Source: a virus
Direction: 5' to 3' (one strand)
DNA length: 51,896 nucleotides
Virus record (IMG/VR): IMGVR_UViG_3300042321_002434
Span: 1-51,896 of that record
In this document: piece by piece, positions 1-51,896 of the stretch
Position numbering within the stretch: the stretch's first letter is position 1
How the letters are laid out: each line of letters begins with the position of its first letter
Notes under the pieces: model-generated
Told to the model about the DNA's origin: nothing
What the model saw: the letters and a program-made list of their open reading frames with translations, nothing else
Databases searched by the model: none
Position numbers and translations under genes: made by a program

Positions 1-210
1 TGGAGTTACCTGATTTTTGCCGTAACCGCGAGCAGAGGCGTAGTCTCTGGTGTTCTGGGCTATCGTGGCTGGAGTTACCTGATTTTTGCCGTAACCGCGA
101 GCAGAGGCGTAGTCTCTGGTGTTCTGGGCTATCGTGGCTGGAGTTACCTGATTTTGGCCATAGACGCGGCGAGCGGAGGCGTAGTCTCTGGTGTTCTGAG
201 CTATCGTGGC
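1..210. repeat. 69-bp coding tandem repeat, left block
   Basis: Units begin at 1, 70 and 139, with a diverged boundary at 211. The first two are 69 bp (23 codons). The third is 72 bp because it has one extra codon, and it has diverged. The unit recurs at the right end of the window in the same reading frame. Confidence 0.95.
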
Positions 211-294
211 TGGAGTCATGTGATATTTGCCGTCGATAGGTTTCCCATCGGGGCCGGGTTTGAACGCGGGACTGACTCTTTGTGGAAATGACAT
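1..294 (-). CDS. Tandem-repeat protein, N-terminal part (runs off the left contig end)
   Basis: The minus-strand ATG at 294-292 opens a frame starting MSFPQRVSPAFKPGPDGK that enters a 23-residue repeat (PATIAQNTRDYASARGYGKNQ plus VT) and stays open to base 1. The frame at base 1 matches the frame at 51890, where the same repeat continues to a stop at 51530, so the two contig ends probably form one gene. A dyad element lies 28 nt upstream, after the stop of the preceding gene. No known domain is recognised. It sits among small virion-type genes between terminase and the giant protein, so a structural or internal virion role is inferred. True repeat number is unknown because assembly probably collapsed it. 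Confidence 0.75.
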   Translation of the reverse strand, partial: MSFPQRVSPAFKPGPDGKPIDGKYHMTPATIAQNTRDYASARRVYGQNQVTPATIAQNTRDYASARGYGKNQVTPATIAQNTRDYASARGYGKNQVTP

Positions 295-322
295 GGCGGC
301 ACTTTCTCGCAGCCTGAAAAGC

Positions 323-340
323 TGTCAATTCTTTTGACTA
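323..340 (-). promoter_or_regulatory. Intergenic dyad element, copy 1
   Basis: The coding strand reads TAGTCAAAAGAATTGACA. Its first three bases are the stop codon of the gene at 338-829. It lies 28 nt upstream of the start at 294. The arms GTCAA and TTGAC flank a purine loop AAGAA. Confidence 0.75.
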
Positions 341-829
341 CAAAGCGCGCAGCGCGCCTAAACCGCGTTTGCTGCGATTTCGCTTATAGTTTGGAGCCAA
401 GCCAGAATAGTCATGTTGTTGGGTGGATGAAGGGTTTGGAACAGATGGGAGTGGCGGAACAGGTGATGGCTTTGGAACAGATGGAGCAAGGATCTGTAAA
501 TTCCGTTCGGCGGCTCGAACGGCAGAAGAACCTCCACCAGCGCTTGAAGCGCGGAGCCTTTGATAGTTATCGCGATACCAATTAGCTGCTTCTGTTGCTT
601 CTCCTGTTCCTTTTGTCCAGTTGCCTATGCTTTGCTGTTGTTCGGCGCCTAATAGCAGTTGGCGCCGCATAGCGTCTCTGTGGTAATCAGTAGTTTCGTA
701 TTTTGCGTTTACTTGTTCACGGCGCGGGTCAGAAGCGCGGAGCCTGCGAGCGTCCAAAAGTTCGTTTTGCCTCTGATTGTCAAGCATATGCTGCTCTCGC
801 ATAAGTGCGCTGAGTGTTGTGCCGGCCAT
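338..829 (-). CDS. Small proline-rich virion-cluster protein with RGLGALR C-terminus
   Basis: 163 residues, start ATG at 829. The first 75 residues are charged and probably helical (LLDARRLRASDPRREQ). A Gly/Ser stretch follows, then a Pro-rich linker (about residues 115-140), and a basic C-terminus ending in KRGLGALRAL. The last motif recurs in the proteins at 1401-1859 and 50859-51488, and in weaker form in the giant protein. No enzyme domain is visible. The position between terminase and the giant protein, in one co-directional run, suggests an internal virion or assembly protein. That function is inference. The coding claim itself is strong because the stop and next start are organised around dyad elements like those of its neighbours. 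Confidence 0.8.
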   Translation of the reverse strand: MAGTTLSALMREQHMLDNQRQNELLDARRLRASDPRREQVNAKYETTDYHRDAMRRQLLLGAEQQQSIGNWTKGTGEATEAANWYRDNYQRLRASSAGGGSSAVRAAERNLQILAPSVPKPSPVPPLPSVPNPSSTQQHDYSGLAPNYKRNRSKRGLGALRAL

Positions 830-861
830 AAGAACAGTTTCGATGATGTTGACTGAAAAGC

Positions 862-879
862 TGTCAATTCTTTGGACTA
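862..879 (-). promoter_or_regulatory. Intergenic dyad element, copy 2
   Basis: The coding strand reads TAGTCCAAAGAATTGACA, 32 nt upstream of the start at 829. One arm base differs from copy 1. Its TAG belongs to a 20-bp duplication that also contains the true stop of the upstream gene. Confidence 0.65.
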
Positions 880-915
880 CATTGTGCGGAGCGATACTAC
901 ATTGTGCGGAGCGAT
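876..915. repeat. 20-bp direct duplication over a stop codon
   Basis: Two perfect copies, 876-895 and 896-915, of a 20-bp unit that encodes the last residues SLRTM and the TAG stop of the gene at 897-1340. The second copy lies after the first stop, so it looks like a recent tandem slip that moved the stop away from the dyad element. Confidence 0.85.
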
Positions 916-1340
916 GACAGCTTGCGTTCTTTGCGATTGTCCCTGCGAGCCATGGACATGGCTTTGTCGTAAGCAGCCTTGCTGGTAAAACCTTGGTAGC
1001 TGGTGGTTGGAGTCACGCTGGGTGATGCAGGCCTATTGCTTTGTTGTTTTGCCGGCATTTGCCAGCTCCAGTAAGGTCGCTGGTTAGAAACAATGCCTTT
1101 AGGTATCTGTTGAGAAGGATTATATGGCGTTTTAGGTATCTGTTGAGAAGGATTATATGGCGCAGGCGTTGGACCAATCCCTGTGTTAATGTTGAAAGAT
1201 CCTGCGCTCGGACGCGTGCGTAAACTGCGGCTCGCTGATTGATTGGCTTTCACTGTCTGGTCAATCAGCCAAGTGCGGTCGCTGGTATTGGGCCGCGTGT
1301 AATCAAAATTCTGCTGATTGAGAATGGAATTTGAGATCAT
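897..1340 (-). CDS. Small virion-cluster protein with duplicated proline motif
   Basis: 147 residues, start ATG at 1340. Residues about 57-80 contain an 11-residue unit (PYNPSQQIPKT) present twice. The C-terminus is basic (ARRDNRKERKLSSLRTM) and aligns loosely with the KRGLxALR ending of its neighbours: a Tyr, a run of Arg/Lys, then a SLR or ALR close. Asn, Gln, Ser, Thr and Pro are abundant, so much of the chain is probably disordered. It shares operon, spacing and dyad element with adjacent genes. No family is recognised; an internal or accessory virion role is inferred from context. Confidence 0.75.
   Translation of the reverse strand: MISNSILNQQNFDYTRPNTSDRTWLIDQTVKANQSASRSLRTRPSAGSFNINTGIGPTPAPYNPSQQIPKTPYNPSQQIPKGIVSNQRPYWSWQMPAKQQSNRPASPSVTPTTSYQGFTSKAAYDKAMSMARRDNRKERKLSSLRTM
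1098..1162. repeat. 33-bp in-frame direct repeat
   Basis: Two near-identical units start at 1098 and 1131. They encode two copies of an 11-residue PYNPSQQIPK unit inside the gene at 897-1340. The length is a multiple of three, so the reading frame is kept. Confidence 0.9.
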
Positions 1341-1385
1341 AAGAGTAATAAGAGTAAGGTGAAGTTGTCTCGCAGCGCGCAGTCA

Positions 1386-1403
1386 TGTCAATTCTTTTGG
1401 CTA
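1386..1403 (-). promoter_or_regulatory. Intergenic dyad element, copy 3
   Basis: The coding strand reads TAGCCAAAAGAATTGACA. The TAG is the stop of the gene at 1401-1859. It lies 45 nt upstream of the start at 1340. Confidence 0.65.
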
Positions 1404-1859
1404 CACGCTGCGAAGTGCGGCCAATCCGCGCTTGGGCTTGCGGGCGCGGTCGTAATCGGGGCGACCTGTCTGTAAAGATGGGTTTGATTGTGCTGGCTTG
1501 TTTTGCTCTTTGAGCACATAAGCAGCCCCTTTATCCGCCTGCTGTAATGCAATATCTTTTGCGTCGAAGGCTTCAAGCTCGCGCTTTTTGCGTTGCCTCA
1601 AAATTTCCCATTCGTATGGGTCACGCAACTGCAACGGAATATTGCTTCTTGAAGTGGAGAATCCAAAATGACTTTTGCCAACTTCTGAATTTTTGTAACG
1701 ATTAGTAAGGCCCATGCTTGCGCGCGATTCTTCGGTCGTTGGCCCCTTGCCTCCAATCGGAGTAGCCAAATCTGGACGTTCGCGCTTGAGTCTTGCCAAC
1801 TCCGCGCGTTCGTCGAGTGTCATTGTCCCGCGGACATAATCTCCAAGACTCTGTTGCAT
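1401..1859 (-). CDS. Small virion-cluster protein with RGLAALR C-terminus
   Basis: 152 residues, start ATG at 1859, preceded by GTGAGGCA which can act as a ribosome-binding site. It is highly charged, with probable helices in residues 15-30 and 75-105. The C-terminus RPDYDRARKPKRGLAALR followed by SV is nearly the same as the end of the protein at 50859-51488 (RPDYQRGRRKRGLGALR), although the rest of the two proteins is unrelated. It follows the large terminase directly, separated by a degenerate dyad element. No known domain; a role in the particle is inferred from position and from the shared tail. Confidence 0.8.
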   Translation of the reverse strand: MQQSLGDYVRGTMTLDERAELARLKRERPDLATPIGGKGPTTEESRASMGLTNRYKNSEVGKSHFGFSTSRSNIPLQLRDPYEWEILRQRKKRELEAFDAKDIALQQADKGAAYVLKEQNKPAQSNPSLQTGRPDYDRARKPKRGLAALRSV

Positions 1860-1888
1860 TGCCTCACGCTATGACCATGCAAATCGCT

Positions 1889-1906
1889 GTCAATTATTTC
1901 AGCAAC
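1889..1906 (-). promoter_or_regulatory. Intergenic dyad element, copy 4 (degenerate)
   Basis: The coding strand reads TTGCTGAAATAATTGACA. It directly follows the terminase stop at 1907 and lies 29 nt upstream of the start at 1859. The left arm no longer matches well. Confidence 0.5.
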
Positions 1907-3736
1907 CTACGAACATTCGGCCGGCAGTGATCCGGTGCGGCGGGAAGCGTAGTGGTTGATCCGGCGCTGCTCGCGGGTCAGCTTGGCTTCGAGGGATTCC
2001 ATGGGAGCGGCGGCCGGCAGAACGTGGGCGAGGATGGCCAGCATCATCACCCAATCGTCATGCCAACCATCTCCGGCGGCTTCTGTCCCATCGGGATGGG
2101 TGACGAAGTTGCGCAGTTCGGCCAGTGCGCGGGAGCATCGCAAGTCGAGTTCTTGTTCGCGGATCAGGGTGGCAAGTTCTCCCACCACCTGCCTTTTGCT
2201 GGAGGTTGTGGTCTGAAATCCTGGGACCAGCACGGTTTTCCCTGTGCCTGCTTTCTTTCGGTTCCAGACGTTGCATTTGTGCCGGCGTAGTAGCTCGATC
2301 ATGCCGTGCAGGTTGTTGATTTCTGGGGCGACAAGGCAGCTTCCATACCAGTGGGAGGTCATGGCGATGCGCTCGGCTACGATGTCGAGATCCTTGGTGC
2401 GGTCATCAGGCATGCCGGCCGCGGCAAGCATGGCAGTATGGTCGGCATTTTCCTTGTCGGTGTATCGGGCGCGAGCAATGCCCCAAGCATGGCAGTCGGT
2501 TTCCCTGCGGCTGGCAATGGATTGTTCCCCGGTCATGAAGTCGGCCGCGCCAATGTATCGGCGGCCTTCATGCGGGGTTTCCCAGACGCGCAGCCATGCC
2601 TCGGCCTTGGAGGTTTCGATAAAGGTAGGAGCGGCGGCCTTGTCGGGTTGTTCGAGGATGCCGTAGCGGGGTTCTGGGGCGAGGGATATGGCGCTGGCTA
2701 TGCTGACCATCCCATCGAAATCAAAGCGGTTCTGGCCGGATTGTAGGAAGCAGGTGATGGCATCGGTCGGATACTCTTGGAGGAATTTGCGCGGGTCGCC
2801 GTTACAGGCAGGGGAATCAATGACCTGCCGGCGCCATTTCAGCTTGGCCGGCGGGACTTGGTAGCGATCGACCAGTTCCCTTTCGCCGGCGTATTGGCTG
2901 GCAGAGTCCAGATCGGCCATCAGGTTGTGCGCTTCCCCTGGAGAAATGTCGGATGCGGAGTCGGCAAACTCGAACCATGGGGCAAATACGCGGATATATC
3001 CGTTGCCGGTTTTGCCGGCTTTGAAGTCCTCGAAGTCCGCGGCCGCCTGCCATGTCTGGTAGAACACGCCCTGGGCGCCGTTCGGGGTGGATTCCATGAT
3101 GACCACGCTTTGCGGCAGGTTGGGCACGGAGTTCATGATGGATTGCATCACATACTCGCCGGAGGTTTTCCCCTTCGAGCGGTAGTGCGCGGCTTCTGAT
3201 GCCAGCAGGAAATGGATGTCGCCGCCCATGCCGGCCCGCGGATCGTTGGCCGTTTCTTCCCTGACTTTGCTGCCGTGGCTGAACTCCCGCCGGTTCTGCT
3301 TGGCGGTATTTCCCCACTGATTGAACCGGTCGGCTTCGACATACCGGTTCCAGCACTCCATCAGCTTGGCCGTGGTGCCCAGATCGTCGCCCAGAATGGC
3401 GCCGTAGGCCATGAAGTTGCGCAAATGGGTGTATCCAATGGCCAGCGATACCGTGCTGGAGCCTTTGCGGCGGGGTTTTAGGATGATGATGCGGCAGGGA
3501 ACGCCGGCATTTCTGCACCAGAGGTAAATGTCGATGACCCGCTTCTGGAAAGTGTTTACTTTGGGGGTAATCAGCCGGCCGGACCGGTCGAGGATGGTCG
3601 CGCAGGTTTCCATCCATGCTTTTGGGTTCCGGCGGACCCTCATGGCGGTGGTTTCTCCCTGGAGATTGCTGCCAATGCCGTCAGATTCCACGGAATTGCC
3701 GGCCGATATGCTTACTTTTTGGGGTTTTTTAGACAT
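1907..3736 (-). CDS. terL: Terminase large subunit
   Basis: Packaging motor ATPase and nuclease, 609 residues from the ATG at 3736 (MSKKPQKVS), which lies 16 nt after the stop of the upstream gene. An in-frame start at 3826 would overlap that gene and give a basic, unlikely leader. A Walker-A-like KPRRKGSST lies near residue 89 and the terminase-type ESTPNGAQG near residue 215. The nuclease half shows GAADF near residue 400 and a C-terminal acidic GDGWHDDW near residue 555. The small terminase lies one gene upstream, the usual order. The sequence alone does not tell whether packaging is headful or site-specific. Confidence 0.92.
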   Translation of the reverse strand: MSKKPQKVSISAGNSVESDGIGSNLQGETTAMRVRRNPKAWMETCATILDRSGRLITPKVNTFQKRVIDIYLWCRNAGVPCRIIILKPRRKGSSTVSLAIGYTHLRNFMAYGAILGDDLGTTAKLMECWNRYVEADRFNQWGNTAKQNRREFSHGSKVREETANDPRAGMGGDIHFLLASEAAHYRSKGKTSGEYVMQSIMNSVPNLPQSVVIMESTPNGAQGVFYQTWQAAADFEDFKAGKTGNGYIRVFAPWFEFADSASDISPGEAHNLMADLDSASQYAGERELVDRYQVPPAKLKWRRQVIDSPACNGDPRKFLQEYPTDAITCFLQSGQNRFDFDGMVSIASAISLAPEPRYGILEQPDKAAAPTFIETSKAEAWLRVWETPHEGRRYIGAADFMTGEQSIASRRETDCHAWGIARARYTDKENADHTAMLAAAGMPDDRTKDLDIVAERIAMTSHWYGSCLVAPEINNLHGMIELLRRHKCNVWNRKKAGTGKTVLVPGFQTTTSSKRQVVGELATLIREQELDLRCSRALAELRNFVTHPDGTEAAGDGWHDDWVMMLAILAHVLPAAAPMESLEAKLTREQRRINHYASRRTGSLPAECS

Positions 3737-3752
3737 ATAGTGGCTGATATGT

Positions 3753-4388
3753 TCAGGCTTTCGACACGTTTCCCGCGGAATCCTTGGTAAAAGCGGTTTC
3801 CTGCGCGTTCCTGCCCATTTCCGCATGCCATGTGTCCTCGGCTACCACCGCATAGTCGAGCGGATGGCCGGCCTTGCAGAACGAATCGTCGCGCCAAAGG
3901 ATGCGGTTGTTCGGTTGGGCCGTTATCTGGCCGGTTCCATCTTCGAGGAGCAGCAAATGGTAGCACTTATGCTCCGGCGGATACTGTGAATAGCCGTTGT
4001 CGGTGTGATCGAGGGTGAACCAATAGGCACCGGGGGTCAGGTTTCCGTCTCGGCGCCGGTATTCGCAGCCCATTTCCCGCAGGTATTCGTAGCGGGTCAC
4101 GCTGAAATCCCATCCATGGCAGTCCCACATTTGCAGGTCGGTCAGGGGGTGGGTATGTCCGGCGGGTTTGTGGTGGAAAAGGGCGTGGAGGGGCATCCTG
4201 GCCCATTGCGCGCCACTCTCGCAGAGGATGGAAAAATGCAGAGCGCGGCTTGGGATGCTTGTCACCCCGAATATCACGCAGGGTTCGTATTGGCCGGCGT
4301 ATTTCTCATCCATTCCGTGCAGGAATCGCTTGTCCACATAGCCGTATAGGTGCTGCGGAACGCTGGCATTCAGGCAGTGGTGGCTCAT
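3753..4388 (-). CDS. Conserved-looking hypothetical protein between terminase subunits
   Basis: 211 residues. Its ATG at 4388 overlaps the TGA of the small terminase (ATGA), so translation is probably coupled. It is rich in aromatic residues, His and Cys, suggesting a compact globular fold, with segments such as MWDCHGWDFSVTRYEYLREM and PGAYWFTLDHTDNGYSQYPP. No nuclease or binding motif is recognised. The location between small and large terminase subunits suggests a packaging-associated or moron role, but nothing in the sequence proves it. Confidence 0.8.
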   Translation of the reverse strand: MSHHCLNASVPQHLYGYVDKRFLHGMDEKYAGQYEPCVIFGVTSIPSRALHFSILCESGAQWARMPLHALFHHKPAGHTHPLTDLQMWDCHGWDFSVTRYEYLREMGCEYRRRDGNLTPGAYWFTLDHTDNGYSQYPPEHKCYHLLLLEDGTGQITAQPNNRILWRDDSFCKAGHPLDYAVVAEDTWHAEMGRNAQETAFTKDSAGNVSKA

Positions 4389-4882
4389 TCCGCGGGGTTT
4401 TCTGGGGCGGCCGGCCCTTCGAGCTTCACCAGCCGGTTTTCTTCCAGTTCGATTTTGTTCAGCTTGGCCTCCAGTTCATCGAGCGGGATAAACTTGTGCT
4501 GGTGCTCATGCTCCATGGCGATCTTGTCCCCGAATTTCTTGGGAGCATGCTTGGATAGCTCCCATTTCATGTGATCCAGGTCGATCCGGCGATTGGCTAC
4601 TCCTTCTGGGGTTGTGGGGGGATTGATTTTCCCCTCGTAGCGGAAATCGTCGTTTCTGTATTCAGCGTAAAATTCGCGCGCGCGCGTGTAATGTGTAGCA
4701 AATTCAGGGTTTTCCAGCAGGTGATTGAGCAGGGTCGGCCAACTCGGCATGCCGTCTGTCTGGCAGATTTCGCGGATAGTTCTGCCCATGGCGATTTCCC
4801 GGCAGATGTCCTTTTCCAGTTCCTCCGACCATTGAAAAGCCGGCCGGCCTCGTTTTGCTTTTGGGGCTTCGATGTTCTCCAT
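4385..4882 (-). CDS. terS: Terminase small subunit
   Basis: 165 residues from the ATG at 4882 (MENIEAPKAKRGRPAFQWSE). A longer in-frame reading to 5194 overlaps the methyltransferase gene and has a shadow-like composition, so it was rejected. The pattern GRTIREICQTDGMPSWPTLL, followed by a PEFATHYTRAREF helix, is typical of phage small terminase DNA-recognition domains. The C-terminal part (about residues 100-165) is acidic and helical, as expected for oligomerisation and contact with the large subunit. A dyad element lies 31 nt upstream. Confidence 0.85.
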   Translation of the reverse strand: MENIEAPKAKRGRPAFQWSEELEKDICREIAMGRTIREICQTDGMPSWPTLLNHLLENPEFATHYTRAREFYAEYRNDDFRYEGKINPPTTPEGVANRRIDLDHMKWELSKHAPKKFGDKIAMEHEHQHKFIPLDELEAKLNKIELEENRLVKLEGPAAPENPAE

Positions 4883-4913
4883 GCGCGCGCGATGTGAACG
4901 GAAAATCCCTCTG

Positions 4914-4932
4914 TTGGCAATCCTTTTGACAA
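4914..4932 (-). promoter_or_regulatory. Intergenic dyad element, copy 5
   Basis: The coding strand reads TTGTCAAAAGGATTGCCAA, directly after the TAG stop at 4935-4933 and 31 nt before the terS start. The loop AAGGA matches a Shine-Dalgarno core. Confidence 0.7.
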
Positions 4933-5589
4933 CTACAGGCTTGACAGGTCCGCGGAAAAACCCCTTAACAACCCCTGTATTCCCTGCGGTTCTGCCGGTT
5001 GATTCCATTGTGTTGCCATAGCGGCGGCGATTCCCTCGTATGTTTTGGAGCGTTCGGCCCATCGGTTTGCGGAGGGTGCGAGTCGGTTTTGGCCGCTGTC
5101 GGTCTGATTGCTCCAGCGCGGGCGTCCGTTGACGAGGCGTGGATGGATGTATTGGGTGGGTTCGAGGGGCGGAAGATTCTTGAGCCAGAGGCAAGTGGCC
5201 TTGCTGGCATCGTGGCCGAATTGATACGGCTGGATTACTTGGTCGGCTTTGCGGATGCGGGTGCCGATACAGCCGGTCGGGTTTTCCAGCGCGATCCGGT
5301 GGATCGGGGCATCGAGGAGGAGTTGGACGAAAGCGAGGGCTTCTTCAGTTTGGGCCGCGCGCCCCGGGCGCCGATTGTTCCAGTGGAGGCCGGAGGAGCA
5401 GAGGTAGGTGCAAGGCGGGTGGGCGATGAGCAGATCCCAAGAGTCGTAAAGGATGTCGCGGACATCGCCTTGGTAGTGATTGCCCGCGGTGGTGGTTGGC
5501 AGGAGGTCGCAGGACCATGCTTCGTGTCCCGCGGCGGTGAAGGCATCGCGGACGGCGCCGGAGAACTCACAGGCCACAAGCACTCGCAT
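4933..5589 (-). CDS. DNA cytosine methyltransferase-like protein
   Basis: 218 residues from the ATG at 5589 (MRVLVACEFSGAVRDAF). The N-terminus is an AdoMet-type beta strand with FSG. A HPPCTYLCSSG motif near residue 55 carries the Pro-Cys of C5 methyltransferases, and ALENPTGCIG corresponds to the ENP/ENV motif. It is shorter than full restriction-type C5 enzymes, as is common for phage-encoded versions. A likely role is modification of phage DNA to evade restriction. A TTG inside the upstream dyad could start a version 12 residues longer (MSKGL...), which is less likely. Confidence 0.75.
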   Translation of the reverse strand: MRVLVACEFSGAVRDAFTAAGHEAWSCDLLPTTTAGNHYQGDVRDILYDSWDLLIAHPPCTYLCSSGLHWNNRRPGRAAQTEEALAFVQLLLDAPIHRIALENPTGCIGTRIRKADQVIQPYQFGHDASKATCLWLKNLPPLEPTQYIHPRLVNGRPRWSNQTDSGQNRLAPSANRWAERSKTYEGIAAAMATQWNQPAEPQGIQGLLRGFSADLSSL

Positions 5590-5607
5590 GGGTGATTGTG
5601 GCGCTGT

Positions 5608-5625
5608 GGTCAATCCTTTCGACAA
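5608..5625 (-). promoter_or_regulatory. Intergenic dyad element, copy 6
   Basis: The coding strand reads TTGTCGAAAGGATTGACC, four bases after the TAA stop at 5630-5632 and 18 nt before the methyltransferase ATG. GTCGA and TTGAC still pair as RNA through a G-U wobble. Confidence 0.7.
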
Positions 5626-5629
5626 CTCG

Positions 5630-5905
5630 TTAGGGAGCGTAGTGGTGTGTCCAGATGCGGCGGTGGTAGCTCCGTTCCATGTGCTCGATTAAGGGGCGCA
5701 GGGTGGAGCCGAGCGGGTAGGCTTCGACCAAGGATTTGGCGGCCGCGCGGATGCGGCGTTCGAGGGCTTGGTCGGCGCGGTAGTCATCGGTCAGCGGCAG
5801 GGATTCGCTGCTGGAGCCGCTGGCCTCGAAGGCATCGGCAATGTCGCCGTAGCCCATTCGGCGCAGATCGGCCGTGTGCGGGTGTTGGTATAGGGTGTTG
5901 TTCAT
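5630..5905 (-). CDS. Hypothetical protein, 91 aa
   Basis: Start ATG at 5905. The sequence is soluble and charged, with a predicted helical middle (DDYRADQALERRIRAAAKSL). No domain is recognised. It lies two bases downstream of the gene at 5908-6111 in the short-gene run that follows the leaderless promoter at 6350-6378, so it is probably expressed from that promoter. Confidence 0.65.
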   Translation of the reverse strand: MNNTLYQHPHTADLRRMGYGDIADAFEASGSSSESLPLTDDYRADQALERRIRAAAKSLVEAYPLGSTLRPLIEHMERSYHRRIWTHHYAP

Positions 5906-5907
5906 GG

Positions 5908-6111
5908 TCAGTATCCTCTGGCGAAAGGGGAACCGGTCATGCGGGTTCCCCTCGTTGGTGTTGGGTAGGTTTCGTCGGGTTCTGGCAGGTGCCTCCGGTT
6001 AAGGTGGGCTTGTGCCTGTTGTTTGCTGTCGAAGCGGCCGCTGATGGGCGTTTGGTGTGCCCCGCGGACGATGAACCAGCCGCCCAAGAGTCGGTTGTGG
6101 ACGATTTTCAT
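5908..6111 (-). CDS. Hypothetical protein, 67 aa
   Basis: Start ATG at 6111, overlapping the stop of the upstream gene (TAATG). The sequence MKIVHNRLLGGWFIVRGAHQ followed by ISGRFDSKQQAQAHLNRR looks like a small folded domain with a beta-rich start and a helix. The type is often seen as a stand-alone phage accessory protein, but no function can be assigned. Its ribosome-binding site, AAGGAGG, lies within the last codons of the upstream gene. Confidence 0.7.
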   Translation of the reverse strand: MKIVHNRLLGGWFIVRGAHQTPISGRFDSKQQAQAHLNRRHLPEPDETYPTPTRGTRMTGSPFARGY

Positions 6112-6341
6112 TAGGCGGCGTCCTCCTTGACGTAGAACTCCTCGATCCTGCCGTTCAGCGTCACTCCGTCAGTGTGGGTGAGGCCGATGGCGTATCCGTT
6201 AAAGAGGCAGACGATTTGGAAGTCGTCGCCTTGTCGTGTCTCGACCACTTGGTAGAGGTCGTTCCCGCAGCGCACCGATTGTCCGGCGCGCACCGCGTCC
6301 TTGATGTCCGCGAGGGTTTTCAGGGTTTTTTCGTTTCTCAT
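6111..6341 (-). CDS. Hypothetical protein of the MRN leaderless set, 76 aa
   Basis: The ATG at 6341 sits 8 nt after a clear -10 box, so the mRNA is expected to have almost no leader. It starts MRNEKTLKTLADIKD; two other genes in the window (7112-7303 and 9589-9909) share the same promoter and the MRN start. The body is a small beta-rich domain (SVRCGNDLYQVVETRQGDDF). The C-terminus KEDAA is encoded by AAGGAGGACGCCGCC, which doubles as ribosome-binding site for the next gene. Function unknown; early or regulated expression is inferred from the promoter. Confidence 0.75.
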   Translation of the reverse strand: MRNEKTLKTLADIKDAVRAGQSVRCGNDLYQVVETRQGDDFQIVCLFNGYAIGLTHTDGVTLNGRIEEFYVKEDAA

Positions 6342-6349
6342 ACGCTTCT

Positions 6350-6378
6350 ATAATACCCAGCAGTTGGGTTTTCGTCAA
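6350..6378 (-). promoter_or_regulatory. Sigma-70 promoter with spacer palindrome (P1), leaderless
   Basis: TTGACG (6378-6373) and TATTAT (6355-6350) are separated by 17 bp. The spacer holds CCCAACTGCTGGG, an imperfect palindrome of CCCA and TGGG halves. The downstream ATG starts 8 nt after the -10, so the transcript should begin at or next to the start codon. Two relatives lie at 7311-7339 and 9917-9945. Confidence 0.8.
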
Positions 6379-6387
6379 CCGGTGTTT

Positions 6388-6603
6388 TCATTTTCCGCGC
6401 CCGGTCGGGACGATTTTGCGTTTGCCGGCGCGGCCGCAGCGCGGCACCGGCTTACCGGCCGCGATTGCATCCTGCGCCTTTCTCATGGCGTTGTAGGCTT
6501 CGAGGAAGCGCATGTCCTGTTTCGTGACCGGCATGTTGTATTTGATGCTGGTCACAATGTAGTCGGCCAGATCGTCGAACTTGGCGCGCATTTGGTCGGT
6601 CAT
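6388..6603 (-). CDS. Hypothetical small basic protein, 71 aa
   Basis: The ATG at 6603 overlaps the stop of the gene at 6600-7115 (ATGA coupling). The N-terminal two thirds are helical and mixed in charge (MTDQMRAKFDDLADYIVTSI), and the C-terminus is strongly basic (CGRAGKRKIVPTGRGK), which could bind nucleic acid. It ends just before promoter P1. No family is recognised. Confidence 0.65.
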   Translation of the reverse strand: MTDQMRAKFDDLADYIVTSIKYNMPVTKQDMRFLEAYNAMRKAQDAIAAGKPVPRCGRAGKRKIVPTGRGK

Positions 6604-7115
6604 TTCGTTGCCTCCCGATAGATTGCGAAGGCGGCCTCATCATCCAGTTCGTTGAGGATGGTGATGTTGTCGGCCGCATACTTTTGCTTGATCAGGGCGA
6701 TTTGCTTGTCGAGGGCCGGTGCTTTTTTCCAGCCGTAGATTCCGTCTGCGAACTTGGCCAAGATTTTGGCTTTCATCCGCCGTTTGAAGTCTTTGCGGGC
6801 TAACCATTCGTTGATTTGCTCGCTGGTCCAGATTTCGAGGCTTTGGTCGATGTCCACGATCCGGCCGTCTCCCAGATCCAGCTTACTCTTGGGCAGGTTG
6901 GCGAAGTGGGCGTCGATCGCTTCCATTGTCTCGCGCCAGTTGCGCCAGAAGCCCTTGGGCGCGCGTTCGTGCGGCACCACATGGTCAGATCCGCCGCGGC
7001 CCTCGTTGCTGATGTGGGCGACCGGCTGGCCGTCCAAGTAGAGAACCGCCTCGAAGCAGTGAGTTTCCTCACTGGCGAAGGCGGCGTGTTTGATGTTCTT
7101 CAGTTCCAGCTTCAT
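6600..7115 (-). CDS. Hypothetical phage protein, 171 aa
   Basis: Start ATG at 7115, preceded by AAGGAGGCCGC which is also the end of the upstream gene. The N-terminal half contains MKLELKNIKHAAFASEETHC and a Gly/His segment (ISNEGRGGSDHVVPHERAPK); the C-terminal half is helical and Lys-rich. This type is often encountered in phage accessory runs, but its function is not known to me and no catalytic motif is visible. It is the second gene after promoter P2. Confidence 0.75.
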   Translation of the reverse strand: MKLELKNIKHAAFASEETHCFEAVLYLDGQPVAHISNEGRGGSDHVVPHERAPKGFWRNWRETMEAIDAHFANLPKSKLDLGDGRIVDIDQSLEIWTSEQINEWLARKDFKRRMKAKILAKFADGIYGWKKAPALDKQIALIKQKYAADNITILNELDDEAAFAIYREATK

Positions 7116-7303
7116 GCGGCCTCCTTTCCGATCAGGTTGAAGAATCCGAACCGGTATTCGGCGTCTGCGGTGCCTTGGGCGTCAGAGGTTGTCAGGCCAT
7201 CGGCCTCCAGTGATGCGATGCGCGCTGTGTAGGCGGCATGCTGCGGATGGTCCTCGAACATCGGGTGATCCATCAGGGCTTTCAGTGTTGCTTTGTTTCT
7301 CAT
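7112..7303 (-). CDS. Hypothetical protein of the MRN leaderless set, 63 aa
   Basis: Start ATG at 7303, 7 nt after the -10 of promoter P2. The longer in-frame reading to 7390 crosses the promoter and was rejected. The protein opens MRNKATLKALMDHPMFEDHP, parallel to the MRN starts at 6341 and 9909. It ends in GKEAA, encoded by the ribosome-binding site of the next gene. It is helical and small. The shared promoter and start suggest the three MRN genes respond to the same regulator; their biochemical role is unknown. Confidence 0.75.
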   Translation of the reverse strand: MRNKATLKALMDHPMFEDHPQHAAYTARIASLEADGLTTSDAQGTADAEYRFGFFNLIGKEAA

Positions 7304-7310
7304 ACGCCTA

Positions 7311-7339
7311 TACATACCCAACAGATGGGTTTTGGTCAA
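7311..7339 (-). promoter_or_regulatory. Sigma-70 promoter with spacer palindrome (P2), leaderless
   Basis: TTGACC (7339-7334) and TATGTA (7316-7311) with 17-bp spacing. The spacer holds CCCATCTGTTGGG, related to the P1 palindrome. The ATG at 7303 begins 7 nt after the -10. Confidence 0.75.
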
Positions 7340-7383
7340 CCGGTATTTGCAAGGGGGGCGGCAATTTTCCCCCACCCTTGAAA

Positions 7384-7402
7384 CTGTCAATCCTTTCGAC
7401 AG
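7384..7402 (-). promoter_or_regulatory. Dyad element, copy 7
   Basis: The coding strand reads CTGTCGAAAGGATTGACAG. It overlaps the last codons and the TGA stop of the gene at 7387-7560 and lies just upstream of promoter P2. Confidence 0.65.
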
Positions 7403-7560
7403 TTCACCGGAACCTCATGGCCCCACTTGCTCAATGTTTCCGCGGCCAGTTCCGCAGCGCGCCAGCAATCCTCCCGCGTTTTGCCGTCTTCGCCGCAATA
7501 AACGGCCAGCATCACGCGCAGGGCGTAGGCAAGTTCTCTGGTGTGTTCTTCGTGGCTCAT
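7387..7560 (-). CDS. Hypothetical protein downstream of integrase, 57 aa
   Basis: Start ATG at 7560 overlaps the integrase TGA (ATGA), which favours it over the in-frame ATG at 7575. The protein (MSHEEHTRELAYALRVMLAV...) is helical and acidic with two Cys. Its size, acidity and coupling to the integrase would allow a role as excisionase or directionality factor, but these usually carry a basic winged helix that is not evident here. That role is therefore only a possibility. Confidence 0.6.
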   Translation of the reverse strand: MSHEEHTRELAYALRVMLAVYCGEDGKTREDCWRAAELAAETLSKWGHEVPVNCRKD

Positions 7561-8573
7561 ATCTTTTCGGCCCATTGGCGTAGGTCATCGAGGTTTATCC
7601 TCTGGTATATCCGATGGATCGTCTTGCTCGCGTGGTTCACCAGCCGCATCGCCACGGCCATCGGCACGTTGGCCCGCGCCAGCTTGGTAATGAAAGTGAC
7701 GCGAGTGCAGTGGAAGCACAGGTGAGGCATGGCCAAGTCATCGAGGAAAAACCGCCAATCCTTCGAGGGGCAGGGCGGCATGGTCAGGGTCCACCGGTCG
7801 CCAGCGGCCAGCCACGCCTCGAAAGCCGGCCGGAGAGATTTGGGGAGCGGAATCGCGTAAGCCTTCCGGCGCCCGCCTTTGGGCGAAGGGAACAAGATTG
7901 TGCCTTCCTCGAAGTTTATCTGCCGGCGTATCTCGATGCGCGTCTCGCGCAACCGGCATCCGGTCGCCATGGCGATTTGCCATGACCGGCGCATCCAGGG
8001 CGGTGCCGACTCCAGGGCGCGCTCGATCGTGGCGCGCTCGGTTGCTGTGATTTCCGGTTTCTCGTCCGTATCGTCTTTGCGAGGCCGGAAGGCGGCCCAT
8101 GGGTTGCGATCTACCATTTCGCGCAGAGCGGCTTCGGCCAGCACGGTTTTCATGAACTTGGCCTCCATGACCGCTGTGTTGTGGCAAATCGGCTTGCCGG
8201 CATGGCGTTTTTGGGCCTCGCGCCATCGCAAATAGGCTTCCGCGTGTTCGTATCGAAGTGATTGCGGGTGTTTCAGGTCGTGCTCGATCAGGAATTGCAG
8301 AACTCGCCGCCATCGCAGCCGGTAGGCTTCGAGCGTTCGAGGCGCGCGGGCGACTGTTTTGATAAAAGCCGGCACCCAATCCCATCCGGGCGTTGTCGCG
8401 GCGGCCGGCGCCAAATTCTCTTGGCATGTCAGCTTCGCGGCCAAGGCTTGGGCCTTTCGCGTCTCGTCGGGATCGTCGCACCGGTAGCCGGTGGATTTCT
8501 TTTTCCATCGGCCGGCTTCGAGGTAGCTCACATGCCAATAGCTCGAATTGTGGCGACGATGCAGCGAGGCCAT
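7557..8573 (-). CDS. int: Tyrosine recombinase (phage integrase)
   Basis: 338 residues, start ATG at 8573. The N-terminal 60 residues form an arm-binding-type domain (MASLHRRHNSSYWHVSYLE). Residues about 65-160 form a SAM-like core-binding domain. The catalytic domain shows the first Arg in ATGCRLRET (near 205), a beta-hairpin Lys in SPKGGRRK, HCTR near 291, and a distal VNHASKTIHRIYQR containing the second His and the Tyr nucleophile near 323. It would integrate phage DNA through the adjacent tRNA-derived attP at 8636-8691. The direct GTGAGAAA repeats in its upstream region suggest that integrase may also repress its own gene. Confidence 0.93.
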   Translation of the reverse strand: MASLHRRHNSSYWHVSYLEAGRWKKKSTGYRCDDPDETRKAQALAAKLTCQENLAPAAATTPGWDWVPAFIKTVARAPRTLEAYRLRWRRVLQFLIEHDLKHPQSLRYEHAEAYLRWREAQKRHAGKPICHNTAVMEAKFMKTVLAEAALREMVDRNPWAAFRPRKDDTDEKPEITATERATIERALESAPPWMRRSWQIAMATGCRLRETRIEIRRQINFEEGTILFPSPKGGRRKAYAIPLPKSLRPAFEAWLAAGDRWTLTMPPCPSKDWRFFLDDLAMPHLCFHCTRVTFITKLARANVPMAVAMRLVNHASKTIHRIYQRINLDDLRQWAEKI

Positions 8574-8580
8574 TAGGTAT

Positions 8581-8727
8581 GTGAGAAAAGGTGAGAAATG
8601 ACAGTGTAGGATTTTTCATGCTCTACAGAGATGGGTAAGGCCGGGCTCTGCAAAAGCCCTATGCGTCGGTTCGATTCCGACCCTCGCCTCTCTATCAAGT
8701 GAGAAAAGAAACCGCGGAGTGAGAAAA
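8581..8727. other. attP: Attachment-site region with phased arm-type repeats
   Basis: Four direct copies of GTGAGAAA(A/T) begin at 8581, 8591, 8699 and 8719, two on each side of the tRNA-like core. The spacings (10 bp and 20 bp) are whole helical turns, as expected for integrase arm sites on one DNA face. The integrase gene starts 8 bp to the left of the first copy. Confidence 0.75.
8636..8691 (+). other. 3' half of a tRNA-Cys(GCA) gene, candidate attP core
   Basis: The plus strand contains an anticodon stem-loop GGGCT-CTGCAAA-AGCCC (anticodon GCA), a TATGC variable region, a T-arm GTCGG-TTCGATT-CCGAC and the acceptor strand CCTCGCC. No matching 5' acceptor GGCGAGG or D-arm is present upstream, so this is not a complete tRNA. 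Phages often carry such a 3' fragment so that integration restores the host tRNA. Integration into a host tRNA-Cys gene is inferred. Confidence 0.85.
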
Positions 8728-8730
8728 AGG

Positions 8731-9027
8731 TCATTTCGCAGCGGCCCCCATTTCGCGGGCGATTAGGCGAAGCTCCGATGCGGAGAAGCCCAAGCGGGAA
8801 TTGAAGTAAACGCGGCCACCGGCGATGAGATACCGGCGTTTGATGCCAACCCGATAGACCGGCCCGATAGGGTCAGCTTTGCGCTGGCTGGCTTTTACGC
8901 GCTCGATGGTGTCATCCCGGTTGTCGAGATACCACTGGCGCTTGCGCGCGCGCTCACGTTCGAGGTTTTCAGCGTAGTAACGCTGCCAATAAGCGGACCG
9001 GTCGGTCGCCTTCTTTTTCCCCTTCAT
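8731..9027 (-). CDS. Basic hypothetical protein, 98 aa
   Basis: The ATG at 9027 (MKGKKKATDRSAYWQRYY) is chosen over a TTG at 9063. The N-terminal 60 residues are extremely basic and helical (ENLERERARKRQWYLDNRDD), suggesting nucleic-acid binding. The C-terminal part resembles a small beta-hairpin plus helix (GGRVYFNSRLGFSASELRLI). It stops only 4 bp from the right-hand integrase arm repeat, so it may affect attP function, for example as an accessory DNA-bending factor. That is inference. Confidence 0.65.
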   Translation of the reverse strand: MKGKKKATDRSAYWQRYYAENLERERARKRQWYLDNRDDTIERVKASQRKADPIGPVYRVGIKRRYLIAGGRVYFNSRLGFSASELRLIAREMGAAAK

Positions 9028-9057
9028 GGGGAGGAACGTGCGACCGGACCGGTCAGG

Positions 9058-9075
9058 TGTCAAACATTTTGACTA
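9058..9075 (-). promoter_or_regulatory. Intergenic dyad element, copy 8
   Basis: The coding strand reads TAGTCAAAATGTTTGACA, 30 nt upstream of the ATG at 9027. The arms match but the loop is AATGT instead of AAGRA. Confidence 0.6.
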
Positions 9076-9082
9076 TTTTGTT

Positions 9083-9238
9083 TTACACCGCTTTTTTGGG
9101 GCGACCCCCAAGTTTGCCGTTGCGTCGAGCCGCTTCAGCTTTTGCTTGGTTGGTTTTGGAACCGGCTGCGGACATGGCAGCCTTCATAACGCGATTGCGG
9201 GGTATGGTGGCCCCGCATTGGTGACAGGTTAGCTTCAT
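9083..9238 (-). CDS. Small Cys-pair protein, 51 aa
   Basis: The ATG at 9238 (MKLTCHQCGATIPRNR) is preferred to a longer frame start at 9268. A single CxxC pair near the N-terminus, followed by a basic, Ala-rich tail ending GKLGGRPKKAV, suggests a mini zinc-ribbon or AT-hook-like (GRPKK) DNA-binding peptide. One CxxC pair cannot form a full zinc site in a monomer, so dimerisation would be required. Function otherwise unknown. Confidence 0.6.
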   Translation of the reverse strand: MKLTCHQCGATIPRNRVMKAAMSAAGSKTNQAKAEAARRNGKLGGRPKKAV

Positions 9239-9248
9239 GGTTAGTCTC

Positions 9249-9395
9249 TTACTGCTCCTTGGGCACAAAAACCAGCATGATGTCGTGGTGATTGCGCACT
9301 GTGATCTCGAACTCTGTTTTCAAGCCCCACGCTGAATACTCTTGGAGGAAGTTTATCAGGTCCGTGAAGTCTTTGAAGTGGATGCTGCCGGTCAT
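9249..9395 (-). CDS. Small hypothetical protein, 48 aa
   Basis: The ATG at 9395 overlaps the stop of the upstream gene (ATGA) and is preceded by AAGGAGGCGGC. The product (MTGSIHFKDFTDLINFLQEY, ending VPKEQ) has a balanced composition with an amphipathic helix followed by two strands, unlike the Arg/His/Pro-rich readings in the other frames. No family recognised. Support comes from coupling to the neighbour and from composition. Confidence 0.65.
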   Translation of the reverse strand: MTGSIHFKDFTDLINFLQEYSAWGLKTEFEITVRNHHDIMLVFVPKEQ

Positions 9396-9592
9396 GCCGC
9401 CTCCTTTTCGCCGTTGAGTTGCCGGATGTAGTCGGCCGTCGAGGCCACTGCGTCATCCTCTGACAAACCTTCCGCCAGCCGGTCCGCGGCGAACTTGCTG
9501 ACTTTGCCAAGGAGCATGATGCTCACCGGATTGTCGCAGGTGGCTTTGCTGGCCACGCGGTAGGCTGCCGCTTGCGTGTTGTTTTTTTTCAT
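9392..9592 (-). CDS. Hypothetical protein, 66 aa
   Basis: The ATG at 9592 is preceded by AAGGAGGCAGC, which also encodes the end of the upstream gene. The sequence MKKNNTQAAAYRVASKATCD is followed by an acidic helical part (RLAEGLSEDDAVASTADYIR). Ends in EKEAA. It belongs to the run expressed from promoter P3. No function can be assigned. Confidence 0.7.
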   Translation of the reverse strand: MKKNNTQAAAYRVASKATCDNPVSIMLLGKVSKFAADRLAEGLSEDDAVASTADYIRQLNGEKEAA

Positions 9593-9909
9593 GCTGCCTC
9601 CTTCAGTGCGAAGTAGATTTCCATGTTGTGCTTGGTCAGCGGTGCGTAGTGCGAGGCTTGCAGGGCGAACCCGATCATTGCTGACAGGCGACCCACGATG
9701 TAGGCATCGGACTCGGTTTTTTGGAGCCGGCTGATTTGCTGGTTGAACCGCATGCGGAGGTCGTTCGGGTCGGACTCCTCAAAGAGTTGTTCCGACCGCT
9801 CGTATTCCGCCGCGGCATCGTTATCCGCGTCAAACTGGCCGGATTCGTAGGCTTTAAGGCCCGCGAAGCTGCCCGCTTCCGCGACTTCTGCTTTGGTTGG
9901 GTTTCTCAT
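9589..9909 (-). CDS. Hypothetical protein of the MRN leaderless set, 106 aa
   Basis: The ATG at 9909 lies 7 nt after the -10 of promoter P3; the longer frame start at 9945 would lie inside the promoter. The protein opens MRNPTKAEVAEAGSFAGLKA, sharing the MRN start with the genes at 6341 and 7303. It is acidic and helical (DADNDAAAEYERSEQLFEES) and ends LKEAA, encoded by the ribosome-binding site of the next gene. Function unknown. Confidence 0.75.
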   Translation of the reverse strand: MRNPTKAEVAEAGSFAGLKAYESGQFDADNDAAAEYERSEQLFEESDPNDLRMRFNQQISRLQKTESDAYIVGRLSAMIGFALQASHYAPLTKHNMEIYFALKEAA

Positions 9910-9916
9910 ACAACCA

Positions 9917-9945
9917 TATATACCCAACTGTTTGGTTTCCGTCAA
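9917..9945 (-). promoter_or_regulatory. Sigma-70 promoter with spacer palindrome (P3), leaderless
   Basis: TTGACG (9945-9940) and TATATA (9922-9917) with 17-bp spacing. The spacer holds CCAAACAGTTGGG. The ATG at 9909 begins 7 nt after the -10. Confidence 0.8.
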
Positions 9946-9949
9946 CCGG

Positions 9950-10375
9950 TTATTTGAGTTTTTTGCAGAGGTAAACGGAGCCGGAGCCAGCCCACTTCGA
10001 GGCCGGCCAATACAATTTGTATCCGCACCGGATCAGGGAGTTGATCGAGGCGCAGTTCCAAAGGGCGCAGTAAGTGACCACTTCTTTCAGCCCAAGCCGG
10101 CGCGCAGCGCGCTCACGAACCCGGATCAGGCGTTTTTGCAGGCCGCGGCCGCGGTGATTGGGCAAGACTCCGGCGCGGCAGAAGAAGCCGATCCCCTTGT
10201 TTTGCGGGTTCTTGCATGGGCGAAGGCCAGCGTAGGCCACCGGCTTTTTGCCGTGCCAAATGATCCACCAAAGAGAATCGTCGGTATTTACCCGCGTGTC
10301 GGTAGGGAAGCAGATTTCGTCCAGTGCAAGCACGGCCACCGGAACATCAGCCAGGGCGGTGCGGTATCGGCTCAT
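9950..10375 (-). CDS. GNAT-family N-acetyltransferase
   Basis: 141 residues, start ATG at 10375, overlapping the previous stop. The acetyl-CoA binding motif A is clear in AGVLPNHRGRGLQKRLI (about residues 68-84), and the C-terminal fold contains the expected Asn/Ser segment (WNCASINSLIRCGYKLYW). It transfers an acetyl group to an unknown acceptor. Phage GNAT proteins can modify host proteins, phage DNA bases or small toxic compounds. It is the last gene of the replication/recombination run before promoter P3. Confidence 0.85.
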   Translation of the reverse strand: MSRYRTALADVPVAVLALDEICFPTDTRVNTDDSLWWIIWHGKKPVAYAGLRPCKNPQNKGIGFFCRAGVLPNHRGRGLQKRLIRVRERAARRLGLKEVVTYCALWNCASINSLIRCGYKLYWPASKWAGSGSVYLCKKLK

Positions 10376-10647
10376 TTTGCTTTTAGCCGGTAGTGCGGAA
10401 CCGCTCGCGCCCGCTGTTCAAGTTGAATGATGTAGTCTTTGCGTTCCAGCACATCCCTTTTGACCAGCTTGCGAACTCGCTCACTCGTTATGCAAATTGA
10501 TTTGCCCATTTCTTCAGCCAATTCAGACACCGTGAACCAGCCGGCCGGCACATGATCGACCTGCACAGGGCTTTTCTTCAGTTCTTTGCAAATCTCGGTT
10601 AACGAGGATTCGATTTGCTCGGATGTGATCTTGGATTTTTTCTTCAT
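10372..10647 (-). CDS. Winged-helix DNA-binding protein
   Basis: 91 residues from the ATG at 10647 (MKKKSKITSEQIESSL), coupled by ATGA to the phosphoesterase gene. Residues about 35-75 form a helix-turn-helix (GWFTVSELAEEMGKSICITS with a following RVRKLVKRDVLERKDY recognition helix and wing). A regulator of phage transcription or a replication accessory is likely. It is one of two small winged-helix proteins in this run; the other is at 13615-13929. Confidence 0.75.
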   Translation of the reverse strand: MKKKSKITSEQIESSLTEICKELKKSPVQVDHVPAGWFTVSELAEEMGKSICITSERVRKLVKRDVLERKDYIIQLEQRARAVPHYRLKAK

Positions 10648-11465
10648 ATTCGCGTCACTTTTGGGGCCGGTGGGTTGTAATACAGATGATGCGGGGTAGG
10701 CAGTTCGCCTTGCGGCTTCCCGCGCCAATCCAGGATCAAAATGCTCGGCCGCGGAATCGCGTCAGGAACAACCTTGTGGCCGTGTCTTGTGAGAAATTGC
10801 CATCCACCGGTGACGCCGATCAGGCCGGAGCCGTCACTGTAAACGCCTCCGCAATGCCGGTGTGCCCTCAAATACACCTGTGCCACCGGATGGCCGGCGC
10901 GGACGCTGTTCAGGCGGGCGTTGCCCAAGGTGATCGAAAGCGCGGACGCTTCGAGGTAAGCGCGGCTTGTGGCGCCAATATGGTGTGTGATGTCCACTTT
11001 GCACCCATGAACCTCAATCAGCCATTTTTCGCGGGCCACCTCGTCTTTGGCTCCGATCAGCTTGGCCAGATACGTCTCGATGTTGTGCGTATGGCACTCC
11101 GTTCCTTTGGTCACAAAAGTTGCGGCGGCCTTCGAGGTCAGGGGCTTCAATGCCTCGGCGGCCATTGTGCAGTGGTTTTCGATCAATGAGGCCACGACTT
11201 CCGGCGACCGGTGATGGATGCCTTCTGTTGCATCGCCGTTTATCACGACCGCATAGGGATCGCATCCTGCGATAGCTGCCACTTTTCCCAAAGCGTGTTG
11301 CCAGCACTCCCATAGCCATTCCTGATGCTTGTTCTTGCCGAATCCGATGGTATTGCCGGCCAGATTTTCACTGTCCGGCGGCATTAAGCCGACACTCGAA
11401 CCGCAATGCAGGTCCGAACAAACGACAAGGAGGGATGTCTTTCCCTCAGATTTCTTCTTTGACAT
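10644..11465 (-). CDS. Calcineurin-like metallophosphoesterase
   Basis: 273 residues, start ATG at 11465. The metal-binding motifs occur in order: SDLHCGS near residue 17, INGDATEGIHH near 75, TKGTECH near 119, VDITHHIG near 155, and RAHRH near 200. This matches two-metal phosphoesterases such as those that act on nucleotides or DNA ends. In this neighbourhood of recombination enzymes a nuclease or phosphatase role in DNA metabolism is likely. A dyad element lies 33 nt upstream. Confidence 0.85.
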   Translation of the reverse strand: MSKKKSEGKTSLLVVCSDLHCGSSVGLMPPDSENLAGNTIGFGKNKHQEWLWECWQHALGKVAAIAGCDPYAVVINGDATEGIHHRSPEVVASLIENHCTMAAEALKPLTSKAAATFVTKGTECHTHNIETYLAKLIGAKDEVAREKWLIEVHGCKVDITHHIGATSRAYLEASALSITLGNARLNSVRAGHPVAQVYLRAHRHCGGVYSDGSGLIGVTGGWQFLTRHGHKVVPDAIPRPSILILDWRGKPQGELPTPHHLYYNPPAPKVTRI

Positions 11466-11492
11466 AAGGTGCGCGCAAAGTGACCCACTTAT

Positions 11493-11840
11493 TCACACTG
11501 TCAATTCTTTTGACAACTTGGGCCGGCCGCGGGCAATGGCGTTTTGCCGCGGATAGACTCGGCCGCGGGCGCGGTTCTCGGTGTAGCCTACTGCAATCAG
11601 GCCAGCGACCAACTCCTCCGGCGTCACGGCTTCGGCCGTGCCAATGAGGTCATCGAGGTCATTCCACCGGTCCGGCCACATGCGCACCGAAAAGACATCC
11701 CACCAAACTATGGCGGCCACGGCGCCCCGCAGCGGCAGTGGCAATGCCAATATGCGCTCCCTCCACTGGTTGCGGTTGATATGCCGGCTCCATCCAGGCG
11801 CCTCGATAAGATGCTGCGTAGCCCATTCAGTTTTTGCCAT
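11493..11840 (-). CDS. Hypothetical protein, 115 aa
   Basis: Start ATG at 11840. It is rich in Trp and Arg (WATQHLIEAPGWSRHINRNQ, WWDVFSVRMWPDRWND), suggesting a compact helical domain, perhaps nucleic-acid binding. The C-terminal residues LSKELTV are encoded by a dyad element copy, so the element has been absorbed into the end of the gene. No family recognised. It lies between a Cys-pair protein and the phosphoesterase. Confidence 0.75.
   Translation of the reverse strand: MAKTEWATQHLIEAPGWSRHINRNQWRERILALPLPLRGAVAAIVWWDVFSVRMWPDRWNDLDDLIGTAEAVTPEELVAGLIAVGYTENRARGRVYPRQNAIARGRPKLSKELTV
11499..11516 (-). promoter_or_regulatory. Dyad element, copy 9
   Basis: The coding strand reads TTGTCAAAAGAATTGACA, the full consensus. 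It overlaps the last codons of the gene at 11493-11840 and lies 33 nt upstream of the phosphoesterase start. Confidence 0.75.
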
Positions 11841-11842
11841 AA

Positions 11843-12046
11843 TTATTCAAAGACAGTTTCAGGGGGTCGGCTACCAAGCTCCGCGGCCCGCTCCATGACA
11901 GTCCATGGGTTGTCATTCCACCGGTAGGCTTTGCAGATTGGACACACGTTAGTTTCTTTTTTGGCGATACCCCCACAGCCACCGCATATCTTAAACTGCT
12001 CCGGGTGGTTGATGATCCCGCTGGCGATAGCTTCACGATCCATCAT
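11843..12046 (-). CDS. Zinc-ribbon-like hypothetical protein, 67 aa
   Basis: The ATG at 12046 (MMDREAIASGIINHPEQFKI) overlaps the stop of the upstream gene, which favours it over the in-frame ATG at 12094. Two Cys pairs, CGGCGG and CPIC about 16 residues apart, form a four-Cys zinc ribbon near residues 22-40. Zinc ribbons of this sort usually bind nucleic acid or act in protein contacts. It sits in the replication run. Confidence 0.75.
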   Translation of the reverse strand: MMDREAIASGIINHPEQFKICGGCGGIAKKETNVCPICKAYRWNDNPWTVMERAAELGSRPPETVFE

Positions 12047-12240
12047 GTCTTGGGGGGTTTGAGTTGGCCCTTGCTCATCTTGGTCAAATACCATTGGCCG
12101 TCCGGTCCTTTGTAGGGGCGCAGCTTGGCAAAGCGTTTCCCGCGGCTTTTGGCAATGCCGTGTCGGGCCGCCAGCGCGGCAACCAGGGTATCGTAGCCGG
12201 TCTTGTCACCGGCCCTGTTTGTTTGCTGTGATCGGCTCAT
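12043..12240 (-). CDS. Small basic hypothetical protein, 65 aa
   Basis: The ATG at 12240 is formed by the end of a dyad element (TTGACATG), so the AAAGAA of the element lies at ribosome-binding distance. The product MSRSQQTNRAGDKTGYDTLV and a following AALAARHGIAKSRGKRFAKLR helix are strongly basic; the rest is a short beta segment (GPDGQWYLTKM). A small DNA-binding role is possible. No family recognised. Confidence 0.7.
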   Translation of the reverse strand: MSRSQQTNRAGDKTGYDTLVAALAARHGIAKSRGKRFAKLRPYKGPDGQWYLTKMSKGQLKPPKT

Positions 12241-12257
12241 GTCAATTCTTTTGACAA
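12240..12257 (-). promoter_or_regulatory. Dyad element, copy 10, overlapping a start codon
   Basis: Coding strand TTGTCAAAAGAATTGACA, whose final A is the first base of the ATG at 12240. A second small perfect inverted repeat, GCGTAAGGATTACGC, lies directly beside it at 12258-12272, over the stop of the upstream gene. Confidence 0.8.
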
Positions 12258-12266
12258 GCGTAAGGA

Positions 12267-13145
12267 TTACGCCGCCTCCTTTCCTTCGGTCATTTGCGCC
12301 CGCCATCCGTCGATCTTGGCTTTGAGTTCCTTGGCCTGTGCGGCTGGCTCTGGTTTCAATCGGCGGTCCCATGACCCGGGCACCTGTTCCTTGTTCTCTG
12401 GATTCGAGCGGATGCGGTTGAGTTCGGCCTGTGCGGCCTCGATCTTCTGCTTCAGGCTCCAGACACTCGGCGCGCTCGAAGTCCCGCCAGACGCACCGCT
12501 GGACGCAATGGCCTTGCGACTGCGCCAGCCAACGGCATAAGCCGACAGGGCATTACGCCACCGGTCCATGTTCATCGGAACCGCCTCGCCACCGCGGATG
12601 CGGGTCCACCCGCCATCGAAGGTGAAGGGGTTGGCTTCGCACTCGTCAAACCACTTGCGGCATATCTCCTCCTCGATCCCGATCAGCTTGCCGGCCTCGA
12701 TGACTTCTTCCACAGCCGGAGTCTTTACCGCGCCTTGTTGAGTATGTGCTTCTTTCTTCTCTATTCTTCTTTTCTCTGGTAACGATTCGTCCGTTACAGC
12801 GCCGTTACGATGTTTGGCGACTCGCATTGCTGTAAGTCCTCTGTTTTTAGCGGTTTGTCCGTTGTGGCGGGCAAAGTTCGGGAAGGTAAGCGCATGGTCT
12901 TCGCCCTCCAGCCAACCCACTTCACGCATTGCACTGGTGAATCCCGGTGTGGCAGTGAGACGGTCCAGCGTTACGCCTGTAACGCGCACTGCGTTACCAT
13001 CGACGCTATGCTGATCGGCCCAACTCCAGACCTTCCAGAGCCTTCCGACAACATCCAATTCGCCTATTCCAAGCGTGGCGGCCATCTCATACACGGCGGG
13101 GTCCGTGTCGAGCATGCATCTCATCTTTATCCAATCGTTTGCCAT
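12267..13145 (-). CDS. Replisome-organiser-like replication initiation protein
   Basis: 292 residues, start ATG at 13145, preceded by AAAGGAGGCC. The N-terminal 110 residues (MANDWIKMRCMLDTDPAVYE, a GRLWKVWSWADQH helix and VGWLEGEDHALTFPNFARHN) match the winged-helix start of phage replisome organisers and O-like proteins, which bind the phage origin. A linker around residues 125-150 leads to a helical C-terminal part that would recruit a host helicase or its loader. No phage helicase or polymerase is seen, so the phage probably relies on host replication proteins. Ends GKEAA. Confidence 0.8.
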   Translation of the reverse strand: MANDWIKMRCMLDTDPAVYEMAATLGIGELDVVGRLWKVWSWADQHSVDGNAVRVTGVTLDRLTATPGFTSAMREVGWLEGEDHALTFPNFARHNGQTAKNRGLTAMRVAKHRNGAVTDESLPEKRRIEKKEAHTQQGAVKTPAVEEVIEAGKLIGIEEEICRKWFDECEANPFTFDGGWTRIRGGEAVPMNMDRWRNALSAYAVGWRSRKAIASSGASGGTSSAPSVWSLKQKIEAAQAELNRIRSNPENKEQVPGSWDRRLKPEPAAQAKELKAKIDGWRAQMTEGKEAA

Positions 13146-13618
13146 TACTGGCCTCCTTTCATTTGAGCCGATTCCAGTTGCATTTTCGGCTCATCTTCTT
13201 GGTCAATGTCTCGCAGGTGGGCTTGCGCCTCATGCAGTCCGGTGATGAGCCTCCACCGGCCGCCCTGCTTCTCGATGGCGTCCGCGGCCTTTTGCTGGTC
13301 CGGCCGCAGCGCGCGGCTCCAGGGGCACTTCACTTCCCATGCCACATACCGGCCGCGGTAGGGGAACTGGAAGTCGGGGGCGCCCAAGGTGCCGGTGCGG
13401 CGTTTGTGCATGCCGTCCTGATCGTGCCAGAGATCGAGGAGGCGCAGGTAGTTGGCTACCTGCTTCTGAATCTCCTTCTCGTCTTTGACAATGGCCTCGC
13501 CGCGGCACTCCGCGGCCGTCTTGCCGGCCTTGCCAAGCTGCCGGCGGTCCTCGACGGACATCTTGGTAAGGATGTTGTCAGGGAGAACCGGCCCGAAACT
13601 TATCCTACCAACCGTCAT
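13145..13618 (-). CDS. VRR-NUC domain nuclease
   Basis: 157 residues from the ATG at 13618 (MTVGRISFGPVLPDN), which overlaps the stop of the upstream gene. The VRR-NUC core is seen in EIQKQVANYLRLLDLW, GTLGAPDFQFPYRGRYVAWE and the adjacent VKCP, which supply the catalytic Asp, Glu and Lys of the PD-(D/E)XK fold. The end of the core reads GGRWRLITG. Stand-alone VRR-NUC proteins act on branched DNA, so a Holliday-junction or repair nuclease role is likely here. Confidence 0.88.
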   Translation of the reverse strand: MTVGRISFGPVLPDNILTKMSVEDRRQLGKAGKTAAECRGEAIVKDEKEIQKQVANYLRLLDLWHDQDGMHKRRTGTLGAPDFQFPYRGRYVAWEVKCPWSRALRPDQQKAADAIEKQGGRWRLITGLHEAQAHLRDIDQEDEPKMQLESAQMKGGQ

Positions 13619-13929
13619 AGCGCCCTCCAAACGCTCGCGGACATCCCACTGATGTTGCGCCGGCGCTCGCGGGTCTTCTCAACCATGCCTTGGCGCTTCA
13701 GTTCCGAAACGCGCGGCCGGATCGAGAGGATGGATTCGGCAAGCTCCGCGGCCACTTCGTCAGCCGTCATGCCGCCCGGATGAGTCTGCAAAACGCGCAG
13801 CACGGCTTTCTGGAGCCTCGCCGCGTGGATTTTCTTGGCAGCCTCGGCCGATGTGCCTCCGGTTTTGCTGCCGGCCGCCAGCGGGTAGCTGGCGACCGCA
13901 GCCCAAAGAGGAAGTTGAGTAGCTTCCAT
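13615..13929 (-). CDS. Winged-helix protein, 104 aa
   Basis: Start ATG at 13929. After an Ala-rich N-terminus, residues about 48-95 form a winged helix (GGMTADEVAAELAESILSIR, then RVSELKRQGMVEKTRERRR with a basic wing). The arrangement resembles MarR-type and phage regulator folds. It lies between the SSB-like gene and the VRR-NUC gene, 2 bp after the former, suggesting tight co-expression. It may be a regulator or a replication accessory. Confidence 0.75.
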   Translation of the reverse strand: MEATQLPLWAAVASYPLAAGSKTGGTSAEAAKKIHAARLQKAVLRVLQTHPGGMTADEVAAELAESILSIRPRVSELKRQGMVEKTRERRRNISGMSASVWRAL

Positions 13930-13931
13930 GG

Positions 13932-14441
13932 TCAGAACGGAATGTCTTCGTCTTCCAGATCCAGTTGCGCGTCTTTCGCCGGTGCGGTGTTAGTCACCGC
14001 GGGCGCGTTTTTGGCGGCTGGCTCCGGTGCGTCCGGTCCCAAATCCACCTCGTCGGCGCGGTCGCCCCAGAGGTAGGTTTTGACCCGCGGCCACTCTTTG
14101 GAAGCGTCTTTGCGGTCCGGTTCAAACTCGACGCGGATAATCACGGTTTTGCCAACAACGTGCTTCGGTTCGAGGTCGCCCGACTCGCCTTCCTCCAAGC
14201 GCATGCCGATAGCGGCGATTACTTGGTTGATCTTCCAGCGGGTCTTCTCACCAGCGACGATGTAATCGCGCAGGGTTGATCCGTAGAACGCCTTGGGTTC
14301 CTGCACCAACAGGTCCAATTCGATCATTTCGTTGCCGGCCTTCGAGGTCTTCTCAATGGCATCGGTGATTTCCGCTTTGTAAAACCCAGGGCGCAGCGGG
14401 GCACCGCCGACCGCCTTGGGTTCCGAATAGGTGAACTTCAT
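13932..14441 (-). CDS. ssb: Single-stranded DNA-binding protein-like (DUF669-like)
   Basis: 169 residues, start ATG at 14441. The N-terminal 115 residues form a beta-rich domain (MKFTYSEPKAVGGAPLRPGF, VVGKTVIIRVEFEPD) of the kind found in phage recombination operons as an SSB substitute. A disordered Ala/Pro linker follows, ending in the acidic tip DLEDEDIPF, the hallmark SSB tail that docks replication and repair proteins. It sits next to a Cas4-like exonuclease and close to a Sak4-like ATPase, which fits a recombination set. Confidence 0.88.
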   Translation of the reverse strand: MKFTYSEPKAVGGAPLRPGFYKAEITDAIEKTSKAGNEMIELDLLVQEPKAFYGSTLRDYIVAGEKTRWKINQVIAAIGMRLEEGESGDLEPKHVVGKTVIIRVEFEPDRKDASKEWPRVKTYLWGDRADEVDLGPDAPEPAAKNAPAVTNTAPAKDAQLDLEDEDIPF

Positions 14442-15479
14442 TTATTTCTCCTTCAGTGTTTTGGGTTTCGCGGAGGCTTTAGCCTGCCGCAGTTGGGTTG
14501 TTCCTTCGCCCACGCGGGCGAGAGATTCATCGACCGGCTGGTTCATGCTCGCGCACCATGCGCGGTAGTCCTTGCCGGTCATCTTTCCGCCCATGGCCAG
14601 CACAAGGCTGTCCATGCCGCACTTCGAGGCCACCGCCGTTTGCACGATAGCAATGTGGTCGAAGTGCTCGCGGCCTTTCACGGCCGACACTTGCCAGCCC
14701 GGAATGGCTTCGGGGTTGGCCGCAAGCATCTTCTTGGCCTCGTCACGCAGCGGAGTGATTAGCTCGCTGGTAAAAAGAGCCGCGTCCGCGAGGAACTGTC
14801 CCAATCTTGTGGGGTCCGACAGCAATCTCTCGCGGATCGCGGACAAGCCTTTTTCCTGTTCAACCAGTTCAAGGGTGTTAGTCACCGGACCCACAACAGC
14901 GGGGCACCGGTCCTGCAACTTGCACCACCCGCAATACTCGCAGGCGCGCGGCTCGCGGTAGGGGTCGCGGGCATAGTTGACAATCCTTTCGACGGTATCC
15001 TTGGCCTCGACGTAAGTGAACTTGTGCGTCACAACTTGCTTCTGGTCACAGAAGATCAGGTGTGCCGTCCACTCGTTGACGAAATACTGCTCCATCAACG
15101 CCCACGCATAGGCGGCCATCTGTCCGTAGTAATCGCGGATTTGGCCTGTCTTGAGATCGCCCACCCATAGCTTGCTGGAGCAAACAACATCGGCTGTGCC
15201 GGCGTGTTCGATGCCGGGGGTGCGCATCTTCAACTCCTCCTCACGCACTTCGACGGCATCATCGCCGGCAAAGTCCATGATTGTCTCGGCCGCCCACCGG
15301 ACTGATTCGCGGTCGGCGTCTGACAACGGCTCCATGCCGCGGGCATCACCCTGAAGCAACAAACGCAATGCCGCGTCCAAAGCCAAACCGCGTTGCGCGG
15401 CCGGACCGGCCACCGGATTGCTTTCATAACAAGGGCACTGATCCAGCTTCGGAAGTGCGGAGTGTCGGATTCTGCTCAT
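14442..15479 (-). CDS. Cas4/RecB-like PD-(D/E)XK exonuclease
   Basis: 345 residues, start ATG at 15479. An early Cys (KLDQCPCYES) and a later cluster CEYCGWCKLQDRCP (near residue 185) could hold an iron-sulfur cluster as in Cas4 and AddB-type nucleases. The nuclease core is HAGTADVV, then WVGDLKTGQ with the catalytic Asp and Lys, followed by QMAAYAWAL, the typical QxxxY helix. It probably resects DNA ends to feed the Sak4-like partner and the SSB-like protein. The 3' end abuts the ssb gene. Confidence 0.88.
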   Translation of the reverse strand: MSRIRHSALPKLDQCPCYESNPVAGPAAQRGLALDAALRLLLQGDARGMEPLSDADRESVRWAAETIMDFAGDDAVEVREEELKMRTPGIEHAGTADVVCSSKLWVGDLKTGQIRDYYGQMAAYAWALMEQYFVNEWTAHLIFCDQKQVVTHKFTYVEAKDTVERIVNYARDPYREPRACEYCGWCKLQDRCPAVVGPVTNTLELVEQEKGLSAIRERLLSDPTRLGQFLADAALFTSELITPLRDEAKKMLAANPEAIPGWQVSAVKGREHFDHIAIVQTAVASKCGMDSLVLAMGGKMTGKDYRAWCASMNQPVDESLARVGEGTTQLRQAKASAKPKTLKEK

Positions 15480-15637
15480 TTGTAGCGTTTGCGGATAAGT
15501 TCGATGACGCGGGCGATCAGCTTTCGGCGCGGACGATCAATCGCTACGGCCAGGGCGGCCATAACTGAAGACTCCACGCATGGCCGCTCGCCGCGATAGT
15601 CAATGGCTCCAAGCCGGCGAACCAGTTCAGCGGTCAT
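15476..15637 (-). CDS. Small hypothetical protein, 53 aa
   Basis: The ATG at 15637 is preceded by AAGGAGGCGGC, within the end of the upstream gene, and the stop overlaps the start of the exonuclease gene (ATGA). The product (MTAELVRRLGAIDYRGERPC, then a basic helix DRPRRKLIARVIELIRKRYK) is balanced in composition. No family is recognised. Its position in a tightly coupled recombination run suggests an accessory factor. Confidence 0.7.
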   Translation of the reverse strand: MTAELVRRLGAIDYRGERPCVESSVMAALAVAIDRPRRKLIARVIELIRKRYK

Positions 15638-15903
15638 GCCGCCTCCTTAACTTCAGGTTCGGGGTTGTAGTAGGTGCGCAGCGCATCGGCCAAGCCTTCG
15701 AGCGTGTCGCTGTGTGCGATCAACCGGCGGAAGGTGACAGTTTCACACACGGCCGCGCGCAGACGCGGAATGGCGGGCAAATCCAAGTGCTCCGTTCCCT
15801 TTGCAATGGCCTGCCAGCGTAGGAAAGACCACTGATCTTTAATCTTCGGCCGCTCCTTAATGTCCAAGTGGCTGTAAACATTCCGCAATCTTTTCAGGTC
15901 CAT
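15634..15903 (-). CDS. Hypothetical protein of the recombination run, 89 aa
   Basis: The ATG at 15903 (MDLKRLRNVYSHLDIKERPK) is preceded by AAGGAGGCTGC, encoded by the end of the Sak4-like gene. It is helical with conserved-looking Trp residues (KDQWSFLRWQAIAKG). It ends VKEAA, which forms the ribosome-binding site for the next gene. No known domain; co-transcription with recombination genes suggests a related role. Confidence 0.75.
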   Translation of the reverse strand: MDLKRLRNVYSHLDIKERPKIKDQWSFLRWQAIAKGTEHLDLPAIPRLRAAVCETVTFRRLIAHSDTLEGLADALRTYYNPEPEVKEAA

Positions 15904-15904
15904 T

Positions 15905-16894
15905 TTAGGCAGCCTCCTTCTGAAGTTCGACGTAGTAGGTGCGCACGGCGCCGACGAATCGGGCGGGGTGCTCGACAATCCGTTCGAGGAACGAAGCGTC
16001 AGTGTCTTTCCACGATTGACCGGCCTCGATCTGGCCCTTGGCGCGCAAAAACCCTTCCATGTCCTCGATGGCCAAGGATTCCCCGATGGCTTCGAGCACT
16101 TGGTCGGCAATGTCCGGCGCGGCCGGTTGAGCTTTGGCTTTGGCCGGTTTGGCCTTTGGCTTCGCCGCGCCCATGTCAGGGAACACGGAGGCAATGGATT
16201 CCCACTCCAGCGGCAACTCCTCGGCCAGACCGGCGCGGGTCTTGGCATCATAGGCTGCGCTATGCGTGGTCAGGAGAACGCGCTCCTTGCCGCCGCGGGC
16301 CTTCATCTTGCCGGAGTCGGCTTCGATCAGCTTGGTTTTGAATTGCGCAAAGTAGAGTTCGTCCGCCCATTCTTTGAGGAGAGGGGACGTTTGCTTGCCC
16401 AATTTCGGCTCATACCGGTCGTAAGCGGCCATCTGATCCGGCGGCTCGACACGGCGAATGTGCGCGTGGCCAATAACCAGAACGTGCATCCCGGCTGTGA
16501 CACAGGCATCCAGCTTTGCAAGGAAGCGGGCAAACCGCTCCGCGGCCTGAACCCAACCCTTGCCGTATCCGAATGATTCAATGCTTGGTTGCTTGGTTTC
16601 GGCCAACAGGTTCTCGATGGCGAGGCGTTCAGCCCAATCGGCCGAATCCACCACCACTGTCTGGTAGCCGTGACCGCCGGCCGCCAGTTCATCCAGCGCG
16701 GTTAGCATGTCATTCCAGTTTTTGATTTCCAGCCGCGGAATGTCCAAGTGGGATGATCCGCCTTCGATGTCCAGAAAGATGGGCGAGGGGGCTTGTGCCG
16801 CCAGCGTGGTCTTTCCGACTGATTCGACGCCATAGATGACGCCACGTTGCGGACGAACGACTTTGCCGGTCCGCACGGTTTTCAGTATGCTCAT
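15905..16894 (-). CDS. Sak4-like RecA-fold ATPase (recombinase)
   Basis: 329 residues from the ATG at 16894 (MSILKTVRTG), with an AAGGAG site 6 nt upstream. Walker A GVESVGKTT lies at residues 22-30, followed by SPIFLDIEGGS; the Walker B segment is YQTVVVDSADW near residue 75; the sensor-like HVLVIGHAHIRR lies near 145. The core of about 230 residues is typical of phage Sak4-type single-strand annealing or RecA-like proteins. An Ala/Lys/Pro linker leads to a C-terminal domain of about 80 residues, longer than in minimal Sak4. Partners are the exonuclease at 14442 and the SSB-like protein at 13932. Confidence 0.85.
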   Translation of the reverse strand: MSILKTVRTGKVVRPQRGVIYGVESVGKTTLAAQAPSPIFLDIEGGSSHLDIPRLEIKNWNDMLTALDELAAGGHGYQTVVVDSADWAERLAIENLLAETKQPSIESFGYGKGWVQAAERFARFLAKLDACVTAGMHVLVIGHAHIRRVEPPDQMAAYDRYEPKLGKQTSPLLKEWADELYFAQFKTKLIEADSGKMKARGGKERVLLTTHSAAYDAKTRAGLAEELPLEWESIASVFPDMGAAKPKAKPAKAKAQPAAPDIADQVLEAIGESLAIEDMEGFLRAKGQIEAGQSWKDTDASFLERIVEHPARFVGAVRTYYVELQKEAA

Positions 16895-16917
16895 TATTTC
16901 TCCTTTTGTTGTTTCTG

Positions 16918-17136
16918 CTAATTGGGGCCGGCCCCATCCGGGGTGCTCCAAAGAAAGATGCGGCCGCGCGCCTCGGCTTTGCGTTGCTCCTCCAGTGCGC
17001 GCCAAAATGCTTCCTCGACCATGGCATCGTGGCGCCCGATCCGCTCGCCAAGCCAGCGGCCGAACGTGTAGCCGAAACAGCCCGCGCTTATTGCCAGCGT
17101 GACGCTGTAACTCGCCATCAGAATGGTATCGTTCAT
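16918..17136 (-). CDS. Small single-span membrane protein, 72 aa
   Basis: The ATG at 17136 overlaps the stop of the RHH gene (ATGA). Residues about 5-27 (ILMASYSVTLAISAGCFGYT) are hydrophobic and can cross the membrane once; the rest is charged and helical (GRWLGERIGRHDAMVEEAFW). Being early and coupled to regulators, it could act in superinfection exclusion or host takeover, but no family is recognised. Confidence 0.65.
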   Translation of the reverse strand: MNDTILMASYSVTLAISAGCFGYTFGRWLGERIGRHDAMVEEAFWRALEEQRKAEARGRIFLWSTPDGAGPN

Positions 17137-17297
17137 TGGTCGGAGGTGTGTAACACCCTTGTTAAAAGGATATTAACGTAATTTGACAAACTACGTCCGT
17201 CTGCCACAGCCAGAGCCTTCAGGGCGCTGTGGATTTCGAGGGGAACATGGACTGACACATACGCCTTCTTACGCTTTGGTTTTGCTTTCTTTTGCAT
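17133..17297 (-). CDS. Ribbon-helix-helix DNA-binding protein, 54 aa
   Basis: Start ATG at 17297 (MQKKAKPKRKKAYVSVHVPL); the in-frame ATG at 17354 would overlap the upstream gene further and add a His/Pro leader. The pattern basic N-terminus, one strand (AYVSVHV), helix (LEIHSALKALAVADG), helix (SLSNYVNILLTRVL) is the RHH fold, which dimerises to bind palindromic DNA. It overlaps the next RHH-like gene by 29 bp. The two palindromes GGTGTNNACACC nearby are candidate operators. Confidence 0.8.
   Translation of the reverse strand: MQKKAKPKRKKAYVSVHVPLEIHSALKALAVADGRSLSNYVNILLTRVLHTSDQ
17145..17157. promoter_or_regulatory. Second copy of the GGTGT-ACACC palindrome
   Basis: GGTGTGTAACACC, a 13-bp inverted repeat identical (as reverse complement) to the one in the promoter at 17500-17528. 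It lies inside the last codons of the RHH gene and upstream of the membrane-protein start. Confidence 0.5.
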
Positions 17298-17493
17298 GGG
17301 CACTGCTTTTCGTTGTGGGTTTGGGTGCGAGTTGTGGTGTGGGTGTGTTGGCAACGTGCTGACTCAGCACATCAGTGAGGAATTGACTGACATTTTTGCC
17401 AGACGCACGGGCGGCGCGCTCCATTTGCTTTTTCAAGCGCTTGTCCATCCACCAAGCCACACACGCTTTGTTCGTGGCACGTTTGTTTGGCAT
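17269..17493 (-). CDS. RHH-like small regulator, 74 aa
   Basis: The ATG at 17493 starts 6 nt after a -10 box, so a leaderless mRNA is expected. Residues 10-50 (CVAWWMDKRLKKQMERAARA, then SGKNVSQFLTDVLSQHV) show strand-helix-helix order as in ribbon-helix-helix repressors, with a disordered basic Pro/Thr tail. It is the first gene after the palindrome-bearing promoter and probably controls it. Together with the RHH protein at 17133-17297 it may decide early gene expression or the lysogeny choice; no CI-type repressor is visible elsewhere. Confidence 0.7.
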   Translation of the reverse strand: MPNKRATNKACVAWWMDKRLKKQMERAARASGKNVSQFLTDVLSQHVANTPTPQLAPKPTTKSSAHAKESKTKA

Positions 17494-17499
17494 GCCCTA

Positions 17500-17528
17500 C
17501 ACATACAAATGGTGTTACACACCGTCAA
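17500..17528 (-). promoter_or_regulatory. Sigma-70 promoter with GGTGT-ACACC operator (P4), leaderless
   Basis: TTGACG (17528-17523) and TATGTG (17505-17500) with 17-bp spacing. A perfect inverted repeat GGTGTTACACACC fills 17511-17523. The ATG at 17493 begins 6 nt after the -10. It lies directly downstream of the tail gene and marks the start of the early region. Confidence 0.75.
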
Positions 17529-17536
17529 CCTGTTTT

Positions 17537-20089
17537 TCAAAAAAAGAATCCGCCGGCGTTTGTTTGCAACTCGTAGCCGATGGTTAAGTCTCGAACGATA
17601 AATGGTTTGTCTTCGCCAACAATGGCCTCGAACCGGACCTTGATGGCGTTACCGCTAATCATGAACGCAATCTTATTTCTCTCTCGTCCATACATTTCGC
17701 CACACTCAAAGGTCTTGGTGTGTCCGTCATCGCTGGTCAGGATCACTTTCACAATGGCCCTGCTGTAGCGCACAGTTGTCCATTCCAAAGTGTAAAAACC
17801 CTTGCGATCATTGGGCGTTTGAAGATCAAGATATTGCGTCTCGAACACACATTTCATCCCGCGGGAAATCCAGTCCCCACTTCCGTCATCGAGGGTTAAG
17901 GTTGGTAATCCGCTGGCGCGGCTGGTGTATCCGGGCTGTGTTCCACTGGTCTGCAAAGTGAAAGCCGAATTGCTGCTGAATTGGTCGTTGAACAGCGCGC
18001 CCAGATTGAAAACGAACAAATCGCCATCGTAGTCGCAGCCCACATACTTGCTGTCGCCCGAACTAACCGGAGAGCACGAAAGCAGGCGCGGCCATTCAAT
18101 CGGGCCGGTCAGGGCGTTGCTCTCCAAATCCATAGCAAATGCCGCAAAGTCATAGCTTCCTCCTGTAACCGGCACCCACACCATGACAATGTTGTTGGTC
18201 GCATCGGCCAGCATGTTGCATTTTTGCGGTGCGCTAACCAGTTTTGGGATGTCGATTTTTTTCCGCATGACCGGCCATCCGGTTGTGGCCACAGGTTGGG
18301 AGCGGTAATACTGCGTGTTAACCATCATGTAGAAAACGCCATCGCTTCCCAGATAGACAATCTCCGGCCGGCTCCAAGCGGCCAAACAGGCCGGGTTGAT
18401 CGCTCCGTAGTCCGACCGGCTTACAATGCGGTTGAGGCTATCCGCGTCGATCATGGTAATGGACCGGTCGCTATGCACCTGAACGCGGCTTTCCAGCTTT
18501 CGCATGGCCGTGATCCGCGGCCGGCTTGGCTCCTCTTTTTTTCCCTCGATGTCGAGGTAGTTGGTGATGTCGCACCCCTCCGGCACTTGTTCTGCATCAC
18601 TTTTGATTTTAGAAAGCCAGATGCGGTAAGGCTCCGCGGCGTTGCCGCTTGCCCACATCTTGTCGCCGGCAAACTCGAACATGGTGCAAGGCGGTATGCG
18701 CCCCTGATCCGGTGCCGAATCTCGCACTTCGAGCGATTGGAAATCCTTCTTGATCCGGTAAGAACCGTTTGCGTTGTTGACAGTCAGAATCTTGCGCCAA
18801 ACAAACGGACCATCCGGCGCAATCGGGTAGGCCGGACCAACGTATTGCAGCATCCAAATGTTCTGTTTTGTGAAACGCGCGTCCACGCCGGTCTTTTGCT
18901 GCACCGTGACGATGAAATCATTGCTGCCGGTCCCGATCACTTCATTGCTCAACGCAGATGCCGGCCCTTCGTAGCCAAGGTTTGACCCTGGCGGCCCTGG
19001 ATCGAACAGCGTAGTCGCAAAAGTGCAGCGCATGGTTGTTGGATGCCCACCCACTGTTACTTCGTCGGCGCCGCCGGCCAGTGGTGTCTGGGCCAGTGTC
19101 AGGCTTGGGTTGGCGTCTGGACCAAAGGTTGTTACCGATGCGCTCAGAACGCCGGTCGCGTTGTAGTCGCTGGCCACAAAGCTCACAATCGCGTCCGCGC
19201 TGGAAAGAGCCTGCGTTGTGCCAGTGGTTAAAGTGTAAATAAACGGACTGAGCGCTGTCCCCGCTCCGGTGCGTGTGCTGGAGATCGCCGTGCTGGTGCC
19301 CGCCGAAATAATGCGGACGCTGATATTGTGGCCCGCCGTTCCTCCAAAGTTGATCGGGTCGGCCGTGAACGTCAGGGTAGAAGTTCCGGTTGTGGTTGTG
19401 GTCGTGCCAACTGTTACAACGGTTGTTCCCGCTGTTACCACGCTGACTTTGGGTTGCACGGCCGCCGCGGCGGGCAGGCTGGCTACTGAACCAACCAATG
19501 GCTTGGTTGGAGTTGTGTTTGTGCCAGCTTCACGCAGTTGTCCGGTAGATGGGTTGTAGATCAAGTTCGGGTCCACGCCGTTGCCAATCCAGATTTCTGA
19601 ATAGATGCGTGAGAAATAGACCCGCTTGCCCACGGTCAAACCACTAATTAGCGAATTAACCGTCACATTGTATTGCCTCTCCAGCACTTGATCCGATCCG
19701 GCTCCGGGTGTTGATGCCGGAACACTGATGCCCGACAAATCCTCCGTGGTCGGGATCGAGCCGTCCGCACGGCCGACAAAAAAGCACCCAAGCGTTTTCC
19801 AATTAGAGCAATCGTAAGCAACCAGCACCGTCATGCGGTCTGGGTCGCCAGATGGCGATTCGATTTTCAGCAGGACTACTCCATCTGATCCATTAAACCC
19901 CAAATCATCCTCCACATAAGCACGAAGGTTTTTCATGTTCCACAGCTTGGAAAAAGCCGGAGCACGGCGCAGCGCGCCCGCGGGGCGCACAAAGATGTTT
20001 TCCGCAACCGCCAGACTGTTCTGCGGTGCGTTGGTCGTATCGTCGGTGGCGTTCAGCCCCGAAAACGTGTTGATGCGCGCGTATTGCAT
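17537..20089 (-). CDS. Tail tube/nozzle protein (T7 gp12-like), with Thr-rich insertion
   Basis: 850 residues. The ATG at 20089 overlaps the stop of the adaptor gene (TAATG). The N-terminus MQYARINTFSGLNATDDTTN and the strand-rich repeats (WIGNGVDPNLIYNPSTGQLR, GDKMWASGNAAEPYRIWLSK, PEIVYLGSDGVFYMM) resemble podoviral tail-tube proteins with beta-propeller blades. Residues about 215-350 form a Thr/Gly/Ala-rich beta-sandwich insertion (TTVVTVGTTTTTTGTSTLTF), which may be an Ig-like exposed module. It follows capsid and adaptor genes as in short-tailed phages. It is the last late gene before promoter P4. Confidence 0.8.
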   Translation of the reverse strand: MQYARINTFSGLNATDDTTNAPQNSLAVAENIFVRPAGALRRAPAFSKLWNMKNLRAYVEDDLGFNGSDGVVLLKIESPSGDPDRMTVLVAYDCSNWKTLGCFFVGRADGSIPTTEDLSGISVPASTPGAGSDQVLERQYNVTVNSLISGLTVGKRVYFSRIYSEIWIGNGVDPNLIYNPSTGQLREAGTNTTPTKPLVGSVASLPAAAAVQPKVSVVTAGTTVVTVGTTTTTTGTSTLTFTADPINFGGTAGHNISVRIISAGTSTAISSTRTGAGTALSPFIYTLTTGTTQALSSADAIVSFVASDYNATGVLSASVTTFGPDANPSLTLAQTPLAGGADEVTVGGHPTTMRCTFATTLFDPGPPGSNLGYEGPASALSNEVIGTGSNDFIVTVQQKTGVDARFTKQNIWMLQYVGPAYPIAPDGPFVWRKILTVNNANGSYRIKKDFQSLEVRDSAPDQGRIPPCTMFEFAGDKMWASGNAAEPYRIWLSKIKSDAEQVPEGCDITNYLDIEGKKEEPSRPRITAMRKLESRVQVHSDRSITMIDADSLNRIVSRSDYGAINPACLAAWSRPEIVYLGSDGVFYMMVNTQYYRSQPVATTGWPVMRKKIDIPKLVSAPQKCNMLADATNNIVMVWVPVTGGSYDFAAFAMDLESNALTGPIEWPRLLSCSPVSSGDSKYVGCDYDGDLFVFNLGALFNDQFSSNSAFTLQTSGTQPGYTSRASGLPTLTLDDGSGDWISRGMKCVFETQYLDLQTPNDRKGFYTLEWTTVRYSRAIVKVILTSDDGHTKTFECGEMYGRERNKIAFMISGNAIKVRFEAIVGEDKPFIVRDLTIGYELQTNAGGFFF

Positions 20090-21039
20090 TACCAGTGATC
20101 GCTGACCCGCACATGGCCCGCGCGGGCAATTTGCGGTTTCAGCTTGGCCAATAGCTGAAAAGCGTCCTGATACTGTTCTTTGAGAGCGGCACGAATAGCC
20201 GATGCGTCAAAATGCTTCTGCGTGGTAAACTGATAGCGGAGGATAGGCATGAAAATGGACTCTGCGTAATCCTGCGGGATCGGAATGTCGGTCGATCCCG
20301 GCGAAAGGCTGGTAATGCGTGGCGCCTCTGCCCGCTCCTCGAACTGCACCACATACTGCTTGTCAGGGAAGGGCGATACGCGCAGCCGGTTGACCACGCG
20401 ACCGGTCGCGGTCACGCCGCGTTCGACCAAATAGCCGATGGGAACGTCCACATCCCTCTGTTCGGCCACAACAAAGCTATCGTGCATCTGGCCATAGACT
20501 GCCTCACGGTTGTGCCCGACACTTGGGGCGAAGGTATGCACATCGCGCTGGCTCCGCAGGGGAACAAGTTCATGCTCTCCAAGGATGATCACCGGCGGCT
20601 GGACGCCGCTCACGGACGTTCCAAGGGTAATGCAATCGTTGTAAACCGTGGCCGTCACACCGGCCGCGCTTTGGCCAGCATAGGGCAGGGCCAGGGTAAA
20701 TGAGGCCGCCGCGCTGTCTCTGGTCACAATCTCGTTGTCCCGCGGATCACCGGAGATGCGGATGGCACAGGCTTCACTCCAGACCGGCAGGGTGCCGGTG
20801 CCGGCCGTCACTACTGTTTTGCTGCCGGCCGTTACTGTCAGGCCGCTCACCTGAACCGGTGCGCGCAACAGTTCGCCGGTGGTCTTGGTGCTCCACCATG
20901 GCGGCAGCATCGTCCACAGCTTTTGCAGGGTGGCATTGATGTCCGACAGGATGCGGGTGTTGACCTGCGTGGACGCATATTGCGCATCCTCAATGCCGAT
21001 CAACCCCAACAAATCAGACTGTGCTTCTGCTACGGTCAT
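20089..21039 (-). CDS. Head-tail adaptor (tail tubular protein A-like)
   Basis: 316 residues, start ATG at 21039. The N-terminal helical part (MTVAEAQSDLLGLIGIEDAQ, RILSDINATLQKLWTMLPPW) and the C-terminal part (ADA-type ends such as IPIPQDYAESIFMPILRYQF) are characteristic of podoviral connector or gp11-like proteins that sit between portal and nozzle. The middle is beta-rich. Its 3' end overlaps the nozzle gene, and its 5' end overlaps the small gene at 21036. Confidence 0.8.
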   Translation of the reverse strand: MTVAEAQSDLLGLIGIEDAQYASTQVNTRILSDINATLQKLWTMLPPWWSTKTTGELLRAPVQVSGLTVTAGSKTVVTAGTGTLPVWSEACAIRISGDPRDNEIVTRDSAAASFTLALPYAGQSAAGVTATVYNDCITLGTSVSGVQPPVIILGEHELVPLRSQRDVHTFAPSVGHNREAVYGQMHDSFVVAEQRDVDVPIGYLVERGVTATGRVVNRLRVSPFPDKQYVVQFEERAEAPRITSLSPGSTDIPIPQDYAESIFMPILRYQFTTQKHFDASAIRAALKEQYQDAFQLLAKLKPQIARAGHVRVSDHW

Positions 21040-21383
21040 TTCTTTGTGCGACGAAGTTTGGAGATTTTGCCAATCAAAGTGCCGGTTTCGGCCAAAGCCT
21101 CTTGTGGCGGAAGCGGTTCGGAGGCCGCAGGTGTTTCGATGGTGGCCGACACAACTTCCGGCTCGACCTCCACATCATAGACCAACCCATAGAATGGCCG
21201 GTTGGCCAGACACAGATCAGCCTTGGCCGCTCGCCATTCCTCCAAGCTCATGCGAAACGCCATGGCTCCGCGCTTGGGATCATACATAGCGTGGCCGTAG
21301 GTTTTGCCGCTGGCCCCGATGATGGGATGCACGGCAAATGCCGTGGCTTCTTGCACTTCGATTACGATGGTGACTTTGTTCAT
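21036..21383 (-). CDS. Hypothetical protein between capsid and adaptor, 115 aa
   Basis: The ATG at 21383 follows the major capsid gene by 68 bp; the stop overlaps the adaptor start (ATGA). Residues 1-70 form a small beta-alpha domain (MNKVTIVIEVQEATAFAVHP, HAMYDPKRGAMAFRMSLEEW); the C-terminus is acidic then basic (GKISKLRRTKK). Position fits a head-completion or capsid-associated protein, but no family is recognised. Confidence 0.75.
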   Translation of the reverse strand: MNKVTIVIEVQEATAFAVHPIIGASGKTYGHAMYDPKRGAMAFRMSLEEWRAAKADLCLANRPFYGLVYDVEVEPEVVSATIETPAASEPLPPQEALAETGTLIGKISKLRRTKK

Positions 21384-21451
21384 GCTCCTTGCGGGTGATA
21401 CCCCGATAGGGCGAGCCGGATTGCTCCGGCCCGCCGTGATCGAGATACCAA

Positions 21452-22939
21452 TTAGCTGACAGTCGGGAAACCGCGCAGCGGCAAGGCGACTTCGAGGAGG
21501 GTGTAACCCCCCACTTGGCCGTCGATACGCTCGAAGGCACGCGAACCGAACACAGTTTCCATGCCGATGGCGTGGTCCATGTCGTGGTTCAGGTGTTCTT
21601 CGGTGCGTTTGCCGATGGCGCTGGCGCCGTCGATGGAGCCGTGGCCCATCACGCCGGCCATCTCACCGAGGCCGAGCATGAAGCCAAACGGAACGCCGAA
21701 GCTGTTGACTTCAACCACAAGGCTGCCAGAGGCCGCGCTGGTGGCGAGGTCAACGCCGCCGTAGGTGCCGGTGCCCCAGGTAATGTTACCCAAGGTAGTC
21801 ACCTGCGCGCCGGTGGCGGTTGCGCCGAGACGATTGATCATCGTCAGTTTGTTTCCGTTGTTCACGCGGAAGGAAGCGAACATGACCTTGCCGGCGTCTG
21901 CGCCGGAGAGGTTCAGGATCGCCACATAGCGGTCGGTCGCGGTGTCAGCCGTGATCTTGGCGCCTTCGCAACCGGTGTAAGCCGCGTTGCTGAAGTAGCC
22001 GAAGAACCGAACGTCCGTGTCGGCCGCGTTAGTCGCGGAGCCGCCGCCGGTGATGTCCACCGCGGTCGTGCCGGCCGCAATCGCGTTGCCCAAGAAGGCG
22101 CGCGGAACAAGCGGGCAGCCCGCCGGAGCCAAATCTTCGGGGTCTTCGATGTCCCACGAATAGATGAGGTTTCCGTTCCAAGGCAGGATGTTGCCGGTGA
22201 ACAGGCTGTTCATCGAGCCACGAACATCCGCGTATTGGGCGGCCTGAAGGTAGGTCGCGCTGTTGCGAAAGCTCTCCAAGGCGTTGTTGTCACCGAGGAA
22301 CACAAACTCGCGGATCGGGGCGCCGGCAGAAGATTTGCCGAGGCTCACCGGCTTGGCCGCGAGCGAGGTCAGGGTGTTAACACCGTGAAGGACGGTGGCC
22401 GTCGAGAAAACGTCCGCAGTGCGAAGCGCATTGCGCGAAGTTTTGTTGTTCGGACGGATGGTGTTGCGGGCGTTGGCGCGCCGGCGAAGCTCCATCAGCA
22501 TATCGTCAACCTTCTTGATACGAAGGTTGCGAGCGAGGAACTCCATGGCCGCGCGGTCCCACTTACCACCGATGATGGTTTCGTTGCGGGCAACGCTGTT
22601 GATGGCGAAACCATCCCACCAGCGACCCACTTTGAAGCGGAAGTCCTTGGGGACGAGTTTCTTTTCGTTGCCGACACGATCTCCAGCGCCTTGGACGCCG
22701 GGACCGCGAGCACCGCCGACCAGCGGAATCACCACTTCGTTACCGGCGGTGACGCGCAGATCGCTGTGCTCGATGAAGGCTTTTCCCGAACCGATTTTGC
22801 CGGTCAGGTTGTCGTAAAGCACCGAGTAATCGTTGCTTTTGCGGATCGCAAGCTCTGCCCAAGCGACTTTGGAAGCGTCAGGGGACGCCGACAAAATCTC
22901 AGATAGAGTTTGCACATTAGGTTTGTCGTATGAGGCCAT
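21452..22939 (-). CDS. Major capsid protein (N4 gp56-like)
   Basis: 495 residues from the ATG at 22939 (MASYDKPNVQTLSEILSASP). A TTG inside the upstream dyad would add 12 residues and is less likely. Segments such as RWWDGFAINSVARNETIIGG, KVDDMLMELRRRANARNTIR and REFVFLGDNNALESFRNS resemble the N4-gp56 group of HK97-fold capsid proteins. A beta-rich region (residues about 270-400) could be a surface insertion. It follows the scaffold gene, the usual order. Confidence 0.85.
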   Translation of the reverse strand: MASYDKPNVQTLSEILSASPDASKVAWAELAIRKSNDYSVLYDNLTGKIGSGKAFIEHSDLRVTAGNEVVIPLVGGARGPGVQGAGDRVGNEKKLVPKDFRFKVGRWWDGFAINSVARNETIIGGKWDRAAMEFLARNLRIKKVDDMLMELRRRANARNTIRPNNKTSRNALRTADVFSTATVLHGVNTLTSLAAKPVSLGKSSAGAPIREFVFLGDNNALESFRNSATYLQAAQYADVRGSMNSLFTGNILPWNGNLIYSWDIEDPEDLAPAGCPLVPRAFLGNAIAAGTTAVDITGGGSATNAADTDVRFFGYFSNAAYTGCEGAKITADTATDRYVAILNLSGADAGKVMFASFRVNNGNKLTMINRLGATATGAQVTTLGNITWGTGTYGGVDLATSAASGSLVVEVNSFGVPFGFMLGLGEMAGVMGHGSIDGASAIGKRTEEHLNHDMDHAIGMETVFGSRAFERIDGQVGGYTLLEVALPLRGFPTVS

Positions 22940-22956
22940 AATGGCGGTTTGCCTCG

Positions 22957-22975
22957 TTGCCAATCCTTTCGGCAA
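22957..22975 (-). promoter_or_regulatory. Intergenic dyad element, copy 11 (compensatory variant)
   Basis: The coding strand reads TTGCCGAAAGGATTGGCAA, 17 nt before the capsid ATG. Both arms differ from the consensus at the paired position (T-A to C-G), so the stem TTGCCGA/TTGGCAA is preserved. Confidence 0.8.
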
Positions 22976-23035
22976 CAGAAGCGATTAGGTTTGTTTGGTT
23001 GTTTGCTTTGCCGTCCGCTGGACGGAAGCCGCGCG

Positions 23036-24079
23036 CTACAAGCGCAACAGGACGTTGTTCGTCCTATCGCCAAGCAGGGCCGCTTCCAGAACATCGGTCG
23101 GGGCTTCTTTGATGGCCCTGTCCAGACTGGCAGGGTCGATCATTCGGGTTGCTGGTTGCGCGGTTCGCGCGCTCGCGGCCACCGGAAGCACACCAGCCGG
23201 TGAAGGCTTGGCGGGCTGCGCTGGAACGAGTTGCGCTTCGCTTGGCGTTGTTTGGGTCGTAGCGGCCGGTCGTTTCAACTCGACGCGCTGCGCTTCCGGC
23301 AACCGGGCATTGGCCAAAGCCAAAAACAACTCCGGTGCCTGCGGATCGTAGAGGAGGGGATTTTGGGTCGCCTCTGCCTCTGCAATGACCGCTGAAAGGG
23401 TTTGTCCGATAACTGAATTGGCATCCAAGGCTTCAGGGCACATGGACGCTGCGCGCTGATAGCTGGCTTCGCGCTCCTCGTTGATCGAGGCCACGCGGAC
23501 TTCTTGATGTCTGATGTGATTGGCTTTCTCCACCGCCTGATCGGCCAAAAGGCGGGCATGCTCTTTGGTCAGGTTGGCGATTTCACTGGTGAACAGGCCG
23601 TCATTGGCTCCGGCTTCGTCCAGAGCGGATTCGATGGCGGCAATGCGCTCATCAAGAGTCGGCTCCGGTTCACCTTGTTCGGCCGGCTGCTCGTTCCATC
23701 CAAGGTGATAGCGCGCCCTGGCAAGCGACTCATCCAAGCTCAGATCGGGATTGCGCTGGCGGATTTGCAAAGCAATAGCCTCGTCCTCTGCCAAATTGGA
23801 AAACTCAGCCGACACGGCCGGATTTTCGACCTCCACGGAGGCGGGCGGGGCGTCATCGGGAGCAATGGAAGGAGAAGAACCCTGCTCCGATTCGGTTTGC
23901 GCTTGTGCCCCGCCCGCCGGTTGGGTGGCCTGCGCGCCAGCTTCGGGAGTAGTGTTCTCCACGGCAGCAGGTTCCAGATCAGCGGCCGCCACAGGCTGCG
24001 GTTCAGTGCTGGCCCCCAAAAGGGCAGCTTCGAGGGTGGCGGTATCTACGTTGTCGAAATTAGCAATAGCTGTGCTCAT
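23036..24079 (-). CDS. Scaffold-like capsid assembly protein
   Basis: 347 residues, start ATG at 24079. It is acidic, rich in Ala, Glu and Pro, with a low-complexity N-terminal half, a helical middle (residues about 140-240) and a Pro/Thr linker before a short basic C-terminus (DRTNNVLLRL). That layout is typical of internal scaffolding proteins, whose C-terminus binds the capsid protein. The segment LEAALLG occurs both at residues 16-22 and at about 331-337. The gene lies directly upstream of the capsid gene. Confidence 0.75.
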   Translation of the reverse strand: MSTAIANFDNVDTATLEAALLGASTEPQPVAAADLEPAAVENTTPEAGAQATQPAGGAQAQTESEQGSSPSIAPDDAPPASVEVENPAVSAEFSNLAEDEAIALQIRQRNPDLSLDESLARARYHLGWNEQPAEQGEPEPTLDERIAAIESALDEAGANDGLFTSEIANLTKEHARLLADQAVEKANHIRHQEVRVASINEEREASYQRAASMCPEALDANSVIGQTLSAVIAEAEATQNPLLYDPQAPELFLALANARLPEAQRVELKRPAATTQTTPSEAQLVPAQPAKPSPAGVLPVAASARTAQPATRMIDPASLDRAIKEAPTDVLEAALLGDRTNNVLLRL

Positions 24080-24107
24080 TGCGGCGACTTTTGCCCAACC
24101 GGCAATC

Positions 24108-24126
24108 TTGTCAAATATTTTGACAA
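24108..24126. promoter_or_regulatory. Perfect dyad between divergent genes, copy 12
   Basis: TTGTCAAATATTTTGACAA has 8-bp perfect arms and an AT-only centre, in the only divergent intergenic region. Each strand offers TTGACA as a -35 box pointing outward, but no good -10 is seen at 17 bp on either side. Confidence 0.7.
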
Positions 24127-24153
24127 CCCAAAATATCCGGCTATCACGGCGGG

Positions 24154-25233
24154 GTGCATTGGCTTACCGCCCTCGATCAAAACGTGCAGGTTGCCCACCT
24201 GAATTTCCCGCACGGCGTCGATTGCCTGACGGAAGATGTCAACGTGGGCGAAATCATGGCCATGCGGCAGGAGCGATTTGAGGCTTCTATTGCAGAGTTC
24301 AAGCCAATTACGGCCGGCGATTTGCTGGTCGTTGCCCCTGGAGGATGGGGCGACATGATGTTTCTCGAACCGGTCCTGCGCGGATGGCGCGTCAACAATC
24401 CCGATACACGTTTGGGGCTGACAGTTGGCACCGAGCACCACCACATCTTCGACGGCTTGGGACTGAACTACGAACTGGTGCCGTATCCTGTGCCAAAAGA
24501 TGCCGTGTATGCGTTTGATTCAAACGTGTTTGCCGCGGAAATGCGTATCCAGCGCAATCCCGGCGTTCATCCCACCGACCTTTACGCCGTTGCCCTTGGC
24601 CTCGAACTGCAAGACAGGCGCCCCCGCTACAAGATCAGCCTCGAAGAAGCCGAGTTCGCCCAGAAAGAGCTACCCAAGACCGGCCGCCCGCGGATTGGCA
24701 TGCACGTTCGGGCCACCGCGCTATGCCGGACCTACCCGCATCAGGTGCCGCTCCTCGAAGAACTGCTCTCCAAGCGCAAATACGAGGTGATTCTATTCGG
24801 CGCGCACGGCGAGGCCCAAGCCGACGATTCCGCGGAATTGGGGCTGGTCAACCTATGTAACCGGCCGCTGACCTTCCGCCAATCGGCCGCGCTTTTGTCC
24901 ACCTGTGACGGATTTATCGCGCCAGACTCCGGTCTTCTCCACGTTGCCGGAGCCTTGGGCGTTCCAACTGTTGCCTTGTTTGGGCCGTTCTCATGGAAGG
25001 AGCGGACCATCTACTATCCAAGCGTCCAAGCCCTGCAAGGCCGCGCTCGTTGCGCTCCTTGCCACCACCACAAGCGCGCCGGCCGCGAATGGCCGGAAGG
25101 CGGCCCCTGCGAGCAAACAGGCTATTGCGTAGCCTTGGCCGACATTACCCCGCAAAGAGTAGTGGCAAAGCTCGATGGCCTGCTCGACCCGCGCAATTTC
25201 CCCGTCTGTCGCGTGGCTCCTTGGCCCTTATGA
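24154..25233 (+). CDS. Glycosyltransferase family 9-like protein (heptosyltransferase-like)
   Basis: Plus strand, 359 residues from GTG at 24154; no upstream ATG exists before an in-frame stop at 24121. A GT-B fold is suggested by VVAPGGWGDMMFLEPVLRGW near the N-terminus, GMHVRATALCRTYPHQVPLL in the middle, and the donor-site signature APDSGLLHVAGALGVPTVAL followed by FGPFSWKERT. This matches GT9 enzymes that add heptose or related sugars to lipopolysaccharide. It lies opposite to all late genes, so it may be expressed on its own, for example in the prophage, to alter the host surface and block other phages. Confidence 0.85.
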   Translation: MHWLTALDQNVQVAHLNFPHGVDCLTEDVNVGEIMAMRQERFEASIAEFKPITAGDLLVVAPGGWGDMMFLEPVLRGWRVNNPDTRLGLTVGTEHHHIFDGLGLNYELVPYPVPKDAVYAFDSNVFAAEMRIQRNPGVHPTDLYAVALGLELQDRRPRYKISLEEAEFAQKELPKTGRPRIGMHVRATALCRTYPHQVPLLEELLSKRKYEVILFGAHGEAQADDSAELGLVNLCNRPLTFRQSAALLSTCDGFIAPDSGLLHVAGALGVPTVALFGPFSWKERTIYYPSVQALQGRARCAPCHHHKRAGREWPEGGPCEQTGYCVALADITPQRVVAKLDGLLDPRNFPVCRVAPWPL

Positions 25234-25397
25234 GCCAAACGCTGCAAGCCTACATTGAGTCCAAAGGCTACGATTCAATACAGGTAATGAACGCTTTGCA
25301 GGATCACGGCGTTATTTCAGATAACTGCGAGCACGTTGCAGAGGTGGGCAACGGCGGGTTTGCCGTTCAGTGGCTGGAGGACAATTACGCGCGGTAA
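25230..25397 (+). CDS. Small partner of the glycosyltransferase, 55 aa
   Basis: Plus strand; the ATG at 25230 overlaps the TGA of the glycosyltransferase (ATGA). The product MSQTLQAYIESKGYDSIQVM followed by NALQDHGVISDNCEHVAEVG is a small mixed alpha/beta protein of normal composition. Its 3' end overlaps the convergent amidase gene by 13 bp. No family is recognised; translation coupling suggests it works with or is co-regulated with the enzyme. Confidence 0.7.
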   Translation: MSQTLQAYIESKGYDSIQVMNALQDHGVISDNCEHVAEVGNGGFAVQWLEDNYAR

Positions 25398-25993
25398 ACA
25401 ATCGGCAGGCCCGACAGTCCGCAGGCTTGCCGCAATTTCTCCATAGGGAAGGCCGGCCCTGGGTCACTTTTCCTTTCCGGCGCAATGCAATCGTGGCCGG
25501 TAATGTCATCGAGCCGGTAGCGTTTGACCAATGCCTGCACCAGTTTGGTTGCAGCAACCAACTGCGCCCGCGGGTAATCCTCCCAATCTTTCACCGGTCC
25601 GCCATTGCGGTGGGCCGCGGCGACCAGAGGCAATTTGCTCCACCGGCGCGCCAGCTTGGGGTCATCGCCGGCATTGGCCAACTCAATGCCGATAGAACAG
25701 TCGTTCAACCCATCGTATAGTGTTCCGGTCTTGGGATCGCGCCACCGGCTTACTCCGGCATGCCCCGCCGTCCGGTTGAAAGGCCGGCACTGAATGATCG
25801 TGCCATCCCTGTCGATAACCACATGCGCGCTGGCCCCCTTGGCCGACTTGGTTTTCCAGAAGTTGACGCTGCTGCGCGCAGTCGCGCCGGCCGTGAAATG
25901 GATCACCACGCACCGGCGGATAGGCATGGCCGCCCCGCCGGAAATCCGGTCGTGCTGGACACCTTCGATCCAATGATCATCGCGGATGGTCAT
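25385..25993 (-). CDS. N-acetylmuramoyl-L-alanine amidase (endolysin)
   Basis: 202 residues, start ATG at 25993, overlapping the stop of the lipoprotein gene. The Amidase_2/PGRP fold is seen as VVIHFTAG (first zinc His), a HVVIDRDGTIIQCRPFNRTA strand pair with AGHAG, NDCSIGIELAN, and the GHDCIAPERKSDPG close with the last His and Lys. It cuts the bond between muramic acid and the stem peptide. There is no signal peptide, so export depends on the holin at 26126-26287. Confidence 0.93.
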   Translation of the reverse strand: MTIRDDHWIEGVQHDRISGGAAMPIRRCVVIHFTAGATARSSVNFWKTKSAKGASAHVVIDRDGTIIQCRPFNRTAGHAGVSRWRDPKTGTLYDGLNDCSIGIELANAGDDPKLARRWSKLPLVAAAHRNGGPVKDWEDYPRAQLVAATKLVQALVKRYRLDDITGHDCIAPERKSDPGPAFPMEKLRQACGLSGLPIVYRA

Positions 25994-26142
25994 TTTTGCC
26001 CGATGAAGCTCACATCGAGCCGCTGTTTGCCGAAATCGTAACTGATTTGCGGTGTCAACGTGGCGCAGCCGACCAGAAACATGACGGCCAACGCGGCCGC
26101 CAGAGCCAAAGCCAAGGCCAAGTATTTAGTTTTTTGACGCAT
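25990..26142 (-). CDS. Small lipoprotein, o-spanin candidate (Rz1-like)
   Basis: 50 residues, start ATG at 26142. MRQKTKYLALALALAAALAV with a following MFLVGCATL shows a signal sequence and lipobox LVGC, so the Cys should be lipidated and the mature part (about 24 residues) anchored in the outer membrane. It overlaps the holin gene at its 5' end and the amidase at its 3' end. The order coil-plus-membrane protein, holin, lipoprotein, amidase suggests the outer-membrane half of a two-part spanin. The mature part is shorter and less Pro-rich than lambda Rz1. Confidence 0.75.
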   Translation of the reverse strand: MRQKTKYLALALALAAALAVMFLVGCATLTPQISYDFGKQRLDVSFIGQK

Positions 26143-26287
26143 CGCGAGCAAAGATCAAGCCGACCCCGGCCATGATGCTCGAAATGTGAACCGACAAATC
26201 ATTGATCGGTTGGCCGTCCAGCAACGCTTTGGCAATCGAAAGCGCGCTGATGAGAATGGCAATAATGCCTGTGGCGGATGTTTTCAT
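26126..26287 (-). CDS. Holin candidate, 53 aa
   Basis: Start ATG at 26287. It has two hydrophobic segments, GIIAILISALSIAKALL (about residues 7-23) and HISSIMAGVGLIFA (about 35-48), joined by a short turn (DGQPINDLS), with a charged tail RDASKN. Size and layout match small two-span phage holins. It overlaps the lipoprotein gene by 17 bp in another frame and lies next to the endolysin, which strengthens the call. Confidence 0.75.
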   Translation of the reverse strand: MKTSATGIIAILISALSIAKALLDGQPINDLSVHISSIMAGVGLIFARDASKN

Positions 26288-26307
26288 AGTCAGTGGTCCA
26301 TGGTGGG

Positions 26308-26598
26308 TTATCTGTTGGAAAGAGAGTTTTCTATGCGTTGGGTGCGTTTGTCAATACTTTCGACAACTGCAACGAGAGCCGCCACCTTCTCGTTCCGGCT
26401 ATTGGATGCCTCTGTCAGCGCGGCGATATGGACATCTTGGCTTCGGTTCGCTTCCTCCGCGGCATCTACTCTGTGCGGAAGGCTCATCCAAAGGCTTAAA
26501 GCCGACATGATGGCTATGCCTCCGGTCGCCAACCCGATGGTTTCAGGGACCGAAAAACTGAATCGGGCGTGGCCGTGGGTGTCGTGCTCGATGCTCAT
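26308..26598 (-). CDS. Membrane-anchored coiled-coil protein, i-spanin candidate
   Basis: 96 residues, start ATG at 26598. A short polar N-terminus leads to one transmembrane helix (ETIGLATGGIAIMSALSLWM, about residues 19-38), then a charged alpha-helical, coiled-coil-like domain (residues 45-96). That is the layout of an inner-membrane spanin (Rz type). It lies just upstream of holin, lipoprotein and amidase. A dyad-like element is encoded inside it (VESID). No sequence match to known Rz can be claimed. Confidence 0.65.
   Translation of the reverse strand: MSIEHDTHGHARFSFSVPETIGLATGGIAIMSALSLWMSLPHRVDAAEEANRSQDVHIAALTEASNSRNEKVAALVAVVESIDKRTQRIENSLSNR
26349..26366 (-). promoter_or_regulatory. 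Dyad element, copy 13, inside a coding sequence
   Basis: The coding strand reads TTGTCGAAAGTATTGACA, encoding VVESIDK of the i-spanin candidate. It lies about 61 nt upstream of the holin start. Confidence 0.5.
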
Positions 26599-27137
26599 TC
26601 GTAAAGCGGGATGCGGAAGCTATTGGTTCCGACTTGGACCTCAATCCAGCGGTTCACATTGGTCGGATTTGCCGGAGCGTTGGTTTTGATCCAGTTATTA
26701 GTCGAAATTAAAAACCTGAACGGCACATTGACCTGCAAATGGTCGAAAGCGCCCCATTCCAAAAGTGAACGCCCAGACATGGCCAAATAGCCATCGCTCA
26801 AGTTGATCTGCACAAGCCCACTGCCTTGATCGTAAAGATTGTCAGTATTTACAGTTCCCGCAGTGACGCTCTCAAACCACGGCTCCCCCCCTTCAGAAAC
26901 GTCACCCGCACCAATCGCGTTGCGGAAGTTGATGACGTTGGTGTTCGTGAGGGCTGGGAGGCCGATACGGAGGTTGGTGCGGGTGGCGGCGGCGGTGTCC
27001 CGCAAAAGCACCGGCATCCAAGTCGCCCCCTGCTTGTAGTCGGCCGTCTGGCGGATGTCGGCATCGAAGGGCTGCGCCCAAACAGTGACAAGACAGAGGG
27101 CGGACAAAAGGACAAAAAGAATGTGTTTGGTTTTCAT
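26595..27137 (-). CDS. Secreted protein with tail-fibre-like segment
   Basis: 180 residues, start ATG at 27137. MKTKHILFVLLSALCLVTVW with AQP is a clear Sec signal peptide. The mature part holds NLRIGLPALTNTNVINFRNA followed by IGAG, a pattern common in tail-fibre stalks, and a beta-rich C-terminal half. Virion proteins rarely carry signal peptides, so this may be exported by the infected or lysogenic cell. It overlaps the i-spanin candidate by ATGA and lies between fibre genes and lysis genes. Confidence 0.75.
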   Translation of the reverse strand: MKTKHILFVLLSALCLVTVWAQPFDADIRQTADYKQGATWMPVLLRDTAAATRTNLRIGLPALTNTNVINFRNAIGAGDVSEGGEPWFESVTAGTVNTDNLYDQGSGLVQINLSDGYLAMSGRSLLEWGAFDHLQVNVPFRFLISTNNWIKTNAPANPTNVNRWIEVQVGTNSFRIPLYE

Positions 27138-27165
27138 AGGATCAAAATCCCAATTCTGACAACAT

Positions 27166-27183
27166 TGTCAATTCTTTCGACCA
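27166..27183 (-). promoter_or_regulatory. Dyad element, copy 14
   Basis: The coding strand reads TGGTCGAAAGAATTGACA. It overlaps the TGA stop of the gene at 27168-27440 and lies 28 nt upstream of the start at 27137. Confidence 0.65.
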
Positions 27184-27440
27184 CGCAAATAGGCCAGCGC
27201 GACCGCGATATGCACGATGGCGCCGGTAATGGCCTCGTTTTGCTCTCCCGCGCGCCGTAGCGCGGTCCGTATCCGGTTGTAGGTGATCAGGTGCTTTGCC
27301 GGCCCGATATGGTCTGTATCGGACTCCAAGGCGCAAAGATCAGGAGCCAGCTTCAGGGCCGCGCGCAGCGTCCTCCAGTTGGCCAACCCGATCACCGGCG
27401 CCAGGGCAAAGAGGACAGCTTGGAGGTAGGCTGATTTCAT
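27168..27440 (-). CDS. Hypothetical protein with hydrophobic N-terminus, 90 aa
   Basis: Start ATG at 27440. Residues 1-22 (MKSAYLQAVLFALAPVIGLA) are hydrophobic and may be a membrane anchor; another hydrophobic patch (TGAIVHIAVALAYL) lies near the end. The middle is charged. It could be a second lysis-related membrane protein, since the lysis genes follow, but no holin family is recognised. Confidence 0.65.
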   Translation of the reverse strand: MKSAYLQAVLFALAPVIGLANWRTLRAALKLAPDLCALESDTDHIGPAKHLITYNRIRTALRRAGEQNEAITGAIVHIAVALAYLRGRKN

Positions 27441-27445
27441 AGTGT

Positions 27446-27919
27446 TTAGGGTTGCTGCAAATCCCCCACGGCCTCCCCACTCGCCTCCGCAAAGCTCGCC
27501 TGCGGCTGGCCGAAAGACTCCTGTGGCGCGGGTGTGGGATTCATCGCCCAGCCAAGCATCACGCCTTCAAGCCACTGCTTCGCGGCGGTCATCTTCGGGC
27601 CGAGGGGCTTGCCTGCTTGAGCAAGGGCCATGCGAAGCTCTTGCAGTGCGGCGATTTGGTAGGCGCTGAAATACTGCGAGACGATTTGCTCTGCGGTATA
27701 GGTAAGATCGGTGACCGCCCAAGTGCGCGTCACGGTTTGCGCTTCGACATCTACGACATCTGATTGATTCAAGACTTGGGTTTCGGGATCGTATGTAGGA
27801 ATTTCGCCTTCGATCACGGTCATCTCTAGAAGCTCTGGAGCGAGCCCAACGATTGGCTCGTCGTCAATACGGGGCCAAGGCAGGACAGTTTCGTTAATAG
27901 TGTCGTAGAGGAGTTTCAT
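27446..27919 (-). CDS. Fibre-associated or assembly protein, 157 aa
   Basis: Start ATG at 27919. The sequence MKLLYDTINETVLPWPRIDD and the later TRTWAVTDLTYTAEQIVSQY resemble tail-fibre-assembly or fibre-tip accessory proteins that follow fibre genes in many phages. The C-terminus (QESFGQPQASFAEASGEAVG) is low-complexity, and its DNA is locally palindromic and Cys/Pro-codon-rich in other frames; it may come from a mobile repeat. Function inferred only from position and style. Confidence 0.65.
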   Translation of the reverse strand: MKLLYDTINETVLPWPRIDDEPIVGLAPELLEMTVIEGEIPTYDPETQVLNQSDVVDVEAQTVTRTWAVTDLTYTAEQIVSQYFSAYQIAALQELRMALAQAGKPLGPKMTAAKQWLEGVMLGWAMNPTPAPQESFGQPQASFAEASGEAVGDLQQP

Positions 27920-27923
27920 AATG

Positions 27924-28463
27924 TTAGTCTGCGTATATCGTCAAATCAGTCACGCCAGGTGCAGTATTGCCAACCTGCCACATCGCAAACGTGATCAAAG
28001 TGTTTGCGGGAAAATTGCTGGCAACTAACGTGACGGTGCGAGTATTGGCATCAAAAGGAGATGTGTAAACAGCGACGAAATTGTTAAGCGAATTATACGA
28101 ACCCTCGTAGAAAGCGGCACCCATAGTGTAAGAATACCCGTTCAACGATCTAATCGTCCAAGTCGCTGTGAGAGTTCGTTGTATCGGCAGTGCCGACATT
28201 TCCTGATAAAGCGGCTGAAACTTTGTAGTTACATCTACGGTGCCTTCTGTGACAGAAAGTGTATTTAGGTTGGCGTAATATTTACCTTCAAGCAGCAGCA
28301 CGGAATATCCTGCATTGGCAATATTAGATTCAGTTGACCACATAGGCGGAACACCGTTATACCATCCACCTCCAGTAACCCCCATTCCAGAGACATTACT
28401 GAAGTCGCCGTTCTGGATCAGGTTGGTTCTCTGAAACCGATACGGGTCAATGATAAAGCTCAT
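27924..28463 (-). CDS. Fibre-tip/carbohydrate-binding-like protein, 179 aa
   Basis: Start ATG at 28463, overlapping the stop of the upstream fibre gene. MSFIIDPYRFQRTNLIQNGD is a typical fibre-tip start (the segment NLIQNGDFS is typical of carbohydrate-binding module-like phage proteins). The rest is strand-rich with many Thr, Asn and Tyr, as in a jelly-roll fold. It probably binds a host surface glycan. The DNA here is visibly richer in A+T than its neighbours, which suggests recent exchange of the receptor-binding region. Confidence 0.75.
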   Translation of the reverse strand: MSFIIDPYRFQRTNLIQNGDFSNVSGMGVTGGGWYNGVPPMWSTESNIANAGYSVLLLEGKYYANLNTLSVTEGTVDVTTKFQPLYQEMSALPIQRTLTATWTIRSLNGYSYTMGAAFYEGSYNSLNNFVAVYTSPFDANTRTVTLVASNFPANTLITFAMWQVGNTAPGVTDLTIYAD

Positions 28464-29200
28464 AAAATGCGATTTCCTTCCAAATATATTTTGAGACCCC
28501 TGCCAGCGGAGGTGCTTCCTATTTGGTGAACGTGTATGTGGAACTCTGGGGATGCTTCTCCTATCATGTCCGAGATATACTCAATTACCGCATCGTTAAG
28601 ACTAGTGCTACTCGCTGTGGAACCCGCTGGAATTGTGACAGTTCCATACACTAGTAGGTTAGCGGGGTTCCCAGGCGCGGGTGCTCGCAATTGAACGACT
28701 AGGGAGGATCCAGTTGGTGCCTGTGTCACAGAAGCGCGAAACGTGTTGATAAACATCATCTCAAAAACGCGAAACACTAATTTCGTGCCCGTTGTCAAAA
28801 GACTAGTTTCATCCGAACACGCTGCTATAAGTTGATAGGGAGACCGTGGTTTGTTCAGGATTTGCGCGTCCCCGCTGTTGGCGTTCCAATCGGACTTAAT
28901 GTGGGGGCTTATCTCGGTGTAGACAGAACCAGTGCCACTCCACGCATAGATTTTCCGTGTGTCTTGAGCGATATACACTCGCTGAAAATTACCAGTGAGT
29001 GCTTGGATCGCTGTCAGATTGGCGGCTGAGACGAATGTCTCCAATGCCGTTCTTTGCGCTTGAACTGTGGCCGCAGTAAGCAAAGCGCGGCCTGCGGCGG
29101 TGCTGTCGGAGATATCCGAAGCGGGGTGCGTGTGGGCGGCGGGGGCAGCGCCCACTTGGTCCAACTGCGCTGTGATCGGATTGAACAGAAACTTGCCCAT
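28460..29200 (-). CDS. Tail fibre protein
   Basis: 246 residues, start ATG at 29200. After a short N-terminus (MGKFLFNPITAQLDQVGAAP) comes AHTHPASDISDSTAAGRALL and TAATVQAQRTALE, the repeat style of fibre stalks; SDWNANSGDAQILNKP is another well-known fibre segment. The C-terminal 100 residues are beta-rich and could form a knob (EFHIHVHQIG near the end). It precedes the tip-like protein at 27924, with which it overlaps. Confidence 0.85.
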   Translation of the reverse strand: MGKFLFNPITAQLDQVGAAPAAHTHPASDISDSTAAGRALLTAATVQAQRTALETFVSAANLTAIQALTGNFQRVYIAQDTRKIYAWSGTGSVYTEISPHIKSDWNANSGDAQILNKPRSPYQLIAACSDETSLLTTGTKLVFRVFEMMFINTFRASVTQAPTGSSLVVQLRAPAPGNPANLLVYGTVTIPAGSTASSTSLNDAVIEYISDMIGEASPEFHIHVHQIGSTSAGRGLKIYLEGNRIL

Positions 29201-29201
29201 A

Positions 29202-29624
29202 TCAGGACTTCAGGATGCTGGTCAGGTTGCCGTTGCCGTCATAGGTCAACGCCAAACTGGCCACGGTTGTCCCGCCGGAGCCGCCGGTCTTGTAAACCAC
29301 AGCCGTCAGGTTGTTGTTTCCATCGTAGGTCATGCCGGCGTAGTTAAAGACCGGTATGCCCATGCCGGGAATGGAAAGCCGGTCATCTTTGACCAAATCC
29401 AGATCAACACTGATTGTGGTCATCAGGGCCGACAGCACATCCAACTTGTCCTCGATGTCCTGAACGCCGGCATCAATCTGGGTCGTGCCAATCTCCACGC
29501 GCAGCCTTCCGGTCAAAGCGTCGATCAGAAGCGGATGCTGCTCGAAGTCGCGCAGGTTCACGGCCGTCCCGCTTGGATGGGCGACTGCGACCGGATGCGC
29601 TACACTGGAATTGGGAAGGGCCAT
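29202..29624 (-). CDS. Structural protein upstream of tail fibre, 140 aa
   Basis: Start ATG at 29624; the dyad element 8 nt upstream supplies AAAGGA. The N-terminal part is unfolded-looking (MALPNSSVAHPVAVAHPSGT), the middle a short helix (AGVQDIEDKLDVLSALMTTI), and the C-terminus has a YDGNNNLTAVVY and YDGNGNLTSI repeat pair of beta-hairpin type. It is probably a short fibre or baseplate-like attachment protein that joins fibre to tail. No exact family recognised. Confidence 0.75.
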   Translation of the reverse strand: MALPNSSVAHPVAVAHPSGTAVNLRDFEQHPLLIDALTGRLRVEIGTTQIDAGVQDIEDKLDVLSALMTTISVDLDLVKDDRLSIPGMGIPVFNYAGMTYDGNNNLTAVVYKTGGSGGTTVASLALTYDGNGNLTSILKS

Positions 29625-29632
29625 GGCTGCAA

Positions 29633-29650
29633 AGTCAATCCTTTCGACAA
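29633..29650 (-). promoter_or_regulatory. Intergenic dyad element, copy 15
   Basis: The coding strand reads TTGTCGAAAGGATTGACT, 8 nt before the ATG at 29624, placing the AAAGGA loop 14 nt from the start. Confidence 0.7.
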
Positions 29651-29659
29651 GTCACGCAA

Positions 29660-29926
29660 TTATTTTCCGGTGTCCGACTGCTTCTTGGCGATTACGGCGG
29701 TCAGCGCGGCCTCTTTGTCGGCCAAATAGTTGGCCAGTTCCCGCGAAGCCACATACCGCGCCCTGGCGTATTCGAGGCGCGGGCCGGCCGTTTCGGGGTT
29801 GAGCATCGCGCTATGGGCCTGCTGCACCTGCTCATCGAGCATGCTTTGGATCAACTCGCGGTAGTCGCGGTTGGTGCGCAGACGCTTCACGGCGTCCAAC
29901 TGTTCGATTTGCTGCTGTAACATCAT
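29660..29926 (-). CDS. Small helical protein after portal, 88 aa
   Basis: The ATG at 29926 overlaps the portal stop (ATGA). It is nearly all alpha-helix and strongly charged (MMLQQQIEQLDAVKRLRTNR, EAALTAVIAKKQSDTGK). Small helical proteins next to portals often aid portal assembly or head completion. No family is recognised. Confidence 0.7.
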   Translation of the reverse strand: MMLQQQIEQLDAVKRLRTNRDYRELIQSMLDEQVQQAHSAMLNPETAGPRLEYARARYVASRELANYLADKEAALTAVIAKKQSDTGK

Positions 29927-31959
29927 ACCTGTATTGCGTTTACGTCTGGAACATCGCGGTCGCCTACCGGTCCCTGTTGCACTTGGGGCTGTCCGGCATC
30001 GGACATGGCGTTCATTGTTTCCTCTGTCGGAACATCGCCGGCGCCCATGCTTGGCAAGGCCAAATCGTCCGATAGGGCTTTGTCCACATCTTCAATTCCC
30101 ATAACTGTCAAAATCTTCATCAGCACGGGGCGCAACCGCAGGCGGGCTTCCGGTGGGATTTGTTCAAACTGCATAAGCATCTCAAACGCCTTGGTGTGAT
30201 TTTCGATCACTTCCGCATCTCGGCTGGTGCTTACTTCCAGTTTAACCTTATAGGGAAGTTGGCTGATTTCGCGGAACTTGGACAGCGTGGCCGCTTGCTC
30301 TGGCCCCATGAGCATTTCGGCGTCAGCGTCATCGTAATAGGTCATGATCAGAGCCACGGCATCGCCCAAAACGTCCTCAAACGCACTGATGAAATCGGCC
30401 AGAATGTTCTTCAGAAGCACGTTGGCCACGCGATCCAGACTCTTGATGCCGGTGGCCAGCCCTGCCGCGGGTAATCCGGCCATGCCATGGTCGCCGGCCG
30501 AAACGATACCGGCTTCCAACTGCGTCACTTGCATCAGCATATTGAGAAGGTTTTCGCTCGATCCGCTATCATTCGGAATCGGGATCACCTTGAACACATC
30601 GTCCGCGGAATACCCATCCCGCAGCCGGTATGTTTTGGTGGTGCCAAACTCGATTGGCTCGCCAGCCAACCCTTCTTCCGTGGCCATCGGATTCTCAATC
30701 TTGATGTTTCCGCTCAAACTGGAGGCCAAATTCACGCGGTTCATGTAAAGGTCGCAGAACTTGTGGCGGTCGCTGAACAATTCGTAAAACCCTGTGCCAT
30801 ACCAGCGGTGCGGCACCGGCTCCATTCGCACCACGCGGAACGGCCGGCGGCCGGTCGGGCTGATGTTGTCCAAGTAGTCGTAGGTAAGTAGCTGCTCGTT
30901 CTCCAAATCAATCAAAGCCGCGATTTCGTCGGCCTGACCATCTGGTTCCAGAATCACGCGGGCATAGACTTCGGCAAAAGGACACTGCGGAATGGCGTCA
31001 CGGTGGCGCTCGGTTTCGCCGCGCCAGCGGTCCGGCCGATTGGCTTCTGCCTTGGTCTTGCCGTCCAAAAGGCTGTTTTCCAGCTTGGAAATAAACTTGT
31101 CCGCGTCTTCTTGGCCTTCCAATGGGGCAAGCATGGCCTTCACTTCATCCAAGCCAAAATCCAGCTTGATCGCGCAGAAGTCAGACTTGTGGACATCGCT
31201 TTCGGTCGTGTTGCAAAAGAAATCCCGGTGGTCAATGCAGGCAGCTTCAATGTTATTGTAAAGAACCCGCCGCATATCCACGCGCCGTTCTTCCCATGTC
31301 GGCGTCCCGCTCAAAACAATCCGCGGGTCGCGCATTAACACCTTATCTCCATTCTCTGTGTCGTTAAAGGTGTCCGTCTGCAACACCGGATTACCGTCCC
31401 GCGCGCGCACCGGCTCGCCGTCAGCGCCGATCAGAACCATCGCCGTCCTGTAATACCGCTGCGTTTTGCGCTTCCAAGTGGTTTTGACCACCGTTTCCCC
31501 GCGAATGGCCGCCAGTGTTTCTGCCTCACGCAAAACAAGGCGCATCTTGGCCTGATCCAGTTTGAAGGCACAATACCGCTCGATGACCCGCGCATCCTCG
31601 TAATCGTCATCCTTTCCCTCGACAGTCACCGACATCATGGGATTGGCGGTCAAAAGCTCGTCGTAAACACGGCTGGCCGTAATCCGCACATACCGCTTGG
31701 GCAGGTTCAGGGACATATTGGACTTCTCGAAAATCGTCCCAGGGCGGCGGCGGTCCTCCATGTTCGAGGCGAAGTGCCTCATACTCATGTTGCGCTTCTC
31801 CATCCAACCATCGGAAACGTAGCTGTTCTGCACAGACCGCATCCGCTCCAAGAAATGTTCGGTCAAGGCGCGCTCCTGCCCGCCGGTCAGAACAAGGTTG
31901 CCGCGTAGAGGCGCCTTGGGAGGGTCCAGTTCGATCGGCAAATCAGGAAGGAATTTCAT
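29923..31959 (-). CDS. Portal protein
   Basis: 678 residues, start ATG at 31959, two bases after a dyad element. The clip/stem-type sequence includes RYVRITASRVYDELLTANPM near the N-terminus, QCPFAEVYARVILEPD, VRMEPVPHRWYGTGFYELFS with the adjacent DRHKFCDLYMNRVNLASSLS, and a long helical C-terminal region with VTQLEAGIVSAGDHGMAGLP. This matches portals of podovirus-like phages, which form the dodecameric entry vertex and bind the terminase. The acidic, Gln-rich C-terminus is likely disordered. It directly follows the giant protein, which may interact with it. Confidence 0.9.
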   Translation of the reverse strand: MKFLPDLPIELDPPKAPLRGNLVLTGGQERALTEHFLERMRSVQNSYVSDGWMEKRNMSMRHFASNMEDRRRPGTIFEKSNMSLNLPKRYVRITASRVYDELLTANPMMSVTVEGKDDDYEDARVIERYCAFKLDQAKMRLVLREAETLAAIRGETVVKTTWKRKTQRYYRTAMVLIGADGEPVRARDGNPVLQTDTFNDTENGDKVLMRDPRIVLSGTPTWEERRVDMRRVLYNNIEAACIDHRDFFCNTTESDVHKSDFCAIKLDFGLDEVKAMLAPLEGQEDADKFISKLENSLLDGKTKAEANRPDRWRGETERHRDAIPQCPFAEVYARVILEPDGQADEIAALIDLENEQLLTYDYLDNISPTGRRPFRVVRMEPVPHRWYGTGFYELFSDRHKFCDLYMNRVNLASSLSGNIKIENPMATEEGLAGEPIEFGTTKTYRLRDGYSADDVFKVIPIPNDSGSSENLLNMLMQVTQLEAGIVSAGDHGMAGLPAAGLATGIKSLDRVANVLLKNILADFISAFEDVLGDAVALIMTYYDDADAEMLMGPEQAATLSKFREISQLPYKVKLEVSTSRDAEVIENHTKAFEMLMQFEQIPPEARLRLRPVLMKILTVMGIEDVDKALSDDLALPSMGAGDVPTEETMNAMSDAGQPQVQQGPVGDRDVPDVNAIQV

Positions 31960-31961
31960 GG

Positions 31962-31979
31962 CGTCAATTCTTTTGACAA
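31962..31979 (-). promoter_or_regulatory. Intergenic dyad element, copy 16
   Basis: The coding strand reads TTGTCAAAAGAATTGACG, between the giant-gene stop at 31984 and the portal ATG 2 nt downstream. AAAAGAA sits at normal ribosome-binding distance. Confidence 0.8.
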
Positions 31980-31983
31980 TACA

Positions 31984-34900
31984 CTACTTGGCAAGTTCTC
32001 GCCGGCCGCGGGGCACGGCCATCAGGTTGACCCCTCCGAAAAAGCGCAAAGCCTGAAGTCCGCGGGGCTGGTAGCCAATGGCCGAAGCCTTCGGCGCGAC
32101 CAGTTGGGTTGATGTCTGCCCGCGTTTGTCCGTTGTCTCGATGACCGCGTAGGCTTCCGGCCCCACGCCCATGCTGCGAAGCCGCTCCAAGTTGGCCACG
32201 GCAGGAACGCTTGATGTTCCACGCATATTGAATTGCTCCACCGGCAGACCAGCCAGCTTCATAAAATCGGCTTGTTGGGCCGGTGTCATGTTGAGTTTGG
32301 TCGCTTGCTGGCGCAGGGCGTCGATGGTGGCGCGCTTTTCGTCCGCGGGCATATTGGACTTTTGAACGGCTTTCTTCTCTTTGCTGAACCAGCTTTCCGC
32401 GCTGAATGGCGCATAAGCTGAACGGCCCAATTCACCGGTGGTCGGAACAGTGCGCGATAAAAACGGAGTATTGGCGCGAATGGCGTCCAGAGGACCGGCA
32501 GAGTATCCCAAAGGCTCGGCCTCGCGGGACCGGCGCATGACCGGATCAACCATGCGGGTAGCAAACTGCCGCCAAGGGGTAGGGAGGACGCCGGCCGTGC
32601 CCACATCGTAGGCAACCTCGCCCAAGCGGAAGCCCACCGGCTTGTCTTGGTCAAAGGAGGACATTCCGACAATCTTGGCCAGCATGCCCAAGCTGACGTA
32701 TTCCCCAGAAATGTCGGAGAATTGCTCCAAGGCTTTGTCTGTTTTGCCGGACAACAGAAGACCCATGGCAATACCCTCTTTCAAGTAAGGGTAGTTGCGA
32801 TACCTCCACCAAAGGTCTTTGTCTTCACCGGAGCCGTCATCCAGGGTGAACTCGGTTTCCCGCATCAGGCCATGGGCAAAGATAATGCGGGCCAACCTCG
32901 ACAGGTTGAGGCGGTTCTTGGTGCGGAAAGCGGCGTCCAACAGGTTGCCTTCCTCATCGACGCTGGCCCCCAGAAGCGGATCGTCCTCGTCATCGTCAGC
33001 CATGGCAATCGCCGTGCCTATAGCCGCCAGCGCGCCCATGGTCATCAGGTTTGCCATGCCCTCGATGCGCTGCTGCTTGGTGCGACCGGCCATGATTGTG
33101 TTCAGGGCGGCATCGAAGGTCAGCCGCTTGAATTGGCGGGCCATGTTGTAAGGCCATTTGACAAACGGAAATAGGCCGCGCTTCACAATTTGACCGGTGG
33201 CGGTCATGGATTGCTGCGGATCGAGCCAAGCCGGCACGTTCTGGTAGTCCATCAAATACATCACCGTTGTGAGATAAACGTCCCGGTGAATCTCGGCCGG
33301 CGCATTGGCGATCCAATTCTGCTGCCATTCCCGCCGGTTGGTATCATTTGATACCTCGCCACGGCGTTTGGCCTCGTTCCACGCTACCTGCGCGTGGGCG
33401 CGGTAGGCCGCGTAGGCCATTTGCTGCTTCTGGCGGATGTCGATTTCGCCGTAGCCCACCGCCTGCATGAAGGCACCGCCCAAGTTGAGCCGTCCCAACT
33501 GCTGTTTGACAGAGATATTCGGGTCAATGTCCATGGCTTCGAGGCCGGTCTGGTCATCGAACATCTCCCGCGGAACCACCTTGCCGATCCGTTCCTGCTG
33601 CCATTGCGGGAACCGGTCGGTGATGAATCCGCGCAGTAGATACATCAGTTCATATCCGCCCAATTTGGCCGCGTTGACATCGCCGGCCGCTATATTGACC
33701 AGCGTGTAATTGAGCCGGTTGCCCATGCGCACCACCTTGATGATCTCGTTGCTCGCCCAATTCGTGATAACGGTAAACGGCGTGGCCAGAAGCCCCGCGT
33801 TATACCGCTCCAGAAGCCCAGAGAGGATGCGTGTCAGAGCGTTGTTTGTAACCTGACGAGATATGCCCAACATCAATTCGCGCTCCACTTCCTTGTGGAT
33901 CATCAGCCCGCGGCCGCGCAGCCGGAAGGCATCACCCAAAATCTTGGCCATGGCCTTCTGATCCTGCGGAGACAGCGCGCCGGTCAGGGCGGGGAACGCC
34001 TTGGGATTGAGCCGGCGGGCAATCTTCACCGCTTCGAGGAGTTTGCGGTAGGTCTGGTCAAGCTCGACATAGTTGCTGGCTTGATCCTTCGGAATCCGGT
34101 TGCCATCCACCGCGGCCGCCTCGATCAATCGCTGGCGGGTCAAGACGCGGATTTTCTCGCGGTGGGCCTCCATGGCGCGGACCGAAAAGCCTTCAAACAG
34201 ATTCTTGATGTTGCCGGTTTCGCGGGCCTCGCCAGCCTTCATCTTGCGGGCGCCGGACCGGAAGGACCGCAACAGGCTTCCGATCATGGCGCCCAAGGTC
34301 TTGGCCTCGGCAACGTCCGGCGTGTAGCCCTCGACATACGGAAGATCGGGGAGGGGAACCCCGCCAAACATATCTTTCAACTCCTGCGGCCACTCGTTGA
34401 ACAGGTCGCGCAGCGCGTAGCGGTTAAACTCGGCCGTCATGGTGCCCTGCGGCCCCATGTAGCGCGCCTCTTGCATCCCCGGCATAATCCACCGGTCCAG
34501 ATAGTGCGCGGATTCGGGGTAGCGGGCATGGAAGTCTTGGTAAATCTGTTGCTGCACCTCAACCGGCATGGATTTCAGAAGCAAATACCGGCCGCCGTCG
34601 ATTTCCGGCCCAAGCTCAAAGCGGCCGCGGTCGGTCGTGATCATGTCGCCCACCTTGAACTTGTTGGCCCGCACCTTGGCCGCGTTGATCGTTCCGGCGC
34701 GCATCAGGAACGGCTTGAACACAAAGTCGCCGTTGTCATCGAGGCGGTCCACTTCGAGGCGCGCGGCCACCGGCAGCAATTCATCCAAGAAATTTTGCAA
34801 CCGCTTCTTGTTTTTGCTCCAGAAGGCCGGATAGCCAAAGGCCCGCGTAATATCGTCGCGGATTTGCTGCATCATGCTGTTGATCGTCGCCGCGACCAAA

Positions 34901-37900
34901 GCCTCGTTGCGCCGGTTGTCCAACATGGCCGCCTTGGCGCCCGGAGCGTAAAACTCCAGCTTGTCCATCCGGCCGCGAAGCCAAGTGCTATACCACTCCT
35001 TGGCTCCAGGTAAAAGCGGGCTATTCGGCGTCTGATCGGCCGCCTTGCGGAAATCCTGTGCTTTCTGCCGTTCCTCGGCAATTTGCGCCAGTTCGGCCTC
35101 CACGGATGGACGCGCGGCCGCCACTTTGGCTTCTTCGTCATCCAACTGCTGCCGCATACCCTCGACGCGGCCGGTATCAAACCGATCCTTTTGGGCAAAC
35201 ACATCGTCAACACTGTTGATTCCGCGTTTTGCCAACTGCCGGCGCAGCGTGTTTTGCGTGGCCACCATGGTTTGCTGCACCGCCTGCTTGGAAATTCCTT
35301 CCTCCGCACCGATGGCGTCATAGGTCTTGCCAGCCATAACGCCCTGCCAAATGCGCCGGGGGCGCGCGGGCAAGTCATCCATGATCTCGCGGATAATGGC
35401 CAGATCGTCATTGTTGGGCGCGTCCTCAAACTGGTCAGCCAGCATGCTTTGGCCGGTTTCTCCGTCCATTTCGCCCACCGGCGCGTCCAGTTCCCGCACT
35501 TCGGCGCCAGCAATCCGCCGCTGTTCGCGGTAGAGATTGTTCAGCCGGTTGCGGATTACCCGCGTGGCATAGGCTCCAAAAGGAACCCCGCGGCCCGCGT
35601 CGAAAGATTGTGCGGCTGTGAGAAGCCCGATCCGGGCCTCCTGAACCTTGTCCTCGAAGTCGATCCGCGGGATGTTGAACCTGCCGGCCAGCGCGGTCGC
35701 CAGCCCAAGGTTGTCAGTTACAAGGGCTTCGATGCGCCCATCTTCGGTTTGTCCGCCAGAACCCGCGCTCTGCGCAGGACTTCCAACTGCTCTTGGGTGA
35801 GTTTCACGCCATTGGGCAGCAAGTCCAACGAAAGTTTCGGGTTCTTCTGCGAGGAGTTCATCTGTTGATTCATAATCTCTTAGTTGTGCTTGTTCAAATA
35901 TCCATTGCGCCTGATCGTCCATGTCGGCGTCCATATCCTCCGGCGTGACCAGACGGCGGGCGCCGGCCACCACCGGCGAATTGTCGGAAAAATTGACATC
36001 TTCGCCGTTGATTTGCGTCACCGGACTGCGGTCCATGACCCGCTGCATCACTTCGGAATCCGTGATGCCGCCAAATTGGTCGGCAAAAGCGCGGCCTTGG
36101 TCGTAATTTAACCCACTTACCTCAACGCGCAGTTCGCCCGACACCCGCCGCCGCTCAATGCGCCAGCCATTGGCCAGATTCAGATTGGCCCCATCGGTCA
36201 TCACCATGTCGAACGCCTGCTCGGCGGTCATGGTATTGCGCGCGCCCATACGCATGCGCAGCCCCGGAACATCCTTGGATGGCACCTGCACCCCAAGCAT
36301 TGGCTCGCCGGTGGTCGGAGTGAACCGGAAGATGCGCGTCCGCTCCAAGCCAAGCCGGTCCCAGACCGGAAGCATCACGCCAATCAGGAAATGGTCTTTG
36401 CGTTTGGTTTCCTTGGGCGCGTTCGCTATTTGCGAATCCCAAAGAGTCGCCGCCTCGTCGCGGGTAACTTCTTGGTAGTTGCCGGCGTCCACCAGCTTCC
36501 CGCCTTCCATGCGTCCGGGCTGCAAGGTGACATCGGCCTTTTGCACCATCGAATTGCCAACAATGCCCACCCGCCGCCATTGCGGCACCACTGAACCATT
36601 GTCCAGCGTCCGCGGCGGCCCTTCGCGCAGGGCAAAGACGTTGCCGCTCCGGCGGTTCTTGACCCACATAATGGCCCCGCCGCGCTCGGCCTCCTCGAAG
36701 GTGGTGAAAATCTGATCCTCAAAGGCTTCAATTTCTACCAGCCGCGTGGTCGCTCCAGTGTCCGGTTGCGTATAGACCACATCATCGGAAACCACCTCGA
36801 CACGCTCGGCGCGGTAGTTTTGCGTCCCTGGATCAAAGCTGCCGTCATCCTTGGCCGTCTCGATCCGCCGTTCTAACCGCTCCATGAACAAGTCGAAAAG
36901 CGTGTTCTGCCGGTCCAGCGGAAGCGCAAGGATGCGGTTCAAAAATTGCGTTATCGGCGGCCGCTGGTCATCGGCCAGCCCGCCTTGCTGCGATACCAGC
37001 TTGTTGACCTTCCGGCCTTCGCGCGTGGTGACGTAGCCCAAAGATTCGCTGAACTCATCAAAAGTGAATCCCTCGACCCGCTCGTTATACAGGTCGTTCA
37101 TCAACCGCCACAGAGCATCAGCCGAATACGGACTTTCCAGATTGTCACTGTCGCTGAACATGCCTTGGCCGGCCGTCCGGCGTTCACCGGTGGTCAAGGC
37201 GCCCAACTGCGCCAACCGGCGGGCAATCGAGGCGATAAACCGCTTGTGACCCTTGATGTTTGTTTCGAGGAGGCGATAAATCGGCGCGCTGGCTTGATCG
37301 GTGCGGTGTGTCCGCCCAAATCCCTGAAGCGCGTTGTCGGCCCGCCATCCGGCCTGAACCAGATAGTGAACGCGGCGTTGCTTGTTCTTGGCCCGATTGC
37401 TGGCGTGGAAACTGAACCCGGTGCCGCCGGCATCGGAGAAAATCAAAATTCGGCGTTTGCCATCTTGGAAATCTTGCGCATCGGCCCGCGCTTGCGCCTT
37501 GCTCCGCTTCTCGATCTTGGTTTCAGTCTTGCCACCTTTGCGGACTGTAACCACGCGCTGCGTCCGTCCGGTCACTTCTGCCACGCTATCCGGTCCAAAC
37601 CGGTTGATTATCTGGTTAAGCGGGCTTTCCGGCATGTCGATCAGGGCGACCTCATCCATCAAACGCTCTTTCTCGGCCACGGCCGCGGGGGACTGCACAG
37701 GCTGGCCTTCGCTGTTGAGAACTTTATTCCAAACAGTGCGCTCCGGGTTGTCAGGGTCTTGCACTTCTTCGTAAAGATCCGTGGGGAAGCTCTTGTCCAA
37801 GAAGTCCAAAAGGATTTGCCGCGGCGACAAATCCAAATCCTCCATCGGGATTTCGTCGCCTTCGGCCTCGGTGCGGGCCTTGGCCAGAGCACGCTTCTCG

Positions 37901-40900
37901 ACCGCCTCGCCGGTATTGACCAGTTGCAGGACCGCGCTATTGCCGGCCGCAAGCTGCTGATCCATGTCCTCCAGCAAAGCCGGTAGCTGCAAGCCGGTTA
38001 GGAGTTGGTTAAAGAACCGTTGCTGCGCGCCCCAGAAGGCACTGGCCGCGTTTGACCTGGCTCGGCGGCTATTGACCGCGCCGGTTTCGTCCATGATGCG
38101 GTCCATGTTGGACAACACCGCTTGCCATGCCGTAGCAATCCGATTGTAAAGTCGTTCCTGATCCGGCGTCAGGTTGTGCGTCAGGCGGGCAAACTCGACG
38201 CCCTTGTAGGAAATGCTGCGAGCCAGATACAAACCCTGCGCCTTCAGGTCGCGCGCGACCACTTCCATGGCCGAAACACCACCGGCGCGGATTTTATCAA
38301 AGAAATTCTGCTTGTTCGGGAACGGCGTTCCTTCGCCCCAGATGCCAAGCCGGTCCGCATAGGAAAGATTCTCCACTTCAGTCGCGCCGGTGGCCGACAC
38401 ATAAACCACACGCGCATTGGGCAGAAGTTTTTGCAGGTCAACCACAGCCACGCCGGCCTGACTCGGTTGCTTCAACCCGCGGTTGCCTTTGACCGCAATC
38501 GCGTTGCCTGCCTTGTGCGCTTCGTCCAAGGCAATCACGCCGTCAAAATCTTTGCCAAGCCACTCGGCAATCTGCTTCATGCGCGAGTTGTGCTCTTTGA
38601 TCTTGTCCCACCAACCCTGCGCGCCTTCGGTCAATGTCTGGTGCCCACCCTTGAGCGTGTCGTAAGTGGTGAACAAAATGCCATCGGCCGCCTCGACCTT
38701 CTTGCCCTTCTTGACCTTGTTCAGCATGAGCACCTTCTTCGGGTCCAAACCAACATCCTCGACATCGCGCTTGGCGTCCTCGATCAGCCCGCCCGACTTG
38801 GAAATCCAGACCGCTTTCTTCCTGCCTTGGCGCAGATTGTCCATGATGATGCCGGCAATCTGGCGGCCCTTGCCGACTCCGGTGCCGTCACCAATGAAAT
38901 ACCCGCGGCGTTCTCCGCTCGGCAGCACTTGGCTATGCGCCTGACCTGCATAGACAATGTTTTCCAGACTCGTCTCGGAAATCCGTCCCTCGGTAATGAC
39001 TTCCTTGGCCAAGTTCGGCGTGTAGGTCGGATCGGGTGGGGGAACGCTGGCCATGGCCGCGCTCTCGACCAGCGGAGCCAAATGTTTCTGCGCACCCGGA
39101 ATCCTGACCTTGGCCGGAGTATAGAGGGCGAACACATCGTCCTCGTTTTGAATGCTGCGCGCGCTGGTCTGCGCGCCTTCGACCGTGATTCCGGTCTGTT
39201 CTACGGATTCTCGGCCGCTTCCCGGTATAACTGGCTGTCCGTCACCTGTCCGTTGCCCATCAGTTCGTTGAGGATCATCTGTCCCGCGTCCTTCAGATTG
39301 TCCGCGTCCAGCAAGTCCTCCATCTGAAACGCCTCGCTCAACTCGTCCAACACTGTCTGCGGGTCGCGCCGTTTCGCTCTGTCGAACGCCTGTCCTTCCG
39401 GTCCGTCCTCCAGACCTTCCGGCACGGCTTCCAGTGCCAGTTCGAGCACCGGCATCAGTTCGGGCAGTTCCCGCCGACTCCAGCGATTGAGCATCGCCAG
39501 TGCCAGCTTGTTCAGCGGATGGTTGGATAGTTGGTCGGTCATTGCGGACTCCTTGTAGTAATGTAATCAGATCGGCCAAATCGTCAATTTGGCCCTGAAT
39601 GATGTTCTTGTTGGTTGAACCGGCCGGCGGTGCCACTTTGTCGATGACAAGGAGCCGATTGCTGAAACTTGTGCCGTATTTGGTGTAATTGCGGCCATCC
39701 ACCCAGATGTTGGCCCGCACATGGTATTGCTTGGCCATGTTCTGCCACCATTGGCGGAAGGTAGGTGTATCCAAGCCCATACCTTCGCCCACAATGGCCA
39801 CCAGACGCCCGCCAGGGCGCAACGCCTTCAACGCGGATTCGACATGCTTGGCGCCCACCATGGTCTGGCCGGTCTTGCCACTCTTGGCCGCGTTGGAGAA
39901 CGGCGGGTTCATGTTGACCACAGTGGGGCGGGGGAGGGAACCGGAGGCAAAGCGCGGTTCCAGAATGGCGTCAATCTGCTCGGCGTTCTCGGTAGTCAGA
40001 TGGTCAAAGCCCATCTCACGCAGGAAGTCGATGCGCTTGGACTCAAGCTCGTTGGCAATGATCGTCGCGCCATCCAGCTTCGGATAGACCGCCAGCCCGC
40101 CAATGCCCGCGCTCGGTTCGAGCACCACATCGGCCGCCGTGGCTCCGCTTACCCAATGCGAGACAAAGCTAAACACCGGCGGGGTAGAGAATTGCTGATA
40201 GCGGTCGGTGCGGCCGCTGCGCTTGGTCTGGGTCGGCAACCGCTGTTGCAAATCCTCCAGTGCCCGGATCGCGCCCACCGGACCGAAAGACTTCCAGCCT
40301 TGGTCGGCATCGAACACCCCGCCGCGCGCCAAGAACAGGTTGACCGCCAGTTCCATCGCATCATAGGCATCTTTAACTTCGTAAGTGCCAGCCGCCAGGG
40401 TGCCGCCCCAAGCCGCATCAGTGATCGGTTGAATGTCTTTCTCGAAATTCAGTTTCCGGCCTTCCTCCAACAGCGGAAGAATCCCCTCGGCCGCCACCCG
40501 CTGCGGATTGGCCTCCGGCCGCTCGATCCGGTCGGCCTCGCCGTAGCTGCCCAACAACTCCTCTGGCGTGGTCGCGTTCTCGTTCAAGCCAGCGCGCGCG
40601 CCCACTTCAGAGAACCGCCCGCTCAAGATGTCATCGGCTGACAACAGGATCGGGTTCTGCGGCGAGTTGTCGTAGATCACCAGATCATCGCCAAAAAACT
40701 CGATGTAAGCCGGCAGGGCCGCGTTGAATCCCTTGTGCGCGCCCAAGAGCACCGGAGGCGGCACATACCGCTTGCTGCCAATGGCTCGGAGGAAAGAACG
40801 GACCAATGCCTCGTATGGGTCAATCGTGACCGCAATCATTTTGGTGCGGTAGCCCTCGGCGCGAAGGTTTCGGGCTTGGGTCAGCGACTTCTCGGAGTTC

Positions 40901-43900
40901 TTCATGGTGCCGTCGATGACCAATGGGAAACTGTTCTGCCGCGCCCTGCGTTCGATTTCCTCGGAAATGGCAGAGGCTTCAGGGTGCGTAATGACTGAAC
41001 TGCGCGAATCGTTCAGTTCATTGAGCAAATCGTATTCCGGCAGAAACTCCCGAATCTCGTCAGGGTTGCTCAAGACGCGGCCCTCGTCAGGTATGTTGCC
41101 CTTGGCCACCTCGCGCCGGAGGAGGCTTGTCTTTCCTGCCGCACCACCGCCGCCCATGAACACAACCAGCGGATTGTCCTGCGATTGCGGCTCCTTAACG
41201 TCCGACAACGCTTGGCGGTCGTTCCCGCCGCGCATGAAGTATTCGATGATGGTTTCGCGGAGCACTTGCCGTGACACTTCGCCGGCCGGAATACCCAAAA
41301 GTCGATTGGCCAGTGATCCTGCTACAATGGTCGCCGTGTCTTTCTCCAGCGTGACCTGTAAACGTGAATCGTTCGGATCGGAAATACCTTCCGGCAGGTT
41401 GGGCATGCCAAGGTCCGAATATCCATCGGGCCAATCGCCAAAGGCTTTTGCTATGCGCTCCTCGCGCCCCTGATCGTCAAGCCGTAGCTTGTTTAGAACC
41501 CGCTCTTGATCCCGCGAGCCTCCATATACGCCTCCATCATCTTCCAGTCGGCGCCCGCCCGCTCGTTCGTATAGACCCCCGGTTTGTCCCCCGGTTTCGG
41601 CGGCGTCAGCTTGAAGGGCGGGAGATTCACCGCCGGTTTCTTCGCTTGGTTGTCTGTCGTCACTTTCACCAACTTGATTGTTACCGGCAGCCCCACTTTC
41701 GTCAACCGCTTTTTGGTAAATTTGCTTCCAAGAAACCTGCACATCGGGGTCTGTTTCTGTTCCATTTGCCCACACCTGCGACAACAGCTTGGGCGTCATG
41801 TCATTGGGAAACCTTTCGACAAGGCGCGCCGACATTGTTTCCGGCGTGTTGAATCCCTCGGCATACAGCGCATCCGCCACCCGCGTCAGAGCCGCAATGA
41901 AATCTGCTCCGGCCGGTTGTGCCGCGGCCGCCAACACCATTCCCTCGTAGCCGTAAATCGGGCGTCCGGTGGACAACCGGCGCTCGACCAGATCAAACAA
42001 ATCAGATGGCGTGGCCAAATCGCGGAAGCCCATAATCTGCAAATCCTTGATAAGAGCATCCAGATCCGGCGCGTTGTTGCGGAACAAGTTAAACGTGCCC
42101 TTCAACCCGACCGCATTGCCAGGGCGTTGCGCTTCTCTGATCCGCTGCAACTCACCGGCATATTGGTAAACCTTGGAACTGGTCTTGGCCGGCAATCCGC
42201 CCGCCTCGCGCACCGCATCGAGAATGTCGATACCGCCTTCACGCACCGCATCGACCGCTTCCGCTTCCTGATCGGCCAGAAGTTCCGCTTCGAGGGCTTC
42301 GCGCTCTGTATCGGTCAGGCCATCTGGCCCGCGGACTTCCGCCGGCTTCAAAAACCGCTCCAGATCAGCAAATGCCGCATCCAACTCGGTCGCCGGTTGC
42401 GGGGCGACAACTTCCCGCGGCTGCACCTTGTCCAGTTCAGCCTCGGCCCACGCAATAACGGCCTCCGCGCTCTCGCGCTGCTTCTTGGAGGTCATGCTGT
42501 CCGTAGCCCTTATGGTGCGCGACTCCTCCGCAATAATGTATTCGAGCATGGTCCGCACCGCCTCATCGCGGCTGGCATAACCTTGGCCATCGTTGCTGAA
42601 TTTCAGGCTCAAGCCAAACGAATGGCCTGAATAATCGCCGGTCCTGTGATCGGTGCGTAAATTGGCCAGCCACCGGCCGTCAGCCAACTCCAAGACACGA
42701 ACCTCCGCGCTCACCGGCTGCGACTTCTTGGCCGGGAAAGCAATAACCTCTGCGTCCGCTTCAGAATAGACGCCCGAATCGTTAGGCTTGCGGCCGTTTA
42801 CGTCCAAAATCACGTTGGCCGCCAGTTTTTCGGGCTTCGCCGCAAACTTTTTAATCGGGGGAGGCGCAACTTCTTCGGCATCTCGCAATTTCTGCAAGAC
42901 CGGCTTGGCGCGATCCGCGTCCGCAATCAGTTTGCGCACTTGCCGGCCCAATTCCTCCCCGCCTTTTTTGGTCACTTCTTTGATGAAGGCCAAACGCTGC
43001 TTGGAGCTTGTGCCACTGTAACCGGTGTAGTTGTAAGAACCCATCCGGCCGGTAATCGGCTTTACGCCGGCCGCTTTGGCCAACCGCGCCAATTCCTGAT
43101 CCAAGGCAAACATCAAAATTGAGCCCTCGTTGGAATTGGCCGCCTGCTGCATAGCCTTCAGGAATCCCAAATCTTGAACAGCCCGCACATAGGTCGGGTC
43201 CGGCATGAACGGATCGTCGGCAGTAAATCCATCATCGGCCACTTTGACCGCCTTCGGTTTGGTCGCGCGCTTGCGCGGACGCTTGGGCGCTGTGTCAATC
43301 CTTTCGGCAACGGCCGGTTGCGGAGTCTCCACGGCCTCTGCGGGCGCTTGCGCCACCGGCTCCGGTGCCACCACACTCGGCGCCTCCTCGACCGCTTCTA
43401 CAGGCGGGGCCATGGCCGGAGGATTCTGCGGAGGCATCACCCTCGGCTCAACCATCTGCGGAGGACGCACCACCGGCCGCGCCGGCCGCTCCTTGGCCAT
43501 GTCTGCACTTTTCTTAAAGGCTTCGCGCACCTGATCCAAGTTCGTCACCAGAATCGCCGCATCCGCCAGACCAGAAATGATCAAGAACGGCTGCGCCGTG
43601 GCCACACCGGCCACCAACTTGATGCCCACGCCAACTGTAGCAAAAACCACTCTCGGCCGGTTCAAATTGCCCTGCCGTGCCGCTTGCGCCAGCCGATACG
43701 TCCCAAAGAACGCCACGCCACCGCCAAAAACTTCCCCGATGTTGGTGGATAGCCAATCGGTAGCAACTCGGTCGCTCACCGCGCCATCGCGGACCAATAG
43801 TTCAACTCCAGGGAAGGGGATGCCGCTCTTGGTCAGACTGTCCTTGAGCAACTGCAAAATGAAATCCGGCACCGCGCTCCACCCAAACTGCCCCACCACA

Positions 43901-46900
43901 TTGTCCAGATTGGTCAGGAAATCATGCCCGAACCAAACGCGGTGCAATCCCGGTGTCGCCATCTTGTCGGCAATCTCCGCGGCAAACTCACTGTTGCCCA
44001 CCTTGTCGATCCACTGCCCAACCTCACTGCCGGGAACCAGCTTATCATACATCTGCGTCCCGACATTGACCGTGTTGCCATACCGGTCCACCACACCGAA
44101 GTCTATGCCGGTGTCCACAATCTTGTAGCCAAAGGCCGCCGCCGCGTTCTTCACCGCTGCCCGCAATGCCTCACTTGTCCAGTTTCCGGTGTCCTCGGCC
44201 GGAACAAATGCCTCATTGGCCGGCAAAGCCGCATCTTCCGCCACGGTTTCCGCCGTTTCCGTAGCCACGGCCGCCGGCGCCACCCCGCGACCCTCCAAGC
44301 GGGCCGCCTCGGCCTCGATCTTGGCCGCCACATCCTCAAACTCGGCCCGCGTTTGGTCATCGAGCGTGCCCATCAGCTTGTCACGCAGCCATTCGGCAAG
44401 GTTTTCCAACAACTGACGAAGGTTCGAGGCAAACGCCGGATCAATCTCGGCCATCCTGTCCACATCCTGCGCAAAGGCCACCTGCTCCGTAGTCACACCA
44501 TCCAGCTTTGCCGACAGATACATGCGCCAAAACTCCAAGGCCATCTGCTGCGGATCGGTCTGCACGTTGCGCCAATCCTGATTGGCGTCCGTCAACACTT
44601 CGGACGGATAATAAGCCTCGACCACCCGCCGCTTAACCACATCGGGCAACCTGTTCCAATCGTCCACAAGCTCCATCGGTCCGCGCACCTCCGTAGTCGC
44701 CAAATGCAACACTTCCTCGCGCGCCATGGCCGCAATCCGCGCCGGCCGGTCCGCCGCCGGAACATTAGCCAACGTCTTGGCCAACTGGCCTTGGTCAATA
44801 AAGATCGTCGGCCCGCGCCCCACCTGCACACCAATCGCCGCCATCCCGCCGTTGGGCATCGAAATATACTGTTTCTTCTCCTCCGGCGGCAAAGCCCGGT
44901 ATTGTTCATCCGTAATCGGGTTGGTCATCCGCCGCGTCACATACAACCGCGGCGTAACTACCACATTGGGCAAAGCAGGGTTGTTGAACAGCACCGGTGC
45001 TGCCGCCTCAACCATCGCCGTCACTGTCTTGGCCGTAGGCTTGGCCTCGAAAATAGCCGAATCGACAGCCGCCGCGGGAGATGTCAACTCCGGTTGCACT
45101 GCCTGACCGCCCGCCGCCTGCACCGGACCAACTTGCACCGGTCCATCCGACAACCGCCGCTCAATCGCCGTAGCCCAACTCTGCTGCTTGCCCTGCGCCT
45201 CCTCTGGGCTGGCTGCCTTCACCGTTTGCGCCACCGTCACCGGCCGCAAGCTGCCCTTCGGCGTGTAAGTCGCCTCAAAGGTGTAGTCGTCAGCCACATC
45301 ATTTTGAGCATCCGCCGCTTCATTGGGATCAAGAGCCAATGGCAACTGGTCCGCTTGCGCCTTGTCCTTAATCAATACTGCACGGCCATTGACAAACCGC
45401 CACACCCCACCGTAACGCTGCTTGGACCGCGCATCTGCCGCAGCCTTGCGCTGCGCAGGCGTGAGCGCAGGCACTTGTGGCCTAACCGGCGTCTGAACCT
45501 GTGGCTGCGCTGGTGCCTGTGCTACCGGTTGCTGCGGCAACGGAGGAGGCTGCACCGGCGCCTGAGTCTGTTGCTGCGTCTGCTGCACCGGAACCGCGCT
45601 CTCCCCACCACTCACCGCGTCCGCCTCGGCCAACTGCTCGGCCTCTTGCTTCTTAAAGAACAACTTGGCCGTAGTCGGAGCCAACTCCTCCAACTGCAAC
45701 AACAGCGAATCACTCAAAATCACCCGCTCGCCGCGCACATACGCGCCGTTCTCCAACAAAACTTGCTCCTGTGCCGGCGTGGTCGGCGTCCCGCTGACCA
45801 ACCGAACCGCCGCATCCACCACAATCTTTTCACCTTCCGGCAACCCATTGACCTCGCGCACCGCGGCAATCGAACTCTCGCTCACCCCGACCACATCGAG
45901 CATCGTCGCCCCAATCTGGCCGCGAATCGTCTCGCGCTCGGCCAAAATTTCAACAATCCGCGGGTTGACGCCAAGCACCGGCGTCCCGCCCGCTCCAGGC
46001 ACACCTATCGTCGGCGGCAAAGACTTGAACTCATTGGCCAGACGCAAATCCTCGGTCACTAAAGCCTGCAACTGCGAGTTAAGCGTCCCGACCAGCCCAC
46101 GATTCTGATAACCCTGCGATTGCTTGGCCTGATCCAGCGTGATCGGCGTCTCGGCATATCGCGTGTTGTAGTCAGCCACATACTGCTTCAAAGCCTTGTC
46201 CTGTGCCGCCGCATACCGGCCGGCTTGCAAGCTACCCAAAGCCGCGCCAATCGGCGCATGGATCGAACTCAACCCCATGCCGCCAATGAATCCCGACAAC
46301 CCCTGCGCGGCCGCATCGCCCAAAGTCGCGCCCGCCTCGCCAAAGGAGGCAACCATTTCCTCGAACATCTCGCCGCTGCCGCTCGCCCACGCCATTTTGG
46401 ACATATCAACCGCCGTGTTCCGCAACTGCTGGCCAGCCGTTAGCACTGTTCCGGGCGTCCGCGTCACCTTGCCCATGTTGAAGAAAGCCTCCTGCATGCC
46501 CTCCAGCTTGCCCACAGCACGGCCGGCACGATTCAGCGTCAGGCCCGCGCGCTCGGCCGTGGCTAACCACTTGCCCGCCACCAACATCTTGCCCGCGCCC
46601 ACACCAACCAAGTTGCTCGCAATCTCAATCGCCGTCTCGGTCAACGGAGCCACCGTGCCGCCACGCAAGGCCATCTGAAACGGACCGAACAGCGAACTTT
46701 CGCTGATCTGGTTGTTCTGTGAGGCATAATTAGCCGCCCAATTCTGAATGGCCAAGTCGTGCTGGCTGTTGAACGCGCCTGATTTGAACGTGGACCAATA
46801 AGCCGGACTCATGGTTTGCATGTAACCGGCCATCGCACGGTTCATCGTGCTGCGCGGGTCCATCGGGTCGTTCTCGTAAGCCAAACGTGTCGGCACACCC

Positions 46901-49629
46901 ACAGTTCCATCACCGCCCAAAAAGCCTTCAGCATAACCGGCCGCACCACGCAAAACATCGGCCACGCGGCCTTGTGGCATCTGGTGAAACGCCTCGGAGG
47001 CCACGCGCACGTTTTCCGAAAGTCGTTTCAACTCACGCTCATCGCCGCGGCCAGTGTTTAAGTAGGCATGCAAATCGTTGATTGCGCTGTTCAGCTTGCC
47101 GCCCTTCTCGCCGTAATACAGTTTGCTGCCGGCCTCGGCCGCGCGCGCCAACCCTCCTGACTTAAACAAAATGGGCGCCACCGCCGCCGGATTTAGGCCG
47201 GCAAACAACCGGCCCATCGTGTCGGCCTCAAGCAAGGAGGAGGGGAGTCTGTCGGTCACGCCTCTGATAAGATTGGATGTCGCAATCTGGGTCTGCGCCT
47301 TGATCAGTGTGCGCTCCTCGTTTGAAAGCCATTTGCTGCCGGTCAAGTAATCAGCCGCAAGTTTGGGGGCTTGCGAAAACATAATTCCAATGCTTGAGCC
47401 AAAAGCATTTTGCAACGTGCTGTTCAGAGCGTTGTTCGCCCAACCAACCAAAGACTCATCACCAAGCATCTTGTCCCGCGCCTGAACAAACGCCGGAAGG
47501 TTGAAATCGGTCTTGCGCGCCGTCTCTTGGTAATACTGCGACATGAACGCATCGCGGGCCGCGTAAGTGTTGGCCGAACTAATGCGTCCGCGCTCCGTGT
47601 TGGCCACTGCGCCCACCGCCGCCGCAATCACTCCGGCTCCAGGTATGGTGCTGGCAACATTGGTCAACGCCGCCTGCCACCAATTCATCTTGGGTAGCGC
47701 GGCCTGTTGCTCCCTAAACTGTTTGGCTGCCGCGGTCGGGCTGTTCTTGGCCCACTGGTCAAACGAGTCGGGCAATGACGAAAAGTCGGGGTTGGTGCCG
47801 TAAGCTGTCTTGCTTAACAGGCGCGCGTCCTGCGCGCTTAACTGGCCTTGTTGATAGAGCCAACCAGTGTCCAGCCTGCGGTCTTCCGGCCGCAACGAGG
47901 CTTGGCGCGGGTCCATTTCAGCAATCAGGTCGGCGCGCTGCCGGTCGTTGGCCGTTTGCCACTGGTCAAGCGTGTCGCGCAACCGCTCCGGCGACCACCG
48001 GCGCGACTCCCACATCTCGGCCGCCGCCTTCTGCCAATCCATGGCCTCAACTTCCTTGCGCACTTCAGGAACAACCTGCGAACCCATCTTGGGCTTGGCC
48101 GAATCCTCGAACCACTTGGGCATACCCAGGTATTCGGGCATCCCGCGGTAGTAGTTACCGGAAGCAAACGAGGGCGAAGACATCGCCAAAGGATCAAGCT
48201 CAACAGAGCCAACGCCATACTGGTCAAACTTGAACTTACCAATCGGCTCGGCCGTTGTCTTCTTGCTCCACGGAAGCGGCACACCCCAGAACGTGTTGCT
48301 CGTCTCTTTCGTCGCGTAAAGTGTTCCACCCTCCAGCTTGTAGCCCGGAGGAGCGTGAATCACATCCTGACCGGCCAGTTTGGCCGACAACTGGCGCTCC
48401 ATGGCTTCGGGCGTGAACCAACTCGGAGGAGCATGAGTTACGCCGGTCGCATCTCGAACAGCCTTGGGCAGCATGATCTCCGCCTCGGCCGACAGACGCG
48501 CCGTGGCATCCTGCGAGCGGGCCTGCATCTTGCCCATGTTCCACTGGTTGGCCTCTGGGCTGACAGTTTGCTTGGTGGACCAATCAGCAAAAGCATTAGC
48601 GTTGGCCACGGAAGCGTCTCCCAATCGTTTGTTGCCCGCCTCGATGCTGGCCCAAATCGAATCAAACAGGCTGATAGGCTGACTGCTTTTGTTGTCCCTG
48701 CCATTCTCGCTCAAGTAGTTGGACATGCCCGCCGTGGCTTCGGCTCTGCGGTCCGTGTTGGGCAGCTTGCCATCGTCGTAGTAAAGGCGGCTCTTGTTGT
48801 CGTAGTAGTCCTTGCGCTGCGCATCCACGGCTTCGCGGCCGGCCTTGTATTCAGCCCGTGCGCGGTAAGCATCAATTTCAGCCTTTGCCTGCCGCTCAAC
48901 TTTGGCGTCCAACACGCCCTGAATCTGCTCTTTCTCGCCTTGCAGTCTGGCAACCAAGCTCTGATCGCCAGACAATTTTTCGGCATCGTTGATTCGCTTA
49001 TCAAGGTCGCGGATGCGGGCGCGGTCGCTGGCGATGTCTTTATTCAACATCGTCAACTCGCCGGTCGCGTCCTGCATTTCCTGCTTCAGTGCGCGTGTCT
49101 TGTCAGCCAAATCGCGGTCAAAGCGGCGGTCCTCAGCAGTTTTGCGGTCCTTGTCGTAGCCAACCCACTTCCACTTCATGCCGTCCACAACTTTGTAAAC
49201 GTGGCCGTCTTTCTTAACCGTTTTACCGTCCTGCTCTGGGATTTGTTCGATCAGCTTGCCCTTGTCATCGCGGATGTAGGCTTTGCCAGTAACCGGATCA
49301 AACATGGTGCCCGACTTGCCCCACTTGCGCATCGGCGCGCCGGAAGGTGCAGTAATCGGGATGACTCGGCCGTTTCTGGTGAAAAACGCAATCGCATCGC
49401 GTTCGTATTGGCGGCCCTGTTCTTTACTTGCCGCCCGCTGCTCACGTTCGGCCGAAGCCATGGCCCGCTGCTGCTCGCGGTCAGCTTTGGCCGCGGCTTT
49501 CTCCATTGAAGAAAGCTCTTTCAGGTCAAACTCTGGGATGTTTCCCCGCTGCCTGCGTTCTTGCAGTCCAGACAATGCACCTCGATCACCGGCTCTGGCC
49601 GCGCTCAGTAAGTCGTTCAGCGTTGCCAT
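31984..49629 (-). CDS. Giant polyvalent protein (5,881 aa) with kinase, methylase, helicase and sigma modules
   Basis: Start ATG at 49629. Visible order: coiled coil (1-260); Ala/Gly-rich membrane-prone helices (about 650-1250); Gln/Pro linker (1340-1400); a degenerate zincin-like EEVLH (about 1638); a hydrophobic hairpin (about 2000); Zeta-toxin-like P-loop GGGGAAGKTS (about 2825-2835) in a domain to 2990; N6-adenine methylase with EPSAGIGG (3171) and NPPF (3241); strawberry-notch/DarB-like helicase with GDGTGVGKGR (3583), DEAH (3702) and GFGRTHRTDQ (about 4085); sigma-70-like region 2 (4636-4712) and region 4 (4755-4800); an LPD38-like C-terminus with KRGLFPFVKWPYNMARQ and one membrane segment (about 5533). 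Polyvalent proteins are packaged and injected with DNA. Here it would block restriction and steer host transcription. It ends with PRGLQALRFF, echoing the small-gene tails. Confidence 0.9.
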   Translation of the reverse strand: MATLNDLLSAARAGDRGALSGLQERRQRGNIPEFDLKELSSMEKAAAKADREQQRAMASAEREQRAASKEQGRQYERDAIAFFTRNGRVIPITAPSGAPMRKWGKSGTMFDPVTGKAYIRDDKGKLIEQIPEQDGKTVKKDGHVYKVVDGMKWKWVGYDKDRKTAEDRRFDRDLADKTRALKQEMQDATGELTMLNKDIASDRARIRDLDKRINDAEKLSGDQSLVARLQGEKEQIQGVLDAKVERQAKAEIDAYRARAEYKAGREAVDAQRKDYYDNKSRLYYDDGKLPNTDRRAEATAGMSNYLSENGRDNKSSQPISLFDSIWASIEAGNKRLGDASVANANAFADWSTKQTVSPEANQWNMGKMQARSQDATARLSAEAEIMLPKAVRDATGVTHAPPSWFTPEAMERQLSAKLAGQDVIHAPPGYKLEGGTLYATKETSNTFWGVPLPWSKKTTAEPIGKFKFDQYGVGSVELDPLAMSSPSFASGNYYRGMPEYLGMPKWFEDSAKPKMGSQVVPEVRKEVEAMDWQKAAAEMWESRRWSPERLRDTLDQWQTANDRQRADLIAEMDPRQASLRPEDRRLDTGWLYQQGQLSAQDARLLSKTAYGTNPDFSSLPDSFDQWAKNSPTAAAKQFREQQAALPKMNWWQAALTNVASTIPGAGVIAAAVGAVANTERGRISSANTYAARDAFMSQYYQETARKTDFNLPAFVQARDKMLGDESLVGWANNALNSTLQNAFGSSIGIMFSQAPKLAADYLTGSKWLSNEERTLIKAQTQIATSNLIRGVTDRLPSSLLEADTMGRLFAGLNPAAVAPILFKSGGLARAAEAGSKLYYGEKGGKLNSAINDLHAYLNTGRGDERELKRLSENVRVASEAFHQMPQGRVADVLRGAAGYAEGFLGGDGTVGVPTRLAYENDPMDPRSTMNRAMAGYMQTMSPAYWSTFKSGAFNSQHDLAIQNWAANYASQNNQISESSLFGPFQMALRGGTVAPLTETAIEIASNLVGVGAGKMLVAGKWLATAERAGLTLNRAGRAVGKLEGMQEAFFNMGKVTRTPGTVLTAGQQLRNTAVDMSKMAWASGSGEMFEEMVASFGEAGATLGDAAAQGLSGFIGGMGLSSIHAPIGAALGSLQAGRYAAAQDKALKQYVADYNTRYAETPITLDQAKQSQGYQNRGLVGTLNSQLQALVTEDLRLANEFKSLPPTIGVPGAGGTPVLGVNPRIVEILAERETIRGQIGATMLDVVGVSESSIAAVREVNGLPEGEKIVVDAAVRLVSGTPTTPAQEQVLLENGAYVRGERVILSDSLLLQLEELAPTTAKLFFKKQEAEQLAEADAVSGGESAVPVQQTQQQTQAPVQPPPLPQQPVAQAPAQPQVQTPVRPQVPALTPAQRKAAADARSKQRYGGVWRFVNGRAVLIKDKAQADQLPLALDPNEAADAQNDVADDYTFEATYTPKGSLRPVTVAQTVKAASPEEAQGKQQSWATAIERRLSDGPVQVGPVQAAGGQAVQPELTSPAAAVDSAIFEAKPTAKTVTAMVEAAAPVLFNNPALPNVVVTPRLYVTRRMTNPITDEQYRALPPEEKKQYISMPNGGMAAIGVQVGRGPTIFIDQGQLAKTLANVPAADRPARIAAMAREEVLHLATTEVRGPMELVDDWNRLPDVVKRRVVEAYYPSEVLTDANQDWRNVQTDPQQMALEFWRMYLSAKLDGVTTEQVAFAQDVDRMAEIDPAFASNLRQLLENLAEWLRDKLMGTLDDQTRAEFEDVAAKIEAEAARLEGRGVAPAAVATETAETVAEDAALPANEAFVPAEDTGNWTSEALRAAVKNAAAAFGYKIVDTGIDFGVVDRYGNTVNVGTQMYDKLVPGSEVGQWIDKVGNSEFAAEIADKMATPGLHRVWFGHDFLTNLDNVVGQFGWSAVPDFILQLLKDSLTKSGIPFPGVELLVRDGAVSDRVATDWLSTNIGEVFGGGVAFFGTYRLAQAARQGNLNRPRVVFATVGVGIKLVAGVATAQPFLIISGLADAAILVTNLDQVREAFKKSADMAKERPARPVVRPPQMVEPRVMPPQNPPAMAPPVEAVEEAPSVVAPEPVAQAPAEAVETPQPAVAERIDTAPKRPRKRATKPKAVKVADDGFTADDPFMPDPTYVRAVQDLGFLKAMQQAANSNEGSILMFALDQELARLAKAAGVKPITGRMGSYNYTGYSGTSSKQRLAFIKEVTKKGGEELGRQVRKLIADADRAKPVLQKLRDAEEVAPPPIKKFAAKPEKLAANVILDVNGRKPNDSGVYSEADAEVIAFPAKKSQPVSAEVRVLELADGRWLANLRTDHRTGDYSGHSFGLSLKFSNDGQGYASRDEAVRTMLEYIIAEESRTIRATDSMTSKKQRESAEAVIAWAEAELDKVQPREVVAPQPATELDAAFADLERFLKPAEVRGPDGLTDTEREALEAELLADQEAEAVDAVREGGIDILDAVREAGGLPAKTSSKVYQYAGELQRIREAQRPGNAVGLKGTFNLFRNNAPDLDALIKDLQIMGFRDLATPSDLFDLVERRLSTGRPIYGYEGMVLAAAAQPAGADFIAALTRVADALYAEGFNTPETMSARLVERFPNDMTPKLLSQVWANGTETDPDVQVSWKQIYQKAVDESGAAGNNQVGESDDRQPSEETGGESPALQADAAETGGQTGGLYERAGGRRLEDDGGVYGGSRDQERVLNKLRLDDQGREERIAKAFGDWPDGYSDLGMPNLPEGISDPNDSRLQVTLEKDTATIVAGSLANRLLGIPAGEVSRQVLRETIIEYFMRGGNDRQALSDVKEPQSQDNPLVVFMGGGGAAGKTSLLRREVAKGNIPDEGRVLSNPDEIREFLPEYDLLNELNDSRSSVITHPEASAISEEIERRARQNSFPLVIDGTMKNSEKSLTQARNLRAEGYRTKMIAVTIDPYEALVRSFLRAIGSKRYVPPPVLLGAHKGFNAALPAYIEFFGDDLVIYDNSPQNPILLSADDILSGRFSEVGARAGLNENATTPEELLGSYGEADRIERPEANPQRVAAEGILPLLEEGRKLNFEKDIQPITDAAWGGTLAAGTYEVKDAYDAMELAVNLFLARGGVFDADQGWKSFGPVGAIRALEDLQQRLPTQTKRSGRTDRYQQFSTPPVFSFVSHWVSGATAADVVLEPSAGIGGLAVYPKLDGATIIANELESKRIDFLREMGFDHLTTENAEQIDAILEPRFASGSLPRPTVVNMNPPFSNAAKSGKTGQTMVGAKHVESALKALRPGGRLVAIVGEGMGLDTPTFRQWWQNMAKQYHVRANIWVDGRNYTKYGTSFSNRLLVIDKVAPPAGSTNKNIIQGQIDDLADLITLLQGVRNDRPTIQPSAEQAGTGDAQSLESAGTARTDAGARTGTGSRAGRSGGRTGRTGVRQSETARPADSVGRVERGVSDGGLAGRGQSEGRGTDDPQRTDGQRTGDGQPVIPGSGRESVEQTGITVEGAQTSARSIQNEDDVFALYTPAKVRIPGAQKHLAPLVESAAMASVPPPDPTYTPNLAKEVITEGRISETSLENIVYAGQAHSQVLPSGERRGYFIGDGTGVGKGRQIAGIIMDNLRQGRKKAVWISKSGGLIEDAKRDVEDVGLDPKKVLMLNKVKKGKKVEAADGILFTTYDTLKGGHQTLTEGAQGWWDKIKEHNSRMKQIAEWLGKDFDGVIALDEAHKAGNAIAVKGNRGLKQPSQAGVAVVDLQKLLPNARVVYVSATGATEVENLSYADRLGIWGEGTPFPNKQNFFDKIRAGGVSAMEVVARDLKAQGLYLARSISYKGVEFARLTHNLTPDQERLYNRIATAWQAVLSNMDRIMDETGAVNSRRARSNAASAFWGAQQRFFNQLLTGLQLPALLEDMDQQLAAGNSAVLQLVNTGEAVEKRALAKARTEAEGDEIPMEDLDLSPRQILLDFLDKSFPTDLYEEVQDPDNPERTVWNKVLNSEGQPVQSPAAVAEKERLMDEVALIDMPESPLNQIINRFGPDSVAEVTGRTQRVVTVRKGGKTETKIEKRSKAQARADAQDFQDGKRRILIFSDAGGTGFSFHASNRAKNKQRRVHYLVQAGWRADNALQGFGRTHRTDQASAPIYRLLETNIKGHKRFIASIARRLAQLGALTTGERRTAGQGMFSDSDNLESPYSADALWRLMNDLYNERVEGFTFDEFSESLGYVTTREGRKVNKLVSQQGGLADDQRPPITQFLNRILALPLDRQNTLFDLFMERLERRIETAKDDGSFDPGTQNYRAERVEVVSDDVVYTQPDTGATTRLVEIEAFEDQIFTTFEEAERGGAIMWVKNRRSGNVFALREGPPRTLDNGSVVPQWRRVGIVGNSMVQKADVTLQPGRMEGGKLVDAGNYQEVTRDEAATLWDSQIANAPKETKRKDHFLIGVMLPVWDRLGLERTRIFRFTPTTGEPMLGVQVPSKDVPGLRMRMGARNTMTAEQAFDMVMTDGANLNLANGWRIERRRVSGELRVEVSGLNYDQGRAFADQFGGITDSEVMQRVMDRSPVTQINGEDVNFSDNSPVVAGARRLVTPEDMDADMDDQAQWIFEQAQLRDYESTDELLAEEPETFVGLAAQWRETHPRAVGSPAQSAGSGGQTEDGRIEALVTDNLGLATALAGRFNIPRIDFEDKVQEARIGLLTAAQSFDAGRGVPFGAYATRVIRNRLNNLYREQRRIAGAEVRELDAPVGEMDGETGQSMLADQFEDAPNNDDLAIIREIMDDLPARPRRIWQGVMAGKTYDAIGAEEGISKQAVQQTMVATQNTLRRQLAKRGINSVDDVFAQKDRFDTGRVEGMRQQLDDEEAKVAAARPSVEAELAQIAEERQKAQDFRKAADQTPNSPLLPGAKEWYSTWLRGRMDKLEFYAPGAKAAMLDNRRNEALVAATINSMMQQIRDDITRAFGYPAFWSKNKKRLQNFLDELLPVAARLEVDRLDDNGDFVFKPFLMRAGTINAAKVRANKFKVGDMITTDRGRFELGPEIDGGRYLLLKSMPVEVQQQIYQDFHARYPESAHYLDRWIMPGMQEARYMGPQGTMTAEFNRYALRDLFNEWPQELKDMFGGVPLPDLPYVEGYTPDVAEAKTLGAMIGSLLRSFRSGARKMKAGEARETGNIKNLFEGFSVRAMEAHREKIRVLTRQRLIEAAAVDGNRIPKDQASNYVELDQTYRKLLEAVKIARRLNPKAFPALTGALSPQDQKAMAKILGDAFRLRGRGLMIHKEVERELMLGISRQVTNNALTRILSGLLERYNAGLLATPFTVITNWASNEIIKVVRMGNRLNYTLVNIAAGDVNAAKLGGYELMYLLRGFITDRFPQWQQERIGKVVPREMFDDQTGLEAMDIDPNISVKQQLGRLNLGGAFMQAVGYGEIDIRQKQQMAYAAYRAHAQVAWNEAKRRGEVSNDTNRREWQQNWIANAPAEIHRDVYLTTVMYLMDYQNVPAWLDPQQSMTATGQIVKRGLFPFVKWPYNMARQFKRLTFDAALNTIMAGRTKQQRIEGMANLMTMGALAAIGTAIAMADDDEDDPLLGASVDEEGNLLDAAFRTKNRLNLSRLARIIFAHGLMRETEFTLDDGSGEDKDLWWRYRNYPYLKEGIAMGLLLSGKTDKALEQFSDISGEYVSLGMLAKIVGMSSFDQDKPVGFRLGEVAYDVGTAGVLPTPWRQFATRMVDPVMRRSREAEPLGYSAGPLDAIRANTPFLSRTVPTTGELGRSAYAPFSAESWFSKEKKAVQKSNMPADEKRATIDALRQQATKLNMTPAQQADFMKLAGLPVEQFNMRGTSSVPAVANLERLRSMGVGPEAYAVIETTDKRGQTSTQLVAPKASAIGYQPRGLQALRFFGGVNLMAVPRGRRELAK
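35718..35873 (-). CDS. Nested ORF in +1 frame before the sigma module, 51 aa
   Basis: ATG at 35873, TAA at 35720-35718, wholly inside the giant gene but in the frame shifted by +1. The product MNQQMNSSQKNPKLSLDLLP, then NGVKLTQEQLEVLRRARVLA, has a balanced composition with an amphipathic helix. The giant frame over the same bases is a low-complexity linker. An AAGAG lies 3 nt before the ATG, a weak ribosome-binding site. Likely real but short; an ancestral separate gene or a still expressed one. Confidence 0.5.
   Translation of the reverse strand: MNQQMNSSQKNPKLSLDLLPNGVKLTQEQLEVLRRARVLADKPKMGASKPL
39201..39542 (-). CDS. Nested ORF in +1 frame between methylase and helicase, 113 aa
   Basis: ATG at 39542 with AAGGAG six bases upstream, the best ribosome-binding site of the three nested ORFs. 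The product (MTDQLSNHPLNKLALAMLNR, later DPQTVLDELSEAFQMEDLLD) is Leu- and Glu-rich with clear amphipathic helices, as in a folded acidic protein. The giant frame over the same DNA (residues about 3363-3477) is an Arg/Gly/Thr/Ser-rich, unstructured linker. Normal composition in this frame and abnormal composition in the giant frame argue that selection acts mainly on the nested gene. Confidence 0.7.
   Translation of the reverse strand: MTDQLSNHPLNKLALAMLNRWSRRELPELMPVLELALEAVPEGLEDGPEGQAFDRAKRRDPQTVLDELSEAFQMEDLLDADNLKDAGQMILNELMGNGQVTDSQLYREAAENP
41493..41765 (-). CDS. Nested ORF in +1 frame before the Zeta-like module, 90 aa
   Basis: ATG at 41765 with AGGTG seven bases upstream. The product (MEQKQTPMCRFLGSKFTKKR, then LPVTIKLVKVTTDNQAKKPA, ending MEAYMEARGIKSGF) is basic, with strands, a Pro/Lys linker and a final amphipathic helix. 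The giant frame over these bases (residues about 2622-2713) is a Gly/Asp/Glu/Gln linker. It uses the same +1 frame as the other two nested ORFs. No family recognised. Confidence 0.6.
   Translation of the reverse strand: MEQKQTPMCRFLGSKFTKKRLTKVGLPVTIKLVKVTTDNQAKKPAVNLPPFKLTPPKPGDKPGVYTNERAGADWKMMEAYMEARGIKSGF
43293..43310 (-). promoter_or_regulatory. Dyad element, copy 17, inside the giant gene
   Basis: The coding strand reads TTGCCGAAAGGATTGACA and encodes AERIDT in a Pro/Ala linker of the giant protein. It may mark a former gene boundary or an internal entry point; no clear start codon follows at the usual distance. Confidence 0.45.
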
Positions 49630-49641
49630 GATTGCGAAGAA

Positions 49642-50793
49642 TTAAGCAAAATCGCCGCGGGCCTTGACCCAAACTTTGGAGTGTTTGTTTCCGTAAGCCT
49701 GAACCATTTTGCGCCCGCCGCCGGCGCTGTTCAAATGATTATACATTGCAGCGGCTGCGGCGGCATCTCCAGCGGTGTCGTTGCTTCCGCCGGTGCCGGG
49801 GCCGTAGCTTGGGTCGCCGCCGGGGCTGTTGTTTTTGCCACCTGTTTTGCCTTTGGCGCCGGTAGCAGCAGTGTTGTTCCTTGGTGCAGGCTTGTCGCTA
49901 TCACGGATGCTGTAGTAATCAGACGCAGTTTTGGCCTTCCTTGCGCGCTGCTCCGTAGTGTTGTTGTAGTCTGCCATGGCTCGATCGCGGTCTTTTTCGC
50001 GCTCCATCTGCCGGCCCTCTCTGGCCTTGTTGCGCGCCTTCTGTTCAGGACTTAACCCGCCGCCGCCACCACCGCGGCCACCACCACCGCCGCCACGACC
50101 AGCAGCAGGCTTTTGTTGCGGAGGCGTTTTGATTCCGTCTTTCATGTTGGAGTTCATCGCGGGATTACCGCCCCCACCACCCCCATCGCCGCGTTGTGAA
50201 CTCAAAGGTGGCGCAGCAGGTCTGCCGCGGCCGCTTTGATTTTGCTGTGCCTGCATGCGGGCTGCTGCCGCCGCTTGCTGATCTGCATAACGCTGCTTTT
50301 GCTGCTCGAACTGCTGGCGGTTTAACTCAAGACGATCTTTTTGTAGCTGTAGCTTGGGATCAACAAACGGCTGTTGCGCGCGCGTAGAATCATCGGGAGC
50401 AGGATTGCGTCCCGCATTGTAGTCTATGGTTCCTGATGGCGCGGGGAGCGGTGTGCGCGCTCGATCCAATCCGGTTGCGCGCGCATTTGAGGTCGGACGT
50501 TCTGCACCAGGGCCAACGTAATAACCTTCGTGGGCGACTTCTACCTGCTTGGTGACAGGAAGCCCATACTGATCAGCGGATACCGAATTTTTTGTAGAAA
50601 CGGTTGGCTGTGTGTAGTTAGCTCTATTAACGTAACTTGGCTGCGCGCCCAGAGCAGTGTTAGCCGGTGCGGTAAGTGGAATGTAAGGGGAAGTATTTCT
50701 TCCTCTTGGCGCTAACGATTGGAGTTCTCGAATGGCCTGCTCGTTTCCCGCGCCGGCTTGCGTGTAAAGCTGCTTTAAGTAAGCATTTGTCAT
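49642..50793 (-). CDS. Low-complexity Gly/Gln-rich virion-cluster protein
   Basis: 383 residues, start ATG at 50793, stop 12 bp before the giant gene. The N-terminus MTNAYLKQLYTQAGAGNEQA resembles that of the giant protein (MATLNDLLSAARAGDRGALS), suggesting a shared docking segment. A Gln-rich coiled coil (DPKLQLQKDRLELNRQQFEQ) is followed by long Gly runs (residues about 200-250) and a charged helix. The C-terminal part is Gly/Asn-rich. It probably forms part of the ejected internal assembly with the giant protein; that is inferred from position and N-terminal likeness. Confidence 0.75.
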   Translation of the reverse strand: MTNAYLKQLYTQAGAGNEQAIRELQSLAPRGRNTSPYIPLTAPANTALGAQPSYVNRANYTQPTVSTKNSVSADQYGLPVTKQVEVAHEGYYVGPGAERPTSNARATGLDRARTPLPAPSGTIDYNAGRNPAPDDSTRAQQPFVDPKLQLQKDRLELNRQQFEQQKQRYADQQAAAAARMQAQQNQSGRGRPAAPPLSSQRGDGGGGGGNPAMNSNMKDGIKTPPQQKPAAGRGGGGGGRGGGGGGLSPEQKARNKAREGRQMEREKDRDRAMADYNNTTEQRARKAKTASDYYSIRDSDKPAPRNNTAATGAKGKTGGKNNSPGGDPSYGPGTGGSNDTAGDAAAAAAMYNHLNSAGGGRKMVQAYGNKHSKVWVKARGDFA

Positions 50794-50817
50794 TGTTTTA
50801 GTAGTTTAGAGTTTTCT

Positions 50818-50842
50818 GCCTTGCTTCTAACGAAGCAAAGCA
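50818..50842. other. Hairpin in the leader of the 49642-50793 gene
   Basis: Arms GCCTTGCTTC and GAAGCAAAGC enclose TAAC, with one mismatch. It lies between a dyad element and the ATG at 50793. No T-run follows on either strand, so it is not a typical terminator. Confidence 0.6.
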
Positions 50843-50843
50843 A

Positions 50844-50861
50844 TGTCAATTCTTTTGACTA
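50844..50861 (-). promoter_or_regulatory. Intergenic dyad element, copy 18
   Basis: The coding strand reads TAGTCAAAAGAATTGACA; its TAG is the stop of the gene at 50859-51488. It lies 50 nt upstream of the ATG at 50793, with the 50818-50842 hairpin between. Confidence 0.7.
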
Positions 50862-51488
50862 CAGGTAACGCAGCGCGCCTAACCCGCGTTTGCGCCGGCC
50901 ACGTTGGTAGTCTGGCCGCGATCCCGAATAGTTGGGCTGCTGTGCGGGCGCAGTTTGCTGAACAGGTGAAGGCTGCGATGCGGCTTGGGAGTTTTCCCAT
51001 GCGGCAACTGCTTCTCTCGTTGGCTTAATGCCGCCGGTCCCCGGAATACGTATAGACCAAGGAGGTTCCGATGGTTTCGTCGGCTGAATGTTAGCAGTAG
51101 GGCGTGGCCCCATGCCAATCGTCATTGGCATGCCTTGAACGTAAACGGTAGTCTGATTGGGGCCCCAACCAAAAACCTGTCCTTTTGACACACTGTTATA
51201 GTGAGTGAACCTGCCATCAGAACCGTAAGATGGAACATAGTTGTAGTTGCTATTGCTATCGTTCGGTTTAGTTGGAATGGGCCTTACAGGAGATGGTTTA
51301 ATCGGTTTGATCGGTTTGATCGGTTTAATCGGTTTGACCGCTCCATCGCCGCCTCGCGGTTTGCCTGGTCCAGACTGATAGCGGTCATCGGTTCCATCGC
51401 CATCTTTGTCCACAAACCGGAGGTCTGTTTTGGAGCCGGGAGGCAAATTCAGAAAGTCGCCGTAGCCAGATTGGTTAGTCGCGTTCAT
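50859..51488 (-). CDS. Virion-cluster protein with DxDxDG loop, PIK repeats and RGLGALR tail
   Basis: 209 residues, start ATG at 51488. Residues about 25-37 (FVDKDGDGTDDRY) form a calcium-loop pattern as in EF-hand or dockerin-like sites. Residues about 52-66 repeat PIK five times, encoded by a 9-bp tandem repeat. A Tyr/Gly-rich middle follows. The C-terminus RPDYQRGRRKRGLGALR is nearly identical to that of the protein at 1401-1859. It lies between the 23-residue-repeat protein and the Gly-rich protein. A structural or ejected virion role is inferred. Confidence 0.8.
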   Translation of the reverse strand: MNATNQSGYGDFLNLPPGSKTDLRFVDKDGDGTDDRYQSGPGKPRGGDGAVKPIKPIKPIKPIKPSPVRPIPTKPNDSNSNYNYVPSYGSDGRFTHYNSVSKGQVFGWGPNQTTVYVQGMPMTIGMGPRPTANIQPTKPSEPPWSIRIPGTGGIKPTREAVAAWENSQAASQPSPVQQTAPAQQPNYSGSRPDYQRGRRKRGLGALRYL

Positions 51489-51529
51489 GCGGTCAGTTGG
51501 ATTGATAAGAGTTGGCGCAACGCGGCCAG

Positions 51530-51896
51530 TTATTTTCCTCGTCTGGGCATTACTATTGCGCGAGCGGGCTGTGTGCGCGAAACGTAGTCTTGGACGTTTC
51601 TCTGTATTGTGGCTTGGCTGATTGGCGAAATCCCGTAACCGCGAGCAGAGGCGTAGTCTCTGGTGTTCTGAGCTATCGTGGCTGGAGTTACCTGATTTTT
51701 GCCGTAACCGCGAGCAGAGGCGTAGTCTCTGGTGTTCTGGGCTATGGTGGCTGGAGTTACCTGATTTTTGCCGTAACCGCGAGCAGAGGCGTAGTCTCTG
51801 GTGTTCTGGGCTATCGTGGCTGGAGTTACCTGATTTTTGCCGTAACCGCGAGCAGAGGCGTAGTCTCTGGTGTTCTGAGCTATCGTGGCTGGAGTT
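51530..51896 (-). CDS. Tandem-repeat protein, C-terminal part (runs off the right contig end)
   Basis: The frame is open from the right end through the 23-residue repeats and a degenerate last unit (QATIQRNVQDYVSRTQPAR), then ends AIVMPRRGK with TAA at 51532-51530. Units begin at 51683, 51752, 51821 and 51890. Joined through the 7-bp end overlap it continues in frame into the start at 294. It is followed 42 bp later by the gene at 50859-51488. No known domain; Asn/Asp/Tyr/Arg-rich repeats suggest an extended binding surface. Confidence 0.75.
   Translation of the reverse strand, partial: TPATIAQNTRDYASARGYGKNQVTPATIAQNTRDYASARGYGKNQVTPATIAQNTRDYASARGYGKNQVTPATIAQNTRDYASARGYGISPISQATIQRNVQDYVSRTQPARAIVMPRRGK
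51634..51896. repeat. 69-bp coding tandem repeat, right block
   Basis: Units are spaced exactly 69 bp (51683, 51752, 51821, 51890), preceded by a partial unit from about 51634. Single-base variants (CTGGG/CTGAG, CGTGG/GGTGG) separate the copies, so they are not perfect assembly echoes. Confidence 0.95.

Follow-up and report, generated by a model that had tools for sequence, protein, structure and literature searches.

We identified a sigma-70-family module inside a giant protein of 5,881 aa encoded by an uncultured phage; judged by homology, this giant carries a complete small sigma factor with two intact domains. The DNA analysed, hereafter the window, is the whole of positions 1 to 51,896 (51,896 nucleotides) of IMG/VR virus record IMGVR_UViG_3300042321_002434, nearly all of whose genes lie on the minus strand. 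One third of the window is taken up by the giant gene, whose frame contains no stop and whose product has an estimated mass of ~0.65 MDa. From N to C terminus it consists of ~1,100 aa, a zeta-type kinase, a methylase, a helicase, the sigma module and a further ~1,080 aa (Table 1). We hypothesise that the giant is a virion-borne polyvalent protein of a short-tailed phage and that its sigma module directs host polymerase to phage promoters, an account that we hold about equally likely to be right or wrong. Packaging, delivery, core binding and promoter choice are what we infer for the giant, its injection from where the gene lies and from how far the product resembles polyvalent proteins; the sigma domain could equally act late in the producing cell, or simply bind or block RNA polymerase.

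Table 1. Features of the window; aa positions refer to the giant protein.
Feature	Position	Strand	Basis or remark
Terminase-like large subunit	1907..3826	minus	PHROG terminase 2.2e-9; tblastn to annotated TerL genes
Portal gene, 678 aa	29923..31959	minus	directly downstream of giant; PHROG 1216 5.1e-9
Giant polyvalent-type protein	31984..49629	minus	5,881 aa, frame uninterrupted; gene adjoins portal gene
C-terminal part, aa 4801-5881	31987..35229	minus	kept in both relatives; LPD38 trace weak only
Sigma-70-family module, aa 4633-4800	35230..35733	minus	TIGR02937 match at 35233-35733
Sigma region 4, aa 4743-4800	35230..35403	minus	helix-turn-helix at 35328-35269; TIGR02937 to model end
Acidic linker LDAPVGEMDGETGQSMLADQFEDAP, aa 4706-4742	35404..35514	minus	alignment; low pLDDT
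Sigma region 2, aa 4636-4705	35515..35724	minus	four helices, DKVQE...IGL...RGVPFGAYATRVIRN; Sigma70_r2
Strawberry-notch-type helicase	36823..39087	minus	AAA_34 aa 3515-3830, Helicase_C_4 aa 4003-4269; Pfam 4.7e-118, 1.4e-86
N6-adenine-methylase-like domain, aa ~3135-3364	39538..40227	minus	PHROG methylase matches to 3.1e-12; NPPF, aa 3241
Zeta-toxin-type kinase domain, aa 2809-2989	40663..41205	minus	Pfam PF06414 6.9e-28; Walker A GGAAGKT, aa 2828
N-terminal part, aa 1-1100	46330..49629	minus	without known domain; kept in both relatives

The original prediction, which had placed a sigma-70-like module with a region 2-type helix set and a region 4 helix-turn-helix at 35200-35724, was borne out. 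These coordinates correspond to aa 4636-4810, and all four peptides quoted for it are in frame, three within region 2 (aa 4639-4651, 4658-4677 and 4683-4698) and one within region 4 (aa 4768-4787). The NCBIfam model TIGR02937 (sigma70-ECF) matches the module with E=2.6e-20 over model positions 4-165 of 165 (72.7 bits, cut-off 42.9). Pfam Sigma70_r2 is found in the giant with E=1.6e-15 (57 bits, cut-off 24), the Pfam region 4 model alone gave no match there, and PHROG 351 (sigma factor) matches the giant at 1.2e-30. Sigma factors of known structure (PDB sequences, e.g. RpoS and SigA) were matched down to 1.6e-7 by a single-sequence query and 9.5e-11 by a profile of three sigma-module sequences. 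Helix-turn-helix motifs are widespread, and the sigma likeness might in principle be a chance resemblance of that kind. As a control, we built a profile from six unrelated sigma factors, none of this family, and searched it against 200 shuffled giants. This profile finds aa 4632-4801; scores are 60.9-62.6 bits for the giants of the window and its closest relative, 54.2 for that of a second relative, and no more than 3.0 for any shuffled giant (n=200). No other of the 588 open frames in the window has a significant match of this type. With a TIGR02937 match running end to end, 61 bits against ≤3 in shuffles, and sigma matches in both PDB and BFVD, chance resemblance was rejected and its probability is negligible. 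We likewise rejected a sigma encoded separately in a different frame, or by a split gene, the frame being single and uninterrupted in all three phages.

Within region 2 lie a stretch forming the -10 pocket, RGVPFGAYATRVIRN, and a core-binding motif, DKVQE (D4660, Q4663, E4664). Its DxxQ (region 2.2), whose D and Q we take to be equivalent to the core-binding D403 and Q406 of E. coli sigma-70, is kept in all three phages and the E in two of them; RGVPFGAYA, PARPRR and NTLR are likewise shared by the three. The linker LDAPVGEMDGETGQSMLADQFEDAP aligns with the RpoD region-3.2 stretch LETPIGEEEDSHLGDFI, and the helical regions 3.0/3.1 are missing. The module resembles the ECF and compact sigma-70 factors (TIGR02937), which have regions 2 and 4 without region 3.0/3.1 helices, but unlike them it is embedded in a giant phage protein and retains a region-3.2-like acidic linker. 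Two tryptophans, W433/W434, help sigma-70 to melt DNA and are replaced in many alternative sigma factors. By alignment this dyad is R/V in the module, so promoter melting would need to proceed in the manner of an alternative sigma factor.

Structure prediction, proposed earlier as a check on the module, returned the region 2 fold and region 4 as well. The AlphaFold2 input comprised five sequences of which two were RpoD, so the model is not independent of sigma homology; both domains were modelled confidently (block pLDDT 75-87 in region 2, 76-90 in region 4), with the linkers between and around them disordered. Foldseek searches of PDB and BFVD returned sigma factors. The PDB matches listed were sigma factors or transcription-initiation complexes, with integrative models of RNA polymerase assemblies at rank 1 and in a few other places, and the named matches in BFVD were chiefly phage sigma factors. 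Since the model does not fix how regions 2 and 4 sit relative to each other, whole-chain TM-scores were low (~0.3).

Two further IMG/VR records contain the same kind of giant with a sigma module at the same place. In IMGVR_UViG_3300034101_002565 (G002) the giant frame is 5,848 aa long and the sigma 85% identical, and in IMGVR_UViG_3300042946_000728 (G001) the frame is 5,833 aa long and the sigma 50% identical, still above the TIGR02937 cut-off. TIGR02937 scores across the three phages were 72.7, 73.8 and 50.2 bits against the cut-off of 42.9, and a genome-wide search agrees. The dN/dS of the sigma module is 0.16 (window against G002), from which we conclude that the module is under purifying selection. 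This bears on whether a captured sigma fragment has become a mere structural or DNA-binding spacer, its contact with polymerase lost. Some flanks are indeed linker-like and domain capture is frequent in such proteins, but the low dN/dS, the retention, at 50% identity, of the residues for core binding and for the -10 pocket, and the presence of both domains in all three phages make a spacer very improbable.

The two domains have diverged differently in the two relatives. Region 2 is 96% identical to that of the nearest relative, G002, and 54% to that of G001, whereas region 4 shows 71-74% identity with G002 and is thus the more diverged there. Such a pattern, in which the core-binding region is kept far better than the part reading the -35 element, would suit a module that captures or blocks polymerase, shutting off host transcription by competing with the host sigma for core enzyme or anchoring polymerase to the entering DNA, without any choice of promoter; tethering within a 0.65-MDa protein could also impede normal initiation. 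Against G001, however, regions 2 and 4 are about equally diverged (47-58%), region 4 is confidently folded in the predicted model, and the TIGR02937 match reaches the model end in all three phages. We therefore consider capture or blocking without promoter choice unlikely.

Comparison with G001 further showed that the centre of the giant can be exchanged. The central module of G001 is of another type, a DarB-like methylase with an SNF2 helicase, and shares no similarity with the window giant over aa 2642-4570. Beyond aa 4570 the two giants are 63% identical up to the C-terminal end, and the N-terminus is 48% identical over ~1,000 aa. As the centre is swapped and the ends are kept, the sigma module is among what stays constant in the giant; a central swap around a constant sigma module suggests, on sequence comparison, that the sigma is a core function and not an accessory. 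Giant length is held at 5,833-5,885 aa despite the differing centre (L028/L030/L032 of G001 against the window), hinting at a size constraint. Against G002, the central block 36059-42823 (aa ~2700-4500) has 97-100% protein identity and synonymous divergence is 0.01-0.24 in this block against 0.24-1.7 elsewhere. The near-identical centre with low synonymous divergence indicates that phages have recently exchanged the module of kinase, methylase and helicase.

The giant has the architecture of a polyvalent protein, with kinase, methylase, helicase and sigma in one large chain, and also the gene context: in both relatives its gene lies after the terminase and ahead of the portal, and in the window it adjoins the portal. 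Injection and a jump-start of transcription are predicted for polyvalent proteins, mostly from gene context; sigma factors go unmentioned in the main text of that study, although transcription jump-starting is named as a theme (PMC5512222). Like the phage polyvalent proteins DarB of P1 and PTXU04 gp25, the giant is very large and multidomain, is encoded with packaging and head genes, and combines a methylase and an SNF2/strawberry-notch ATPase with unrelated activities in a protein predicted to travel with the DNA. It differs from them in having a sigma-70 module and in that its own LPD38 is not clear. No Pfam LPD domain matched the giant. Its C-terminus scored above 500 shuffles against a home-made LPD38 profile, on ~36 residues only, and hhalign with two- and three-sequence profiles gave a probability of 2-5%; hmmsearch and hhalign thus yield a weak trace, and LPD38 membership of the C-terminus is not claimed. 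An AlphaFold model of aa 5150-5600 had a pLDDT of 41, and aa 5260-5600 are 94% and 74% identical in the two relatives.

The methylase part shares 29% identity over 173 aa (E=4.8e-10) with the LPD38 giant of Vibrio phage 1.205.O. The nearest kin of the helicase are plasmid proteins (54% identity, Methylotuvimicrobium plasmids). Plasmid strawberry-notch/methylase proteins of Proteobacteria are alike in the helicase but reside on plasmids, and our plasmid search recovered these helicase relatives and no fused sigma relatives. Among GTDB genomes the helicase query found 0 relatives and the sigma query housekeeping RpoD genes only, and no relatives of the C-terminus, helicase or portal were found in named phages. 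A REEVLH motif at 44718-44704 (aa 1638-1642), which is kept in the G001 giant L030 at aa ~630, resembles a variant of the zinc-peptidase HExxH site and has no Pfam match; polyvalent proteins are predicted to undergo processing by zinc peptidases of the HExxH kind.

In G001 and G002 alike, a single strand carries the terminase, then one or two genes, the giant and a large ORF in portal position, and this ORF in G002 is 92% identical to the window portal; in the window the terminase would precede the giant if the contig ends join. The relatives of the terminase are podoviruses. In several terminase-related podoviruses an LPD38 giant lies late in the structural operon and is packaging-linked, and in Pelagibacter phage HTVC204P the gene for the LPD38 giant comes after those for tail tubular and internal virion proteins, a location corresponding to that of gene 16 in T7. 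We scanned 11 LPD38 giants from named podoviruses, and no sigma domain was present in any of them. Knockdown of one such giant, PTXU04 gp25, strongly reduces plating (PMC11879866).

The same gene position raises the question of whether the module serves instead as a late-gene factor in the producing cell, either fused to a structural or cargo protein or cleaved off it. The giant gene sits among late head genes, and phage sigmas acting within the infected cell are the usual case, as with the SPO1-group genes among our search matches and the sigma factors of group 2 jumbo phages (PMC7824862). A factor inside a late gene must, however, pre-exist its own transcription. Moreover, an internal start for a separate sigma product is not evident, the one candidate, at aa 4570, being poorly spaced and unconvincing, and fusion to DNA-protection modules better suits delivery. 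On balance a late role in the producing cell appears rather unlikely.

We also searched for other means of transcription. Exactly one sigma match was found per record, and T7-type RNA polymerase (PF00940) was absent from the three records (positive control, Roseobacter phage CRP-7, 2.5e-58); therefore these phages likely depend on host polymerase. Pieces of the giant gave no match to Pfam polymerase families, and no promoter word pair between the window genes rose above shuffles. The virion RNA polymerase of N4 has the same proposed purpose, a pre-made transcription component within a giant virion protein, but N4 brings its own single-subunit polymerase whereas the giant would bring a specificity factor only and use the host enzyme. 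The parallel with N4 is one of delivery strategy, not homology. With the stand-alone phage sigma factors (SPO1 group, T4 gp55-type and group 2 jumbo phages) the module shares sigma homology and host polymerase use; those are separate small genes expressed post-infection, in contrast to a module inside a 5,881-aa protein.

In the delivery that we favour, the giant would be synthesised alongside the proteins of the head and of packaging and, most likely, enter the particle and be delivered with the DNA. Its centre (kinase, methylase and translocating helicase; DarB-like in G001) probably guards the entering DNA. The sigma module would bind host core RNA polymerase via region 2, regions 2.3/2.4 and 4.2 would place the polymerase on phage promoters, and transcription would start ahead of any phage gene expression, perhaps driving genome entry. 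A fuller version, in which the sigma resides inside a ~0.65-MDa ejected protein, the other domains of which protect the DNA, and the earliest entering DNA meets a re-programmed host polymerase that may pull the genome in, we regard as doubtful. In favour of a delivered sigma we count the two-domain homology above curated thresholds in three phages, the kept core-binding residues and motifs with the low dN/dS, the staying together of sigma and C-terminus while the centre is replaced and giant length held, and the sole detected sigma factor per record with no T7-type polymerase. Counted alongside these are the terminase - giant - portal order in the relatives, and the LPD38 giants of terminase-related podoviruses with PTXU04 gp25 and the prediction of injection (PMC5512222). 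Against it we count the lack of a clear LPD38 at the C-terminus, the lack of a shared intergenic promoter motif, the replacement of W433/W434 and the faster divergence of region 4 than region 2 against G002.

Both polyvalent giants and phage sigma factors have been described before. The literature covered, which was incomplete and included few subscription journals, contained no report of a sigma inside a polyvalent giant or of a packaged or injected sigma. Among injected phage proteins that act ahead of phage gene expression, the known ones are mainly DNA guards, modifiers of polymerase (T4 Alt) and whole polymerases (N4). A delivered sigma, if true, would be a third way to begin transcription, one that pairs the host polymerase with a specificity factor from the phage, and would be a candidate, testable answer to how transcription starts in phages without their own polymerase. 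It would also extend the repertoire of polyvalent proteins by a domain for initiating transcription, and infection by these phages may bring into the cell a transcription switch made beforehand.

Lastly, some features of the genomes are recorded here. The terminase match in G002 (L033, G002:2474-4354) crosses one TGA. The contig ends of the window, 1-233 and 51633-51896, lie in the same tandem repeat, of 69 bp (23 residues), within a gene, and the reading frames of the two ends match. From this the record is probably a closed ~52 kb genome broken in the repeat, although the repeat frame is disturbed at the joint. A tyrosine integrase gene lies at 7557-8573 (phrog_1, 1.4e-31), and the phage may thus be temperate.
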